NCBI GenBank assembly: GCA_029213195.1
Contig: JARGNI010000033.1
Location: 1 to 61,580 of the forward strand
DNA length: 61,580 nucleotides
Source: Verrucomicrobiales bacterium
GTDB taxonomy: Bacteria > Verrucomicrobiota > Verrucomicrobiia > Verrucomicrobiales > DEV007
Direction of reading: 5' to 3'
In this document: piece by piece, positions 1 to 61,580 of the stretch
Position numbering within the stretch: the first letter of the stretch is position 1
How the letters are laid out: each line of letters opens with the position of its first letter
Notes under the pieces: model-generated
Told to the model about the DNA's origin: nothing
The model's database searches: none
The model's input: the letters and a program-made list of their open reading frames with translations, nothing else
Translations under genes and position numbers: made by a program

Positions 1-164
1 GACCAATGACCAATGACCAATGACCAATGACCAATGACCAATGACCAATGACCAATGACCAATGACCAATGACCAATGACCAATGACCAATGACCAATGA
101 CCAATGACCAATGACCAATGACCAATGACCAATGACCAATGACCAATGACCAATGACCAATGAC
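1..164. repeat. Perfect GACCAAT heptamer tandem repeat (at least 23 copies)
   Basis: The window opens inside an uninterrupted array of the 7-base unit GACCAAT: 23 complete copies (1-161) plus GAC of a 24th, with no mismatch. The left end lies outside the window, so the true copy number is unknown. Each unit contains overlapping ATG and TGA; reading from any ATG inside the array gives the five-residue peptide MTNDQ and then a stop. The array ends 31 bases before the proposed ATG at 196, and its last ATG (160) is in frame with that gene. Unit length is not a multiple of three, so copy change would move all upstream frames and any promoter-to-gene spacing. Confidence 0.97.
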
Positions 165-195
165 GCAGCGCCTGAAATGGCCTATCCTGTTTCCC

Positions 196-990
196 ATGAA
201 CAGACGCGATTTTCTCTTCGCCTTATTCGGTGTCCTGATCGCCGTGGGGATCGGAGTCGTTTTCACAAATCTGCCTTCGAACGAGTCGAGCCCGAGGCTC
301 TCCTCCGAGGCCCCGCTCATCGGGATCGCCAGTCTCAGCAGTGACAGCTATGTCCTTGCGATTCGTGAAGCCGGGGGAATTCCCGTTGTCTTGCCGAATG
401 GCGACGGAAACGGGGAGAAAGTCGCAGCTTATCTCGACCTGATCGATGGATTGCTGATGCCGGGAGGAGCGGATATCCCTCCTTCGGAATGGGGAGAGGA
501 GCCTCATCCTACGACTGAACTTCTCTCCGAGGATCGGTATCTGTTTGAAAAGGAACTCATCACGCGGTGGATCGAGGACACGGAGAAGCCCCTGCTCGGG
601 ATCTGTCTTGGGAGCCAATGGATCAACGTCGCTCACGGTGGCTCACTGGTGCAGGATATCCCCTCCGAGTTCGAGGTGAATCACCGCGATCGAGATCATG
701 CGGTGATCCTCGAGTCGGATTCCCGGCTCAGCCGGATTCTGGGCGAGACTACCTTGGAGGTGAATTCCATGCATCACCAAGCGGTCCGGGAGGTGGGTGC
801 CGGTCTGCGTATCGTTGCGAGGTGTCCGGATGGGATCGCTGAGGCAGTCGAGACAGTGGAAGATGATCGATTTCTCGTGGGCGTGCAGTGGCACCCGGAA
901 CGCATGGCCGGTACCAACGAGCGACAGCGGAAGATCTTCTCCGCCTTTGTTCAATCTGCCCGGGAGCACCGAGAAAAACGGTCGCGATAG
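196..990 (+). CDS. Class I glutamine-amidotransferase-type hydrolase (peptidase C26, gamma-glutamyl-GABA hydrolase-like)
   Basis: A 264-residue protein of the peptidase C26/PuuD-like family, which hydrolyses gamma-glutamyl amide bonds. The nucleophile is Cys137 in LLGICLGSQ, and the matching His-x-Glu is in the WHPER motif (His233, Glu235), so the catalytic triad is complete. An MHHQAV segment and a GGSLVQDIP segment are also typical of the family. The N-terminus (MNRRDFLF, then a hydrophobic run to about residue 24) looks like a signal or membrane anchor, so the catalytic domain may be exported, unlike cytoplasmic PuuD. The ATG at 196 is preferred because it starts the signal; an in-frame ATG at 160 inside the heptamer array would add 12 residues. 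Substrate cannot be read from sequence. Confidence 0.88.
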
Positions 991-1151
991 TCGTCAGCAG
1001 GTCGAGGAATGAAGCGGAGAACCCTGTTTTTTCGCCCTGGGGAAGGATTGCGCTGGAACTGTCGGGTCAGGGGAAATAGTCTGGTCTCCATTTTCCGAGG
1101 CAACCTCTTCGGAAGTCGTTGTTTTCTCCAAAAGAACCTTTTCCACCGAAT

Positions 1152-3029
1152 ATGAGCCATCCTGACGACCCGAACTCCACTGACGAGACTTCGAATGAAG
1201 AACGGTATCAACCGGTGGCCGGGATTGAAGAGGCCGCGACAGGAACGGCTGACCAGCCCGACATCCAGCTGGAATCGGCTCCAGGGCTGAAGCCCTCCAA
1301 GTTTCTTGCCCTGACCATTCTCATCCTCGGGCTGCTCGCGAGCCTCTATGTGGCCGCCAAAGTCGATGTCCACTGGATCGAGCAGAAAACGACCTACAAT
1401 ACCTACACCAACGACGACGGGAAACTGGCCTACACCTACAAAGGAGAAGAGGTTCTCATCGAAGAGATCGTGGCCTACGAGGAATCCCCCTTGCGACAGG
1501 AGGCGCTCTCGGCGAGCTCGGAAAAGCCGAAGCTCGAAAGCCAGTGGGTCGTGGAGACGGTGACTCTTGCAGGCGTGGAGCAATCCAGGTATTCCCTTCT
1601 CGAGGCCAAGTTTCACTTCGGGTTCTGGTCTCTTCTTCCGGCCCTGGTTGCGATCGGGCTCTGCCTCGTGACCAAGGAAGCTCTTACCGCGCTTTTCAGT
1701 GGAGTGGTCGTGGGGGCCTTCATGCTCGGGCGTTTCGATATCACGGATGCCGTGCTGCTCCCCAGCCTGGGAAGCAAGAGCGCCGCGGGTATCATCCTGC
1801 TCTATCTCTGGCTGCTCGGTGGGCTCATGGGGATCTGGTCGAGGACCGGGGCCGCGCAGGCCTTTGCCGAATACATGACCAAGCATTTTGTGAAGGGGCC
1901 GAAGTCTGCCAAGTTTGTCTCCTGGCTCATGGGAGTCCTCTTTTTCCAGGGAGGGACGATCAGCGTCGTTCTCGTCGGAACCATCGTGAAGCCGGTCGCG
2001 GATGAGCAGAATGTGAGTCACGAGGAGCTGTCCTATATCGTCGACTCGACCGCGTCTCCCATCGCTTCGGTGCTGGCTTTCAATGCCTGGCCAGTCTATG
2101 TGCAGGCCTTCCTTTTCGTTCCCGGGGTCGCCTTTCTCGCGACCGAAGCCGATCGGATTTCTTTCTTTTTCTCCAGCGTGCCTTTCAGCTTCTACGGGAT
2201 TTTTGCGGTTTTGGGCACCTTGCTGCTCAGCTTCGGGATCACCCGCTTTGCTGGTCCGGGCATTCGCGCGGCACACGAGCGGGCCCGCACCACGGGGCAG
2301 CTTGACGCTCCCGGGGCTCGTCCGATGAGCGCGAAGGAACTCCATGTCAGCAATGTGCCCAAGGGATACAAAAGCCACGTGCTGGAGTTCTTTGTTCCCC
2401 TGATTCTCCTCATCGGGACGGCCGTGGGAACCTTCATTTTCCTGGGAACGCCGAAAGTAAACTGGGCCTTCGGAATTGCCCTGCTGGTTTCCATTCTCGT
2501 GGCGCTCGGGAAGGGGATGAGACTGGGTGACATGGTGGAGGGAATTGGGGATGGGCTCAAGGGCGTGGTCTTCGGTTCCGTCATCCTGGTGCTCGCCGTC
2601 ACGATCGGTGGGATCAGTCGCGAGATCGGTGCGGGTAGCTATCTCGTCGAAATGCTGGGAGAGAAGATTCCCTACATCGCCCTGCCCGTGGCGTTGCAGT
2701 TGCTCACCATGATCATCGCGTTCTCCACGGGAACGAGTTGGGGGACCTATGCGATTGCGTTTCCCCTGTCGATGCCTCTCGCCTGGAGTGTTGCCCAGGC
2801 CAGTGACCTTGCGAATCCGGAGCTCTTCATGTCGGTCTGCTTTGCCACGGTCCTCAATGGCAGTGTCTTTGGCGATCAGTGTTCCCCGATTTCCGACACG
2901 ACCATTCTCAGCTCGATGACGACGGGTTGCGACCTGACCGATCATGTCAAAACCCAGATTGTCCCGGCTTCCTACGCGGCGGGGCTGGCGGCGATCCTGT
3001 GGACATTGACGGTGGCTTTCTTCGCGTAG
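1152..3029 (+). CDS. Na+/H+ antiporter, NhaC family
   Basis: A polytopic inner-membrane protein of about 625 residues with the NhaC-family core: many hydrophobic segments, a serine/threonine/glycine-rich half-helix ([15 protein letters not shown]), and the motif [15 protein letters not shown] near the C-terminus. Members exchange Na+ (sometimes with an organic acid) for H+. Before the core there is a hydrophilic N-terminus of about 40 residues, one membrane segment, and an acidic stretch of about 85 residues predicted outside the cytoplasm, before the second hydrophobic segment; this insert is not part of the usual NhaC architecture. ATG 1152 (MSHPDD) is chosen; an in-frame ATG at 1119 is also possible. 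It stands alone and converges with the cyclase gene. In this organism it may help maintain the Na+ gradient used by the symporter domain at 45-48 kb (inference). Confidence 0.9.
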
Positions 3030-3045
3030 AGCGGGCCAAGGGTCT

Positions 3046-3073
3046 GCATTCCGGTTCCGCGGATGCGGAATGC
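3046..3073. terminator. Hairpin between convergent genes, likely bidirectional terminator
   Basis: GCATTCCG (3046-3053) and CGGAATGC (3066-3073) form a perfect 8-bp stem with a 12-base loop in the 71-base gap between the stop of the NhaC gene and the stop of the convergent cyclase gene. There is no clear T-tract on either side, so it is not a classical intrinsic terminator, but its position fits transcription end or mRNA 3'-end protection. Confidence 0.5.
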
Positions 3074-3100
3074 CAAGCGAGTTTCCCGACGAGCGATCCA

Positions 3101-5404
3101 CTAGTCGATCGAGTCGAGCAGCTGGCGGGCGGCGACCAGATCCGGGGTGTCGAACCCTTCGGTGAAACTCTGGTAGACCGGTTCCAGGGTGGAGCGTGCC
3201 TCGGGAGCCCGCTCCGATTCGATGAGGAGTCTCGCGAGACTCACTGCGGCTCGGAGATGAAGCGAGAGAGTTTTCTGAGCTCTCGCGGTTTCCATCGCCT
3301 CACGGAAATAGGTTTCGGCTTGGCCCCGGTCCTGGTCTCCGACCTTGGAGATTTCGCCTCTCAGGCGAAGGCGTTCGGCTTCCCAGTAGCGTTCATCCCG
3401 CTGATCAGCGAACGACTGTGATTCCGCGATCGAATCGAGAGCCTTGGTGTGATCCCCTGCATTCATCTGCGTTTCGGCGAGCAGAGACAAAAAATAGCCC
3501 CTCCCCAGGTCGGACCCTTTGTCCCGCCAGAATGCCAATCCGTCTTCGATCTTCGCGATACTATTCTCCGCGGAAGCTCCCTCTTGGGCCTCTGCCCAGC
3601 CTTGAAGGACTTTGCCCCAGCCCACCCAGAAGGTGAAGCCATACTGGTTCGACAGAGAAATCGCGTCGTTCGAGAGTTCGAGGACTTTCTCGATGTCGCC
3701 AATGAATTGATGGAGCCAGGTGGCAAAGCTCCGAGCGAGAGCTTGGGAGAAAGGGTGATCCAGCTGATCGGCGAGGGCGAGCGCACGCTCACTCTCTTTC
3801 CTGCCCTGGTCAGGGTAGCCTTGCATCCAGAGAATCCAGGCGCGGTAGGAATAGCAGGTCACGCGAGGGTCGACGACATCGTAGATATCCCGGATCAGGG
3901 TTTCATCTCCGAACTCCGGGCCGGAAGTCATCGTGATCACGGTTTCGACCTGCTCGCGAGCCGAGTCCCAGCGACCGCGATAGAAAAGTGTCGAACCGAG
4001 GGCTCGGTGAGCAGCGATGAGGAAGGCGTCATTCTCCTGTCGCTCGGCGAGCTCGAGGAGTTCTTCTCCCTGGCGGGTCGCGATATCGTACTCGGCTCGG
4101 AGCATGCGGAGTCTCCAGAGGCCATAGCGCGCCTGGAAGAGCTTGCCCATGTTGCCGACCTGCTCACAAAGATCCCTCGCTCGGGAGTAGGTTCGATGCA
4201 CCTCCTCTGCCCCGTAACCGAGAATCGCGGTGAGAGAGACTCCCAGCCCGAGGAGGAGTTCGATCTCGGTTTGCCAGTTTTGCTGATTGTGAGGCAGTTT
4301 GCGAATCGCTTCCAGGGCACGTCGATAGTGGACAATGGCCTCCTTGTGAGAAGATCGTTCCGAGGCTCGGTCGCCAGCCGTACGAAGGTAGGGGAGGGCA
4401 CGCGAGCTTTCGCGAGCTTTCGCGTAGTGAAAGGCGAGAACTTCCGGTTCGAACTCCCCGACCTCGGGGAAATTCTCTTCAATGGCTTCGGCAATCTGCA
4501 GGTGGTAGCGACGACGACGCGTTTTCACGAGGGATTGGTAGGCCGCTTCCTGGATGAGGGCGTGGGAAAAGAAATACCTCGTCTCGGGCAGCTCTTCCTC
4601 ATGGGAGAGAAGGCCGGCTTCCACCAGTTGATCGAGGCTGTGTCGAAGGACGGAATCCTCCACCAGGAAAATCTGGCGCATCAGGTCATAGCTGAAACTT
4701 CGGCCGATGACGGCGGCGATCTGTGCCACCTCCTTGACGGTAGAAAGCTTGTCCAGTCTCGCCATGAGCGAGTCCTGTAGCGTGCTTGGTATGGCGAGTT
4801 CCGGAAGTGGACCGAGGAGTTCGAAACGGTCGTCCCGCTCTTCGAGAAGCGCAGAGCCAATGACCATCTTGGTCAATTCTTCCGCGAAGAGAGCGATGCC
4901 ATCGGCGCGCTCGTTGATCTGCTCGAGCACTTCTTCAGGAAGGTCCTTTCCACGGGCGACCCGTTTGCAGATCGAACGAATCTTCTTCGGGGTGAGTCGA
5001 TCGAGATCCAGCGTCCGAACATCTGGATGATCGTCCCACGGGGATTCAAATTCCGGGCGGGAGGTAAAGAGAGCGAAGATCTTGCGCCCCTTGAGCTCGT
5101 TGGCGACTTCCTTGAGCGTCTCCAGGGAAGTCGGATCGATCCAGTGCAGGTCTTCCACCACGAACAGAAGGGGCTGCTTTTCGGAACGCTCACGGAGAAT
5201 CCGAAGCATCGAGTCCATGTAGTGTCGCCGCTGCTGCGCGGGGGCGGCTGTGGAGGGGATGTAGCCGGCTTCGGGCGGAAGAGAGTGGAAAGCGCCGAAG
5301 ATCGGAAGCGAGTCCGGAAGATGAAACCCGTATTGGACGAGCATGCCTTCGAGTTTCTTGAGACGGTCTCGGGCGCTTTCGGCTCGATCGAATCTCAACA
5401 CCAC
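3101..5404 (-). CDS. C-terminal part of frameshifted adenylate cyclase/ATPase regulator (ATPase remainder plus TPR)
   Basis: This 767-codon frame continues the protein started at 6542. It has the rest of a STAND/AAA-type ATPase domain (LLFVVEDLHWIDPTSL is the Walker B region, about residues 79-94 of this piece), a helical region resembling the DNA-independent arm of LuxR/MalT-type ATPases, and then about 400 residues of degenerate TPR helices to the end. On its own it lacks Walker A, which lies in the upstream piece, so it should not be functional alone. The start at 5404 (GTG) is only where the frame opens after the shift; homologues would read straight through from NTAMYP into YIDLIERV. With the upstream half the intact product would be about 1146 residues. 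Confidence 0.8.
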   Translation of the reverse strand: MVLRFDRAESARDRLKKLEGMLVQYGFHLPDSLPIFGAFHSLPPEAGYIPSTAAPAQQRRHYMDSMLRILRERSEKQPLLFVVEDLHWIDPTSLETLKEVANELKGRKIFALFTSRPEFESPWDDHPDVRTLDLDRLTPKKIRSICKRVARGKDLPEEVLEQINERADGIALFAEELTKMVIGSALLEERDDRFELLGPLPELAIPSTLQDSLMARLDKLSTVKEVAQIAAVIGRSFSYDLMRQIFLVEDSVLRHSLDQLVEAGLLSHEEELPETRYFFSHALIQEAAYQSLVKTRRRRYHLQIAEAIEENFPEVGEFEPEVLAFHYAKARESSRALPYLRTAGDRASERSSHKEAIVHYRRALEAIRKLPHNQQNWQTEIELLLGLGVSLTAILGYGAEEVHRTYSRARDLCEQVGNMGKLFQARYGLWRLRMLRAEYDIATRQGEELLELAERQENDAFLIAAHRALGSTLFYRGRWDSAREQVETVITMTSGPEFGDETLIRDIYDVVDPRVTCYSYRAWILWMQGYPDQGRKESERALALADQLDHPFSQALARSFATWLHQFIGDIEKVLELSNDAISLSNQYGFTFWVGWGKVLQGWAEAQEGASAENSIAKIEDGLAFWRDKGSDLGRGYFLSLLAETQMNAGDHTKALDSIAESQSFADQRDERYWEAERLRLRGEISKVGDQDRGQAETYFREAMETARAQKTLSLHLRAAVSLARLLIESERAPEARSTLEPVYQSFTEGFDTPDLVAARQLLDSID

Positions 5405-6542
5405 TCGCTCGATCAGATCGATGTAGGGGGTACATCGCGGTATTCTGATGGTAGGGAGAGCACTGGCATGGGGTCATCCACGCGTCGGGGAGATCCGCGA
5501 CATGTTCCTTGAGCATCTGCACCAGTCGGGATTTTCCGATCCCGGCTTCGCCGCGCATCAGGAGCATTCTTCCTTCGCCTTCCGTTGCCCGCTTCCATTC
5601 GCCGATAAGCAAATCGATCTCGTGATCCCGGCCGGTCAGCGGGGTCAGGCTGGAGCTTTCGACTGCCTCGAGTCGGCACCGAGCCGTGCTTTCGTGGAGG
5701 ACCTTGTAGAGTTCCTTGGGAGTTTCCACTCCCTTGAGAGAATGGGTTCCGATACTGTCGTAGGAGAAAAATCCCTGGACGAGTTCCTGGGTGGCCGAGC
5801 TGATGACCACGGAATTCTCCTCGGCAACCGACTGGATTCGGGCTGCGATGTTGAGGGTGTCCCCCAGTGCCATTCGTTGCCAGTTTCCACTTCGGTCATC
5901 GTCGGTGATCATGAGGCCGGTGTGAATTCCGACTCGCACTTTCAAGGGATGTCCAATGGCGTGCTCGAGCCGCTGGCTCAGAGCGATCACCGCCTCGACG
6001 ATGGCAAGCCCGGTACGAACGGCCCGATGGGCATCGTCTTCGTGAGCTGCGGGATAACCGAAAAAGATGAGAACACCGTCGCCGAGATAGTTGGCGATCT
6101 CTCCCGAGTAGCGTTCGCAGACGGCCCGGCAGGCGGCGTAATACTCGTGGACGACGGCGTTGAGGTCTTCGGGGTCGAGTTCCTGGGAGAGTTGGGTAAA
6201 AGAAGCGAGATCGCTGAAGATGACCGAGAGTTGTCTTAGTTCTGCATGTCCTCCTTCGGAGAATTGAAAACGGCCCGTGAGGGAGTCTGCGAGTTCTCCG
6301 GTCAGGTCTTCGTAGAGGGGGGCTGATGCGGGGGCTTTCTCAACGGGGCTCGGAGAAGCTGCGGGCGATGGCGTGACGGATTCTGACGATTTCCCGAGAC
6401 GTGAACCGCAGCCGTGGCAGAATGCGGCTCCGCGCTCGGTTTCGATTCCACAACTCGGACAAAGGCTTTTGACTGCGGTCCCGCACTGGGGGCAGAACCG
6501 GGCGTTGGGCGGGAGTTCAGCCTCGCAATCCGAACAGTTCAT
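5190..6542 (-). CDS. N-terminal part of frameshifted regulator: double zinc ribbon, class III adenylate/guanylate cyclase, ATPase P-loop
   Basis: ATG at 6542 begins two CxxC-CxxC zinc ribbons (Cys3, 6, 17, 20 and Cys28, 31, 42, 45), then a proline-rich linker, then a class III nucleotidyl cyclase domain at about 104-285 with the metal-binding aspartates in FSDLASF (Asp111) and LGDGVLIFF (Asp155). A P-loop GEAGIGKS follows at 331-338. After NTAMYP (about codon 372) the frame leaves the family sequence and gives about 78 unrelated residues before a stop. Removing one base from the five-G run at 5426-5430 restores reading into the piece ending at 3101. Such proteins couple a signal sensed by the TPR/ATPase part to cyclic nucleotide synthesis in the cytoplasm. 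An upstream in-frame start at 6668 is unlikely because it overlaps the neighbouring gene remnant. Confidence 0.82.
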   Translation of the reverse strand: MNCSDCEAELPPNARFCPQCGTAVKSLCPSCGIETERGAAFCHGCGSRLGKSSESVTPSPAASPSPVEKAPASAPLYEDLTGELADSLTGRFQFSEGGHAELRQLSVIFSDLASFTQLSQELDPEDLNAVVHEYYAACRAVCERYSGEIANYLGDGVLIFFGYPAAHEDDAHRAVRTGLAIVEAVIALSQRLEHAIGHPLKVRVGIHTGLMITDDDRSGNWQRMALGDTLNIAARIQSVAEENSVVISSATQELVQGFFSYDSIGTHSLKGVETPKELYKVLHESTARCRLEAVESSSLTPLTGRDHEIDLLIGEWKRATEGEGRMLLMRGEAGIGKSRLVQMLKEHVADLPDAWMTPCQCSPYHQNTAMYPLHRSDRASGVEIRSSRKRPRPSQETRRHARPIRVSSSGLASDLRRFPLSSARSRLHPLHSRPRAAAATLHGLDASDSP

Positions 6543-6595
6543 GTTGGGAGGCGAAAAGTCATCCGATCCGGTGATTTGGTAGCGGGGTGCGAAGG

Positions 6596-7003
6596 TCACA
6601 ATCCGACCACAACCGCTTTGGTCTCGGTGTAGAGCTCCAGCGCTTCCTCGCTCATTTCGCGACCCCACCCGCTTTCTTTGTATCCACCAAAGGGCAGCGC
6701 TGAATCGAAGACATTGTAGCAGTTGACCCAGACGGTGCCCGCTCGGAATGCCTTGGCAAGACGATGAGCGCGGCCCACGTCGTTGGTCCAGACTGCCGCA
6801 GCGAGTCCATAGGTGGTATCATTGGAGCGACGAACGATGTCGGCTTCGTCGGAAAATCGTTCGGCCACCACGACCGGACCGAAGATCTCTTCACGCACTA
6901 CGCTCATCTTGGCGTTGGTGTCGGTCAGGACGGTTGGACGGTAGAAATAGCCCTTCTCCCCAAATGACTCGCCACCTACTTCGACGGTGGCTCCTCGAAG
7001 AAA
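6596..7003 (-). pseudogene. 5'-truncated aldehyde dehydrogenase remnant
   Basis: The minus frame ending at 6596 encodes only the last roughly 135 residues of an aldehyde dehydrogenase (about residues 365-500 of a normal enzyme): the GYFYRPTVL strand, REEIFGPVV, GLAAAVWTND, the WVNCYN segment and PFGGYKESGWGRE. The catalytic cysteine and general-base glutamate lie N-terminal to this part in the family and are absent. Family similarity stops abruptly near 7003, and the roughly 115 bases up to the stop of the next gene match neither neighbour in any frame that I can recognise. This indicates a deletion or rearrangement junction that removed about two thirds of the gene. The open frame continues to 7204 but its first 67 codons do not resemble the family. 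Confidence 0.85.
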
Positions 7004-7118
7004 AGGGGCACGAGTTGAGGCCCTCCACAACAATGGGGAGCACCCAGTCGATCCGGAAAGTCGGAGATCGATGGGAGGGGCACTCGGATCCTCGAAGACC
7101 CGGTGCTGCGACGGTGGG

Positions 7119-7742
7119 CTACTGAAATTTCGAGATTTCCAGCTGGAGGAGGGACTGCCCATCGAGGAAGCCTTCGAGAAGGTCTCCATCCTTGACCGGC
7201 CCAACCCCAGCGGGTGTTCCAGTGAAAATCAGATCTCCCTCCTCAAGCGTGAGAAAGGTGGTGATCTCCGCAATGAGTTCTGCAAAAGAGAAAATCATGT
7301 TCGAGGTATTTCCTTCTTGAAGGACGGTTCCGTGATTTCGCAATTCGAACGGGAGATTATCAATCGAAGTTTTGAGGCAGTCGATCGATACAAAGTCGCC
7401 AATCACCGCAGAATCGTCGAATGCCTTCGCCCGTTCCCAGGGGTGGCCATAGGCTTTGAGTTCGGATTGCAAATCGCGAGCCGTAAAGTCGATCCCGAGT
7501 CCCACTTCCGTGAAGTAGTCGAGGGCTTCGGTCTTCGGGATGCTTTTCCCGGGGCGACCGATGCGGAGAACGACCTCGATCTCGTGATGGATCTCCTGGC
7601 TCCATGTCGGAATGGAAAAAGGTCTGCCTTTTCGCAGGATGGACGATTCTGGCTTGAGAAAAATCAGAGGGCGCGAAGGAATGGCATTGTCCAGCTCTTG
7701 GGCGTGGTCCACGTAGTTTCGACCGATGCAAATGATCTTCAT
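7119..7742 (-). CDS. Fumarylacetoacetate hydrolase family protein
   Basis: A 207-residue single-domain FAH-family protein. These Mg2+/Mn2+-dependent enzymes cleave or decarboxylate beta-diketo or oxaloacetate-like acids in aromatic and sugar-acid catabolism. Visible family features are the start MKIICIGRNYVDHA, metal ligands Glu54, Glu56 (HHEIEVVL) and Asp85 (GIDFTARD), and the glycine-rich end TGTPAGVGPVKDGD. The start at 7742 is set by family alignment and by its 4-base ATGA overlap with the stop of the upstream VOC gene, which implies translational coupling. Length is normal for the short FAHD1-like group. The aldehyde dehydrogenase remnant downstream suggests the three once formed a small catabolic operon (inference). 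Exact substrate unknown. Confidence 0.9.
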   Translation of the reverse strand: MKIICIGRNYVDHAQELDNAIPSRPLIFLKPESSILRKGRPFSIPTWSQEIHHEIEVVLRIGRPGKSIPKTEALDYFTEVGLGIDFTARDLQSELKAYGHPWERAKAFDDSAVIGDFVSIDCLKTSIDNLPFELRNHGTVLQEGNTSNMIFSFAELIAEITTFLTLEEGDLIFTGTPAGVGPVKDGDLLEGFLDGQSLLQLEISKFQ

Positions 7743-8179
7743 TCGTTTCGGGTCGCAAAGAGTTGGCCTTCGATGTCGGCGAAGGCTTTGAACTCGAGGG
7801 CATTGCCAGAGGGATCCTCGAAAAACATCGTTCGTTGTTCTCCGGGTTCGCCTTCGAAGCGGGTGTAAGGTTCGATGATGAACTCGTCGACGAAAGAGCG
7901 ACATCGCTGCGCCAACTCTTCCCAGTCAGGAATGGTCAGAACAACTCCGAAATGGGGAACGGGTACCGATTTCTGATCGACGGGATTGCGATGGTTCGCG
8001 ACGCGTCCTTGGAAACCCAGATTGGGATTGAGGTGGGTCACGAGTTGGTGCCCAAACATGTCGAAATCGATCCAGGATTCATCGCTGCGCCCCTCGGGGA
8101 AGGCGAGCTTGCTGCCATAAAAATCACGAGCTTCCTGGATGTTTCGAACCTGGACCGCGAGATGGAAGGGGGTCAACAT
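7739..8179 (-). CDS. Glyoxalase/VOC family dioxygenase-like protein
   Basis: A 146-residue vicinal oxygen chelate protein with two beta-alpha-beta-beta-beta units. Probable metal ligands are His6 (FHLAVQV), His76 (VPHFGVVL) and Glu129 (GNALEFK), matching the His/His/Glu scheme of the superfamily. The MFFEDPSGNALEFK end is characteristic. It is the first gene of a leftward unit and overlaps the FAH gene by 4 bases (ATGA). VOC proteins include extradiol dioxygenases, glyoxalase I and resistance proteins; co-occurrence with an FAH enzyme favours a small-molecule catabolic role, but the substrate is not readable. Confidence 0.88.
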   Translation of the reverse strand: MLTPFHLAVQVRNIQEARDFYGSKLAFPEGRSDESWIDFDMFGHQLVTHLNPNLGFQGRVANHRNPVDQKSVPVPHFGVVLTIPDWEELAQRCRSFVDEFIIEPYTRFEGEPGEQRTMFFEDPSGNALEFKAFADIEGQLFATRNE

Positions 8180-8195
8180 GGAGCAGATGGGGAAT

Positions 8196-8306
8196 TGTCA
8201 GGGATTGACTTCGGTAGTTGGAGAAAGAGAAACCGCTTCTCGGAGTTTTCCAGATCAGTGGGAGTTCGTCAAAATGCATCGCACGATTCTGTCAGGTGAT
8301 TGCTTC
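8196..8306. repeat. Imperfect 17-base direct repeat in divergent intergenic region
   Basis: TGTCAGGGATTGACTTC (8196-8212) and TGTCAGGTGATTGCTTC (8290-8306) are near-identical direct repeats, 94 bases apart, between the divergent VOC (leftward) and deacylase-fusion (rightward) genes. They may be paired regulator sites for one or both promoters, or chance; no regulator gene lies next to them. Confidence 0.3.
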
Positions 8307-8362
8307 ATCAAGTAAGCATGAAGTCTTCCCATCGAGGGTGAGAAAGGTAATTTCGGAATGGA

Positions 8363-9919
8363 ATGAAGTTGATCAAACACCCCGGTATCCTCGTTTTCTG
8401 TGTCGGTTTTTTCCTGGACTGCGAGCTCGCTCCCGCTGAGGTGACGCGCACCCAGGGCAAGATTGCCGAGGGAACAAAGTGGGAGACGGACTTCTACCGA
8501 ATCGATTCGAACGTGGAAGGCGAGACGGTTTTGATCGTCGGCGGAATGCATGGGAATGAGCCCGCCGGTTCCTATGCGGCAGAGCAGATTCGTCATTGGC
8601 CGGTGGTGAAAGGCAGCTTGGTCGTGATCCCCCGGGCGAATGTTCTCGCATTGCAAGCCAACAAGCGATTGACCCCGGGGGAACCGAAGGAGAAAGGGAA
8701 CTTGAATCGGAATTTCCCCCATCCCGGAACGGAAAATCGAGCGACTCCACGAGGATTGCTGGCAATGGCTCTTTGGAAGTTTGCCGGGAAATTGCAGCCG
8801 GATTGGGTGATCGACCTCCACGAAGGGTTTGAGTTCCATCGTTCTCATCGGCCGGGAAAGGGGAAGAAGAAGTCTGTCGGTTCCAGTGTCATCTATGAAG
8901 GTAGTGAGCACATGGATCCGCTGGTTGAGAAAGTCATCGCCGCCGCCAATGCCACCGTCTCTGATGAGGACAAGAGATTTTCCCAGCTTCGAAGTGGACC
9001 AGTCGAGACCGGGCTCGCGCAAGCCTGTATCCAGGTCATGGGAGCAGAAGGGTTGATTCTGGAAACGACCTATCGAGATCAGTCACCGTCACTCCGAACG
9101 CGGCAGCACCGTGCGATGGTCAATGAGTTATTGAATCACATTGGCACAATCGATCAGGACTGCCGAAACTTTCTGACGGGGCCGGGGAAACAGGGGCACA
9201 TCCGGGTAGCGAAGTTCGATGGAGTCGGCACGGGAGGGGCAAAGTGGGGAACCTCGGGAGGTGACCTGGCGTCGATTGTGCAGGAGGACAAGACCTTGAG
9301 TCTTCACTTCCTGGGAGCAGAGGAAATGCGGCCCGAGATCCTGGAGCAGTTTGATGTGGTTGTTTTCCCAGGGGGGAGCGGGTCGAAACAGGCTGGTGCC
9401 ATTGGCAGATCAGGACGAGAAGCGGTTCGTGAATTTGTCGAGACAGGTGGAGGGTATGTAGGGGTGTGTGCGGGAGCTTATCTTTGTTCTTCCCACTATG
9501 ACTGGTCCCTGGATCTCGTTGATTCGAGTGTCTTTACCGGGAGCCGAGAGATTCCTGGCGAGGGAAAGAAGCAGATGTGGTATCGAGGGGGATGGGCTTC
9601 CGTCGAGATGGAATTGACGAAGAAAGGACAGAGTCTCTTTCCGAAGATTGGGCAAGAGACGATCGTTCGCTATGCCAACGGCCCCATCATTTCTCCCAAG
9701 GGTTTGGAAAACCTGGAGGACTATCAAGTGCTTGCCTGGTTTCGTTCTGAGAACGGACTCTGGGAACCGCAGAAGGGGACGATGATCGATACTCCGGCGA
9801 TCGTTTCTGGAAGATTTGGAGAGGGCCGGGTCATGTCCATCAGCCCGCACCCCGAGCGCACGAAGTCTCTCCATTCGATCATTCGGAATTCGATTCAGTG
9901 GGTGGCAAAGGAGTTGTGA
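8363..9919 (+). CDS. Fusion of M14/AstE-type zinc deacylase and BPL_N-type glutamine-amidotransferase-like domain
   Basis: A 518-residue secreted protein with two domains. After a signal peptide (about 1-25), residues 50-265 resemble succinylglutamate desuccinylase/aspartoacylase and M14 carboxypeptidases: the zinc site is His63 and Glu66 in GGMHGNEPAG with His153 in VIDLHEG, and Glu235 in LILETTY is the likely general base. Residues 278-518 form a class I amidotransferase-like fold of the BPL_N kind, with nucleophile Cys369 in GVCAGAYL and a terminal SPHPERT motif. The first domain should hydrolyse an amide or ester of an amino acid or peptide; BPL_N function is not settled. It is monocistronic, divergent from the VOC operon. 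A function in peptide or peptidoglycan-fragment processing outside the cytoplasm is possible but unproven. Confidence 0.85.
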   Translation: MKLIKHPGILVFCVGFFLDCELAPAEVTRTQGKIAEGTKWETDFYRIDSNVEGETVLIVGGMHGNEPAGSYAAEQIRHWPVVKGSLVVIPRANVLALQANKRLTPGEPKEKGNLNRNFPHPGTENRATPRGLLAMALWKFAGKLQPDWVIDLHEGFEFHRSHRPGKGKKKSVGSSVIYEGSEHMDPLVEKVIAAANATVSDEDKRFSQLRSGPVETGLAQACIQVMGAEGLILETTYRDQSPSLRTRQHRAMVNELLNHIGTIDQDCRNFLTGPGKQGHIRVAKFDGVGTGGAKWGTSGGDLASIVQEDKTLSLHFLGAEEMRPEILEQFDVVVFPGGSGSKQAGAIGRSGREAVREFVETGGGYVGVCAGAYLCSSHYDWSLDLVDSSVFTGSREIPGEGKKQMWYRGGWASVEMELTKKGQSLFPKIGQETIVRYANGPIISPKGLENLEDYQVLAWFRSENGLWEPQKGTMIDTPAIVSGRFGEGRVMSISPHPERTKSLHSIIRNSIQWVAKEL

Positions 9920-10121
9920 AGAATGCTCGGTTGCTCGGTTTTTGTGAGGGAGCGGCAAGCGGAAGGTTGGTTTTCGAACTATTGGCTGCATGGGAGGGCG
10001 AGGCTCGTGGGGCCCTTTGGCGAGGCTCGGTCCATGCTGCTGGTAGCTTGAGAAAACTATTGAAAACTTTTTTACAACATCATGACAAAATCTGGGAACT
10101 TTCCGGTAGAGTGCCTTTGTC

Positions 10122-13100
10122 ATGAAACCCCTATTCATCTTCGCTTCCGTACTTTTTCTTTTTCTGATCTCTCATGGAGAGGAGGCGATACGCCCGGCGG
10201 AGCAAGCGCTCCAAGGCAAGGATTTTGAGAAAGCGGCGGAACTGTTGCAGGAGTATCTCGGGGCGGAGGATGCAGAAGGGCTGGATTACGCGACGTATCT
10301 CCTCGCACTGAGCTATCTGCATGCGGAGAAGAACGACGAGGCGATCGCAGCTTGCGATACTTTACTGAAAGATTACCAAGACTCGGTTTGGTTTCGCAAA
10401 GCTCGGTTCGTCAAAGCATCGGCATTGGTGAAGCAGAAGAAGTTCGAAGGCGCGGAGAAGATTTATGAAGAAGAGGCGATCCGACTCTTTTCCTCAGCCC
10501 GGAAAGCAGAGGTAGCCAGTGTTCTCATCAAGTTCGGGGATGAACTGAGCCGGGAACCGAAGCCTGGTGAGCTGGATGCGCCTCCTGCCGATTTCAACAA
10601 GGCCCTGCAACTCTATCACAAGGCTCTGAGCCTTGAGATCGGCCGCGAGGTTCGGGACGATGTGCAGTTCAAAGTCGCGGGATGTTTTCAGAAGCTGCAG
10701 AACTGGGGAGAGGCAGAGAAACACTACCAGGCGTATCTGAAAGAGTTTGATCCGATGTGGTCGGGACCTGTGGGAAGCCCGGAACGTTTGCGCAATCAGC
10801 GCCGTGAAAATCCGCTTCCCGCAGGAGATCATTGGAGGGAGGCCCGTTTCAATCTGGTCGAAGTGCAGCTTTCGATGTGCGGTCAGTCGGTCACGATTAC
10901 CCCCGGCATGCTTCACGAGGCGCTGACGATTCAGGACAGTGCCGCCTCTTTTCTTCCGAAGCTCCAATCGGCACGGCAGAATGCAGAAGATCTCCTCACC
11001 CTTCTCGATGATGAGGCTGGTGAGCGTGATGCTTTGATTTCCGATACCCACTGGCTTCGGGTGCGAAGTTTTAATCTGCCTTTTCCGGCGAGGAATGAAC
11101 TGGATCAGGCTTTGCAGGCGGGGCGTGAGTTTATCGCAGCTCATCCGAAACATCCGAGAGCGACCGACACTTCTCGCTACCTCGCGATGGCCCTCCAGCA
11201 TGTCGGCCGTATCGACGAGGCGATCGCCGCCTACGAGGACTTTGCCGAGGGAAAGAATTTCACCTTCGTTCCCGAGGACGGCGAGATCGATCCGGAGATC
11301 AGGACGGGGAAGTCCTGTAGCGAAACTTTCGCCAATTGGACGAAGGAAGCTTTCTTCAAAATTGGCCAACTTCGGTTCCAGCAGAAAAAATACGAAGAAG
11401 CGGTCCAGCAGTGGGAGCAATACATCGCAAAGTATCCCAATGGGGAGCATTGGTCTCAATGTCAGTCCGGAATCATCAACGCTGAGTTCCAGATCGGGAT
11501 CGATGCGGTTGCGGCAAAGAATTATGATGTCGCGAAGAAGCACTTCGATGACTTTCTCAAGAGCTATCCGCTCGACAGTCGTGCTCGGCAGATCTTGTTT
11601 ACATTGGGTCAGATCAAGTTTGCGGCTGCGGAGGAACTCGAGGATTCGCAGGAGAATCCTGATGACGAGCAGGCGGCCGCGGTTCGGGAAGCCTACCAGC
11701 TCGCGGTAGAGGAATGGAATCGCCTCGTCAGCAAATACCCCAACACCGAGGAATCCTCTCTCGCCCTGTATCGCATTGGTGTGATCCAGGAAGAAAAGCT
11801 GGGAGAGCTGGAGCAGGCGCTTGTGACATACCAGCGACTGACCTGGGGAACCTACTCGGGGCAGGCTCGTCAGCGATACGATACGATGACTCGTCATCAC
11901 CTCGAGGTGAAAACGGAACGCTCTTTCCGTAGCAATGAAGAGCCATTTATCGAGGTCACTTCTCGGAATGCGCCGAAGCTGCAGCTGAGCCAGTATTTCC
12001 TGAACCTGGAAGCCTACTTCCGGAAGACTCACGGAACCGGAGAGATTCACCTGCTGGATGTGGACCTGATTCAACCTGACAAAACCTGGGAGGTCGAGGT
12101 CGCGGATTATGCCAAGTACAAACCTTCCCTACATCGCATTCCCATCCCTTTCGCGGAAGGGGAGCCCGGGGTCTGCATCATCAAGGTGGCGGAAGAGGAT
12201 TTTGAGGCGACAACTCTCGTCATTCGATCCGACATCGATATCATTACGAAATCGAGCCGCCGGGAACTCCTCGTCTTTGCCCAGAATCGTCTCACCAATG
12301 AACCTGCCCCCGGTGTTTCGGTCCTTGCCAGTGATGGAGAGAAGGTATTTGGAATCGGCGAAACCGGCGAGGACGGAGTCTTCCGCGAGAACTTTCACGA
12401 GAATCTCAAGGAAGGGGCCAATGTCAGGGTTTTTGCGCAGAGCAAGGACGGGTTTGCTGCCAATTTTCTCGACCTGCAACGCCTGGGGTTCAGTTCCGGC
12501 CTGAGTCCCAGGGGATACATCTACACGGATAAGCCCGCCTATCGTCCCGGGGAGACGATTCATATCCGATCGATTCTTCGGGATGTCGACGATGGCAGCT
12601 ATATCGTTCCGAAAGACAAATCTTACTTTGTTCGCGTCTACGATCCGAAGTCACGATTGCTCCAGGAATCGGTCCTGACACCATCCGATTTCGGTGCTCT
12701 TGATTCCGAGATTGAAATTCATAGCGACGCACCGTTCGGAAACTACACGATCTCGGTCACCGAGAAAGATCAGAAAAGCCCGAAGACATTCAACGGATCT
12801 TTTCAAGTGCAGCGCTACAAATTGGAGAAGGTAAAGCTAGCCTTCGAGTTTCCTCGCGAAGTGTATTTCCGGGGGGAGAAAATTGCCGCGAAACTGAAGG
12901 CGGAATACTATTGGGGCTCACCCGCAGCAGCACAGGAGATTGATTACACTTTTCCCGATGGGCGAACCTATTCTGGTCGGACGGACGAAGAGGGGGTTAT
13001 CGAACTGGAGTATGACCCATCCGGATTTCTTCCCGGCAGGAGTCTTTCTTTCAACGCGATCGCAAAGGCGCATAACGTAAGTGCCCAGAAGTCGGTTTTC

Positions 13101-16100
13101 CTCGCTCAGCTCGGGTTTGGGATCACGGTAACGTCAAAGCAGGAGGTAGCCCTATCCGGAGAGCCCTTCGATGTTGAGGTGAAGACCGTGGCCGCGGATG
13201 GAACCCCGGTAGGGAAGGACCTGACCCTGTATGTCTTGCGGCGCGAAGTTCCAGAGACCAGCAAGGTTCTCTCTGCAGTGCCCTGGATCAATCGTCCGAG
13301 CGTGGCTTCGGCAGAAGTCACCGTCGAAGAGCATAAGATTGCGACGGATCCTGAGACGGGGACGGGAGTCCAGAAACTTCAGTTGAAGGAGGGCGGTTCC
13401 TATGTCTTGCGTGCCTCGGGTGAGGATCAATTTGAACAAGTCGTGACGGGACAAGGTTCGATGACCGTATCGGACGATGAAGACAGCGTGAAACTTCGGT
13501 TTTTTGCAGATTCCGCAACGGGCCAGGTCGGAGCAATACTTCCTCTTCGCCTCCACTCTCGAATTGATGAAGGGCTTGCTCTCCTCACCTACGAAGGAGA
13601 GGAAATTATCACCCATCGCATCCTGACATTGAAACCTGGATTCAATGCCATGGATGTCGACCTGGATCATCCTCATTTCCCAAATTTCCGAGTAGGCGTG
13701 GTCGCTTTGGATGGAAGAGAGATTCGATCCGCCCACAAGGACATCAAGGTAGAACGGCTTCTAAACATCTCCTTGAAACCAAGGCAGGAGATCTACGCGC
13801 CGGGCGCCGAAGCTTTCATCGAAGTGGAGGTCACGGACCAGAATGGAGAGCCTGTCCAGGCAGCCTTAAGCGTTGCTCTCGTGAACGAAGCTCTCTTTTC
13901 TCTCTACCCGGATCCGGTGTCGCCGATTCGACAGTTCTTCGAAAGTAGCGCCCAGCGCAGGGCGGAGTTTCGTCTCGGTTCCTCTGCTGGGTTTAACTAT
14001 GCCGGCATGACCCGAAAAGTCGTCAAGTCTGTAGCGGAGGAGAAGGAGCGGCTTGAGAGAGACCAAAAAGAACTGCAACAGCTCGCCCAGATGCAGCAGG
14101 GGTTGGGTTATGGCTACGGAGGAGCACAAATGGGGCAGGCTTCCGCTCCAAGCAGCACGGAAGCTCCCCTCGTCCAATCGATCAATGCGCCGATGGAGGA
14201 GGCTGAGGTCTCCAGGGAGTTCGTGCAAAGCAGGGTTCAGTTCAATGAGGAGATGGGTGAAGCGTTGGATGATCAGGCCAAGAATATTGTGCACTTGGGG
14301 GATAAAGAAATGGGTGGCGAAGGCCAAGCCAAACCTCGAGAGGAGAAGATGGAGAGCGGCCGCTGGGTCTCTCCTGTCGTGACTGATGCCAAGGGGAAGG
14401 CTGTCGTTGCGATTCCACTTCCCGAAAGCACGACCAAGTGGACGCTTCTTTCTCGAGGATGTTCCAAAGAGACTCTCGTCGGTCAGGCCACGGCCTCTCT
14501 CGTGACGAGGAAAGACTTCTTCCTGGATTTGAAGACGCCGAACCTCCTCCAGGAAGAAGATCAAATGTCGTTCCTTTCGCAGGTACACAATCTCACCGAT
14601 TTCGAAGGGAAAGTTCCCGTCACCCTGGAAATTGGAGACTTCAAGGATACCAAGACCGTTCTGATCAAGAAGCAGAGCGTGACGGATGTCGTCTTCAAGA
14701 ATTGGAAAGTACCAGCAGTGGAGTCTATCACGATCACGGCGAGAGCGACCGCCGGGGATCTGAGTGACTCGGTTGCCAAGGCTCTTCCGATTCGACCCTG
14801 GGGAATGGAGTTCTCAAGTTCTGCCGGGGGGATTACCAACGGCAGTGCGAGTGCTGTTTTGAAGTTGCCTCCCAAGCAGGAATACACGTGGAAACGGCTC
14901 GACGTCACCCTGAGTCCTTCGATCAAGAGTGCCTTGCTCGATTTCGCTTTGTCCGAACATTCACATTCGACTCTCGAGAATCAACTTCTCGCAGTGGTGT
15001 CGGCTCTCGAATACGGCAGAGCCAATGCGGTGCAGGCCGAAGATCTTCGGCGCCTGCGTGAGCGCGCCGATTCCCTTGTCGCTGCCCTTACATCGACGCA
15101 GGAGGAGGATGGCATCTGGTCGTGCAAGGGGCGACCCCATCTCCTCCACTCGAGTCGTGTTTACTGGGCACTCTCTCGGGCCAGTCAGAGTGGGATCAAA
15201 GTGCATGCCGAAACGCTCAGGAAAGCGGAGACTCGCATAAAAGAGGGGTTTGCCGGTCTCGCGACGAATGACAATGACTCAAAAGCCGTTCTGATCCATG
15301 CCTTCTCGATTACGAAACGAGCGGACTTTGCCCACATGAATCGCATCTATCGGGAACGTGCCAATCTTTCTCCAACGGCATTGGCTTACATGGCGGCTGC
15401 GTTCGCCAATATGGATCGCCCTGAGTTCGCGAGGGACCTCGTCGACTTGCTTGACCAGAAGGCAGAAAGCAAGGAAATCGAAGGTCGACCCACGACCACC
15501 ACCTGGCCTGGAGGATCGCGAAGTTGGTTGCAGGACTCCACCGAGACGACCGCGGTTGCCTTGCTCGCCTATGCCGCGGTCAAGGTCGACTCACCGTTGG
15601 CCGAGCAGGCGGCGAACGCGCTTCTCGCCAACCGGGGATGTTTCCGTTTCTCCTCTCCGAAAGCGTTTGGACCCTCGGTTGCTGCGCTGGCGGCTTTCTA
15701 CGAAAGCAGGGAGGAAGCCGAGACGGACTTTGAGATTGAAGTACTGGTCAACAACGAGGCGATCAAGACGATCAGCAGCGCCGAAGTGGAAGGTGTTGTC
15801 ACTCTCGAGATTCCCTCCAATTTGATTGGGGATGACGATACGATCGTGCGATTCGAAATGAAGGGTCGTGGAAACTATCACTATGCGGCGACCTTGACTG
15901 GGTTTTCCCCTGATTTCAAAAATCCGGAGTCCTGGGGCTCCGGCTTGAGGTTCACGGGAGGTGGCTATTATCATTCCAACTTCACGTATCGCGGAGTTCC
16001 CCTGGAGAGCACCAGTACCTCACCGGTGACAAAAGTGGAAATCGGGCAGCGAATTCGTGCCACCTCCAGCACCTACAACTCATCGAGTGAGCGTGGCGAT

Positions 16101-18140
16101 CAGCGAGTGCGGATCGACTACCTTCCAGCAGGCATGCTCCTGGTCGAGGATTCGGTCACTGGGAACTATGACCGGATCGAATACGGAGACAGCGAGATTC
16201 GCTTCTTCTATGGAGAAGGTCAGCCCGTTCAGAGCCTGGAATACGAGTTGGTCGCCTATGCGCCGGGAACCTATCGAGTGCTGCCCGGAGTGATCAAGGA
16301 CTTCTACAATACCCATCGCATGACGATTGGATCGGTTCGGGATATCAAGGTTCTCAAGCCGGGGCAGAAAAGTGATGATCCTTACCAGATGAATCGCTAC
16401 GAGAGATTCGAGCTTTCCAATCTCAACTTCAACGATGGAAACTACGAAGTGGCCCTCGAGTATCTGACGCATCTCTTCGAACACGATCGCAAACACTACG
16501 AGAAGGACATCGCCCGAATGCTTCTCTGGATCTACACCATGGAGGAACATTTCGATGCCGAGCAGGTCGTCCAGATGTTCGAGATCCTTCGCGAGCGTCA
16601 TCCCTCGCTCAGCATCCCTTTTGACAAGATCCTCGCGGTCGGGAAAGCGTATCGCATCATTGGTGAGCATGAGAGGGCCTGGCTCGTCTTTCGGGCGACG
16701 ATCGATTCCAGTTTCATCAACGATGCGAGCATCTCGGCGACCCTCGAAGATCAGGGGCAGTTTCTGAGCTCGCTGGACTATCAGAAAGAGATCTGGGAGG
16801 AATACCCCGATACTCCGTTCGTGGTGAATGCTCACTTCGCGATTGCACAGCAACTCTACAAGAAGGCACCCAATGCTCACGAGCTCATCGATGAGGAGAG
16901 GCGCCGTCAGCGTATGGCGGGCAAGAAGGAGGATCTTCCAGACCGGATTGCCTTGCTCAAGCGAACGGTGGACTCGCTCCACCAGTTTCTCACCCTTTAT
17001 CCCAATGATCCGCTCGCCGACGATGGGGCGTTCAGCATGGCGAACACCTTCTTCGCGCTGAAGGATTACCAGACCGTCGTCACCGTCGCGGAACTGTTTC
17101 GAGAGCGGTATCCGGACAGCGAGTTCGAGAGCAGTTTCCAGTATATGGCAGCTCTCGGTCACTTCTGGCAGCTCGCTTTCGACGACGCCCTGAAATCAGC
17201 GGCCGCAGTCGCTGATGGTGAAAGCAAAGACCGGGACTACGCCCGCTACATTACCGCTCAGATTCACCATGCCCAGGGTCAACCCGCGGAAGCGATCGAG
17301 TGGTATGAGAAAGTTCAATCCCTCTATCCTGATGCGAAAGAGGCGATCGACTATTTCGAGGAGCAGAAGATTGCCTTGGAGGAAGTGACCACTTTCAAAC
17401 CGGGAGAAGAAGTCGAGGTCGAAGTGAAGTATCGGAATATCAAGGAAGCCTATCTCCAGATCTACAAGGTGGACCTGATGAAGCTTTATCTCCGTGAGAA
17501 GAATCTCTCCAACATCACGGAAGTCCATCTCGCAGGAATCGAACCCGAATCGGAGCTGACGATTCCCCTGGGGAATGGGAAGGACTACCGCGATCTTGTG
17601 AAGAAGGCGAAGTTGCCTCTCAAGGAGGAAGGCGCCTACCTCGTGATCTGTCGTGGTGACAACCTTTTTACCAGCGGAATGGTGTTGGTCACTCCGCTCA
17701 AGCTGGAGATCCAGGAGTCTCCAGGCGCGGGGTCACTCCGAGTCAACGTGAGAGACACGGTGAAGGATGGCTACCTCGCGAACGTGCATGTGAAAGCGAT
17801 CGGGGAGAGTGACTCCGAGTTCCAGGCGGGTGACACCGATCTTCGTGGCGTCTTCGTTGCCGAGGGGCTCAATGGAATTGCGACCGTGATTGCTCGGAAA
17901 GATACCGCTCAATATGCCTTCTATCGCGGAAGTCTTCACCTTGGCCAGAGCAGTCCGGAGCAAGCGGCACCCGTCTCACCCGATCAGCGGGATCAGCCTC
18001 AGCCACAATTGAAGAAGGGCGATTATCTTCGCAACCTCGATGAGGGACAAATGCGTCTCAACGGAGCGAATATCAATCAGTGGGATGCCTATCGAAGAGG
18101 TGGTGGCGGGAAAGGGGTTGAAGTGCAGAAGGCTTACTAG
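10122..18140 (+). CDS. Giant TPR / alpha-2-macroglobulin-like protein without thioester
   Basis: A 2672-residue secreted protein. After a signal peptide (1-19) come about 600 residues of TPR-type helical repeats, then a macroglobulin MG2 domain near 790-880 (YIYTDKPAYRPGETI), further MG domains to about 1265, a bait-like stretch at 1270-1400 with a charged coiled coil and a GYGYGG run, the central A2M domain from about 1405 (WVSPVVTDAKG), and an alpha/alpha toroid at about 1600-1890. A second TPR block lies at about 2085-2415, then a beta-rich tail. Where bacterial A2Ms have the GCxEQ thioester, this protein reads HSHSTLENQ near 1612, so it cannot trap proteases covalently. Family members inhibit proteases by entrapment; here a structural or envelope role is equally possible. 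It is monocistronic and convergent with the DUF1501 gene. Confidence 0.9.
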   Translation: MKPLFIFASVLFLFLISHGEEAIRPAEQALQGKDFEKAAELLQEYLGAEDAEGLDYATYLLALSYLHAEKNDEAIAACDTLLKDYQDSVWFRKARFVKASALVKQKKFEGAEKIYEEEAIRLFSSARKAEVASVLIKFGDELSREPKPGELDAPPADFNKALQLYHKALSLEIGREVRDDVQFKVAGCFQKLQNWGEAEKHYQAYLKEFDPMWSGPVGSPERLRNQRRENPLPAGDHWREARFNLVEVQLSMCGQSVTITPGMLHEALTIQDSAASFLPKLQSARQNAEDLLTLLDDEAGERDALISDTHWLRVRSFNLPFPARNELDQALQAGREFIAAHPKHPRATDTSRYLAMALQHVGRIDEAIAAYEDFAEGKNFTFVPEDGEIDPEIRTGKSCSETFANWTKEAFFKIGQLRFQQKKYEEAVQQWEQYIAKYPNGEHWSQCQSGIINAEFQIGIDAVAAKNYDVAKKHFDDFLKSYPLDSRARQILFTLGQIKFAAAEELEDSQENPDDEQAAAVREAYQLAVEEWNRLVSKYPNTEESSLALYRIGVIQEEKLGELEQALVTYQRLTWGTYSGQARQRYDTMTRHHLEVKTERSFRSNEEPFIEVTSRNAPKLQLSQYFLNLEAYFRKTHGTGEIHLLDVDLIQPDKTWEVEVADYAKYKPSLHRIPIPFAEGEPGVCIIKVAEEDFEATTLVIRSDIDIITKSSRRELLVFAQNRLTNEPAPGVSVLASDGEKVFGIGETGEDGVFRENFHENLKEGANVRVFAQSKDGFAANFLDLQRLGFSSGLSPRGYIYTDKPAYRPGETIHIRSILRDVDDGSYIVPKDKSYFVRVYDPKSRLLQESVLTPSDFGALDSEIEIHSDAPFGNYTISVTEKDQKSPKTFNGSFQVQRYKLEKVKLAFEFPREVYFRGEKIAAKLKAEYYWGSPAAAQEIDYTFPDGRTYSGRTDEEGVIELEYDPSGFLPGRSLSFNAIAKAHNVSAQKSVFLAQLGFGITVTSKQEVALSGEPFDVEVKTVAADGTPVGKDLTLYVLRREVPETSKVLSAVPWINRPSVASAEVTVEEHKIATDPETGTGVQKLQLKEGGSYVLRASGEDQFEQVVTGQGSMTVSDDEDSVKLRFFADSATGQVGAILPLRLHSRIDEGLALLTYEGEEIITHRILTLKPGFNAMDVDLDHPHFPNFRVGVVALDGREIRSAHKDIKVERLLNISLKPRQEIYAPGAEAFIEVEVTDQNGEPVQAALSVALVNEALFSLYPDPVSPIRQFFESSAQRRAEFRLGSSAGFNYAGMTRKVVKSVAEEKERLERDQKELQQLAQMQQGLGYGYGGAQMGQASAPSSTEAPLVQSINAPMEEAEVSREFVQSRVQFNEEMGEALDDQAKNIVHLGDKEMGGEGQAKPREEKMESGRWVSPVVTDAKGKAVVAIPLPESTTKWTLLSRGCSKETLVGQATASLVTRKDFFLDLKTPNLLQEEDQMSFLSQVHNLTDFEGKVPVTLEIGDFKDTKTVLIKKQSVTDVVFKNWKVPAVESITITARATAGDLSDSVAKALPIRPWGMEFSSSAGGITNGSASAVLKLPPKQEYTWKRLDVTLSPSIKSALLDFALSEHSHSTLENQLLAVVSALEYGRANAVQAEDLRRLRERADSLVAALTSTQEEDGIWSCKGRPHLLHSSRVYWALSRASQSGIKVHAETLRKAETRIKEGFAGLATNDNDSKAVLIHAFSITKRADFAHMNRIYRERANLSPTALAYMAAAFANMDRPEFARDLVDLLDQKAESKEIEGRPTTTTWPGGSRSWLQDSTETTAVALLAYAAVKVDSPLAEQAANALLANRGCFRFSSPKAFGPSVAALAAFYESREEAETDFEIEVLVNNEAIKTISSAEVEGVVTLEIPSNLIGDDDTIVRFEMKGRGNYHYAATLTGFSPDFKNPESWGSGLRFTGGGYYHSNFTYRGVPLESTSTSPVTKVEIGQRIRATSSTYNSSSERGDQRVRIDYLPAGMLLVEDSVTGNYDRIEYGDSEIRFFYGEGQPVQSLEYELVAYAPGTYRVLPGVIKDFYNTHRMTIGSVRDIKVLKPGQKSDDPYQMNRYERFELSNLNFNDGNYEVALEYLTHLFEHDRKHYEKDIARMLLWIYTMEEHFDAEQVVQMFEILRERHPSLSIPFDKILAVGKAYRIIGEHERAWLVFRATIDSSFINDASISATLEDQGQFLSSLDYQKEIWEEYPDTPFVVNAHFAIAQQLYKKAPNAHELIDEERRRQRMAGKKEDLPDRIALLKRTVDSLHQFLTLYPNDPLADDGAFSMANTFFALKDYQTVVTVAELFRERYPDSEFESSFQYMAALGHFWQLAFDDALKSAAAVADGESKDRDYARYITAQIHHAQGQPAEAIEWYEKVQSLYPDAKEAIDYFEEQKIALEEVTTFKPGEEVEVEVKYRNIKEAYLQIYKVDLMKLYLREKNLSNITEVHLAGIEPESELTIPLGNGKDYRDLVKKAKLPLKEEGAYLVICRGDNLFTSGMVLVTPLKLEIQESPGAGSLRVNVRDTVKDGYLANVHVKAIGESDSEFQAGDTDLRGVFVAEGLNGIATVIARKDTAQYAFYRGSLHLGQSSPEQAAPVSPDQRDQPQPQLKKGDYLRNLDEGQMRLNGANINQWDAYRRGGGGKGVEVQKAY

Positions 18141-18162
18141 ACCTCTGCCCATTCGACTCTGA

Positions 18163-19593
18163 TCATGTCAGGATATCCTGAACGATCCGGGACTTCTCGA
18201 CTCCGGTGAGCCTGTAGTCGAGCCCCTGGAACCGGAAGCTGAATTTCTCGTGGTCCATCCCGAGGAGGTGGAGCGCGGTGGCATGGAGATCCTGCACATG
18301 CACTGGATTTTCAGCGACGTTGTAGCTGAATTCGTCTGTCGCACCAAAGGTCGTCCCGGGCTTGACTCCGCCTCCTGCCATCCAGATCGTGAAGCAGCGA
18401 GGATGGTGGTCTCTTCCTGCTTCGGGGCTGTCCCACTTGCCTTGCCCGGCAACACCACGCCCAAATTCACCGCCCCAGATGACGAGAGTATCCTCGAGGA
18501 GGCCTCGGAGCTTGAGGTCCCTGACGAGAGCGGCGCTCGGTTGATCGGTATCGCGACAGCGGGCAGTGCACCAGCTCGGGAGTCGGCTGTGATGATCCCA
18601 GTCCGGGTGGAAGAGCTGAATGAAGCGAACTCCACGTTCGGCGAGGCGACGCGCGAGGATGCAGTTGGCGGCATAGCTTCCCGGGCGACGGGAGTCGGGA
18701 CCATAAAGGTCGAAGGTAGACTCCGGTTCGTCGCTGAGATCATTGAGATCGGGAATGCTGGTCTGCATTCGAAAAGCCATTTCGTATTGCTGGATTCGAG
18801 TCTCGATTTCCGGATCCCCGGATTGATCGAGACGCTTCCGGTTGAGCTCTCCGATTCCATCGATCATGCCGCGGCGAAGATGACGGGGAAGTCCTTCGGG
18901 ATCTCGAAGGTAGAGCACCGGATCCTTTGCGTTCCGAAGCTTGACGCCCTGGTATTGCGAAGGGAGAAAACCGCTGCCCCAATAGTGGTCGTAGAGCGGT
19001 TGATCGCTGGGGCGCTTCATCTTGGAAATGAGCACGAGGTAATCGGGAAGATTGCGATTGCTGCTGCCGAGTCCATAGCTCGTCCATGCCCCAAAGCTGG
19101 GACGTCCCGGTAGCTGGTGACCGGTGAGAAACTTGGTCATCGCGGGAGCGTGATTGATCTGGTCGGTGACCATGGATTTCACGAAACAGAGTTCGTCGGC
19201 GATGGAGGCCGTGTGAGGAAGCCACTCGCTCACCGTCGCACCACTTTCTCCATGACGTTGAAATTGGGTGATGCCAGGCAGAATGAGCTGCTTCTGGTTC
19301 GCGGTCATTGTCGTGAGCCGCTGCCCTTGGCGAATGCTGTCGGGGAGCTCTTTTCCCGCCCATTTTTTCAACCCTGGTTTGTAGTCGAAGAGTTCCAGCT
19401 GGGAAGGGCCACCCGACTGGGTCAGGAAGATGACGCGCTTCGCTTTCGGGGCAAAATGCGAGATCTCTTTCTGAAGGGCGGAAGCCGCAGAGGATTCACG
19501 ACTGAGGAGACCGCCGAGAGCGAGGGCTCCGAGGTTGAGACCTGACTGATTCAGGAACGTTCTTCGGCTGAGAGGAGAAAAGGAATCATTCAT
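18163..19593 (-). CDS. DUF1501 family Tat-exported protein
   Basis: A 476-residue DUF1501 protein with a Tat signal (Arg10-Arg11 in LSRRTFLNQSG followed by a hydrophobic stretch). Family landmarks include RVIFLTQSGGPSQLELFDYKP near the start, a WGGEFGR segment, GRDHHPRCF and TIWMAGGGVKPG. The fold belongs to the alkaline phosphatase/sulfatase superfamily, but the function is unknown. It is the second gene of a leftward pair: its ATG overlaps the end of the cytochrome gene by 8 bases. This DUF1501 plus DUF1549/DUF1553 pairing recurs in planctomycetes and verrucomicrobia, implying a shared exported redox or sugar-processing complex (inference from neighbourhood). Confidence 0.93.
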   Translation of the reverse strand: MNDSFSPLSRRTFLNQSGLNLGALALGGLLSRESSAASALQKEISHFAPKAKRVIFLTQSGGPSQLELFDYKPGLKKWAGKELPDSIRQGQRLTTMTANQKQLILPGITQFQRHGESGATVSEWLPHTASIADELCFVKSMVTDQINHAPAMTKFLTGHQLPGRPSFGAWTSYGLGSSNRNLPDYLVLISKMKRPSDQPLYDHYWGSGFLPSQYQGVKLRNAKDPVLYLRDPEGLPRHLRRGMIDGIGELNRKRLDQSGDPEIETRIQQYEMAFRMQTSIPDLNDLSDEPESTFDLYGPDSRRPGSYAANCILARRLAERGVRFIQLFHPDWDHHSRLPSWCTARCRDTDQPSAALVRDLKLRGLLEDTLVIWGGEFGRGVAGQGKWDSPEAGRDHHPRCFTIWMAGGGVKPGTTFGATDEFSYNVAENPVHVQDLHATALHLLGMDHEKFSFRFQGLDYRLTGVEKSRIVQDILT

Positions 19594-22500
19594 GAGTCAT
19601 GGCTTCGTCGAGGTTGAGAAGGAGGCTGGCGACGGTCATCCAGGAGGCGACTTCGGCGGCCTCTTTGGAATCGGGAGCCGACTGCTGTCCGATGGTGGTG
19701 AAGCGAGCGGCTTCCTGCGGGTGACTGCGATAGTAGTCGAGGGCCTTCTTTTGCTCTCGCAGAACAACGTTCGCTTCATCGGTTTCGAGTTTGCGTGAAA
19801 GAACTCGCTTGGCGAGGTCTTGCATCGGAGATTCGGAATCTACCGCCTGCTTTGCGAGCACCCGCGAGGCTTCCAGCATGGTGGTGTCGTTCATCAGCGT
19901 GAGCGCGTGGAGTGGGGTGTTGGTCCGGTTGGTGCTGACCTCACAGACCCTGCGCTGAGCACTGTCGAAGAGGAAAGTCGGGGCGCTCGAGCGACGCCAG
20001 TAGGCATAGACAGTTCGCCGATACTGGGCGGGGCCGACGCTGGGAACATAGGTTTTGCCTCCCATGAAAATTTCCTTCCAGACTCCTTCGGGTTGCCACG
20101 GCTTGACGGGAGGCCCGCCGACCATGGGATTGAGCAAACCGGATGCGGCGAGGGCGTTGTCGCGAATCATCCACGAGGGGAGTCGGAATCGAGGAGCGCG
20201 CGCGAGGAGCCGGTTTTCAGGGTCTCGCTCACGGAGTTCGGGAGAGGTGTCACTGCTCTGACGAAAGGTTTCACTGGTGACGAGAAGTCGAAGGATATGG
20301 CGGATGTCCCAATCGTTCTCGACCAGTTCGACGGCAAGCCAATCGAGAAGCTCGGGGTGCGTCGGTGCTTCTCCCTGCAGACCGAAGTCTTCTGGAGTGC
20401 GGACGAGACCTTCTCCGAAAACGATCTGCCAGAGATGATTGGCGACGACTCGAGCCGTGAGTGGGTTTTCCGGAGAAACAAGCCATTTGGCGAGATCGAG
20501 CCGGTCGAGGTTTTCGGAGTTCGGGAGAGGAAGTACGGCACCAGGAACGCTTGCCTTCACGAGCTCACCCTTGGCATCCCAGACGCCCCGCTCGAGGATA
20601 TGGGTTTCGCGAGGTTCCTTCCGCTTGCCGAGGACCTGAACATTCAGTTTCCCGGCGGCTTTTCGAAATTCATTCAACTGCCGTTGGGCCTGAACGGCAT
20701 TGTCCCGGATCGCCTGGTATTCTTCGTCATCGAGCAGAAACTGCTCGATGAGGCGGTTCTTGAGATCCCCAGGAATCTCACCAGTGAGGGAAGCGAGTTC
20801 CTCCAGTGGCGCAGGCTTCAGCGAACGAACCGTTTCGCCACGCTGGTCCGTTGCGGAGATCCGGAAGCGGCCAATGTTGGCATCCCCGAGGGTGGATCGA
20901 TGCAGGAGGACAAAGGTCAGCGTTTCGTCAGGGTGAAGGTCGAGGGGTTCCAGAAGCTCGAAGATGGCGACGCGAGCTTCCGGCGTCTCTTCGAGCTTCG
21001 TGGTCCATCCGTTTCGAGGATCGTCGTCGAGTGTGTCACCAACCTTGCCGTAGTTGCGCCCCTTCACGTCGAGTTGGGCATCGGCAATGGCACCCCGCAT
21101 TTCAATTTCTCTCACTTGGGATTCTCCTCTCTTCGAGATGAGCAGTTTTACATTGGTCAGGATGAATTCGCCTTTCTCGCCCCGGGAGAGCTGGCCATGG
21201 GTATGCGATTCGTGGGGGAAAACTTCGAGCTTCCATCCCGCTACCCGTGAGAGGTCACCAAGGTCATTGTAGGAGATTCGATAGTCGTCTTGTCTCGGAA
21301 AGGGGCCCGCGGTTTGGATGGTGCCATCGGCTTCCGCCGCGAATTCGGTCCCTTCTGCGGATTGCATCGCGGATGGGCGGAGAGCCTTCCAGGCCTCGTA
21401 GCCTTTCGGGAGCTGAGCCCGAATTCTGGTCAGCCAGGGCTCGAATTTTTCCGAGGCTCGGGCCTTCGCTTCTTTCGAGAGGACCTGGGATTGGATGTAC
21501 CACTTCTCGGTTTCCTCGACGGCAGGTTGGGCGAAGGGAGACTGGTAGGCCAGGTAGGGCTTGGCCTTGGTGCCGGCGGCTCCAGTTTCGTCGATCTGGT
21601 TGAAGAAAGCGAAGAGGCTGTAGTAGTCTTCCTGCGAAATGGGGTCGAACTTGTGGTCGTGACACTGGGAGCACCCCAGGGTCAGTCCCAGCCAGACCGT
21701 CCCGGTGGTATTGACCCGGTCGATCACGTAGTCGATCCGAGATTCTTCCGGATGTCGTCCCCCTTCGCCGTTGGTCATGTGGTTCCGATGGAAGCAGGTC
21801 GCGAGGATCTGTTCCGGGGTGGCATCAGGCAGGAGGTCGCCGGCGAACTGCTCGATCGTGAATTGATCGAAAGGCAAATTCCGAGAGAAGGCGTCGATGA
21901 CCCAGTCCCGCCAGGGCCAGTTGGTTCGCTCGCGATCACCCTGGTAACCATCGGTGTCCGAGTAGCGCGCGGCATCGAGCCACCACATCGCGAGACGTTC
22001 GGCATGGTGCGGAGAATCCAGCAATTGGTTCACGATTGCGTTCCAGTCCGATTCTTCGGATGTCATCGTGGTGGCCGGAGGAAGTCCGGTCAGGGCGAAA
22101 GAGAGTCTTCTTCTCTGGATGTGATCCGGGGCGGGGGGGGAAGGAGCGAGATTTTCCTCGGCCAGTCGTTGCTGGATAAAGGCATCCACGGGATGCGTCG
22201 CGTCAGAGGGGAGTTCCGGACGTTCGGGCTTTTCGAACGCCCAATGGTTTCCCCACGGCGCTCCGTCTTCGATCCAGCGTCGAATGAGGTCCCGTTCGGA
22301 TTCCGAGAGAGGTTTTCGATGAGAATCGGGAGGAGGCATGAGGTCGTCTTCCTCGTCAGTGATGATCCGATACCAGAGTTCACTATTCTCGAGAGAACCG
22401 GGGGCGAGGATGTTGACCCCATCGCTGGTTCGCTTGGTCTCTTCCTCCAGATCGAGTCGCAGGTCCGCTTTTCGATGGCTCGGGTCCGGACCGTGGCAAT

Positions 22501-22651
22501 GGAAGCAGCGGTCGGACAGGATGGGCAGAATGTCCCGACTGAACGAGACTGGTTCCTCAGCGATCCCGGGGGATTGTGAACAGAGGATGAGAAAAGGGAT
22601 TCCCAAAGTGAAACCTGGTCGGCGAAGCATGCGAAACAATCGTATCGACAA
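19586..22651 (-). CDS. Planctomycete-type cytochrome c (PSCyt1-DUF1549-DUF1553)
   Basis: A 1021-residue exported protein. Residues 1-31 are a signal peptide; one c-type haem motif CFHCH (Cys49, Cys52, His53) lies in the PSCyt1 domain. DUF1549 follows (about 140-345, with YSDTDGYQGDRERTNWPWRDW and CSQCHDHKFDPI, a second CxxCH), and DUF1553 covers about 730-1000 (ENPLTARVVANHLW through TNTPLHALTLMND). The middle region of about 380 residues looks like a beta-sandwich. Its role is unknown; the haem motifs imply electron transfer in the periplasm. It starts a leftward pair with the DUF1501 gene and is divergent from the PAS-AraC regulator, with 49 bases between the two start codons, so the regulator may control it. 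Confidence 0.92.
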   Translation of the reverse strand: MSIRLFRMLRRPGFTLGIPFLILCSQSPGIAEEPVSFSRDILPILSDRCFHCHGPDPSHRKADLRLDLEEETKRTSDGVNILAPGSLENSELWYRIITDEEDDLMPPPDSHRKPLSESERDLIRRWIEDGAPWGNHWAFEKPERPELPSDATHPVDAFIQQRLAEENLAPSPPAPDHIQRRRLSFALTGLPPATTMTSEESDWNAIVNQLLDSPHHAERLAMWWLDAARYSDTDGYQGDRERTNWPWRDWVIDAFSRNLPFDQFTIEQFAGDLLPDATPEQILATCFHRNHMTNGEGGRHPEESRIDYVIDRVNTTGTVWLGLTLGCSQCHDHKFDPISQEDYYSLFAFFNQIDETGAAGTKAKPYLAYQSPFAQPAVEETEKWYIQSQVLSKEAKARASEKFEPWLTRIRAQLPKGYEAWKALRPSAMQSAEGTEFAAEADGTIQTAGPFPRQDDYRISYNDLGDLSRVAGWKLEVFPHESHTHGQLSRGEKGEFILTNVKLLISKRGESQVREIEMRGAIADAQLDVKGRNYGKVGDTLDDDPRNGWTTKLEETPEARVAIFELLEPLDLHPDETLTFVLLHRSTLGDANIGRFRISATDQRGETVRSLKPAPLEELASLTGEIPGDLKNRLIEQFLLDDEEYQAIRDNAVQAQRQLNEFRKAAGKLNVQVLGKRKEPRETHILERGVWDAKGELVKASVPGAVLPLPNSENLDRLDLAKWLVSPENPLTARVVANHLWQIVFGEGLVRTPEDFGLQGEAPTHPELLDWLAVELVENDWDIRHILRLLVTSETFRQSSDTSPELRERDPENRLLARAPRFRLPSWMIRDNALAASGLLNPMVGGPPVKPWQPEGVWKEIFMGGKTYVPSVGPAQYRRTVYAYWRRSSAPTFLFDSAQRRVCEVSTNRTNTPLHALTLMNDTTMLEASRVLAKQAVDSESPMQDLAKRVLSRKLETDEANVVLREQKKALDYYRSHPQEAARFTTIGQQSAPDSKEAAEVASWMTVASLLLNLDEAMTHE

Positions 22652-22700
22652 GGCGGATCTGTCTTGTAGCGTAGACGCGGATTATTTGTATGATTTGCCC

Positions 22701-23453
22701 ATGTCTTCGGATCTTGAGAAAACTGTGATCGACGAGCCGTTCTTTGCTCAAGGCCTTTCAGCAAGAGGGCTCATCGATCTCTTCGACTTTCTTCCCGGAG
22801 TGATTTTCTACGCCAAGGATCGGAACAGTCGTTACGTGGCGGCAAATCGAGCGATGCTGCTCGCAAAGGAGTTGGTGGAGGCGAACGAGTTGCTGGGAAA
22901 GACCGATCGGGACTTTCATCCGGCGGTTTTGGCGGATGCCTACATGGCCGAAGATCAGAAGATCATGAAGTCCGGAGTCGCTCTCTCGAACCAGATCTGG
23001 TTCGTCATCGATCGTTCGGGAAAACCAGGGTGGTTTCAATCGAGCAAGTCGCCGATGAGGAATGAGGCTGGCGAAATCATCGGGATCGCCGGAGTTCGTT
23101 TTTCCATCGAAACACCTGAGGATAGAAAGCGGCAGTTTCGGAAACTGGCTCCTGTCATTCGGCATCTCGAGAGCCGATATACCGAGACGATTTCGATGAA
23201 TGAAATGGCTTCCCTTGCAGGAATGTCGAGCACCCACTTCAATCGCGAGTTTCATTCCATCTTCCGCATGTCGCCGACCCGGTTTCTGCATGCCCTGCGG
23301 ATCGAGAAGGCTCGGCAGCTTCTTGCGACTACCGACCTGCCTGTGGGAGAGATCGCCATCGAGACGGGGTATCACGATCACAGCCACTTCAATCGGCACT
23401 TTCAACGAGTCGTGAGCCTGTCTCCGCGTGAGTATCGAAATCGTTTTCGGTAG
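22701..23453 (+). CDS. PAS-domain AraC family transcriptional regulator
   Basis: A 250-residue regulator. A PAS domain occupies about 25-135 ([19 protein letters not shown], a repeated KTDRDFHP-type segment, then [10 protein letters not shown]), and a C-terminal AraC double helix-turn-helix covers about 150-250 ([19 protein letters not shown], then [15 protein letters not shown]). ATG 22701 is chosen because it places the PAS domain after a normal short N-terminus and leaves a 49-base gap to the divergent cytochrome gene; longer in-frame starts back to 22338 would lie inside that gene. Position between the two cytochrome gene pairs suggests it senses a small ligand and controls one or both. 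No operator could be assigned. Confidence 0.9.
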
Positions 23454-23596
23454 ATCTTACGTGGAACGAGCGGCCGCAAAATGATTGGACTGGCGCTCTT
23501 TGTGGAAATCGGTGCCGTTTTGTTACAGGAATTTCCGTCATTTCCACCTTGAAAGCGCCATTTGCTCTCGGGAGAGAATACAGGTTTACTCTGCAC

Positions 23597-24916
23597 ATGA
23601 TCAGTCGAAGAAAGTCACTGCAAACACTCGCCTCGGGATTTGGTGCCGCTATGGGAAGTTCGCTCCTTCCGGATTTCGGCCAAGCCGCATCCAGTGCTGC
23701 TGGAGGCCCCAAGAGGGTGATCTTCTTTCTCCAGAATCAAGGCTTCGATCCGAAAACGGCGATTCCTTCGGGAATGAAGAATACGGGATCTCTCGCCGGG
23801 GTGAAGTTGCCAACTCCCATCAGTGCCTTGGAGCCTTTCAAAGAAAAACTGCACATCATCAACGGCCTGCACGGGATTCACACGAGCCCTTCCCATAGTG
23901 CCTTTTTCGGTGCCCTCGGTGGATATCGTGGAAGTGACGGGGTTCCTCCGAGTGCTTCGACGATCGATTACGAGCTGAGTAAAGTTCTCCCCGAAACCCT
24001 TCTTCCTCACCTCTGTATCGGGATGGATTCGATGGAGAATATGAAGGCAAAGCCCACCGTGGCCAATTTGTCCGCCAGCGGTGCGGGTCAGCCCATCTTC
24101 ATGCATTCGAATCCGAATCATCTCTACCAGATGCTCTATGGAGGGATTTCGCAGGGTGAAATTCGTAAGCAGCACGAGGCAAAGTCGGGGATGTTCGATC
24201 GCATCGAAGAACTCGCGGCAGCGAAAGGTGGAAATCTTCCTTCCGCCGACAAGCAGCGTTATGGACAGTATGTAGACGGGTTCAGTGACATCAATGGTCT
24301 GCGTGAGAAGCTCGGTAGTGTATCCGATCATCTCAAGGATTTCGCCCCGGAGGTCGACAGCCGGTATACGAACCCCGAGTTCGAAACCGATTGGCATGAC
24401 TCCCTGCTCGATCTCGGAATCTCGGCGCTGAAGTCGGGAATCACCAGCGTTTTGACCATCGGATCCGGTCGGGGAGAGATTTTCGGAGCCTGGAAAGGTC
24501 TCGGAGTGGAGCAGCAGGGCCACAATCTCGGTCACATGCCTCAGCCGGACAATCCGATCTGGGTCAAGATCCGACAGTACAACAGTCGGATGCTCGCGAA
24601 ACTCATCGAGGAACTGGAAAGCGTTCCCGAAGGAAGTGGGACGATGATGGACAACACCCTCATCGTTTACACCAGCAACAATGCAGACAAACAGCACACC
24701 AACGGTGCGAACTGGCCTGTGATGCTTCTTGGAAACTGCAACGGGGCTTTCAAATCCGGTCAGTTTACCCAGCTCGATGGCAAGCGCCCTATCAACGCTC
24801 TCTACACTACGATTTTGAAGGCCTCTGGCGTCAATTGTGAACGTTTCAACATGAGCGAGCAAATGGCTGCCAAGTATGATTCTGGTAGTGGGCCTCTCAA
24901 AGAGATCCTCGCATGA
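23597..24916 (+). CDS. DUF1552 family Tat-exported protein
   Basis: A 439-residue DUF1552 protein with a Tat-like signal ([18 protein letters not shown]) and the family core [36 protein letters not shown]-like segment and a C-terminal [13 protein letters not shown] region. DUF1552 is structurally related to DUF1501 and the alkaline phosphatase fold; function is not established. Its TGA overlaps the ATG of the downstream cytochrome gene (ATGA at 24913-24916), so the two are translationally coupled. This pair mirrors the DUF1501 + DUF1549/DUF1553 pair on the other side of the regulator. ATG 23597 is chosen over 23549 because the twin-arginine signal starts there. Confidence 0.93.
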
Positions 24917-27495
24917 GCCGACTCCGCTTCGTCCTCACGGTCTTCATCCTGCCCGTGTTCGGGACGCTTGCGAAAGCGGAGGAGACCTACATCCCGGGGC
25001 AACCCATCGACGAGACCTTCGAGAGTCTTGCCGCTGGATTTCTCGATCGCCATTGCATCGAGTGTCACGATGACGTGACGGCAGAAGCGGATCTTTCGCT
25101 TCTCGAGCTCGGTCCGGTAGACGAAACGAACGCCGCGATCTGGAAATCTGTCTGGGCCCAGGTCGCGCTCCAGGAGATGCCTCCGAAGAAAAAGGAGCAG
25201 CCGGAGACGATCGAACGTCTCCGATTTGCCGACTGGATCGTCGGGGAGCTCCAGGAGGCGATGAAAGACAAGGGTGGATTTACCGCTCACCTGGATCCGA
25301 ACAAGGGGAACTTTGTCGATCACAATCTCCTCTTCGGGAAATTGCCCGAAGGGGTTGAGCTCGTGCCCACTTCGACGCCCGCACGAATCTGGAGGGTCAC
25401 TCCGCAGGAGCACATCACGAGGCTCAATGAACTGATCAATACCGAGCCGGCCTACGATCCCGAAAAGCCGGGTCTTCGAACTCGCGGTGATGTCGTCCCG
25501 ACCAATCACGGAGGCGAGCTCAAGCTCTATTTCGGCACCGACCGGATCATTCGCTGGGAGGGGGGAACGGTGGCGTATGCCACGGCGGTGAAGAGTGTGC
25601 CCGTGGTGCTCTCTTCGGCTCGAAAGCATGGCTTGGAGAATTACCCGGACTTCTATTCGGTGAACAGTGCCGAAGCGACCCAGATCATGGGCAAAGCGGT
25701 CGACATTCTCAAGTATATGGCCTACGGCCCGCTCAGCCTGGTCGGATTTCCCGAGCAGATCACGGATGATCCGAAGAGCTACGACAAGGTCAAACCGAAA
25801 GGGGATCTGCGAGGGCTGCCGACCGCGATTGTCTACAATACCGAGGTCGTCCGTCCGTTGACGCCAGTAGCGGACTTGATGAAAGAAGAGGCCTATACCG
25901 AGAAACAGCTTCGCGAAGCTGTGGACTACCTTTTCGAGGCATTGACCTTTCGTCCTCCTACCGCCAAGGAATCCCGAGATTATTTGACGATCACCCAGGA
26001 TTCCATCGAAAGAGTGGGGAAGGAAGATGGAGTGTTCATGGGGCTTTCCGCGATTTTCTTGGATCGTGATTCGTTGTTTCGACCTGAATTGGTCGAGAGT
26101 GGAAAGCCCGATGAGCACGGGCGCATCATGCTCCAGGACTGGGAACTGGGCCTCGCGCTGAATCATGCGCTTCGGTATATTCGACCCGATCAGGAACTCC
26201 GGAATGCCATTGTCGAAGGTCGCATGCGCACGAGGGAGGATGTCGAGCGCGAGGTGACTCGTATGCTTGAAGATGATAGTATTCGCAAACCCAGGGTCTT
26301 GCGCTTCTTCCGGGACTACTTTGATTATGATCTTGGTGGCTACATCTGTAAGGACAATGCGGCTCAGGCGAGAACGGGGGCTCCCAATGGAAACGGTCAC
26401 TTTCGAGCCATGTTCGATGCAGCCGCGAGCACCGATCGACTCGTCGAGTTGATTCTTGAGAAAGACCAGAATGTGCTCCGAGAGTTACTGACAACGCAGC
26501 AGGTGGTGACGACCAATTCGGACAAGACCTATTTCGGACGAAAGCTAACTCCGGAAGAAAGCAAAGTGGCTCAGGCCGAGAAAAGAGCGGCCGATAAAGC
26601 CCTTGCCGAGGCGCTGAAAGTTGAGCTTGAGGACGTCAATGCAAAGCTGGAAACCTTGACGGCCAAGCTGAAGGAAGATGATTTGGACAAAGACCTGAAG
26701 AGGGGGTTGACCCAGGAAAAGAAGAAGCTGGACGACGAGAAAAAGCGGATCACGAGGGATGCCAAGCGGAAGAAGAGCAATATCAATACCAGTGTCGAGA
26801 TGGCGGAATTCTCAGGACCGCGTATCTACGCCCGGGTCAGCCGTCGATCTTTTGGTACTGGCTCGATGAAACCGGATCGCCAGCTCGCCACCGCTCCGGA
26901 AGGGCAACGCCTCGGGATTCTGACTCACCCCAGTTGGCTGGTCTCTCATTCCGACGCGATGGACAACCACGCGATCCATCGTGGAATCTGGATCCGGAAG
27001 CGTCTCCTCGGGGGAGGGATCCCGGACGTCCCCATTACCGTAGACGCCCAGCTTCCCGATGAACCGCAGAACACGCTGCGCGAACGGATGCGGGTGACTC
27101 GGGAGAAATACTGTTGGTCCTGTCACGACAAGATGGATCCACTCGGATTGCCTTTCGAGATGTACAATCACGCGGGACTCTTTCGCACCACTGAGCTGGG
27201 CGAGCCGATTGATACGACAGGCGAGATCATCGAATCCGGAGACCCCGCGCTCGATGGGCCGGTCGAGAATGCCATCGAGATGATTCAGAAACTGGCCGAG
27301 AGCGAGAGGGTCGAGCAGGTGTTTGTTCGCCATGCCTTCCGTTTCTGGATCGGGCGCAACGAGACTCTCAATGACGCTCCGGTTCTCCAGGCTGCACATC
27401 GGGCCTATCGCGACAGCGGTGGAAGCATGAAGGCTTTGATTACTTCCCTGGTGACCTCCGACGCCTTTCTCTATCGAACGAGAGAAGAGGAGTAG
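24913..27495 (+). CDS. DUF1592/DUF1588/DUF1585 family cytochrome c
   Basis: An 860-residue exported protein. A signal peptide (1-22) precedes a haem motif CIECH (Cys48, Cys51, His52). The DUF1587-DUF1592-DUF1588-DUF1585 series follows: DUF1592 around 300-430, the DUF1588 landmark [17 protein letters not shown] near 735 carrying a second CxxCH, and DUF1585 at the C-terminus ([14 protein letters not shown], then [18 protein letters not shown]). Between DUF1592 and DUF1588, residues about 545-624 are a lysine/glutamate-rich coiled coil not typical of the family. It is coupled to the DUF1552 gene. A periplasmic electron-transfer role is expected from the haems; the substrate is unknown. Confidence 0.92.
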
Positions 27496-27639
27496 GTGAC
27501 CGGTGCTCCATTGCGCGCCTTTTGTCGAGCTTGTTCCGAAGCAGACGGTAATTCGTTTCGGCCCGCATTTTGGGAGTTGAATTGCGTGGGGCGTTCGGAA
27601 AGAATGGATTCTTTCTCATCCGCCAGGAACCAGCATTTC

Positions 27640-29145
27640 ATGAAGACTATTCTCCAACTTTCCCTCTTCCTTTTTCCCCTCCTGACAGGGATGGCATTTG
27701 GCCAGGCCGATCAGCGTCCTAACATCGTCATCCTCTACGCCGACGATATGGGGGTGGCGGATGTTTCCTACGGGGATTCGGAGGCTTTGATCCAGACACC
27801 GAACCTCGACCAGCTCGCTGCGCAGGGGATGAAGTTTACGGATGGTCACAGTTCATCCGGAATCTGCACGCCGAGTCGATTTGCTCTTCTCACCGGGCAA
27901 CATCACTGGCGTCGATTTCACGGGATCGTGAATGCGTTCGGGAAAACGGTTTTCAAACCGGATGATTTCACTATCGCAAAGATGTTTCAGGAGAAGGGGT
28001 ATGATACAGCCTGCTTTGGGAAGTGGCACCTCGGTTGGGACTTTTATGCGATTCGGAAACCGGGGGTCGCGAAAAAGGATATTACCAAGGCGGAATCCTA
28101 TGATTGGACCAAGCGGTTTCCGGACGGGCCACTCGACCAGGGCTTCGATCACTACTTCGGCGATGGCACGATCAACTTCCCGCCTTACTGCTGGATCGAG
28201 GGAGACCGCTTTGTGACCATTCCCACTCTCCCGGTGATCAAGTCGGAACCGCTTGCAGGAGCTGGGAGTTTCCGAGCGGGACCGATGGCGGAAAGCTGGA
28301 ACCCCTATGACATTCTCCCGACGATCACCGAGAAAACGGTGGAATGGATCGATTCCCGGAGTGGAGAAGATCCCTTCTTTGTCTACCTCGCCTTCAATTC
28401 TCCCCACTATCCCATCGTTCCGAATGAGGAATTTCACGGGAAGTCCAAAGCGGGCTACTACGGTGACTTCGTCGTCGAAACCGATGCCATGGTCGGCAAG
28501 GTGATGAAGGTCCTGGAGGAGAAAGGCCTCGCTGACGATACGCTTGTGATTTTCACGGCAGATAATGGAGCCGAGACTCATGCCTTCGAGCGTCTCGAAG
28601 AATTTGATCAATGGAGTTCCGGCGCCTATCGCGGGCTGAAGCGCGATATCTATGAGGGAGGGCATCGCGTGCCCTTCATCGTCAAATGGCCTGGCCAGAT
28701 CGAAGCAGGAGCGGAGTCCGACGAAGTCGTGAGCCAGGTCGATTTCGCGGCCACCTTTGCCGAGATTATCGGCTACCCTCTCGGGAACGATGTCGCGATC
28801 GACAGCTACAACTTGTTGCCGGTTCTGAAAGGGGAAGACTACGAGAAGCCGCTGCGCACCGCGACGGTCCAGAATACGAATCCCAGTGCGTTTGCCCTCC
28901 GCCAGGGCAACTGGGTCCTCATCGATGCTGCTTCGGGAGCGGCGAAGAAAGAGACCCCCAGCTACCTGAAACGGTTTGGGCTCGAAGCTTATGGCAAAGG
29001 GAATCCAGGGTTGCTATTCAATCTCGCGAAGGACCCTCGTCAGTCGAGAAATCTTTATGACCGGCATCCGGAGCGGGTCAAAGAAATGAGAAGTCTCTTG
29101 AGGCGTTATAGAAACGGCGAACGTTGCGCTCCTCTGCGCGAGTGA
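27640..29145 (+). CDS. Sulfatase (S1 family, formylglycine type)
   Basis: A 501-residue secreted arylsulfatase-family enzyme hydrolysing sulfate esters, probably on a polysaccharide. Signal peptide 1-21; the metal-binding Asp35-Asp36 pair in ILYADDMG and the formylglycine signature CTPSR with Cys76 are intact, followed by LLTGQHHW and [17 protein letters not shown] segment supplies the second metal-site residues. Length is normal. ATG 27640 begins the signal peptide; the open frame upstream to 27496 has no signal and is rejected. It lies 144 bases after the cytochrome gene, in the same direction, so it could be co-transcribed. It needs an anaerobic or aerobic sulfatase-maturing enzyme, which is not in this window. 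Confidence 0.93.
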
Positions 29146-29195
29146 GGCGTTCCTCACCTGTAGCACAAGCCTACTTGACCGCTGGATTTTCCTGC

Positions 29196-29212
29196 GGAGG
29201 CGCGTAGCCTCC
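29196..29212 (+). promoter_or_regulatory. Hairpin covering the only Shine-Dalgarno-like stretch before the nitroreductase
   Basis: GGAGGC (29196-29201) and GCCTCC (29207-29212) form a perfect 6-bp stem with a 5-base loop ending 4 bases before the ATG at 29217. It buries GGAGG, and no other ribosome-binding sequence is visible close to the start. It may limit translation of this gene or indicate leaderless initiation. Confidence 0.35.
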
Positions 29213-29216
29213 TCGC

Positions 29217-29888
29217 ATGGAAGTTCTTGAAGCGATTCGCGGTCGCGCCTCTGTCCGCGCTTTTCTCGACCAGCCGGTGACCCGGGAGACGATTCGGGGG
29301 GTTCTCGATGCGGCGAAGTGGTCACCTTCGGGAGGGAATACCCAGCCCTGGCAGGTTGCCGTGGTGACTGGTGAAACGAAAAGGGAAATTGGCGATCGCA
29401 TGGTCGCGGCTTATCGAGCCGGTGAGGAAGGCGACGCCGACTACCAATACTACGCGAAACGTTTCCCGGAACCTTACCGGGGACGTCGCTACACTTGTGG
29501 GATGGCACTGTATTCAGCACTTGGCATCGAGCGTTCCGACAAGCCGGGACGTCGGGCGCAGTGGGAAAAGAACTACCACGGATTCGATGCTCCGGTAGAG
29601 CTCTTCATCTTTGTCGATGACGCCCTGGAGATGGGTTCCTGGGTGGATACCGGAATGTTCATTCAAAATGTGATGTTGGCGGCACGCGCCTTTGGTCTCG
29701 AAACCTGTCCGCAGGCGGCGCTGGCCGAGTATCCCGGGATCGTTCGCGAGGTCCTTGATCTTCCCGATTCGATGAAGCTGGTTTGTGGGATCGCGATGGG
29801 TTATCCCGAACCTGAGGCTGCTGTGAATGGATACCGAACCGAACGTGAGGACGTCGATGGTTTCACGCGCTGGTATGGAGACGATTGA
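29217..29888 (+). CDS. Nitroreductase family protein
   Basis: A 223-residue FMN-dependent nitroreductase-fold protein, with the FMN-phosphate motif near the start (RGRASVRAFLDQPV, Arg9/Ser12 region), the WSPSGGNTQPWQV segment at about residues 38-50, and a C-terminal GIAMGYPEPEAAVN loop. Such cytosolic enzymes reduce nitro compounds or quinones with NAD(P)H, or carry out related flavin chemistry. It has no signal peptide. It follows the sulfatase by 71 bases, with a hairpin in the gap; whether they share a transcript is not clear. Substrate unknown. Confidence 0.9.
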   Translation: MEVLEAIRGRASVRAFLDQPVTRETIRGVLDAAKWSPSGGNTQPWQVAVVTGETKREIGDRMVAAYRAGEEGDADYQYYAKRFPEPYRGRRYTCGMALYSALGIERSDKPGRRAQWEKNYHGFDAPVELFIFVDDALEMGSWVDTGMFIQNVMLAARAFGLETCPQAALAEYPGIVREVLDLPDSMKLVCGIAMGYPEPEAAVNGYRTEREDVDGFTRWYGDD

Positions 29889-29990
29889 AGGATGGTAGGA
29901 GTCTGCCAGCCCAACGACATCGCGCTTTTTTGATCACTTGGAATTTTCCGTAAATCGGCTACATGGAAAGGAGATTCCGCGAGGGGATCG

Positions 29991-31526
29991 ATGCTACCTT
30001 TTTTTCTAATTATGATGACAAGCCTACGTAATGGTATTTTCCTGATCGCGATCACCGGATGCACCCTTGGATTTTCCGAGGAAGTGAAGTGGAACTTTGA
30101 AGATCAGAAACAAGTGGATTCCTCGAAAGGGGCCGTCTTCGAAAAGGGAACGGTATCGCCCGAAGAGAAATCCGCGACCCTTCTCACGAAGGTGGAGAAA
30201 GTGAAAAAGAAACGCTCTCCCAAGTTGCTGACCATCTCTCAGTCTCCGATCTGGCAGAACTGGAATCCGATTGAGAACCTGGGCCCGGCGAACCTTCGCG
30301 ATGCACCAGTCCTGTTGACGAAAGGGCCGGGCGATTACTGGATCTTCGGTCGTTACGGAGGCGCCCAGCCGAAGAAAAAGAAGGGGCAGAAAGCGGCTCC
30401 GGCAACCAAATTTGAATCCTCGGAAGCAAGCCTCGAAGGGTTTGAGATCCCACTCAAGACGACTCCTTTCGCGAATGTGTTTGATGCTCCCGGGGGGCTC
30501 AAACCTGGAAAAGGGGGGTATCACGCCTGGCAGAGTCGTGACATGAAGAACTGGGTTCACCATGGCCCGGTCACCGAAGGTTTCTCCAAGTGGGTCACCA
30601 ATGCCGAGTACGTCGATGGGAAAACCCTGATCTACTATGATTTCCCGAACGATCAGGATCCGCATGTCTATGTTGACGAAGACCTCACCGATGGAGAGCC
30701 GGGTAAGAACATGGGAATGGCCGTGAAGGATCCTTCCCATGGCTCCGATGCTGGATTTATTCGGGACCTCGATGGCAACATGCATGTCATCATCGAGGAC
30801 TGGAGCCCGATCTCGGCGAACAAGCGTTCCTGGGATTCGCCGCTCGCCGGCCATGCGGTCAGTCCGAACGGAATCGACGGATTTGTGTTCAAGGATCCCG
30901 CGGTGGATAATCGCACCAAACCCACTGGAGAGATCGGAACCTACAAGCATCCTCACTGGGCCAAGGAAGACCCGGAGAACTACAAGACCAACATCGCGGA
31001 ATACGAAATTCACGAGCCCGAGCAGGAGGCGTATGGCGATTGGGCTGCCATCGCGATTGGGGGGCAGTACTACCTCTTTGCCGATTACGACCCGTCTCAC
31101 GGAGCTCAGATGAGCGTGGCCTGGTTCACCTCGTCCGATATTTACAAGCAGTTCGAATTCTGCGACCACATTGGGAATGGGCACCCTGATCCTGATGTTG
31201 CCTTTGCCGAGGGACAATTCTATCTCGCGACTCAACAAGCGACCGACTACGTCAGTCCAGGTCCCTGGGTCGAGACGGTTGAGGCCCGAGTGGGTGTGGA
31301 TACAAACAACGACGGAAAGGTCGATGAGTGGAGCGAGTGGGCCGAACTCAAGGAAAGTTACGACTACATCGAAGGCTTCGCGAAGCAAGTCGCGAAAAAT
31401 CCCGCTAGTTTGGATCTGTCAGGACTCCCTGAAGGCTACGGATTTCAAGTCGAGTTGAAGATTACCGACAGCACCGAAAACAAGTCCAAGCCGATGATCG
31501 AGAGCCTGATCCTGGACCTGGAGTGA
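29991..31526 (+). CDS. Secreted lipoprotein with GH43-like five-bladed beta-propeller
   Basis: A 511-residue protein with an N-terminal lipoprotein signal (lipobox IAITGC, Cys24). The body resembles family 43/117-type propeller glycosidases: repeated segments such as DAPVLLTKGPGDYWIFGRY, YHAWQSRDMKNWVHHG, GFIRDLDGNMHVIIEDWSP, YYLFADYDPS and HPDPDVAFAEGQFYLATQ, one per blade. Near residue 440 the stretch DTNNDGKVDEW fits a calcium-binding EF-hand/dockerin-like loop. A lysine-rich insert (KKKKGQK) sits near residue 128. Start at 29991 is favoured by GAGGGG upstream; an ATG at 30012 also leaves the lipobox intact. It is probably an outer-membrane glycan hydrolase or binding protein; catalytic residues were not assigned, and the family assignment is by pattern only. 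Confidence 0.65.
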   Translation: MLPFFLIMMTSLRNGIFLIAITGCTLGFSEEVKWNFEDQKQVDSSKGAVFEKGTVSPEEKSATLLTKVEKVKKKRSPKLLTISQSPIWQNWNPIENLGPANLRDAPVLLTKGPGDYWIFGRYGGAQPKKKKGQKAAPATKFESSEASLEGFEIPLKTTPFANVFDAPGGLKPGKGGYHAWQSRDMKNWVHHGPVTEGFSKWVTNAEYVDGKTLIYYDFPNDQDPHVYVDEDLTDGEPGKNMGMAVKDPSHGSDAGFIRDLDGNMHVIIEDWSPISANKRSWDSPLAGHAVSPNGIDGFVFKDPAVDNRTKPTGEIGTYKHPHWAKEDPENYKTNIAEYEIHEPEQEAYGDWAAIAIGGQYYLFADYDPSHGAQMSVAWFTSSDIYKQFEFCDHIGNGHPDPDVAFAEGQFYLATQQATDYVSPGPWVETVEARVGVDTNNDGKVDEWSEWAELKESYDYIEGFAKQVAKNPASLDLSGLPEGYGFQVELKITDSTENKSKPMIESLILDLE

Positions 31527-31700
31527 TAGGGCTCCTGATATTCTCGATCGACGCCCTGGGCTGAATGGAGTGCAACTCCTTCCCGGAGCCTTCTCAAGTA
31601 TTCTGACTGAAGAGCGTGTTGGTGCGGAATGCCTGTGTCGAAAGGCAGCCCGCGAACCCGTGACTTTCCGTGACCTTCGTTCCTCGGCAGAATAAAGGTC

Positions 31701-32489
31701 GTGAGAGAATCGTTTGCATCGTTCGGGGTCGTTCTTGCCCTTGGCTGGATCAGTTTTCCGAGTGTCGCCTTTGCTCAAGAGGGCGGTCCTGGTGTGGCTC
31801 AACCGTCTCGAACTGACAGGGGGGCGCAAGACTCTCCCTTTCTTCCGTCTTCGGTGTCTGGAGAGAATTTTTCGGAACTCAGAGAGCACTCGCCCTTTCT
31901 CCGCACACTCAACCTTTCGAAGTCTCTCATCCTCACGGGAGTGGCGACCATCGAAGGTGATGCCATTGCGACTCTACTCGATCTCGAAACTCGTGAGACC
32001 TATGTCGTTTCCAAGGAAGCCAATGGCGCTGGATGGTCCTTGGTTGGGGTCAAGGGCGATGAGTCGGATATCGAATCGCTCACGGCCCAGGTCAAAGTGG
32101 CAGGTTCGGAAGTGGTTTCGATCCGCTATGCGAAATCTCCTTCCGTTTCCGGTACTCCAGGTGTTTCCGTTTCGACTCGTATCGGAGATGGTAGCCGGGG
32201 AGGCGGAACAGGACCGCATGGAGGACCTGATCCTCGCGTCCTGACTCCAGATCAGTTGTCGGATGCCCGGAACGCTGCCCGAAACATCAAGGCAGGCTTC
32301 CAGGCCGACGGCTATGCTGACAATCAGACAATTCCACCCGAAGTGGTATCCAAGATTTCGAAACTCTCCGTTCAGCAACGAGAAAGCATCAATGTGAAGA
32401 TGTTTGAGTATCGGAATCGAGGCGTCAGCTCTCGCGATCGGATACAGATCTACAATCGGTTGCTCGATCGGGAAGTAAGTCGGCGTTGA
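31701..32489 (+). CDS. Hypothetical secreted protein
   Basis: A 262-residue protein starting with GTG and a signal peptide (to about residue 25, SVAFAQ). Residues about 60-140 form beta strands (LILTGVATIEGDAIATLLD, TYVVSKEANG); a glycine-rich linker GDGSRGGGTGPHGG follows near 170, and the C-terminus (190-262) is helical and charged. No family recognised. It stands alone between the propeller lipoprotein and a sulfatase; the real role cannot be inferred. Confidence 0.7.
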   Translation: MRESFASFGVVLALGWISFPSVAFAQEGGPGVAQPSRTDRGAQDSPFLPSSVSGENFSELREHSPFLRTLNLSKSLILTGVATIEGDAIATLLDLETRETYVVSKEANGAGWSLVGVKGDESDIESLTAQVKVAGSEVVSIRYAKSPSVSGTPGVSVSTRIGDGSRGGGTGPHGGPDPRVLTPDQLSDARNAARNIKAGFQADGYADNQTIPPEVVSKISKLSVQQRESINVKMFEYRNRGVSSRDRIQIYNRLLDREVSRR

Positions 32490-32650
32490 GCAACAGTCTC
32501 TGCGATTTTGATTTCCTTCTGGGGAAGAGAAAAGGGAGGGGGCTTCGTGTGAACTCTCAACGGTCGACAGGACTGGGTAGCGCCCGGTAGGGAGGACGAG
32601 GCACCAATCCGGTCTTGCATGCAATACCGGATCCCTCTATCACACTGGCT

Positions 32651-34090
32651 ATGCAAACCCGTATTCTGCTCTTTCTCCTCAGCCTCCTGGGAATCTGTCA
32701 TTTCTCTGCCTTCGCCGAAGACCGCAAACCCAATTTTGTGATCATCTTTACGGACGACCAGGGATATGGCGATCTGGGTTGCTTCGGGTCCGAGACCATT
32801 CGCACACCAGTGCTCGATCAACTCGCCGAGGAAGGTCGGAAGTTTACGAACTTTCTCGTGGCCTCTCCGGTTTGCACTCCTTCACGTGCTGCCCTGCTGA
32901 CGGGTTCCTATCCCAAGCGAGTCGGGATGCACCAGCACGTGCTCTTTCCCAGTTCGAAGAAAGGACTGAACCCCGAGGAGCATACGATCGCGGATCATCT
33001 CAAGCAGCAGGGGTATGCGACGGCTTGCTTCGGAAAGTGGCACCTCGGACATCATCCCGAGACACTGCCTCGTCAGAATGGTTTCGATACCTACTATGGG
33101 ATCCCGTATTCCAACGACATGAACCATCCAGACAACAAGGGGAAACCCAAGGGCGGTCCGGATGGGATGGACATTCTCTGGAACGATCCGGAGTCGACGC
33201 TGACGAAGTGGAAGACGCCGCTCATCGAGGATGAAGAGATCGTTGAGCTTCCCGTGGATCAGCGAACCATCACTCGCAGGTGCACGACCAAAGCGGTTGA
33301 GTTCATCGAGAAGAATCAGGAGCAGCCTTTTTTCGTCTATCTGCCCTACTCGATGCCTCACATTCCACTGTACGTTCCCGACGAGGTTCGTGATCCGGAT
33401 CCCAAGCGGGCGTACATCAACACGATCGAGCACATCGATACCGAGATCGGGAGGGTGATCGAGAAGATTCGGGAACTCGAGCTTGCCGAGAACACCTACG
33501 TGATCTTTACCACGGACAACGGCCCCTGGTTGTCTTTCAAGCACCATGGGGGTTCCGCAGGTCCGCTTCGAGATGGAAAGGGAACGACTTTCGAAGGGGG
33601 GCAGCGTGTGCCTTGCGTCATGTGGGCTCCGGGAAAGATTCCTGCGGGGACGGTGTGTGACGAAGTCGCAGGAACCATCGACCTGCTTCCCACGATTGCG
33701 GCCCTGACCGACACCCCCTTGCCCGACGATCGGAAAATCGATGGTCTCGACATCTCGGCTCTCCTCGACAGCGATTCCGCCTCGCCGAGAAATGAATTTC
33801 TCTACTACACCTCACGCGGAGCCATCGAAGGGATCCGGCAGGGCAAATGGAAACTCCTGGTAAAGAGCCAGGGACGAGGAAAGAAAGGTAAAGGCAAAGC
33901 CGATGGGAAGGCGAAAGCGGCCCCTCAGCCTGTTTACCTGCTGTTCGATCTCGATGCCGACATCGGGGAATCGACCAACCTCGCCGAGGATCATCCTGAC
34001 GTGGTGAGAAAGCTCGAGGCTCGCATGAAGGAACTCGACGCAGAAATCGAGGAAAACGCCCGCCCTACCTGGGTCAAGGAAGGGGCTTGA
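32651..34090 (+). CDS. Sulfatase (arylsulfatase A-like)
   Basis: A 479-residue secreted S1 sulfatase. Signal peptide 1-22; metal Asp35-Asp36 in IIFTDDQGYGD; formylglycine signature CTPSRAALLTG with Cys75; GKWHLGHHPE and VIFTTDNGPW segments complete the active site. A lysine-rich insert (GRGKKGKGKADGKAK) near residue 420 precedes the last strand and is unusual. The ATG at 32651 starts the signal; the longer frame from 32615 is rejected. It is convergent with the sialidase gene ending at 34096, only 5 bases apart. Resembles enzymes acting on galactosamine/glucosamine or galactose sulfates, but specificity cannot be read from the motifs alone. Confidence 0.93.
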   Translation: MQTRILLFLLSLLGICHFSAFAEDRKPNFVIIFTDDQGYGDLGCFGSETIRTPVLDQLAEEGRKFTNFLVASPVCTPSRAALLTGSYPKRVGMHQHVLFPSSKKGLNPEEHTIADHLKQQGYATACFGKWHLGHHPETLPRQNGFDTYYGIPYSNDMNHPDNKGKPKGGPDGMDILWNDPESTLTKWKTPLIEDEEIVELPVDQRTITRRCTTKAVEFIEKNQEQPFFVYLPYSMPHIPLYVPDEVRDPDPKRAYINTIEHIDTEIGRVIEKIRELELAENTYVIFTTDNGPWLSFKHHGGSAGPLRDGKGTTFEGGQRVPCVMWAPGKIPAGTVCDEVAGTIDLLPTIAALTDTPLPDDRKIDGLDISALLDSDSASPRNEFLYYTSRGAIEGIRQGKWKLLVKSQGRGKKGKGKADGKAKAAPQPVYLLFDLDADIGESTNLAEDHPDVVRKLEARMKELDAEIEENARPTWVKEGA

Positions 34091-34095
34091 GAACT

Positions 34096-35238
<1,143 letters not shown>

Positions 35239-35255
35239 GAGAGGGGACGGTTTTG

Positions 35256-36698
35256 TCAGGGTTGATATTCAGGGTTGGGGGTCATGGGATCGGCCCTCAC
35301 TTCGATTTTCCATTGATGGAGCTGCGTGAGAAGTTTTTTTGCGAGATCCGGTTGGGATGTGGCGAGATTGTTTTTCTCCCCAATATCCGCCGACAGATTG
35401 TAGAGCTCGATTTTTCCCGATTCCAGAAATTCGATCAATTTCCATTTCCCTGATCGGATGATGGAAACAGGAGCGCTCGATGGGTGGCGATTGTAGTGAG
35501 GATAATGCCAGAAGATGGGCGCAGATTTCTCGAAGGCGATTTCTCCCCGTCCGGTGAGAAGAGGGGCGAGGTTTCGTCCATCGGAGGTGTGCAAAGGTGT
35601 CTCGGTCAGCGCCTGGATGGTGGGGTAGAGGTCACAGGAATGAACAGGGACGTCGATTCGAGTTCCGCCTTCCCGCCCGATTCCGGCTCCGGCAATCAAC
35701 AGGGGAACGCGGATTCCTCCCTCGTAGTGAGCCCCTTTGTTGGCGCGCAGCGGGGCATTGTCTGTCGCCCCCGCGAAGCCTCCATTGTCCGAAGTGAAGA
35801 CGATGAGTGTGTTTTCGATCAGCTCAAGTTCCTCAAGTGTCTCCATGATTCTCCCGACACTCTGATCGACGCTTTCGATCATCGCTGCGTAAGCGGGCTT
35901 CCCTTGTCTTTCTAGTTTGGGCAGGGCCTCGTATTTGGCGATCAATTCCTTCTTCCCCTGGAGCGGAGTGTGGACGGCGTAGTAGGGAAAGTAGAGAAAA
36001 AACGGCTGGTTCCGGTCTTGCCGAGAAAGGAGGCGAACGGCTTCCTCTGTGAGGCAATCGGTCAAGAAGTCACCGTCCTGGCCGCCGGTGTAGGCTTGCT
36101 TGGAAATGGAATCCTCGGTCGTGGGCAGTTTCCATTTTCCTCGGAAAGGGTAGAAATAGCTCCCAGGGGCACCATGATCATCACCGCCGATGTTGATATC
36201 GAATCCATGATGTTGTGGCAGGGAGAAGGGGGCTCCGCCCAGGTGCCACTTTCCGATATGCCAGGTCGTGTATCCAGATTCACGGAGAGACTCGGCCAAG
36301 GTGAATTCTTCGAGGGGAAGGGACCGGAGAAACCGTCCTTCTCTCATCTTGTGTTTCTCGGGGCTCCACCTGCCCGCAGGGAGCCACTGAGTCAGGAGAA
36401 GTCGAGCGGGATACTTTCCGGTGAGGATCGCGGCACGGGTCGGAGAACAGACCGCACAGGCCGCATACGCGTTGGTAAAACGTAGGCCGGTCTCCGCGAG
36501 GGCGTCGATATGGGGTGTTTGATAGTAGCGGCTCCCCTGGCAGCTGAGATCACTCCAGCCAAGGTCATCGACGAGAAAAAGAATGACATTGGGGCGGGAA
36601 TGCTCGCGGGAAGGCGAGTCCGCAGCCCGTGTATTCAGGCTCAGGAGAACTCCGAAGCAAGAAATGGCGACAAGGAATGGGTAGAACCCTCGATGCAT
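35256..36698 (-). CDS. Sulfatase (arylsulfatase A-like)
   Basis: A 480-residue secreted S1 sulfatase. Signal peptide to about residue 25; metal residues in [11 protein letters not shown] (Asp44-Asp45); formylglycine signature [11 protein letters not shown] with Cys84; [10 protein letters not shown] and [11 protein letters not shown] motifs present. It is upstream of the sialidase-like gene and separated by 17 bases, so the two form an operon. The pair likely removes sulfate and then the terminal sugar from the same glycan (inference). Distance and sequence difference from the other sulfatases here show these are not recent tandem copies. Confidence 0.93.
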
Positions 36699-36741
36699 GA
36701 GCCGTTTCTATCATAGAACCCTGCGATTGTCGCCATACGCG

Positions 36742-36846
36742 ATTCAAGGGGGTGTGAATGAAGCTGGAGGACAAACCGCCCTTCCTTGAAGAAATCGACT
36801 CGAGGCCTAACCATTGTCTTTCACTTTCATTCACGCCCTATTCAAG
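36742..36846 (+). repeat. Near-perfect 32-base inverted repeat, possible structured RNA
   Basis: Positions 36743-36774 pair with 36814-36845 around a 39-base loop. Reading the plus strand as RNA, I count 24 Watson-Crick pairs, 5 G-U pairs and 3 mismatches; on the minus strand the five G-U pairs become C-A mismatches. It sits in a 289-base gap between two leftward genes, so a plus-strand transcript would be independent of both. No T-tract follows the stem on either strand, so it is a poor intrinsic terminator. The rest of the 36699-36987 gap shows nothing else I can support. Confidence 0.55.
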
Positions 36847-36987
36847 GCGTGTCCGTTGCCTGAATCCAAGGGTGCGACAACGGGGAATGTTCGCTTCAGG
36901 GGGAGCGGCCTGGGCTGGAGCAAGTCCTCTTTCGTGGAAGAGCCCTGCTCCGGTTCGAAAACCGGAAAACAGCAGGTGTCCCGAAGT

Positions 36988-38466
36988 TTAGAAATCAATC
37001 ACGAAACCACCCCGGCTCGTCACGGCTCGAGCAATGTCGAGGTGGACCCATCGCAGCTCGTAGCGTGGCCCCCAGGAATCGCTCACCGCGACTTCGTTCG
37101 TGGCCTCGTTGTAGCCGGTGATCATGCAGATGTGGAAGTTGTCCTTGACCTGGGAAAGGGTGGGGGACACCTGGGCAGCTTCGGACTCGATCTCGCTGGC
37201 CCAGGCTGAAAAGTCGGAGACCGACTCACGCTCCTGGGTGCGGTCATTGGCGATCTGGTTGTATTGCTCGAGGCTGCACATCTGCCAGAGGACGGGAACT
37301 CCTTTGTCGAGATAACGGCGGATCGTATCGAGATCAAAGTCCTCGCTCAGGTCCAGTTCCCGGATCCGACGAGCCTTGCTGCTGCAGAGTCGCTTGCAGT
37401 CCTCGGAAAGTTTTGTCGTGTTGGTTCCCCCTCCGGGAGCGGTCGCCGCAGTTGCCAGCAGATACATGTCCGCAGGAACAAACATATACCGCATCGCCCG
37501 TTCGAAGGTGGCCGGGGCGCAGTATCCCTTTGGTCCCTGGTTTACCATGGGAATGTTGTCGATCCATACGTCTCCGTTCTCCTCCTTGCGCAGATTCTTG
37601 ATCTGCATCTTGCGGAAGTCGGCGTCGACGATGAAATCGACCTTGCCTTCGACATCTGCGTTCGAGGTGGGAACGATCAGCAGGCTCGTATACTCATCTT
37701 CTTCGGTAGAGAGAAGGAAGGCGTGATCCCCGAAATCCCATCGTGTCACTTTACGGCGATCATCCCCTTCCCCGTAGTATTGTTCCTCAGGCGCGCCAAT
37801 ACCGGTCGTGAGGGTTTCGGTCAGCACTTCGGCATCGAGTTCGATGGCTTCATTGAGATCTCCGGGAGGTTCCTTATCTGGATAGATCTCCTTGAAATGA
37901 TCTTCGCCCAAGCCCATGCGACTGCCGAAATCGCCCTTGTTGGCGAAGACGAGGGAGAAACGCTGGGACTTGTGATCCGGCCCTCCGTAGAGAGTCACGC
38001 AATAGGGGTGTGCTCCGAGGAACTGGTATTCCATCTGGGTGTAGAGGCGATAACTGCTGGAGTTCTCTTTCTCGCTCTCCATCCGGAGCTTCAGACGCTG
38101 GGCAACATCACGGGCAGGCTCCTCCCAGAGCGATTTGGCTTGGCCGAACAGTTCGTGCCCGATGATCTTGTTGAGTTCTGAGAAGGCTTCCATTTCAGAA
38201 GCCGAAGGTGCCGAGGCGCGCTCCATATGGGATTTGATCCGCTCGATGCTATCCGGGGTCAGGCTGCTGGCGGGAACTTGGAATGAATTCCCTCCGGGCA
38301 TCTTGAACTTCACGGATCCGTTTTCGACTCCTTCAATGATCACATCGATGGACTTGCCAGTCGCTTTTTGCGTGATGGAAACCGTATCGTCCTGGGCAGA
38401 GGTTACCTGTGCCATTGAGAACAAGACAAAAGCACCGCATAAGAGCAGCTTGAGGGGGGACTTCAT
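36988..38466 (-). CDS. Secreted SHD1-like protein with C39/papain-like peptidase domain
   Basis: A 492-residue protein. After a signal peptide (to about residue 25) a short beta domain (VSITQKATGKSIDVIIEG, then FKMPGGNSFQVPASSLTP) resembles the SLA1 homology domain 1 found in planctomycete and verrucomicrobial exported proteins. The C-terminal third is a C39-like peptidase: Cys in NQGPKGYCAPATFERAM, His in FHICMITGYNE and Asp in VSDSWG give a plausible Cys-His-Asp triad. The middle part is unassigned. ATG 38466 starts the signal; the frame continues upstream to 38529 without one. It lies leftward of the N-acylglucosamine epimerase gene with a hairpin between. Substrate unknown; it could process bacterial or host proteins outside the cell. 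Confidence 0.78.
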   Translation of the reverse strand: MKSPLKLLLCGAFVLFSMAQVTSAQDDTVSITQKATGKSIDVIIEGVENGSVKFKMPGGNSFQVPASSLTPDSIERIKSHMERASAPSASEMEAFSELNKIIGHELFGQAKSLWEEPARDVAQRLKLRMESEKENSSSYRLYTQMEYQFLGAHPYCVTLYGGPDHKSQRFSLVFANKGDFGSRMGLGEDHFKEIYPDKEPPGDLNEAIELDAEVLTETLTTGIGAPEEQYYGEGDDRRKVTRWDFGDHAFLLSTEEDEYTSLLIVPTSNADVEGKVDFIVDADFRKMQIKNLRKEENGDVWIDNIPMVNQGPKGYCAPATFERAMRYMFVPADMYLLATAATAPGGGTNTTKLSEDCKRLCSSKARRIRELDLSEDFDLDTIRRYLDKGVPVLWQMCSLEQYNQIANDRTQERESVSDFSAWASEIESEAAQVSPTLSQVKDNFHICMITGYNEATNEVAVSDSWGPRYELRWVHLDIARAVTSRGGFVIDF

Positions 38467-38491
38467 GAGGACAAACATCCCCGAATGGCAG

Positions 38492-38530
38492 GGTGCCGTC
38501 AAGCCGGGGAGCACGCTCTTTCGCGGCACC
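38492..38530 (-). terminator. Hairpin between epimerase and C39-like gene
   Basis: GGTGCCG (38492-38498) and CGGCACC (38524-38530) form a perfect 7-bp stem with a 25-base GC-rich loop, in the gap between the stop of the epimerase gene and the start of the next leftward gene. It may end the nanA-epimerase transcript; no T-tract is seen, so a 5'-leader structure is an alternative. Confidence 0.35.
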
Positions 38531-38589
38531 AGAACTCGCCCTCGAAGGTGAGGTTATCTGGATCCCGGGACGAGCCAAAGGCGGTGGAT

Positions 38590-39783
38590 TCAGGAACTTT
38601 CGAGCGCCTCGTCGCAAAGCTCCCAGCATTTGTGAAGCATGCGGGGGAGGTGATAGGGGCCTTTCCACAGGTTGCCTTTCAGCCGATTCGAAACGCTTCC
38701 GTCACGTCGAAGATAGCCAAACCACTCTCCATGTTCCCTGTCGGGAAAATGTTCGAAACTCCAATCGTGAACTTGCTGGTGCATCGTGGCAAAGCGGTCC
38801 TCTCCCGTTAGATGCCACGCCATCAGGGTCGCAATGATGGTCTCATTATGAGGCCACCAGAATTTCATATCGTGCCAGTATTCTCCGATAGGACGATTGT
38901 CGACCCCGACGAAATAGAGGAGTCCACCGTACTCTCGGTCCCATCCTCGTCTCCACATCCACTGGATCATGCGGCAACCCAGGGAAATGAGGTCGGGATC
39001 GGAATCTCGATACCTGGCCTCTTCGAGAATGAACCAGGACGCCTCGATCGCATGGCCGGGATTCAGTGTTCGGCCATCGAAATGGCTGTCGATGCGGGAA
39101 CCATCGATCGAGACGGTCTCCATGACGCATTCGATATCCTCGTGAACGAAGTCACTGGCGATTTCTTCGATCGCGTTGCTGATGATCTTCGTCCATGGTC
39201 CCTCGATTCCAGCTCGACGACAGACCTGGGCACAATGGATCAGGATCATGGGATTTGCTAGGCTCTTGCTCGGGCGAGTGCCAGTGAACTTGGGTGGAAA
39301 AGGGGAGAGAGCTGGATTCCGAGAGTGATCGAGAAAGGTGTCGAAAAGCCGGGTGGCGTTCGCGCGATACTTCTCCTCGCGGGTTGCTTCGAAATGGGCT
39401 GCATTGGCGATGCAGGCGAAGGCTTCGGAGAACCGATAGCGACGCTTGCGAATCGGTGACCCATCTTCGGCGACCTGAAACCACATCAGCCCATCGACGG
39501 GATCGGTTCCGAACTGCTCGAGGAAATCCAATCCAGATCTTGATGCGGCGATCCATTTTTCGTTCGGACCTACACAGTTGTGGAGGTGCGCTAGGAGCCA
39601 GGCGAACCGTCCTTGGACCCAGATGCTCTTGTCGCTGTCCAGGAGGCTTCCGTCTTGATCGAGCGACGTCGCGTATCCACCGTATCCCTCGTCGAGCCCA
39701 TGCCGCAGCCAGAACGGGAGAACATCCTCGAGCAAAGTGTCGCGATAGGTATCGCGCAGGTGGACGAGCTGATTCTCCGTCAT
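38590..39783 (-). CDS. N-acylglucosamine 2-epimerase (AGE)
   Basis: A 397-residue cytosolic enzyme of the AGE/renin-binding family, an (alpha/alpha)6 barrel interconverting N-acetylmannosamine and N-acetylglucosamine. Family segments are WVQGRFAWLLAHLHN, WFQVAEDGSP, a GHAIEASWFILEEA stretch with the conserved His and Glu, and WWPHNETIIATLMA near 310 with the second catalytic His, followed by FPDREHGEWFGYL. The ATG at 39783 overlaps the stop of nanA by 4 bases (ATGA), so the two are translationally coupled. Converting ManNAc directly to GlcNAc bypasses NanK and NanE. The longer frame to 39924 is rejected because it would overlap nanA. Confidence 0.92.
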   Translation of the reverse strand: MTENQLVHLRDTYRDTLLEDVLPFWLRHGLDEGYGGYATSLDQDGSLLDSDKSIWVQGRFAWLLAHLHNCVGPNEKWIAASRSGLDFLEQFGTDPVDGLMWFQVAEDGSPIRKRRYRFSEAFACIANAAHFEATREEKYRANATRLFDTFLDHSRNPALSPFPPKFTGTRPSKSLANPMILIHCAQVCRRAGIEGPWTKIISNAIEEIASDFVHEDIECVMETVSIDGSRIDSHFDGRTLNPGHAIEASWFILEEARYRDSDPDLISLGCRMIQWMWRRGWDREYGGLLYFVGVDNRPIGEYWHDMKFWWPHNETIIATLMAWHLTGEDRFATMHQQVHDWSFEHFPDREHGEWFGYLRRDGSVSNRLKGNLWKGPYHLPRMLHKCWELCDEALESS

Positions 39784-40712
39784 GGCAGCTGGAAATTGCC
39801 GGTTTTGATTTCCTCCGCAAACCCTGATTCTTCGAGACTTGTTCGGGCTTGCTGGACTTGCTTCTCGGTCAGGGCTGGTTGGGGAAGTCGACAAGGTCCC
39901 GGATCGATATCGAGGAGAGGCCACACGACCTGCTTTACGCAGGCCTGGAAAGGGCCTGGGTCCGAGGCAAGAATCCTGACGAGGCGCGCAGCCTTTCTCA
40001 TCCAGGCCTGCGCCATTTCCAGATTACGCTGTTTGTAGTGAGCAATGATCTGGTTCCAAAGAGGCGCGGCAAACCCATAGCAACTTCCTACGGCGCCCTG
40101 CGCTCCGGTCGCAAGAGCTCCCAGGATCATCTCGTCGGAGCCGAAGAGGATGTCGTAGCGACCGTTGTCAAACTCCTGGCAGGCCATCATCTCGGCAAGG
40201 AAGAAGTCACTGAACTTGATCCCGTTGAAGCTTGGAATTCTTTCTTTCGCGGCTTCAAGCAACTTCACGGTGTCGAAGGAGACTCCGCTGAGTCGGGGAA
40301 TGTGATAGTAATAGTAGGGCAGCTTGGGGGCGGACTCCGCAATCGTGGCAATGGAGTCGATGAGGAGCTCCAGGGTGGGGGGCTTGAAGTAAGTCGGTGG
40401 CAGAGTCGAGATCGCATCGGCTCCACACTCGGCGGCATGGCGGGCAAGTTCACAGGCGGAGGGAATCGAGTTGTGTCCCACCTGGATGACCACGGGGATG
40501 CGACCTCCGGCGGCGCTGACGAAAGCAGAGGCGACTGACTTCCGCTCCTCGATCGAGAGAGATTCTCCCTCTCCCGTGCTTCCACAGACGTAGAAGCCAG
40601 CGACTCCTCGGTCGATCATCGATTCGGTCATTCGAGGGATGAGGTCGAGGTTCACCGATCCGTCCGGTGAGTAGGGAGTGTACGTCGCAGCAACAAGGCC
40701 TTGTAGTTTCAT
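39780..40712 (-). CDS. nanA: N-acetylneuraminate lyase (sialic acid aldolase)
   Basis: A 310-residue class I aldolase of the DHDPS/NAL family that cleaves N-acetylneuraminate into ManNAc and pyruvate through a Schiff base. Lys166 (FNGIKFSDF) is the Schiff-base lysine, Tyr136 in the YYYYHIP motif is the catalytic tyrosine, and GSTGEG (44-49) binds the pyruvate carboxylate. YHIP together with the FKPP segment points to sialic acid lyase rather than dihydrodipicolinate synthase. It heads a leftward operon with the 2-epimerase and is divergent from the GntR regulator, the classic arrangement for sialic acid catabolism. TYFKPP near 107 is normal for the group. It acts in the cytoplasm after uptake by the symporter. 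Confidence 0.9.
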   Translation of the reverse strand: MKLQGLVAATYTPYSPDGSVNLDLIPRMTESMIDRGVAGFYVCGSTGEGESLSIEERKSVASAFVSAAGGRIPVVIQVGHNSIPSACELARHAAECGADAISTLPPTYFKPPTLELLIDSIATIAESAPKLPYYYYHIPRLSGVSFDTVKLLEAAKERIPSFNGIKFSDFFLAEMMACQEFDNGRYDILFGSDEMILGALATGAQGAVGSCYGFAAPLWNQIIAHYKQRNLEMAQAWMRKAARLVRILASDPGPFQACVKQVVWPLLDIDPGPCRLPQPALTEKQVQQARTSLEESGFAEEIKTGNFQLP

Positions 40713-40807
40713 GGTTGGAAATCGTTGGGTTCAACAGGGTTGGCTCAATGACGTGACCCTGTTGAGAAATTCGGCAGGTGACAGATTGAGTTCGTGATGT
40801 TACAGGA

Positions 40808-40817
40808 TGTTATAACA
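40808..40817. promoter_or_regulatory. Candidate operator: perfect 10-bp palindrome TGTTATAACA
   Basis: This fully symmetric palindrome lies between divergent nanA (start 40712) and the GntR regulator (start 40865). Its position in the only gap serving both operons and its symmetry fit a dimeric GntR/FadR-type regulator. It does not match the E. coli NanR repeat, so recognition is inferred. A partial half-site-like TGTTACAG precedes it at about 40798-40805. Confidence 0.5.
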
Positions 40818-40864
40818 CGAGCGAACGTGCAAGGTTTTTGGGAAAAAAATTGGTTCTCGGGTTC

Positions 40865-41554
40865 ATGGCTACACTCAGCGAAAAAGCGTATCAGCATATT
40901 CGAAAGCAGGTCTTCTCAGGTGCCCTTGCCCCGGGGGATCGCCTCGTCAATCGAACCCTCGCGAAGCAACTGGGGACAAGCTTCATTCCGGTTCGGGAAG
41001 CGATCAGTCGGCTTGCCAGCGAAGGAGTGGTCGAGCAGGTGGCGGGAGCAGGTGCTTTTGTAAGAGAGTTTGATCGCCAGGAGATCTCGGAGATCTACGA
41101 TGTGCGGGAGTTGATCGAACCTTTTGCGGCACGGGAAGCGGCACGCTTTCTGACCGATCACGAACTGGCCGAGTTGGAGTCGGTGATGGCGGAGTGGGAG
41201 GCATTGGGCGAGACCATTCTCAATCGAAAGCGTGGAGCTACGGAGTCGGATCTGGATCTCTGGCTGAAGCTTAATGAGCGTTTTCACTCCCTCATGATCG
41301 CGGCTTCGCGAAATCGGATTCTATCGAAGATCACGAATGATGTGAATGTCTTGTCCCAGTGTTTTGCGGCGCATCGCGGATCTCCCAGGTTGCTGTCTTC
41401 AGACACCGTGAAGGCGACGCTGGACTCTCATCGAGAGCTTTTCGAATTGCTGTCGAGTCGCGACTCGGTTGCGGCGGAGGCATTGGTGCGTCAGCAGTTG
41501 GAATACGGAAGAGAGTCCGTCCTCACCTTCTTTGATCAAGGGAGGAGAAAATGA
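40865..41554 (+). CDS. GntR/FadR-family transcriptional regulator of the sialic acid genes (NanR-like)
   Basis: A 229-residue regulator: N-terminal winged helix (about 1-70, with YQHIRKQVFSGALAPGDRL and TSFIPVREAISRLASEG) and a C-terminal all-helical FCD ligand domain (about 80-220), whose acidic and histidine residues (for example in LNERFHSLMI and SHRELFELL) bind metal and effector in the family. Position between nanA-AGE and the sialidase/transporter operon indicates a sialic acid- or intermediate-responsive regulator. Its TGA overlaps the ATG of the next sulfatase gene (41551-41554), so it is the first gene of the rightward operon. ATG 40865 is used; 40838 is a possible longer start. Confidence 0.9.
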   Translation: MATLSEKAYQHIRKQVFSGALAPGDRLVNRTLAKQLGTSFIPVREAISRLASEGVVEQVAGAGAFVREFDRQEISEIYDVRELIEPFAAREAARFLTDHELAELESVMAEWEALGETILNRKRGATESDLDLWLKLNERFHSLMIAASRNRILSKITNDVNVLSQCFAAHRGSPRLLSSDTVKATLDSHRELFELLSSRDSVAAEALVRQQLEYGRESVLTFFDQGRRK

Positions 41555-43089
41555 GGCGTTGGAAAGGCTTTCCTACGGCAGTCCTGTTTGTCGGCGGGGC
41601 GCTTTCCGTCGGCGCTGTGGAACCCATCGATCCGGGTGGGCAATTGAATCGGCCCAATGTCCTTTTTCTCGCTGTCGATGATCTGAAGGACTGGGTCGGT
41701 TGTCTTGGCGGGTATGAAGGCCAAGTTCACACTCCCAATATTGACCGGCTTGCCGCAAAAGGAACCTTATTCACCAACGCGCATTGCCCATCGCCCAAGT
41801 GTGCTCCCTCGAGGGCTGCGATCCTGACGGGATTGATGCCTTCGACGACGGGACTCTATGACAACGGGCATTGGTGGTTTCCGAATGAGCCTGAGGTTAC
41901 CACCATTCCGCTGAATTTTCGAAATCATGGGTATCGAGTTGCTGGAGCAGGGAAGATTTTTCATCATACTGCGGGAAATCATCCCCCCAACCAGTGGGGA
42001 GAGTTTCAGAAGCTCCTGTTCCGTGACGATCCCTGGTTTCGCGGAGCAAAATTGAACTACCCGTGGTCAGAACATGGGCCTTTCCCGTCCGGGTTTCCTT
42101 TCAGCGGGGTAAAAGGGCTGGGGCACGAAAACGATTGGGGAGTTTTGGGGACCCAGGAACCGAAATATGACGACTCTCGGAGCGCGGGGTTTGCGGTAGA
42201 GTTCCTGAAGCAAGAGCAGAGCGAGCCCTTCTTTCTCGCCTGTGGTTTGTTTCGACCTCATTTGCCCTGGTATGTGCCGCAGAAGTATTTCGATCGGTAT
42301 CCACTGAAGGAGATCGTTCTGCCGGGCGTGAAGACGAGTGATCTGGAAGATGTGCCCAAGGCGGGTCGGGCTTTTGCCAACGCGAGGAAGGGAGACTTGG
42401 AGAAGATTCGGAAGGCGGGAAAGTATCGAGAAGCCGTTCGAGCATATCTTGCAAGTGTCACCTACGCAGATGCTCAGTTGGGCCGAGTACTGGATGCTCT
42501 CGAAGTGAGCAAACATGCCGACAACACTGTCGTTGTTCTGTGGTCAGATCATGGATGGCATCTGGGTGAGAAGGGGCATTGGCATAAGTCGACACTGTGG
42601 GAAGAATCGACCCGAGTCCCTTTTATCGTATCGGTGCCAGGATTGAGGCCGGCGAAGTGCAGTCGGCCAGTCAGCCTCATCGATCTTTATCCCACCTTAA
42701 ACGAACTTTGTGGGTTGGGGGAGAATCCTGCTCACGATGGGAGGAGTCTCGTTCCCTTGCTGACCGATCCCAACACGAGCTGGGATCGGCCAGCTATTAT
42801 TCAATACAAGGCCGGGAATGTGGCAGTGCGATCGGAGCGCTATCGATACATTCGCTATCGGGACGGTGGCGAGGAATTCTATGATCTGAAAGCTGACCCC
42901 TATGAATGGAGCAACTTGGCTGATTCATCCAAGCATGCCGCCACCAAAAAGGAACTCGCCAAATGGGCGACCCGTGACTGGGCGGAGCCGGCATCTCTGA
43001 AGTCCGCCTTCGAATTCGATTCCGATACCTTCGTTTGGAAGGAGAAAGCAACTGGTCGTCTCATCGACGGCACAAAAGCTCGCCCCTGA
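41551..43089 (+). CDS. Iduronate-2-sulfatase-like sulfatase
   Basis: A 512-residue secreted S1 sulfatase with the iduronate-2-sulfatase layout: signal peptide (1-22), Asp43-Asp44 in FLAVDDLKDWVG, formylglycine motif CAPSRAAILTG with Cys84, GAGKIFHHTA and GLFRPHLPWYVP segments, then VVLWSDHGWHLGEKGHWHKSTLWE with the metal-site aspartate and histidine. Members of this group act on iduronate or other 2-O- or 3-O-sulfated sugars. In this operon its substrate is more likely a sulfated sugar on a sialoglycan than heparan sulfate, but that is inference. It is coupled to the GntR gene at its 5' end and 9 bases from the next gene. Confidence 0.92.
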   Translation: MRRWKGFPTAVLFVGGALSVGAVEPIDPGGQLNRPNVLFLAVDDLKDWVGCLGGYEGQVHTPNIDRLAAKGTLFTNAHCPSPKCAPSRAAILTGLMPSTTGLYDNGHWWFPNEPEVTTIPLNFRNHGYRVAGAGKIFHHTAGNHPPNQWGEFQKLLFRDDPWFRGAKLNYPWSEHGPFPSGFPFSGVKGLGHENDWGVLGTQEPKYDDSRSAGFAVEFLKQEQSEPFFLACGLFRPHLPWYVPQKYFDRYPLKEIVLPGVKTSDLEDVPKAGRAFANARKGDLEKIRKAGKYREAVRAYLASVTYADAQLGRVLDALEVSKHADNTVVVLWSDHGWHLGEKGHWHKSTLWEESTRVPFIVSVPGLRPAKCSRPVSLIDLYPTLNELCGLGENPAHDGRSLVPLLTDPNTSWDRPAIIQYKAGNVAVRSERYRYIRYRDGGEEFYDLKADPYEWSNLADSSKHAATKKELAKWATRDWAEPASLKSAFEFDSDTFVWKEKATGRLIDGTKARP

Positions 43090-43098
43090 AATCCTGTG

Positions 43099-45309
43099 AT
43101 GAAATCTATTTTCCGTATCATTTTAACCATGGGGATCCTGGGATCTCTGGTTCCAAGCCGTCTTGTCGCGGAGATTCCGACGGTCACCGTTTTCGAAGCC
43201 GGTCAGGACGATTACAAGGTGTTCCGTATCCCGGCGATCGTTGAAGCGGCGAACGGAGACCTGCTTGCCTTTTGCGAAGCACGGCAGGGAGGGGATGCCA
43301 GCGAAATCGATCTGGTTCTGAAGCGGTCGTCTGATCGCGGAGAAACCTGGGGGGCATTGGAGATCGTCCAGGAAAGCGACGACTTTCTTTCCCTGTTCGA
43401 GGAGGACGGTCCAGAAATTACGATTGGGAATCCGGCACCTGTCGTCGATCATCTGGACCCGGATCATCCGGGGCGGTTGTGGCTGCCGTTCACCTTGGAG
43501 AATGACCGGATCTTTGTGGTCTTCAGCGATGACTCTGGAAAATCCTGGTCAGAACGCCGTGAGATCACGAGGGATGTAAAAAAGGAGCCCTGGGGGTGGT
43601 ATGCGACTGGTCCGGTTCACTCGATTCAGATTCAGACGGGGCCGCATCGCGGGCGCCTCGTCATCCCCTGCGATCACCGATTGAGTGAAGATGGGCAGGA
43701 CTCGGGACCAAGTGCAGCCCATGCGATCTTGAGTGATGATCATGGGAAAAGCTGGCGCATCGGTGCTCTGGATCAGACCTACAAGGATGGACTGAATGCC
43801 AATGAAACGACGGTGGTGGAACTGGGGGATGGCACGCTCTACTTCAATACCCGTGATCAGCGTGGGGCAGCCCCCGGCACTCGTGGGGAGGCCTGGAGCA
43901 CGGATGGGGGTGAGACTTTCAAGAGTCGAAGCGAGGACTGGGAGATGTTTCGTCCTTCTCCTGAAGTTCTGGATCCACCGGTGGTGCAGGGGGCGCTTCA
44001 CAGTCCTCATCCCGGCCTTATTCTCTTTTCGGCTCCAGACAGTGATGGGCCTTCCGGGCCAGGACGTAGTGATTTGCGGATTCGGTTTTCCACGGATGAG
44101 GCGGAGACCTGGCAGGATGGGCCGCTGATCCATGTCGGGCCTGCCGCCTACAGCGATATGGTCAGCCTCGATGAGGAAACCGTCGGAGTCCTTTTTGAAG
44201 CCGGGGATGAGGGGCCTTACGATATGATCCGATTTGCTCTGCTGAATCTCGATAAGCTGAGAGGGCAGGGCAGGGCAGTATACAAAGCGGATGGGGGATA
44301 TGGCTATCGCATCCCTTCCCTGGTAACGGCCAAAAATGGTGACTTGTTAGCTTTCTGTGAGCGACGCTTCGGGTTCTCGGATCATGCCAAGAACGACATT
44401 GTTCTGAAGCGGTCTTCGGATGGCGGGAAAACCTGGAGCGATATGCAAATCGTCGATGATGCCGGAGGAGATTCCCTGAACGATCCTTCGGCCATCGTGA
44501 TGGGAAGCGGGGAGATCATCCTGATGTATCAGCGGTTTCCCGAAGGCTATCACACGATCAGCAATCATACCATGACGATGGCGGAGCGTGGCTACGGCGG
44601 GCCAAGGAACACGCGAACCTTGATGCGGCGATCCACGGATCACGGTAAGACATGGTCCGAACCGGTCGATGTCACCCGATCCGTGCGCCGCCCTGAAGCG
44701 GTCAATATTGCCAGTCCGGGAAGAGGGATCGAATTGAAGCAGGGGAAGCATGCCGGCCGATTGTTGTTTCCCGTCTACGAGAATTTTTCGACGATCAGTG
44801 AGCGAATCTGGAATACCTCGGTCATCATCAGCGATGACGAGGGCGAAACCTGGAGAACCGGAGAGATGGTGCCATCGGATGATCTCGGAGGGTATGGGAA
44901 CGAGAATCAGATCGTGGAGAGGAAAGATGGGGCCATTCTCATGAGCTCCCGCAACCAGGCGGGTGCGAAACTTCGCCGATTATCGGTGAGCCATGATGGA
45001 GGCGAAACGTGGGAGCCCTACCGTCTGGCCGAGGATCTTGTGACTCCGCAGTGCATGGGGAGTGTCATTCGAAAGGGCGATCTCTTGGTTCATTCCTTAC
45101 CGAATTCAGAAGGTCGCCGAGATGGGGCCATCCTCGTAAGCCGGAACGGAGGGGATAACTGGGAGCGGGTGCATACGATTACGCCGGCCGGATTTGCCTA
45201 CAGTTCTCTCAGTGTCCTTCCGGATGGGACCGCGCTTTGTCTGTATGAGGCGGCGGGTTACCAATCGATTCGGCTGGCAACGATTCCGGAAGAGGTTTTC
45301 GCCCCATGA
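43099..45309 (+). CDS. Tandem two-domain exo-alpha-sialidase
   Basis: A 736-residue secreted protein made of two complete BNR sialidase domains, about residues 30-390 and 391-736, after a signal peptide. Each domain begins with its own catalytic-arginine motif: FRIPAIV near residue 45 and YRIPSLV near 402. Each has several Asp-boxes (first: SSDRGETWG, SDDSGKSWS, SDDHGKSWR; second: SSDGGKTWS, STDHGKTWS, SDDEGETWR). Both carry a LLAFCEAR/LLAFCERR motif, so both could be active. Single-domain sialidases are the norm; duplication may give two linkage specificities or avidity. It lies between the IDS-like sulfatase (9 bases upstream) and, with a 4-base overlap, the mutarotase-symporter gene. A GTG at 43096 is an alternative start. 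Confidence 0.9.
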   Translation: MKSIFRIILTMGILGSLVPSRLVAEIPTVTVFEAGQDDYKVFRIPAIVEAANGDLLAFCEARQGGDASEIDLVLKRSSDRGETWGALEIVQESDDFLSLFEEDGPEITIGNPAPVVDHLDPDHPGRLWLPFTLENDRIFVVFSDDSGKSWSERREITRDVKKEPWGWYATGPVHSIQIQTGPHRGRLVIPCDHRLSEDGQDSGPSAAHAILSDDHGKSWRIGALDQTYKDGLNANETTVVELGDGTLYFNTRDQRGAAPGTRGEAWSTDGGETFKSRSEDWEMFRPSPEVLDPPVVQGALHSPHPGLILFSAPDSDGPSGPGRSDLRIRFSTDEAETWQDGPLIHVGPAAYSDMVSLDEETVGVLFEAGDEGPYDMIRFALLNLDKLRGQGRAVYKADGGYGYRIPSLVTAKNGDLLAFCERRFGFSDHAKNDIVLKRSSDGGKTWSDMQIVDDAGGDSLNDPSAIVMGSGEIILMYQRFPEGYHTISNHTMTMAERGYGGPRNTRTLMRRSTDHGKTWSEPVDVTRSVRRPEAVNIASPGRGIELKQGKHAGRLLFPVYENFSTISERIWNTSVIISDDEGETWRTGEMVPSDDLGGYGNENQIVERKDGAILMSSRNQAGAKLRRLSVSHDGGETWEPYRLAEDLVTPQCMGSVIRKGDLLVHSLPNSEGRRDGAILVSRNGGDNWERVHTITPAGFAYSSLSVLPDGTALCLYEAAGYQSIRLATIPEEVFAP

Positions 45310-48044
45310 ATCATCCTGTTTCCCTCTTCACCAGGATTCTGATAGGAGTCACCTCTGGACGAATCGATGAGAGCGGGAAACCAAGGGAAGGCCGAGAAAG
45401 AGAACGAGGAAATCGAGAGAAACAAAGCATGATGAAAATGATATGGCGGTTGGTTGTTTGGGGGTGCCTCGCTTGCCTGACCTCGGGAACACTGCGGGCG
45501 GGAGAAGATTCGATCCAATGGAGCGCCCTGCCGGCTCTTCCCGATGATCATGGATTTGCGGGACCTTTTGCCGGGAGGATCGGGGATCAGTACGTCGTCG
45601 CCGGCGGAGCCAATTTTCCCGAGGCTCCGCCCTGGGAGGGAGGAAGCAAAGTCTGGCACGACCGGGTTTTTGTCTATTCGCGAGGTGATACGTCCTGGTC
45701 TCTCGCGGATACGAGATTACCCGAGGCTCTCGCGTATGGTGTCTCCGTCAGCCTGCCTCAGCGAGGATCGATGGTTTTGATCGGGGGCAGCAATCAGGAA
45801 AACGAGCCAACAAGTATCGTTCTCGAAATGCGGCTGGAGGAAGGGGAGCCGGTCTTTCTTTCCCTTCCGTCTCTGCCGATTCCTCTAGCAGAGATGAGCG
45901 GAGTGGTCCTCGAAAACACGATCTATGTTTTCTCGGGGCGAACTCTTGAAGGAACTGCCAGAGCTGCTTATCGGATTGTCCTCGATGCCACGGAACCGGT
46001 CTGGGAGAGCCTTCCCTGGCCGCAAGAGGCACGGGGGCGGATGCACTCCGTCGCCGGCGTGCGCGAGGGCAAGGTCTATCTGTTTGCCGGGCGCGACAGG
46101 ATGTCCGGTGAGCCTCTCCGGTTTCCGGAAGATCGGATGGAACCGGAAAAACTCGATTTTCTCCGCGACGCCTATCGATTTGATCCCGGATCGAATTCCT
46201 GGGATCGGATTGCGGATCTTCCGATTGGCTTGTCCGCGGCGCCTGCGTTGGCGGTGCCCGGGGGAAATTCCCATCTCTTGATGCTCGGAGGCGTCGACGT
46301 AAACTTTCTCAAGGAACAACTGTCTGCGAGGCCGGAGCTGAACGGTCAAGGGCATGAACATCCAGGATTCCCGCGGACTATCTGGGGCTATCACACGATC
46401 ACAAATACCTGGGCGCCACTCGGTGAGTTTCCGAAAGAATTCGAAGCCCCCGTCACGGTTCCGGTGGTTCCCGATGGAGAAAATTCGTTCTGGATTCCCT
46501 CGGGTGAGATCAAGCCGGGGGTTCGGACCATCCAGGTCATGGCGGGTGAGGTCGCGCCGAACCGTTCGTCATTTGGTTTTCTCAACTGGGCGGTCGTTGC
46601 GGGGTATCTCCTTGCGATGGTGGGAGTCGGATACTGGTTCATGAAGCGGGAATCGGCGGCTTCGACCGATGCCTATTTTCGAGGCGGGCAGCGAGTGCCC
46701 TGGTGGGTCGCGGGCCTTTCGATTTTTGCGACAATGCTGTCGGCGATCACTTTCATGGCGATTCCAGCCAAGGCCTACGCCGAGAATTTGAATGCCTGGA
46801 TTGGGCAATGGGCCATCGTCTTCATCGTGCCATTGGTAGTCGTTTTTTACCTTCCCTTTTTTCGGAAGCTCGACATCACTTCCGCCTACGAGTTCCTCGA
46901 GAATCGCTTCAACCTGGCCTCGCGCCTGGTTGCGAGCGGGTTGTTTATGTTGTTTCACATCGGGCGGGTCGCCATCGTGCTCTATCTGCCTGCTCTCGCA
47001 TTGTCGAGCGCGACCGATATCAACATCTACGCCGCGATCCTGGCCATTGGGTTGTTGTGTATTCTCTACACGGTCATGGGAGGAATCGAGGCGGTGGTGT
47101 GGACGGATGCGATTCAGGCGATCGTCCTGCTGGGAGGGGCGCTACTCTGTCTCCTTGTCATCGTTTTCCGCCTGGATGGAGGGGTCGGGACGATGGTGGA
47201 GATCGCCCAGAGCGATGGTAAACTCATTGCCGCGGACTGGACGACTCTCGATTGGAGTTCGACGACGAACTCCGGCATCGTCATATTCCTCGGTTTCCTT
47301 TTCGCCTCTCTTCCTTCCTATACGGCGGGTCAGGATGTCGTGCAGCGCTATGTGACCACCCCGAGTGAGAAAGCAGCGGCCCGTTCGCTCTGGTTGAACC
47401 TGCCCATGGCCTTCTTTGGTTCGTTGCTCTTTTTTCTCCTCGGAACTGCACTCTACGCATTTTACAAGACGCAGCCTGAGTTGCTCGATCCGACGCTGGA
47501 GAGAAACGATGGGATCCTTCCTTTCTTCATCTTGCAGAATCTCCCGGTCGGGTTGGCGGGATTGATCGTTGCCGGAATCTTCGCAGCCGCTCAGTCCACG
47601 ATTTCCAGTTCTTTGAACTCGGTGGCGACTGCGTTTGTGACGGACTTCCATTCCCGAGTCCTGAAACCTGGGGCGAGTGACTCGGCGCGACTCCGAGTCG
47701 CGAGGATAGTAGTGGTCGTGTTAGGAAGTGTTGGGATTTGCCTCGCGGCCTGGATTGCGGCGACCGAGATGAAGTCGGCGTTCGATGCTTTCAATACCTT
47801 CATCGGAATGGCCCTGGGACCCGTTGGGGGGATGTTCTTCCTCGGTGTTTTTGTGGGCCGGGCCTCAGGTTCAACCGCTCTTTTGGGTGCCGTAGCAGGA
47901 TTTCTCGTGGTCGTCGGAATCCACTTTGCTCGAGAAGCAGGTCTCATTGATTTGTGGCCGGTATTGAACGGATTGGTCAGCTTTTTCGTGACCGTGACCG
48001 TAGGAGCGTTCGCGGGGTTGGTTTTTGCAAAGAAAGTAATATGA
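45306..48044 (+). CDS. Kelch sialic-acid mutarotase-like domain fused to sodium:solute symporter
   Basis: A single 912-residue reading frame. Residues about 60-410 are a kelch beta-propeller of the N-acetylneuraminate epimerase (NanM/YjhT) type, with GGSNQENEP, MHSVAGVREGKVYLFAGR and MLGGVD blade motifs; it would equilibrate alpha- and beta-sialic acid outside the inner membrane. From about 418 a sodium:solute symporter domain follows, starting in FLNWAVVAGYLLAMVGVGYWF and containing FRGGQRVPWWVAGLSIFATMLSAITF and the SSS signature around YTAGQDVVQRY and AAAQSTISSSLNSVATAF. Fusion places anomer conversion next to the uptake channel. The N-terminal 41 residues are charged; a signal peptide begins near residue 42 (MMKMIWRLV, nt 45429), which may be the true start. 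Overlaps the flanking genes by 4 bases at both ends. Confidence 0.9.
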   Translation: MNHPVSLFTRILIGVTSGRIDESGKPREGRERERGNREKQSMMKMIWRLVVWGCLACLTSGTLRAGEDSIQWSALPALPDDHGFAGPFAGRIGDQYVVAGGANFPEAPPWEGGSKVWHDRVFVYSRGDTSWSLADTRLPEALAYGVSVSLPQRGSMVLIGGSNQENEPTSIVLEMRLEEGEPVFLSLPSLPIPLAEMSGVVLENTIYVFSGRTLEGTARAAYRIVLDATEPVWESLPWPQEARGRMHSVAGVREGKVYLFAGRDRMSGEPLRFPEDRMEPEKLDFLRDAYRFDPGSNSWDRIADLPIGLSAAPALAVPGGNSHLLMLGGVDVNFLKEQLSARPELNGQGHEHPGFPRTIWGYHTITNTWAPLGEFPKEFEAPVTVPVVPDGENSFWIPSGEIKPGVRTIQVMAGEVAPNRSSFGFLNWAVVAGYLLAMVGVGYWFMKRESAASTDAYFRGGQRVPWWVAGLSIFATMLSAITFMAIPAKAYAENLNAWIGQWAIVFIVPLVVVFYLPFFRKLDITSAYEFLENRFNLASRLVASGLFMLFHIGRVAIVLYLPALALSSATDINIYAAILAIGLLCILYTVMGGIEAVVWTDAIQAIVLLGGALLCLLVIVFRLDGGVGTMVEIAQSDGKLIAADWTTLDWSSTTNSGIVIFLGFLFASLPSYTAGQDVVQRYVTTPSEKAAARSLWLNLPMAFFGSLLFFLLGTALYAFYKTQPELLDPTLERNDGILPFFILQNLPVGLAGLIVAGIFAAAQSTISSSLNSVATAFVTDFHSRVLKPGASDSARLRVARIVVVVLGSVGICLAAWIAATEMKSAFDAFNTFIGMALGPVGGMFFLGVFVGRASGSTALLGAVAGFLVVVGIHFAREAGLIDLWPVLNGLVSFFVTVTVGAFAGLVFAKKVI

Positions 48045-51000
48045 AGACTTTACTGACAACAATTTTGGCTGGGTGCCTCATTCTGGCAAATGCCCAGGCG
48101 GAGAAGCCCAATGTCTTATTTATTGTTTCCGAAGACAATAGTGAGCAGATTGGCTGTTATGGAGAGAGCCGGGTCTATACCCCTCATCTCGATCGATTGG
48201 CAGAGACCGGAGTTCGCTACGATCGAGCCTATGTTCCTTACTCGGTATGCAGCCCGTCTCGTGCCGCCTACCTGACCGGGCTCTACCCTCGCCAGACCGG
48301 TCACATTGGTCTGGCGACGCACCGTTTTGCCTTCTACCAGCCGTTCAAAACGATTCCGGCGTATCTCCGGGAAGCCGGCTACTACACCGGATTTGTCGGG
48401 AAGACTCATGTCAATCCGGCTGGCGTTGTCGAAGACTTTGTAGAGTTCCGTGGAGTGAAACATGCCAATTTCAACAACACCCACAGCATCGTGGACTATG
48501 CCGAGGAAGCTCGAATGATCTTTGAGAATGCCGAGAAAGCAGGGAAGCCCTTTCTCGCGATTTTGAATTACTCGGATGCACACCGCAGATTCATCGAAAC
48601 GTCGAAGGCGGGTTATCCCACGACCCGGGTGAAGGGAGAAACCGCCGAACCGCTTCCCTGGATCGGAGTCGACACGCCAAGGCTGCGTGTTGAAATGAGG
48701 AACTACCTCAGCTGCATGAATCGACTCGACGAGGGGATCGGCATGGTCCTGGCCGAGCTGGAGAAGAGAGGACTGCAGGAGAACACCTTGATCATCTACC
48801 TTGCCGATCATGGGGCCGATTTTCCTCGCGGCAAGACGACATGCTATGAGGGAGGAGTAAAGGTTCCCATGATCGTGAGCTACCCGAAAAGTTTTTCGCA
48901 GAGCAAGGCAGAGTCTGCCTTGGTCTCGACTCTCGATATCCTGCCCACGATCTTGCGGGAGGCGGGAATCGAGATTCCCAGGGAGTTGATGGGAACCCCG
49001 CTTCAGTCGCTCGAAGAGGGCGACGGGCCGCAGCGGGAATACCTTCATACGTTCAATACGGGATCTTTTGCCAACGCCCTCTTTCTTAGTTTTGGAATCT
49101 GCGATGATCGATACAAGCTGATCTACAACCCGGTCCGGGCGAAGAATCTCGCCGGAATCTCACGTTACGAAAATAGTGAGGTCCCCAGGGAACTCTGGGA
49201 TTCCGACTACATCAACCCTCCCGAATTTGAGGTTTATGATCTGGAAAATGATCCTGACGAATTCATAAACCTCGCCAGCGATCCTGCGTACACCGAGATC
49301 CAAGAGCGACTGTTTTCTGCAATGCGTGACTTCCAGAAGACGATTGGGGATCCATTCCTGGATGAGGAGAATATCGATTTCTATGTGGAAGAGATGCAGG
49401 ATCGATCCCGTCACCCGAGGAAGAAAAGTAAGGAAACCTGGGAGCACCTCGAAAAGTTTTGGGGAAACCGGTCCGCCTCGGCAGCTCTATCGAGCGGGTC
49501 GAGGGTCGAAGAAAAGAAGGTTTCCCCGGAATCCTCTCCAGGCCACTCGGTCGGCTTCAAGGCGGGTGGCAATCTCACCAGCTTTGAAGAGGCTGCCGCC
49601 GGAGGATTTGAGGAGCTTGAGCTCGAAGCCATGCAGCTTTTCGCAGAACTGGGGCACGCGGAAATCGATGCGACACATGCGTTTCGAGGTAAGCAGTGCC
49701 TGCGATTGCTGGGGGGGGAAGATCGAAGCGTGGTGATCCATCTTCAAGACACAGTCGCGAAGAACTCGGTCCTCGGATTTCAGGCAGAGCGATGGACTCG
49801 TCGAGATCCCTTTCGGTTCGAAATTCTTGCGAGAGAGAGGGAGGAAGACGAGTGGCAACCTCTCTATGATGGAAGCAAGGAGGTGAAAGTAGGAAGGGCG
49901 TTCCTATCTGCGGTGAGAGTGAGTGCTCCTTTTTCGATTGGTCAGTTGAAGTTCATCTCCTCGACGCCCGAGGGAAGTGGCGTGTTGATTGACGACTTGC
50001 AGGTGCTCGATCCCAAGCCCATGCGAATCACGGGGAGGACCCTCCTGCAGCGACGTCACCCGGTTCTGATCGGGAAGGAAGAAAATGCGGTTCTCGGAAT
50101 CCGTTTGGAGGTGGAAGGAACACTGGGGCCGGCCCCGGTCGTGAGCGAGTTGATTCTGAGTTCCGAGGGAACCGATAACCTGCAGAATATTGACAGTGCG
50201 CAGGTCTTCTATGCCGGTAGTGAGCTGACAGTCCAGGGGGCTCTTTCCTTCGGCGACCGGGTGGCTCCACAAGACCAATGGAAAGTGAAGGGAGAACAAG
50301 CGCTTTCGCCGGGTGAGAACTATTTCTGGATCAGTTATCGGCTGAAGCCTTCTGCGAGTCTGGATGATGAAGTGGATGCAGGATGTCTCTCCTTAACGAT
50401 CGATGGAGTCGAACATGACTTCGCATTGGTTTCTCCAGATGGAGGGAAGCGTATCGGATATGCCTTGCGCCAATTGGGACAGGATGGAGTGCACTCAACC
50501 AGAATTCCGGGCCTGGTGACAACGAACTCCGGGACCCTGCTTGCGGTCTACGATAATCGAAATCGGGCCGGGGGAGATCTGCCCGGTGATATTGATGTTG
50601 GCTTGAGTCGCAGCATGGATGGTGGCCAGACCTGGAGCCCGATGCGGGTGATCATGGATATGGGAGATGATCCGAAATGGAATTACGAAGGGGTCGGCGA
50701 TCCTGCCATCCTTGTGGACCGGGTTACAGGAACGATCTGGGTGGCGGCGATCTGGAGTCACGGGAACCGCGGGTGGCATGGTTCAGGTCCGGGAATGGAG
50801 CCGGAGGAAACCGGGCAGCTCATGCTCGCAAGAAGTGATGATGATGGATCGACCTGGTCGGATCCTATCAATATCACCAAGCAGGTGAAGGATCCGAAAT
50901 GGCGATTCGTTTTACAGGGGCCGGGTAATGGGATCACGATGAGCGATGGAACCCTGGTTTTTCCCGCCCAGTTTCGCGGAGAGAATAGAGAACCTGTCAA

Positions 51001-51514
51001 TGGGAAGCCATTTTCCACGCTCATTTATTCCAAGGATCGTGGGAAGACCTGGAAGATTGGGACGGGAGTAAAGATCGATACGACGGAGGCTCAGTTGGTT
51101 GAATTGGGGGATGGATCGATCATGATCAACTGCCGCGACAATCGGGGAGGAAGTCGTTCTGTTCACACGACGACCGATCTGGGGAAAACCTGGAAGGAGC
51201 ACCCGACCTCGAGGAGCGCGTTACCGGAACCGGTCTGTATGGCGAGCCTCATCCGGGCTGAGACGAAAGCGTATGGGCCGCTCTTGTTTTTTTCGAATCC
51301 TCCCCAGGCAAACGGGCGACGAAACATGACCATAAAGGTCAGTGATGACGAAGGTCTCACCTGGCCCGAGAAGTGGCATACCCTCGTCGATGAGCGGTTC
51401 ACCGCCTACTCCTGCATGACTCCTGTTGGAGAAAATCATATCGGACTCGTCTACGAGGCCCCGGGAGAATTGTATTTTGTATGCTACTCGATTGAGGAGC
51501 TTCTCCGAAAGTGA
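48041..51514 (+). CDS. Sulfatase-sialidase fusion enzyme
   Basis: A 1157-residue secreted protein, start set by the ATGA overlap with the symporter gene. Signal peptide 1-20; S1 sulfatase at about 22-465 with Asp31-Asp33 region (VSEDNSEQIG), formylglycine motif CSPSRAAYLTG (Cys70), GKTHVNPAG and YLADHGADFPRG. Residues about 510-660 are a beta-sandwich, and about 665-795 resemble the N-terminal domain associated with BNR sialidases (VSELILSSEGTDNLQNIDS). The C-terminal exo-alpha-sialidase (about 800-1157) has STRIPGLV with the catalytic arginine and Asp-boxes SMDGGQTWS, SDDDGSTWS, SKDRGKTWK, TTDLGKTWK and SDDEGLTWP. Both active sites look complete. It is the last gene of the operon, which ends here. 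One polypeptide could desulfate and then release, or release desulfated, sialic acid. Confidence 0.93.
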   Translation: MKTLLTTILAGCLILANAQAEKPNVLFIVSEDNSEQIGCYGESRVYTPHLDRLAETGVRYDRAYVPYSVCSPSRAAYLTGLYPRQTGHIGLATHRFAFYQPFKTIPAYLREAGYYTGFVGKTHVNPAGVVEDFVEFRGVKHANFNNTHSIVDYAEEARMIFENAEKAGKPFLAILNYSDAHRRFIETSKAGYPTTRVKGETAEPLPWIGVDTPRLRVEMRNYLSCMNRLDEGIGMVLAELEKRGLQENTLIIYLADHGADFPRGKTTCYEGGVKVPMIVSYPKSFSQSKAESALVSTLDILPTILREAGIEIPRELMGTPLQSLEEGDGPQREYLHTFNTGSFANALFLSFGICDDRYKLIYNPVRAKNLAGISRYENSEVPRELWDSDYINPPEFEVYDLENDPDEFINLASDPAYTEIQERLFSAMRDFQKTIGDPFLDEENIDFYVEEMQDRSRHPRKKSKETWEHLEKFWGNRSASAALSSGSRVEEKKVSPESSPGHSVGFKAGGNLTSFEEAAAGGFEELELEAMQLFAELGHAEIDATHAFRGKQCLRLLGGEDRSVVIHLQDTVAKNSVLGFQAERWTRRDPFRFEILAREREEDEWQPLYDGSKEVKVGRAFLSAVRVSAPFSIGQLKFISSTPEGSGVLIDDLQVLDPKPMRITGRTLLQRRHPVLIGKEENAVLGIRLEVEGTLGPAPVVSELILSSEGTDNLQNIDSAQVFYAGSELTVQGALSFGDRVAPQDQWKVKGEQALSPGENYFWISYRLKPSASLDDEVDAGCLSLTIDGVEHDFALVSPDGGKRIGYALRQLGQDGVHSTRIPGLVTTNSGTLLAVYDNRNRAGGDLPGDIDVGLSRSMDGGQTWSPMRVIMDMGDDPKWNYEGVGDPAILVDRVTGTIWVAAIWSHGNRGWHGSGPGMEPEETGQLMLARSDDDGSTWSDPINITKQVKDPKWRFVLQGPGNGITMSDGTLVFPAQFRGENREPVNGKPFSTLIYSKDRGKTWKIGTGVKIDTTEAQLVELGDGSIMINCRDNRGGSRSVHTTTDLGKTWKEHPTSRSALPEPVCMASLIRAETKAYGPLLFFSNPPQANGRRNMTIKVSDDEGLTWPEKWHTLVDERFTAYSCMTPVGENHIGLVYEAPGELYFVCYSIEELLRK

Positions 51515-51516
51515 AA

Positions 51517-51584
51517 GCGCCTGGCCGGGCTGAGAGCTCCCGGAATGGCACTCCCGGTCTCACTACGATGATTGAGCCAGGCGC
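51517..51584. terminator. Long-range inverted repeat after the sialic acid operon
   Basis: GCGCCTGGC (51517-51525) and GCCAGGCGC (51576-51584) form a perfect 9-bp outer stem; a smaller CGGG/CCCG stem can form inside its 50-base loop. It begins two bases after the stop of the sulfatase-sialidase gene, in the 151-base gap before the stop of the convergent SHD1 gene, which fits a transcription terminator or 3'-end stabiliser for the long operon. Confidence 0.5.
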
Positions 51585-51665
51585 GGCGGCAACTGCGGAA
51601 TGCCGGTTCACGAGGAGGACAAGAGAAGAGCCAGAGCAGTGTGGTAGCTTCTGTTTTTCACGAAG

Positions 51666-53693
51666 TCAGGCCTCACCCTTCAACTTGTCGATCAGCTTGC
51701 GAACACTCTTTTCACTCTCGAGTCGAAAGTATTCGTCGCTGCCAGAGACAACATCTTTCTCGTAGTGCTTTTCGATGAGATCGAGAGCTTCTTCCTTCAT
51801 TGCTTCGTTCGACTCGGTAAAGGCTACGAGGTCCCTGGAAAGTTGCTTGAAGGCGGGAATGTCTCCAGCGAGATCGCGATAGGCCTTCTTGTAGATATCC
51901 ATGACTGCATCGAGATTGTCCTGTCGGGCGGAAATGTCGGCTTCCCTTTGGTAAAGCATGACGACGATGTCGCTGCGTTCGCCGTCCTTGCGCTGGATGG
52001 CGCGGCGTTCGGATGCGATGTTGGCGATCAATTCCTCTTCGTTTCCTTCCAGTGGAATATGTTCCCGTTCGAGGGCGGCGGCTCTTGCGAGGATGTCAGG
52101 GTGTTCGCGATAGGCTCTCCGGATCCCGGTAATGACAGACTTCCAATGGGCCTCGGTTGCCTGTGGGTAATCCTGGAGCGCGGCGATCAACTGATCCATG
52201 GTTCTTGGCAGGTGCTCTCCGCGAGTGAAGGCAAATCGGGCGAGCGTCAACTCACCCTCCTGGTGCTCCATTTCTCCATAGATTTCCGAGAGCCAGACCA
52301 GGCGATGACCGGTTCGGTAGGAGTCGAGATCGAGGTAGTTGGCCTCGTTCCAGAGATGGAACATCTGCTCCCTTACAGGCTGTCCAGTCTGTGGGGATCT
52401 CGTCGTGCCCGTGCGATAGCCGGGATAGCGACCGGTTCGGCTGGACCATTCCCCACGTCCAACCTTGTAGCCAAGCCAGGCATGGGGGCCTCGATCGCCG
52501 TCTCCGGATACGACGTAGGCTGGGATTCCGTTGGCACGTGCAGTATTTGCGGCAAAGTGAGCCTGATCGCGGCAGACTCCACCGACCTCGAGGATCTCCT
52601 CGAGCATATAGGTCTCGTAGGGGTTGGCGTCATCTGTGGCTCGCTCCATGAGATATTCGATCATGGCATACGACTTGCCCCAATTCTCCTGGGACAGACG
52701 AATCTTGCTCCGTGCCCAGGTCAGATCCTCTGCAGAAACGTTCGCGCTGACGACCCAGGTCAACTCGTGGACGAGCATGTCCTCGATCTGGGTCTTGAGC
52801 TGTCCTCCTCGAGAGGCGAGGATGTAATCCCGGCAGCGTTCGACGGGATCGACTTGCTGCTTGGGTTGGCTGCCTACGCGCTTGACGGTGATGGGGCGGT
52901 CGAAGACGAGCGCACATGCCATCCCCACATTGGCGAACTTCGCCTGGGTCTCGGGGATTTCTTCCCAGAGGTTTTTCCAGATCGCAAAGACTTTCGCAGG
53001 ATCATCCTTGGGATGAATCGCGGTCATGAAGTCCTCGGCAATGGTGGGGTTGGCGAGAAGCCAGCGGAGAAATGGTTCCCATTCCTCGGGAGCTTCGATC
53101 ATCCGCTTGAGTTGGTCTTCGGAGATCTTGGAGAGAAAGCGATCGAAAACGAACATCGCGTAGATGGAGGGCTCGGCGAGAACTCTGAGATAGTTGTCGA
53201 TCCCGAGGTCGGGGCGAAGATCTCCGAGGATATAACGGGTGCCATCCTCGAGGACTTCCTCGTAGGGTGCCCAGGACTTCTGCGCAAATGCCTGATCGAT
53301 CGCATCGTCCAGCAACTGGAGGTGAGCGGGGTTGAGCGGTTGACCGGTGCGCCAGTCTGCGAATTTGGAATCCGAATTCTGCGTGGGTGCGGAGGCGGGA
53401 GGAGAACCCGGCGTGGAAGCAGAGGGATTCGTCAGGTCTGCCTTCGCGATATAGTCTTGATCGGGTTGGCTCAATCGACTGATAGCGACCTGGTGATCTT
53501 TTCCATCGGCCGTGCGCAGGACCACGGCTTCCGGGGTCTTCGAAATCAGAATGGCCTTTACCGGCGGGCGACCCGGCACGGTCCAGTCGCGAGCCGTTTC
53601 GGAAGCGGACAGAGACCCCAGGAAGAACGAAGTCACGAGAATCAAGATCCCCCTTTTCTGAAGCGAGAGCGATTTGTAGGTCAGCAGGGTCAT
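51666..53693 (-). CDS. Secreted SHD1 protein with transglutaminase-like domain
   Basis: A 675-residue protein with a signal peptide (to about residue 31) and an SHD1 beta domain at about 35-85 (RDWTVPGRPPVKAILISK, then KDHQVAISRLSQPDQDYI). A proline/serine linker follows. A transglutaminase-like core at about 330-420 contains GGVCRDQAHFAANTARA with the candidate nucleophile Cys near 371 and GPHAWLGYK with His near 404. The C-terminal 200 residues are helical, perhaps TPR-like. Transglutaminase-like enzymes in bacteria often act as peptidases; the exact reaction is unknown. It is convergent with the sialic acid operon and resembles the C39-like SHD1 protein at 37-38 kb in overall plan. Confidence 0.78.
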   Translation of the reverse strand: MTLLTYKSLSLQKRGILILVTSFFLGSLSASETARDWTVPGRPPVKAILISKTPEAVVLRTADGKDHQVAISRLSQPDQDYIAKADLTNPSASTPGSPPASAPTQNSDSKFADWRTGQPLNPAHLQLLDDAIDQAFAQKSWAPYEEVLEDGTRYILGDLRPDLGIDNYLRVLAEPSIYAMFVFDRFLSKISEDQLKRMIEAPEEWEPFLRWLLANPTIAEDFMTAIHPKDDPAKVFAIWKNLWEEIPETQAKFANVGMACALVFDRPITVKRVGSQPKQQVDPVERCRDYILASRGGQLKTQIEDMLVHELTWVVSANVSAEDLTWARSKIRLSQENWGKSYAMIEYLMERATDDANPYETYMLEEILEVGGVCRDQAHFAANTARANGIPAYVVSGDGDRGPHAWLGYKVGRGEWSSRTGRYPGYRTGTTRSPQTGQPVREQMFHLWNEANYLDLDSYRTGHRLVWLSEIYGEMEHQEGELTLARFAFTRGEHLPRTMDQLIAALQDYPQATEAHWKSVITGIRRAYREHPDILARAAALEREHIPLEGNEEELIANIASERRAIQRKDGERSDIVVMLYQREADISARQDNLDAVMDIYKKAYRDLAGDIPAFKQLSRDLVAFTESNEAMKEEALDLIEKHYEKDVVSGSDEYFRLESEKSVRKLIDKLKGEA

Positions 53694-53710
53694 GAAACAA
53701 GAGTAGGTAT

Positions 53711-53730
53711 ACTTGGTGCGTTCAGCAAGT
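53711..53730 (-). promoter_or_regulatory. Small hairpin upstream of the SHD1/transglutaminase gene
   Basis: ACTTGGTG and CAGCAAGT flank a CGTT loop, pairing in 7 of 8 positions. It lies 17 bases upstream of the ATG at 53693, in the 136-base gap after the isomerase gene (leftward). It may be a leader structure or terminator of the upstream gene; nothing else is visible in that gap. Confidence 0.25.
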
Positions 53731-53829
53731 AGCGATATGTACCGATCCCTATCAGATGAGCTCGGCAGCAGAAAGCAGCCTTGAGGGAGTCGATACGATC
53801 AATCAGGAAAATGGCGAGCTTTGATTTCG

Positions 53830-54768
53830 CTACTTGTCGCCGGAAAAGTGCTCGCGAAGTAGAGCTAGTGAACCGGGGATGGCGATCAAGGGGTCTTCCT
53901 TCCCTTCGAATTCGAGTGACACATACCCACGAAACCCGGCATCGGTCATGATCTTCGCAATCCGAGCGTAGTCGAGGTCCAGCGTATACCATCGTCCGCC
54001 TCCCTGGTAGGTCTTGGCTTGCAGGAGAACTGTGGAGGGTGCCAATTGTGCGAGGCGATCGTAGGGATCCTCAAGAAAATTTCCGGTGTCGAGTGTGACT
54101 TGAAACCAAGGGGAGTCGATCGCATCGACCACTCGCATGACTCCTTCCGGAGTCACCCCGAGTCCCCAATGGTTTTCGAGTCCCATGATGACGCCTCGCT
54201 TCTCGGCTTCGGGAAGCAATCGGGTGTAGGCGTCGATGACCCATTCGTAGGCATCCTCTTCCGTGTAGCCTTCGATGGGGGACTCGATGCCTCGTTTGGC
54301 CATGAGATCGTCGAAGTTCTTCGAGGTCCCCCAACTTCCGGAATTGACCCGAATGGTAGGGATCCCAAGTTGGTAGGCTTGCTCGAGGCAGTCGATGGTG
54401 TGATCGATATTCCTCTGTCTCTTTTCCTTGTCCGGGGAGAGAAATCCCTGGTGCGTCGAGTATCCCATGAGGTCCAGCCCGAGGGTAAAGGCATGCCGTT
54501 TGATCTTTTGAAGACTACTTTGGTCGGTGGTCTCAAGTTGGCGTTGCAGGATCTCGAGACCATCGAATCCCATGCGAGCGGCGTGCTCGAGGTTGGTATC
54601 CAGGGGCCGGAGATGCTTCCGGTGAAAAGCCCAGAAGGAATAGGAGGAAACTCCAATCCGGTTTGGTCCAATGGGTGGTTGCGGGTTGGTCGTTGTTTCT
54701 CCCTGAAGGAGTAATGGGGAAGCCGCACCTGCGGCACCGGCAAGGGAAAGGAAGTGGCGACGATTCAT
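53830..54768 (-). CDS. Tat-exported sugar phosphate isomerase/epimerase-like TIM barrel
   Basis: A 312-residue protein with a Tat-type signal (MNRRHFLSLAGAAGAASPLLL) and an xylose isomerase-like TIM barrel: RIGVSSYSFWAF, MGFDGLEILQRQ, GIPTIRVNSGSWG, KRGVIMGLENHWGLGV (the usual metal-binding Glu), FQVTLDTGNFLED (metal Asp) and GYVSLEFEGKED (metal Glu). The three acidic motifs are intact, so it is probably an active metal-dependent isomerase or epimerase. Exported versions in this phylum often lie near sulfatases and glycoside hydrolases. It is transcribed downstream of the sulfatase and starts 50 bases after it. Sugar substrate unknown. A start two codons earlier (54774) is equally possible. 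Confidence 0.85.
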   Translation of the reverse strand: MNRRHFLSLAGAAGAASPLLLQGETTTNPQPPIGPNRIGVSSYSFWAFHRKHLRPLDTNLEHAARMGFDGLEILQRQLETTDQSSLQKIKRHAFTLGLDLMGYSTHQGFLSPDKEKRQRNIDHTIDCLEQAYQLGIPTIRVNSGSWGTSKNFDDLMAKRGIESPIEGYTEEDAYEWVIDAYTRLLPEAEKRGVIMGLENHWGLGVTPEGVMRVVDAIDSPWFQVTLDTGNFLEDPYDRLAQLAPSTVLLQAKTYQGGGRWYTLDLDYARIAKIMTDAGFRGYVSLEFEGKEDPLIAIPGSLALLREHFSGDK

Positions 54769-54818
54769 ATCCATATCTTTGAGGAAGGGGCTGGGTTGGG
54801 AAGAGAAGAAAGTCGGTA

Positions 54819-56735
54819 TCAGAACTCCCAGCTTTTTACGTTTTTGCCATCGGCATCGACCAGTCGAATCCACTCGATGAGGATGGTTCCTGTGCCGCGA
54901 GCTGGGTCGATTCGAAGAAGGTTGAGGGAGGGGGAGGGAATGGGAATTTCGTATTCATGCCATTCTCCATCGTGTTGAATCGGGAATTGCGGCATACGAT
55001 CTGCACTGGGAGGGCGATTGTAGTAGACTGCCCCTTGTCCATTGGCATCCGACTTCATTCGGATCTGAAGAGTGAAGGGACCTCCGGCGATCTGCGGAAA
55101 CGGCGAGGCGGTGATGTAGGGATCGCGACCGGAACTGGTGATCTGGAGCTGTTTGTCGACCCTCTTGATCGAACTGGTGCCGGAAGCTGTCCAGCCTCCG
55201 ATGGCTGTCTTCTTGGGTGCTGGCTTCTTCTTCTTGTTTCTCACGGCGGGAACTCCGATTCGCTCCGGGCGATACTTGGCGGGATCGAATTCAGGATTCG
55301 GAATCGGGACGACCGCCTTGGTTTCCTCGATATGGCCCTCGATGAGTTGATCAAGCTCTTCGACCTTGTCGGGCATCTCCTGAGCCAGGTTTTCGGTTTC
55401 TCCAATGTCCTCCTTGAGATGGTAGAGACGATAGGCATGGGCACCCTTTTCTCCTTCATGGAAAATCCGGATCAGTTTCCAATCACCGCAGTGAACCGCA
55501 ATGGAAGGTGGGAGCCAGTCGGGAACGGGTGGGTTGTGGGGAAAATAGGTGAAGATGGCTTCGCGATCCAGAGGCTTGCCTCGGAGAGCAGGCATGATGT
55601 CGACGGCATCGACCACGTGATCTTCCGGGATCGCAATTTCGAGCTGGTTCAGCAAGGTCGGATAAAAATCTGAGGTCTGGATCAGTTCTTCACTGCGACT
55701 GCCAGGTTGGGTGACGCCAGGCCAGGCGACGATCGTTGGGACTCGGATGCCTCCTTCGAACATGGTTGCTTTCCCCCCTCGCAAAGGAGAGTTGCTGGTT
55801 GGCGTCGTGCCATCGACTTCGTTGTACATATTCCCCCCGTTGTCCGAGGTGAAGATGATGATGGTGTCCTCGGCCACTCCGGCCTGGTCGACGGCATCGA
55901 GGAGGGTGCCGACCGCATCATCCATCGAGTGCACCATGGCGGCATAGGTCGGAGATCGCTGCGCGTCCTTTGGATCCACCTTGCTGCGGTAGTCTTCGAT
56001 AAGAGCCTTCTTAGCATCGAAAGGGGCGTGGACGGAAAACATCCAGTAGTTCATGAACCAGGGAGTATCTTTTTTCCGGGTCTTCAGCCATTGAACGGCT
56101 TCGAGAGCCATTCGGTCTTCGATATGTTCCTGGGGCTCATTGGCCTCGAAGCTTTTGTATTTCCAGGGGGCAACAAAGCTGCCTGCAGGACCGGGTCCCG
56201 GGTGATGGGGAATGTCTACGTCGAATCCATGTTCCAGTGGGCTGTAGGGTTCAGGGCCGAGATGCCATTTTCCGAAATGTCCCGTGGCATAGCCGTCCTT
56301 TTTCATCAGTTTTCCGAGGGTCGGATAGGCCGGGTCGAGGCGCGTGACCGAGTTGGTCTGCATCGCCTTGTTTCCTGGGTTCCTCGATCGTTCGTCCACG
56401 GATGCCTTCAACCGAACCTCGCCCGTGTGGTGCTGGGGTGCCGTCGAGCCGTGACGAGCGGGAGTTTGTCCGGTCAGGATGCTGGCCCGGGTCGGAGAAC
56501 AGAGCGGGCTGTTGGAATAAGCCCTGCTAAAGGTCATCCCTCTACTGGCGAGGCGCTCCAGGTTCGGGGTTTCGTAGAAGCTGGTGTGACCGTAGAGCGT
56601 CGTGTCGGCCCAGCCAAGATCATCCGCTACAATGAGAATGACATTCTTAGGCTTGGCGGAGGCATTCGCGAACGAGAGCAGGGTAAGGACGGCGGTGAGG
56701 ATCGCGGCTTTCATGAAAGGGGACAAAAAGGGCAC
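54819..56735 (-). CDS. Sulfatase with C-terminal beta-rich domain
   Basis: A 638-residue secreted S1 sulfatase. Signal peptide to about residue 27; metal Asp38-Asp39 in [11 protein letters not shown]; formylglycine signature [11 protein letters not shown] with Cys79; [10 protein letters not shown] and [13 protein letters not shown] intact. After residue about 490 a lysine-rich linker ([11 protein letters not shown]) leads to a roughly 120-residue beta-rich domain ([23 protein letters not shown], then [13 protein letters not shown]) that looks like a carbohydrate-binding or laminin-G-like module. Start at 56714 (MKAAIL) is an alternative. It is followed by the isomerase-like gene. Specificity unknown. 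Confidence 0.93.
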
Positions 56736-56857
56736 GGGCCGTTCTTGGTGAGTCCCAGTTTACGAACTTCTCCCGCGATGTCTTGGGAATCTTTGGCGCG
56801 AAGACAGGAGTGCTGGTGAAGCGGCGGAAATCTGGAAATCGCAGTCAAGCAGTGAAA

Positions 56858-56873
56858 GGATCGCAACCGATCC
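56858..56873. terminator. 6-bp stem, tetraloop hairpin between redox operon and sulfatase
   Basis: GGATCG-CAAC-CGATCC is a perfect stem-loop in the gap between the end of the ferritin-like gene and the start of the sulfatase, both leftward. A second copy of AAGGATCGCA lies about 25 bases right. It may end the redox operon; no T-tract follows. Nothing else is supported in 56736-56988. Confidence 0.35.
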
Positions 56874-56988
56874 AGGAAGGCAAGGATCGCAGTGCTGCAC
56901 CGGGTTACACTCTATGAATGACGGGCGAGATGGCGGACTTCCTGCGGCGACGGGCAGGAGATCTAGCCTTGTCCCGAAAGCCGTTGTA

Positions 56989-58044
56989 TCAGGACGGCCT
57001 GTCGTATTGGAACGCTGGTCCAGCGGTGGTGCCACTGTCGTCGTCACGAGGGATCTTCATGAGAGCGACGGCCTGGTACTTGATCTCATACATATCCCGT
57101 ACCCCTTCGAGGAGATTCTGGGGATTGCCGTTGAAGCTGTCGTCGAGGGCGCCAAGCAAGCGGGTGTAGGTCTGATTGCACTCATCCATCAGTTTGCGGG
57201 TCGGGCTGCTTTTCTTGAACTGCTCGGCCTTCGGATTGGGATGCATGTTGTAGACACCATCCCACCGGACGGGAAACACCGGCCCGCTCGGCGGCTGGTC
57301 ATGCGAATCGCCTTCTTGATAAAAGCGACCGGTGTAGATTTCGTTGAAGCGATAATAGTGCGCCGGTTCTTCGTCTCCGGAGTATCGTTTCGATCCGGAT
57401 TGGCCGCTGAAGACGGAACCGTCGTGTCCTTCCCCCTGATCCACAATTTCGTCGATGGCCCGCATGGCACTCTCCATGTTGGTGACCTCGAAGACTTCGC
57501 CACTCCCTCCGTAATAATATTCCGGCGTGACCTGGCGCTTTCGTGATCCTTTGAAGAGGGATTCCTTCGATTCCTTGTAGGCATCGTGGAAGCCCTGCCG
57601 AATGAGATCGTAGAACTGGCCGATGGTAGCGGGAGGGCCATGAGACCCATCGGGGTCGTCATAGGTGGGGAGCTCGATCCTGAGAAAAGTCTCCATCGCC
57701 TCGGGCGAAAACTTTTCCAAGCCGACATGGTAGGGCTGCTCGTTTTTCGGAAGGTGGTCGAAACCGGGAAGCGGACTCGGGTAATCGATGGGGAAGTGCG
57801 GCGAATCCACGACTGGTTTGCCCCCGATGGCATTGATGAGATTTGCGACCAGTAATATGTGCAACATCTCCTCCATTACCACGGTGTGGATGGTATGGGA
57901 GGCTTCGCGGTTGAGACCGTCGGGAATCGAGTAGAGCGCGCAGAGGTAGGGCGGGATCGTGGCTTGCTCCACACGGAGCGCGGTCTGCAGGAATTTCTTG
58001 AGATCCGCCGTGCTGTTGATCTTGGTGGGAAGGCTCTTGGACAT
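56989..58044 (-). CDS. Ferritin-like protein (PF12902 / VioB-like iminophenylpyruvate dimer synthase domain)
   Basis: A 351-residue cytosolic protein (no signal) of the ferritin-like group that includes the iminophenylpyruvate dimer synthase domain of violacein-type pathways. Glu26 in LRVEQATIPPYLCALYSI and the ExxH at Glu59-His62 in MEEMLHILLVANLINAIGG are iron ligands of the first helix pair; PSPLPGFDH and FSPEAMETFLRIELP are also shared family segments. The C-terminal half (from about 180) includes YYYGGSGEVFEV and RFNEIYTGRFY and is less typical. It is last in the operon with the GMC flavoprotein, 29 bases after its stop. Start 58044 (MSKSL) is set by loss of similarity further upstream. 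Function in this operon unknown. Confidence 0.8.
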   Translation of the reverse strand: MSKSLPTKINSTADLKKFLQTALRVEQATIPPYLCALYSIPDGLNREASHTIHTVVMEEMLHILLVANLINAIGGKPVVDSPHFPIDYPSPLPGFDHLPKNEQPYHVGLEKFSPEAMETFLRIELPTYDDPDGSHGPPATIGQFYDLIRQGFHDAYKESKESLFKGSRKRQVTPEYYYGGSGEVFEVTNMESAMRAIDEIVDQGEGHDGSVFSGQSGSKRYSGDEEPAHYYRFNEIYTGRFYQEGDSHDQPPSGPVFPVRWDGVYNMHPNPKAEQFKKSSPTRKLMDECNQTYTRLLGALDDSFNGNPQNLLEGVRDMYEIKYQAVALMKIPRDDDSGTTAGPAFQYDRPS

Positions 58045-58073
58045 GAAATGCTCGTCGGTGATTTGGGTCTCTG

Positions 58074-60050
58074 CTAGAGAACCTTCTTGATGAGGTGGTC
58101 GGCGCACTTGAAAGCCAGCGCCGCCGCGGTGAGAGATGGATTCGAGGTCCCAATGGTGGGGAAGTTTCCGCAGCCAACAAGATAGAGGTTCTCGTGGTCC
58201 CAGGTTTGCTGGTCGGAGTTCACCACGGAATCGCCGCGATTTGTCCCCATGCGATGGGTGCCGACGATGTGGCCTGATCCGTGAAAGGTGTAGCCGACCT
58301 TCTTGCCGTCTTCGTAGTGAAAAACGTATCCAGTGTCCGATTCCTGATAGACGGTGTGATCGACTCCGCCTACTTCCTTCAGTATGGAATCGGAGAGGCG
58401 CTTGGCTGCCTGCATCCCGCGAATCGAGTATTCGCCCATGTCATAGCGGATCACCGGACGATAGGCACCGAGCTTGTCGCGATACTCTTCACGGATCATG
58501 ACCCGGTTGGCAGGGTCGGGGAGTTGCTCGATCTCGAATCCAAAAGAGAGCTGGCGCTGCACGTCTTCGTAGAGCTGGCGACGCAGCTTCGAGCCAAGGA
58601 CAGGGTTCTTCCCGTCTCCCGGGGCAAGAAGCCCTAGCACGTTGCTATAGGGAGCTCCCGCGGCGAAGTCCCATCCCCCGTTTCTCACGTCTCCTCGGAA
58701 GGCAGCATGGGCATCGCGGAAAGCGCCGTCCCGCATCGGAACTTCCGAAGAAACCAATGGGCCGCGAAGGACTCCAAGCCGCGTTCCCCTGGGAACGAGC
58801 CCCCAGGTCAAGAGGTAGGGGTGATCCATCAGGTTGCGCCCGACCATGTCACTGCTGTTTGCCACTCCACCGCACTTCTCGTTGTTTCCGGTGGCTGGCG
58901 TTCCGGATTGAAGCAGCAGCTTGGCGGTCTCGATGGCGTGGGCGGCCACGATGTAGGCGCCCCCTTTCCTCGTCCGAGCGACAAACTTCTGGTAGTTCCC
59001 TGGTGCTGCACTGGTTTCGCTGTCGTAGACGGTGTAGTCGAGACCGCTCACCTGTTGTGTTTTGGGATCGATTTCGATGTTCGTTACCACTGCCTGGGTG
59101 AGGAGATCCACTTTCTCTGGATCTGCTGAGTAGAGCGACTTGAGACCATTGTATTTCGCCATGACCGGGCAGATCGGGACGCAGGCGGTATTGCCCTCGC
59201 ATCGCTGCCCCATTCGAGGGTCGTGCACTCCCCCCCGCGGGACGTAGTGCCCTCGCTTTTTCCTCTTGTTGTAGGGCGAGTCCGCATATTTCGGGTTCGG
59301 CATCCCGTTGCGGCTCTGGGGTGTTCCCACCACTTGCATCGGATACTTTTTCCCTTCCATCTCGAAACTCTTGCCTTCGAGTTTCTTTCCGAGCCACTTG
59401 TCGAGGTGGGTCTTTGGGATCTGGTGCATCGGGTACTCGTAGCCCTTTTCGAAGTAGTTCCCCTTGTCCTCGGGGTTTTGAATATCTCGCAGTTGTTCTT
59501 CGACATCGGCCGAAACCCCGATCTCGTACTCTGCGTCCTGGTAGTAGGGTTGAAGGTCCGTGTAGCTGATCGGCCAATTGACCCCCCGGCCGAAGCGCTT
59601 GCTCATTTCAAAGTCGGAGGGCACCATTCGCATCGAAGTTCCCAGCCAATGCAGGGACGTTCCTGCCGTGAGACGGGTGAAGGTGCTCATGAAGGGCTGT
59701 GGTCCGAGGTAGACCTGGTAGCCATTGTCGACCGCCTGTCCGGCCTGGATTTGGCGCTGGAAAAGAACACTGGACTGGGGAGCGTTCGGATTCTCGGGGT
59801 AGGGGGAGTTGGGAGTTTTCGCCAGTGCCTCCTGGAAACGCGTCACATAGGAATCATATCCCTCCGGTCGAATGCTGGTGGAGCGCCCCGCTTCCAGGAT
59901 GAGGACCTTCTTCGCTCCTTTTCCAAGTTCCTTGGCAAGAATGGATCCCGCAAACCCTGCCCCTACGATGATGACATCATAGTAGTCTTTTGACACTTTC
60001 TCGGCGACTTCCTCCGGAGTCGCTTCGATGCCCTTTTCGTAATTGATCAT
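58074..60050 (-). CDS. GMC family flavin oxidoreductase
   Basis: A 658-residue GMC oxidoreductase of the membrane-type sugar/gluconate dehydrogenase branch. The FAD dinucleotide motif GAGFAG (30-35, in VIIVGAGFAGSILAKELG) is near the N-terminus; LTAGTSLHWLGTSMRM and a FEMSKRFGRGVNWPISY region bind flavin and substrate; and the C-terminal half ends with GHIVGTHRMG and GTSNPSLTAAALAFKCADHL, with the probable catalytic His and Asn. A Cys-rich stretch (CEGNTACVPICPVMAKYN) near 345 could be a disulfide or metal site. No signal peptide. The ATG overlaps the small-subunit stop by 4 bases. Substrate unknown; no cytochrome subunit is present. Confidence 0.88.
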   Translation of the reverse strand: MINYEKGIEATPEEVAEKVSKDYYDVIIVGAGFAGSILAKELGKGAKKVLILEAGRSTSIRPEGYDSYVTRFQEALAKTPNSPYPENPNAPQSSVLFQRQIQAGQAVDNGYQVYLGPQPFMSTFTRLTAGTSLHWLGTSMRMVPSDFEMSKRFGRGVNWPISYTDLQPYYQDAEYEIGVSADVEEQLRDIQNPEDKGNYFEKGYEYPMHQIPKTHLDKWLGKKLEGKSFEMEGKKYPMQVVGTPQSRNGMPNPKYADSPYNKRKKRGHYVPRGGVHDPRMGQRCEGNTACVPICPVMAKYNGLKSLYSADPEKVDLLTQAVVTNIEIDPKTQQVSGLDYTVYDSETSAAPGNYQKFVARTRKGGAYIVAAHAIETAKLLLQSGTPATGNNEKCGGVANSSDMVGRNLMDHPYLLTWGLVPRGTRLGVLRGPLVSSEVPMRDGAFRDAHAAFRGDVRNGGWDFAAGAPYSNVLGLLAPGDGKNPVLGSKLRRQLYEDVQRQLSFGFEIEQLPDPANRVMIREEYRDKLGAYRPVIRYDMGEYSIRGMQAAKRLSDSILKEVGGVDHTVYQESDTGYVFHYEDGKKVGYTFHGSGHIVGTHRMGTNRGDSVVNSDQQTWDHENLYLVGCGNFPTIGTSNPSLTAAALAFKCADHLIKKVL

Positions 60051-60589
60051 GTGCTTTTCTTTTTGCGGGCCCTTGTCTTTGTCGTTCGGGAGGTCGCTGC
60101 CTTTTTTTCGTAGGGATCTTCGGGTGGAAACGCCCAGCTTCCGAATCCGGGTTGCTTGGCGGCAGTCGGGTAGGCACAGATCGCATCCCATACCAGTCCC
60201 TCACGGTAGGCCTCTGCAGAAACCACTCGCGTCTGGTCGTTGGCTGCGGCTCCGTATTTATGCCTCCATTCACGGGGCATCTGGAACCAGTTTCCGAGAT
60301 ACCAGAGTCGGACGATATTCAGGGCGATCGGTCCCAGCAAATCTCCCCATTCAGAGCCGAAGATCTCCTTATGAATGCCGGTTTGTCGGGCCTTTGAACT
60401 CTTTGATTCATTGCGGATCTTGTCCCAGGTGATCAGGAGTCGGCCAAAGATGCGCTCCCCAACCAATTCTCGAACTTCCGTGAAATGCGATTCAGCCAAG
60501 CCGGTTCCTTCCAGTTCAGCGACCGAGAAACCAGTGAGTTCCGAGGATAGTTCCACGAAGTCGTCGACAGAGTCGTAGCGTTTGCTCAT
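60047..60589 (-). CDS. Gluconate 2-dehydrogenase subunit 3-like small subunit
   Basis: A 180-residue protein resembling the small subunit of gluconate/sorbitol-type dehydrogenases, which in these complexes is needed for maturation or export of the GMC partner. Features are the helical DDFVELSSELTGF and ESHFTEVRELVGERIFG segments, WGDLLGPIALNIVRLWYLGNW (aromatic core) and a lysine/arginine-rich C-terminus. It lacks a clear Tat signal in the start used (MSKRYDS, 60589). Stop overlaps the GMC start (ATGA). Family assignment is by gene order and general sequence pattern, less sure than its partners. Confidence 0.65.
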   Translation of the reverse strand: MSKRYDSVDDFVELSSELTGFSVAELEGTGLAESHFTEVRELVGERIFGRLLITWDKIRNESKSSKARQTGIHKEIFGSEWGDLLGPIALNIVRLWYLGNWFQMPREWRHKYGAAANDQTRVVSAEAYREGLVWDAICAYPTAAKQPGFGSWAFPPEDPYEKKAATSRTTKTRARKKKST

Positions 60590-60633
60590 GATATTCTTGC
60601 AGCTGTGGATCGACTGGAGAACGCAGCAAGGGA

Positions 60634-61560
60634 TCAGGTGGGTTCGACCCAGAAGGCTCGATTCTCGATGGCTGCTGGTGGCGATTGCCGGATGCGGATC
60701 GCGACAGGAGCATTCTTGCCGATGAGTGTCTCCAGATCTTGCCGCATCGGGTGCTCGCTTTTTCCAATCGAGAGTTTCACAGCCGTCCGTTTTGGATTGA
60801 ACCAAGTGGGGTAGAGACCCTGGATGTTCCAGCGGGAAGCGTTCAGTCGACCGCCTTTCGACGGAGGGAGATCGGGCCCTCCGGGCAACTGGCTGTAAAG
60901 CGTCAACGGCGAGAGGTTCCCCATGATGGGTTGAGGCAGGGACGCGATGTCGGCATCGATCGTGTAGATTTTATCTGATGGCTTTGGTTTTCCTTTCTTG
61001 GGGTCGTAAGCCGGATCAAAAACCGAGTAGTGCCACTTTTTCTGCGTGGGATTGTTCGGGACGGGAATATTGAATTCGAATTTCGTAGCGAATTTTCGCT
61101 CCCCGAAAACCAACTGCCCGGCCTCCACTGCGATGGGATCATCCGCGGGAACGTGGAGGCGAAAGCCGCCGATCCACTTCGTCTGTTCCTGCCCAATCAT
61201 ATAGTCCTCGAAGGACAGCAGCGGGGTTTCTTTCTCTTTGCTCTTCGGATAAGAATGGATGTTGAACTCCACTTCCTGCACCGAGGTGAGTGCCATTCCG
61301 AGGTTCGAGAGATAGAGTTGGAAATTCAGCGATACGATTCCGTCCTTTTCGCAGTCCGTGAAGCGGGCCGGTTCGAGACCGGTTCCTTTCAGATAGCGTT
61401 TCAGGGTAGTCAGGGGCGCCCGGTAGAAGACCCACATGAAGGATACCGCATCGTAGTAGAACGGCATTTTGAAGGCAGGTGGCCCCGGCGGTGGAAGGTC
61501 TTTCGGAAACGGAGTGAAGATCTTTTTCGGCGCTTCGCTGTTCTGAGTGGGTTCTAGCAA
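60634..61560 (-). CDS. Acetoacetate decarboxylase-like protein (start uncertain, may run off window)
   Basis: A leftward open frame of 308 codons that begins with a TTG at 61560 and remains open to the window edge, so the true start may lie beyond 61580. Segments such as FKMPFYYDAVSFMWVFYRA, LKGTGLEPARF and GIVSLNFQLYLS resemble the first beta strands of acetoacetate decarboxylase-fold proteins, and the later part (KWIGGFRLHVP, then FGERKFATKFEFNIPVP) suits the same barrel. The Schiff-base lysine of true decarboxylases could not be assigned. It is 44 bases upstream of the small-subunit gene and apparently co-transcribed, suggesting an operon for oxidation or decarboxylation of a small acid. 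Low certainty on family. Confidence 0.5.
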   Translation of the reverse strand: MLEPTQNSEAPKKIFTPFPKDLPPPGPPAFKMPFYYDAVSFMWVFYRAPLTTLKRYLKGTGLEPARFTDCEKDGIVSLNFQLYLSNLGMALTSVQEVEFNIHSYPKSKEKETPLLSFEDYMIGQEQTKWIGGFRLHVPADDPIAVEAGQLVFGERKFATKFEFNIPVPNNPTQKKWHYSVFDPAYDPKKGKPKPSDKIYTIDADIASLPQPIMGNLSPLTLYSQLPGGPDLPPSKGGRLNASRWNIQGLYPTWFNPKRTAVKLSIGKSEHPMRQDLETLIGKNAPVAIRIRQSPPAAIENRAFWVEPT

Positions 61561-61580
61561 AGGCGGGGCGGATGAGTCAA

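Follow-up and report, generated by a model that had tools for sequence, protein, structure and literature searches.

The window, that is, the whole 61,580-nucleotide stretch analyzed here, contains a sialic-acid (nan) locus with a NanA-like lyase, an AGE epimerase, a GntR regulator, a NanM-transporter fusion, further sialidase-like genes and sulfatases. Within it, a single open frame on the plus strand (48041..51514) encodes a 1157-aa sulfatase-sialidase protein. Its start overlaps by 4 bases a gene for a NanM-like epimerase fused to an SSF symporter (45306..48044, plus). The same strand carries a gene for a protein with two BNR/sialidase-like domains, found by domain search (43096..45309), a second sulfatase, SULF2 (41551..43089), whose closest solved structures are the 6hhm arylsulfatase, choline sulfatase and iduronate-2-sulfatase, and a GntR/FCD regulator (40838..41554). 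On the minus strand lie a NanA-like lyase of the DHDPS family (39780..40712), an N-acylglucosamine 2-epimerase (AGE; 38590..39924), a third sulfatase, SULF3 (35256..36698), with near relatives in other nan/sialidase loci (L125-L127, L161-L163), and a BNR_2 (sialidase-like) protein (34096..35238).

The fused protein begins with a hydrophobic, signal-peptide-like stretch (residues 1-20, boundary set by eye, 48041..48100), which forms a helix over residues 2-16 in the AF2 model (mean pLDDT 81.4 for the full protein). This is followed by an S1-type sulfatase catalytic domain (residues 23-310, 48107..48970; Pfam Sulfatase PF00884, 2.1e-47) with an SGSH_C region (residues 265-362, 48833..49126; PF16347, 6.5e-20), a disordered stretch and linker (residues 447-509, 49379..49567; pLDDT < 50), an unnamed, conserved all-beta domain delimited by conservation and the model and called MID here (residues ~510-660, 49568..50020), a BNR_assoc_N domain (residues 670-789, 50048..50407; PF14873, 1.5e-17) and a GH33-type sialidase propeller (residues 804-1157, 50450..51511; BNR_2 at 831-1119, 2.4e-30), all on the plus strand. 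A preliminary description had reported a sulfatase with Cys70 in CSPSR and its metal motifs, and a sialidase with its own BNR-associated N-terminal domain, in one uninterrupted frame with one signal peptide, and each of these features is found as described. The STRIPGLV motif, which had been placed some 750 residues downstream, runs from residue 819, with five Asp-boxes at 858, 932, 997, 1044 and 1101.

The sulfatase part matches PDB sequences far beyond chance (phmmer, E 9e-48) and combines the PF00884 domain with the C-x-P-S-R motif of S1 formylglycine sulfatases (C70-SPSR), C70 being the predicted formylglycine site (codon 48248-48250). E31, D32, C70, R74, K121, H123, H181, D256, H257 and K265 are invariant in all 18 sequences of its lineage; we take E31, D32, D256 and H257 to be the metal ligands and K121, H123, H181 and K265 to be the catalytic Lys/His residues. 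The first metal ligand is Glu throughout this lineage, whereas it is Asp in six outgroup sequences, and N143, F144, Y153, A180 and L215 distinguish the lineage from six paralogues. Fourteen FGE-sulfatase family matches in the genome are candidate maturation enzymes.

The sialidase part also resembles PDB sequences far beyond chance (phmmer, E 3.2e-125) and has the features of GH33 exo-sialidases, namely RIPGL at 821-825, the five Asp-boxes and the propeller fold. R821, R1032, R1093, Y1123, E1016 and D846 are conserved at 0.97 or above among 59 sialidase domains, and presumably correspond to the Arg triad (R821, R1032 and R1093), the nucleophile pair (Y1123 and E1016) and the acid/base (D846). 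MID, which the preliminary description lacked, belongs to this half of the protein. It has no Pfam match; it is confidently all-beta within the full AF2 model, and its prediction alone without an alignment (mean pLDDT 50) was too poor for a fold search. Structural matches to the sialidase half span mostly residues 664-1157, outside MID.

Origin of the fusion

The fusion of two catalytic domains in one frame is confirmed. A missed stop between 49400 and 50440 had been named as what would undo it, and there is no stop in frame in that interval. In a related locus (L031), the sulfatase and the sialidase are encoded by two neighboring genes, and both products start with a signal-peptide-like stretch, in agreement with the earlier suggestion that a complete sialidase was joined to a sulfatase. 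The same arrangement is what one would expect if an assembly or sequencing artefact had run two neighboring genes together, and this explanation also gains from the draft state of the assembly (115 contigs) and from the exact domain order, seen only in this genome among those compared. However, no frame of 49440-49700 encodes a second signal peptide: 12-residue hydropathy peaks at 0.8 or below in each of the three frames, whereas the N-terminus reaches 2.5 and the signal peptide of the stand-alone L031 sialidase gene 2.4. A single base error therefore fails to explain the join, and one frameshift or missed stop was rejected on the three linker frames and the comparison with L031. Given that the same kind of fusion is also present in other assemblies, we consider an artefact very improbable. 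A remnant of an L031-type sialidase N-terminus in another linker frame was set aside, as the resemblance is short and the DNA alignment of the junction is gappy, with no clear homology.

As for its origin, we infer that the fused gene may have arisen by deletion from an L030-like gene order: with an iduronate-sulfatase-like sulfatase and a SASA esterase lost, the sialidase half would have become continuous with the sulfatase gene upstream. Such an origin agrees with the gene order and with the sialidase tree, where this sialidase nests among sulfatase-SASA-sialidase proteins. In the linker, the alignment to L030 starts no earlier than residue 508.

Related fusions and the sulfatase lineage

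The rarity implied by the preliminary description did not hold, since sulfatase-sialidase chains recur in two phyla. A sulfatase lies within the sialidase frame in 18 of the 39 Verrucomicrobia/Planctomycetes (PVC) loci retrieved via the sialidase and is missing from that frame in the other 21, as it is in all 15 Bacteroidales loci (L084, which gave no sialidase frame, was left out) and in all six further phylum loci examined (L086-L091). All but one of the 18 fused relatives (17/18) also contain a SASA domain, which we take to represent a family of sialate O-acetylesterases, in the order sulfatase-SASA-sialidase or sulfatase-sialidase-SASA; the protein described here has no SASA match in Pfam, although its relatives do. 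Genes of the nan type were detected in the retrieved DNA of 10 of these 18. Further variants include a 2156-aa chain that unites a pair of sulfatases with one sialidase and one esterase (L056), a fusion between a sulfatase and a sialidase of a different type (L039) and related sialidases fused to GH20 (L048, L049).

Retrieval via the sulfatase half shows a divided picture. Outside one nested branch of the tree, 10 of 12 loci have sialidase/nan genes next to them; within that branch, 0 of 14 do (Fisher p 1.2e-5, which ignores shared ancestry and is a guide only). No nan context was seen in the remaining two (L131, L160), and on the short contigs of L131, L132 and L170 (4.9-6.8 kb) the context is only partly visible. 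Three matches of similar strength (G006:C52, G023:C30 and G010:C75; E 1e-80 to 1e-82) were left out of the loci, and no relatives of the sulfatase half were confirmed in viral contigs. The fusion alone says little about the substrate, because other sulfatases of this genome are fused to GH2, GH32, GH43 and GH127.

Proposed function

Both catalytic domains are complete, they share one signal peptide and their gene sits in a nan locus. Judging from these features, the protein is rather probably an exported enzyme with two activities on sulfated sialoglycans: it would take off a sulfate, most likely from sialic acid itself, before its sialidase acts. C70 would be converted to formylglycine, maturing the sulfatase half, whose pocket would take the non-reducing end of a glycan and remove the sulfate, and the tethered sialidase would then free the bare sialic acid; the neighboring genes suggest that this would be handled by NanM, SSF uptake, the NanA-like lyase and AGE. 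We infer the substrate of the sulfatase half, and the sulfate could instead sit on the next sugar. The preliminary description had justified the coupling by stating that sulfate on sialic acid blocks many sialidases. The coupling is supported indirectly by the recurrent fusions, their frequent SASA partner and the nan genes around the fused gene, which also speak for a sialoglycan substrate, but no statement of such a block was found in the accessible portions of the literature searched. The nested branch of 14 loci without nan context speaks against a sialoglycan substrate, as do L131 and L160, the many sialidase relatives with no sulfatase in frame, the fused relatives around which no nan genes were detected and the restriction of this exact domain order to one genome. 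The position of sialic acid equivalent to galactose 2 carries no hydroxyl. Also on the opposing side, the nearest solved relative of the sulfatase half has been assigned as a galactose-2-sulfate enzyme, according to the available part of the report (PMC12549532).

The opposite order of steps, in which the sialidase would first expose the underlying glycan and the sulfatase would then desulfate it (e.g., at galactose or N-acetylhexosamine), seems to us rather unlikely. It draws on the characterized gut mucin sulfatases, which act on 3S-Gal or 6S-GlcNAc as far as the accessible text of PMC10017367 goes, on the closest solved sulfatases, for which the sources, available in part, give hexose-2-sulfate or GlcNS, and on the L048 and L049 fusions, since GH20 acts on underlying sugars. 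Nevertheless, the third partner in 17 of the 18 fused relatives is an esterase and not a glycosidase, and the ten neighbors examined singly include no glycosidase beyond the BNR proteins; a broader scan of 73 neighbors covers the 25 commonest of 105 families and leaves room for glycosidases present in a single neighbor. The domains might also share a chain solely so that they are exported and supplied together, while the ends they attack in a mixed sulfated polymer would be unrelated, in a genome whose sulfatases fuse promiscuously: among the 150 sulfatase matches listed, at least 13 distinct frames reach 900 aa or more, with varied partners. We hold this to be improbable, as the same set of enzymes appears in different orders across two phyla and the sulfatase lineage, nested branch aside, tracks sialidase/nan loci.

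A broader proposal, which we regard as quite possible though tentative, is that this sulfatase lineage and the two accompanying sulfatase types are dedicated microbial sialate O-sulfatases, and that two phyla would have repeatedly built single chains with sialate O-acetylesterases and sialidases that strip every decoration before sialic acid is released. From what is available of PMC9304399, sulfated sialic acid is ubiquitous in vertebrates, and two sulfotransferases, Wscd1 and Wscd2, are known to make it; in the accessible part of a 2023 review (PMC10017367), no microbial sulfatase for it had been reported. The fusions single out specific proteins, and one defined lineage of sulfatases, as candidates for the missing desulfating enzymes, and as 4MU-Neu5Ac8S has, according to a source available in part, already been made, the question of sialate sulfatases is directly testable.

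Comparison with known systems

The nearest solved structures to the sulfatase half are S1_8 sulfatases, the lambda-carrageenan S1_8A enzyme (9bb9), which ranks first by sequence, and human SGSH (4mhx), a sulfamidase; the AF2 model resembles both in fold, at an identity of about 26%. Their substrates, as given in the portions of the sources available, are galactose-2-sulfate and N-sulfoglucosamine, respectively. The sialidase half resembles solved GH33 sialidases: in Sialidase26 (6myv/6mrv), BTSA (4bbw) and T. forsythia NanH (7qxo), the N-terminal domain and propeller align with it over 479-482 residues at 42-45% identity and Z around 50 (for 6mrv, Z 50.8 and rmsd 2.5 over 482 residues of the AF2 model). 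However, these solved chains have 514-553 residues and contain neither a sulfatase nor MID, while the fused protein has both.

Single chains that combine linked activities are also known. The alpha-L-rhamnosidase/sulfatase (GH78) 6hr5, compared by molecule name only, names a sulfatase together with a glycoside hydrolase, but its substrate and glycosidase family are different. In Bifidobacterium bifidum, a sialidase is fused to an enzyme of a linked step in SiaBb3 (sialidase/GH123; PMC12856340), whose partner, in the accessible part of that paper, is a glycosidase acting after the sialidase, unlike what is proposed for the sulfatase here. The functional precedent is SiaBb1 of the same species, an O-acetylesterase/sialidase fusion in which, according to the available text (PMC10017367), one chain removes a sialic acid decoration and then the sialic acid; it belongs to another phylum, represents a separate fusion and carries an esterase where the protein described here carries a sulfatase.

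Domain organization of the fused protein

A single open frame on the + strand of the window (48041-51514) encodes a protein of 1157 aa. Its N-terminal signal peptide is followed by an S1 sulfatase with SGSH_C (Pfam; PF00884 at residues 23-310), some 60 disordered residues (447-509, with a pLDDT largely below 50 in the AF2 model), a beta domain that matches no Pfam family and that we call MID (residues about 510-660), BNR_assoc_N (BNRN; Pfam, residues 670-789), and the sialidase propeller (Pfam BNR_2 at residues 831-1119). MID (window 49568-50020) is conserved and precedes BNR_assoc_N in many related sialidases. The translated frame bears out the main features of the preliminary description: C70 lies within CSPSR, STRIPGLV begins at residue 819, the sialidase part has five Asp-boxes, and both enzymes share one uninterrupted frame with zero stops between them. 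Elsewhere in the window, another open frame (10122-18140) reaches 2672 aa.

Residues E31, D32, C70, R74, K121, H123, H181, D256, H257, and K265 are invariant among 18 sulfatases of this lineage, and R821, D846, E1016, R1032, R1093, and Y1123 are conserved at 0.97 or above across 59 aligned sialidase domains; we take all of these to have the catalytic roles known from their families. Judging from these sequences, both halves appear active, and the FGE-sulfatase family has 14 matches in this genome. The AF2 model has a mean pLDDT of 81.4, and because its pTM is only 0.59, we read it as leaving the relative placement of the two halves undefined. Sialidase26 matches the model with a Z of 50.8 across 482 residues, and the closest structures to the sulfatase half are sulfamidase 4mhx and S1_8A 9bb9/9bes.

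Gene neighbourhood

The fused gene closes a + strand series (40838-51514) of a GntR regulator, a sulfatase (SULF2, 41551-43089), a double-BNR protein, a NanM-SSF fusion, and the fused gene itself, with 4-base overlaps at three of the four junctions. Adjoining genes on the - strand encode a DHDPS-family lyase, an AGE epimerase, a C39-like protein, another sulfatase (SULF3, 35256-36698), and a BNR protein. By its gene content, this is a predicted sialic-acid uptake and catabolism locus. Close relatives of its three sulfatases (SULF2, SULF3, and SULF1, the fused one) occur in other loci with sialidase or nan genes (lyase, NanM, AGE, or SSF), and five such loci in other genomes hold at least four sulfatase genes together (L125-L127, L162, L164). 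The fusion of a NanM-like epimerase to an SSF symporter lies at 45306-48044, and the same pairing is seen again in L036, L057, L059, L060, L062, L079, L083, L125-L128, and L164. Double sulfatases (SULF1 type plus SULF2x type) are found in nan loci of one genus, with further sulfatase genes alongside (L125 9457-12432, L126 9871-12810, L127 9880-12771).

Relatives of the sialidase

The sialidase domain, used as a query, retrieved 55 named loci. All but one (L084, which yielded no sialidase frame) were kept; by record title, 39 of these 54 belong to Verrucomicrobia/Planctomycetes and 15 to Bacteroidales. Among the 39, in five of which the sialidase frame runs off the contig (L034, L063, L075, L078, L081), this frame includes a sulfatase in 18, an esterase of the SASA family of sialate O-acetylesterases in 19, and both in 17, while 22 have a sulfatase either there or elsewhere in the fetched DNA. 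Neither enzyme occurs in the sialidase frame of any of the 15 Bacteroidales loci. The fetched DNA contains nan genes in 14 of the 39 loci overall and in 10 of the 18 fused ones.

Two orders recur, sulfatase-SASA-(MID-BNRN)-sialidase (L030, L032, L033, L035, L037-L040) and sulfatase-(MID-BNRN)-sialidase-SASA (L054, L057, L059, L060, L062, L079, L083), MID or BNRN being sometimes missed by the single-sequence search. In L054 (1386-5552), one in-frame stop splits the sulfatase part, and the SASA match reaches only 27 bits. A chain of 2156 aa in L056 (5458-11928) runs sulfatase-sialidase-SASA-sulfatase from a signal-peptide-like start, and the gene after it encodes a DHDPS-family lyase; a second protein of L039 joins the window's sulfatase type to a different sialidase. 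Seven solved sequences match the SASA part of L030, the best being carbohydrate esterase FI8 (9h4u) and the other six being named sialic acid or sialate acetylesterases. Directly 3' of the fused gene in L030 and L033 lies a PhyH-family dioxygenase gene (10194-10970 and 10078-10854, respectively).

At E up to 1e-80, 29 of 387 genomes in an even draw from the phylum encode this type of sialidase, the window's own among them, and it often stands alone there in frames of about 690 aa; in six further loci of this set (L086-L091), the sialidase frame contains no sulfatase. In other Verrucomicrobia, related sialidases are joined to GH20 instead of a sulfatase; the sialidase and the GH20 hexosaminidase stand in opposite orders in L049 (5479-9387) and L048 (6130-10158).

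Origin of the fusion

The source genome is a draft (5.9 Mb, 115 contigs). In L031, which with L030 is among the nearest named relatives, each of these two parts has a gene to itself; the genes overlap, and the second opens with a signal-peptide-like stretch of its own. One may ask whether the join is an artefact. Between the two halves in the window, no hydrophobic segment is encoded in any of the three frames; if the join came from one missed stop or one frameshift, the sialidase would thus be left without an export signal, and we reject such a single error as the source of the join. We take the fusion as real on this sequence evidence and regard an artefact as very improbable indeed.

Among the loci compared, SULF1 placed straight onto MID-BNRN-sialidase is found only in the window's genome. 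In the tree, the window's sialidase nests with those of L030 and L031 among sulfatase-SASA-sialidase proteins, and in L030 a SULF1 gene lies directly upstream of such a fused gene. The window's gene could have arisen from an L030-like order if the sulfatase and SASA parts in between were lost; junction DNA alignment and linker comparison found no clear trace of a deletion in the linker.

Joining sulfatases to glycosidases is common in this genome, and the fusion with a sialidase is one example, which tempers the functional reading. At least 13 distinct sulfatase frames of at least 900 aa are present among the 150 matches listed of 275 candidates. Among the 12 besides the window's, some of them read in part because the fetched stretch ends inside the frame, GH2, GH32, GH43, or GH127 occur in four and a second sulfatase in another four, and the remainder carry 3-keto-disaccharide hydrolase, DUF7133 or FG-GAP domains, or nothing named (L174). 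A second sulfatase-BNR_2 fusion of the same genome, with another BNR type, encodes 836 aa (L133 12200-14707; C90).

Possible function

We think it somewhat probable that sulfate is first removed from the end of the glycan by the sulfatase, most probably from sialic acid itself, and that the tethered sialidase cuts afterwards. Sialic acid is suggested as the target because SASA esterases accompany these enzymes, the context is one of nan genes, and S1_8-like enzymes have an exo pocket, as described in PMC12549532. Evidence against sialic acid is that the S1_8 enzymes in that paper act at position 2 of hexoses, and the sulfatase might instead act on the underlying sugar, a reading that we consider rather unlikely. 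Sulfated sialic acid and the substrate 4MU-Neu5Ac8S are both documented in PMC9304399.

It is also conceivable that the two domains, which share one signal peptide, were fused merely for co-export, although this seems quite improbable to us. SULF1-lineage loci have sialidase/nan genes within 10 kb in 10 of 12 cases; for one branch that nests within that tree, the count is 0 of 14 (Fisher 1.2e-5, ignoring shared ancestry; loci chosen from matches to the sulfatase half, three similarly strong matches left out). The two SULF1-lineage loci that lack such genes within 10 kb are L131, on a 6.8-kb contig, and L160. SULF1 matches at E up to 1e-70 occur in only 13 of the 387 phylum genomes, the window's own counted. 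Returning to stepwise removal of sulfate and sialic acid, the preliminary description had held that coupling a sulfatase to a sialidase makes sense; this is plausible and is strengthened by the comparison with relatives, short of proof.

Comparison with known systems

Among the papers listed from the literature searched, which covers few subscription journals, no title or abstract opening describes a sulfatase-sialidase fusion or a sialic-acid sulfatase, and neither is described in the accessible parts of PMC13174399, PMC11929135, PMC10154612, and PMC5066984. The word "sulfatase" has 0 occurrences in PMC10570557, on sialic acid catabolism. With this fusion, the question of an activity that is still missing becomes open to test. 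Sulfatase-glycosidase fusions and fusions of decoration-removing enzymes with sialidases are already known kinds, and the window's protein is a variant of these.
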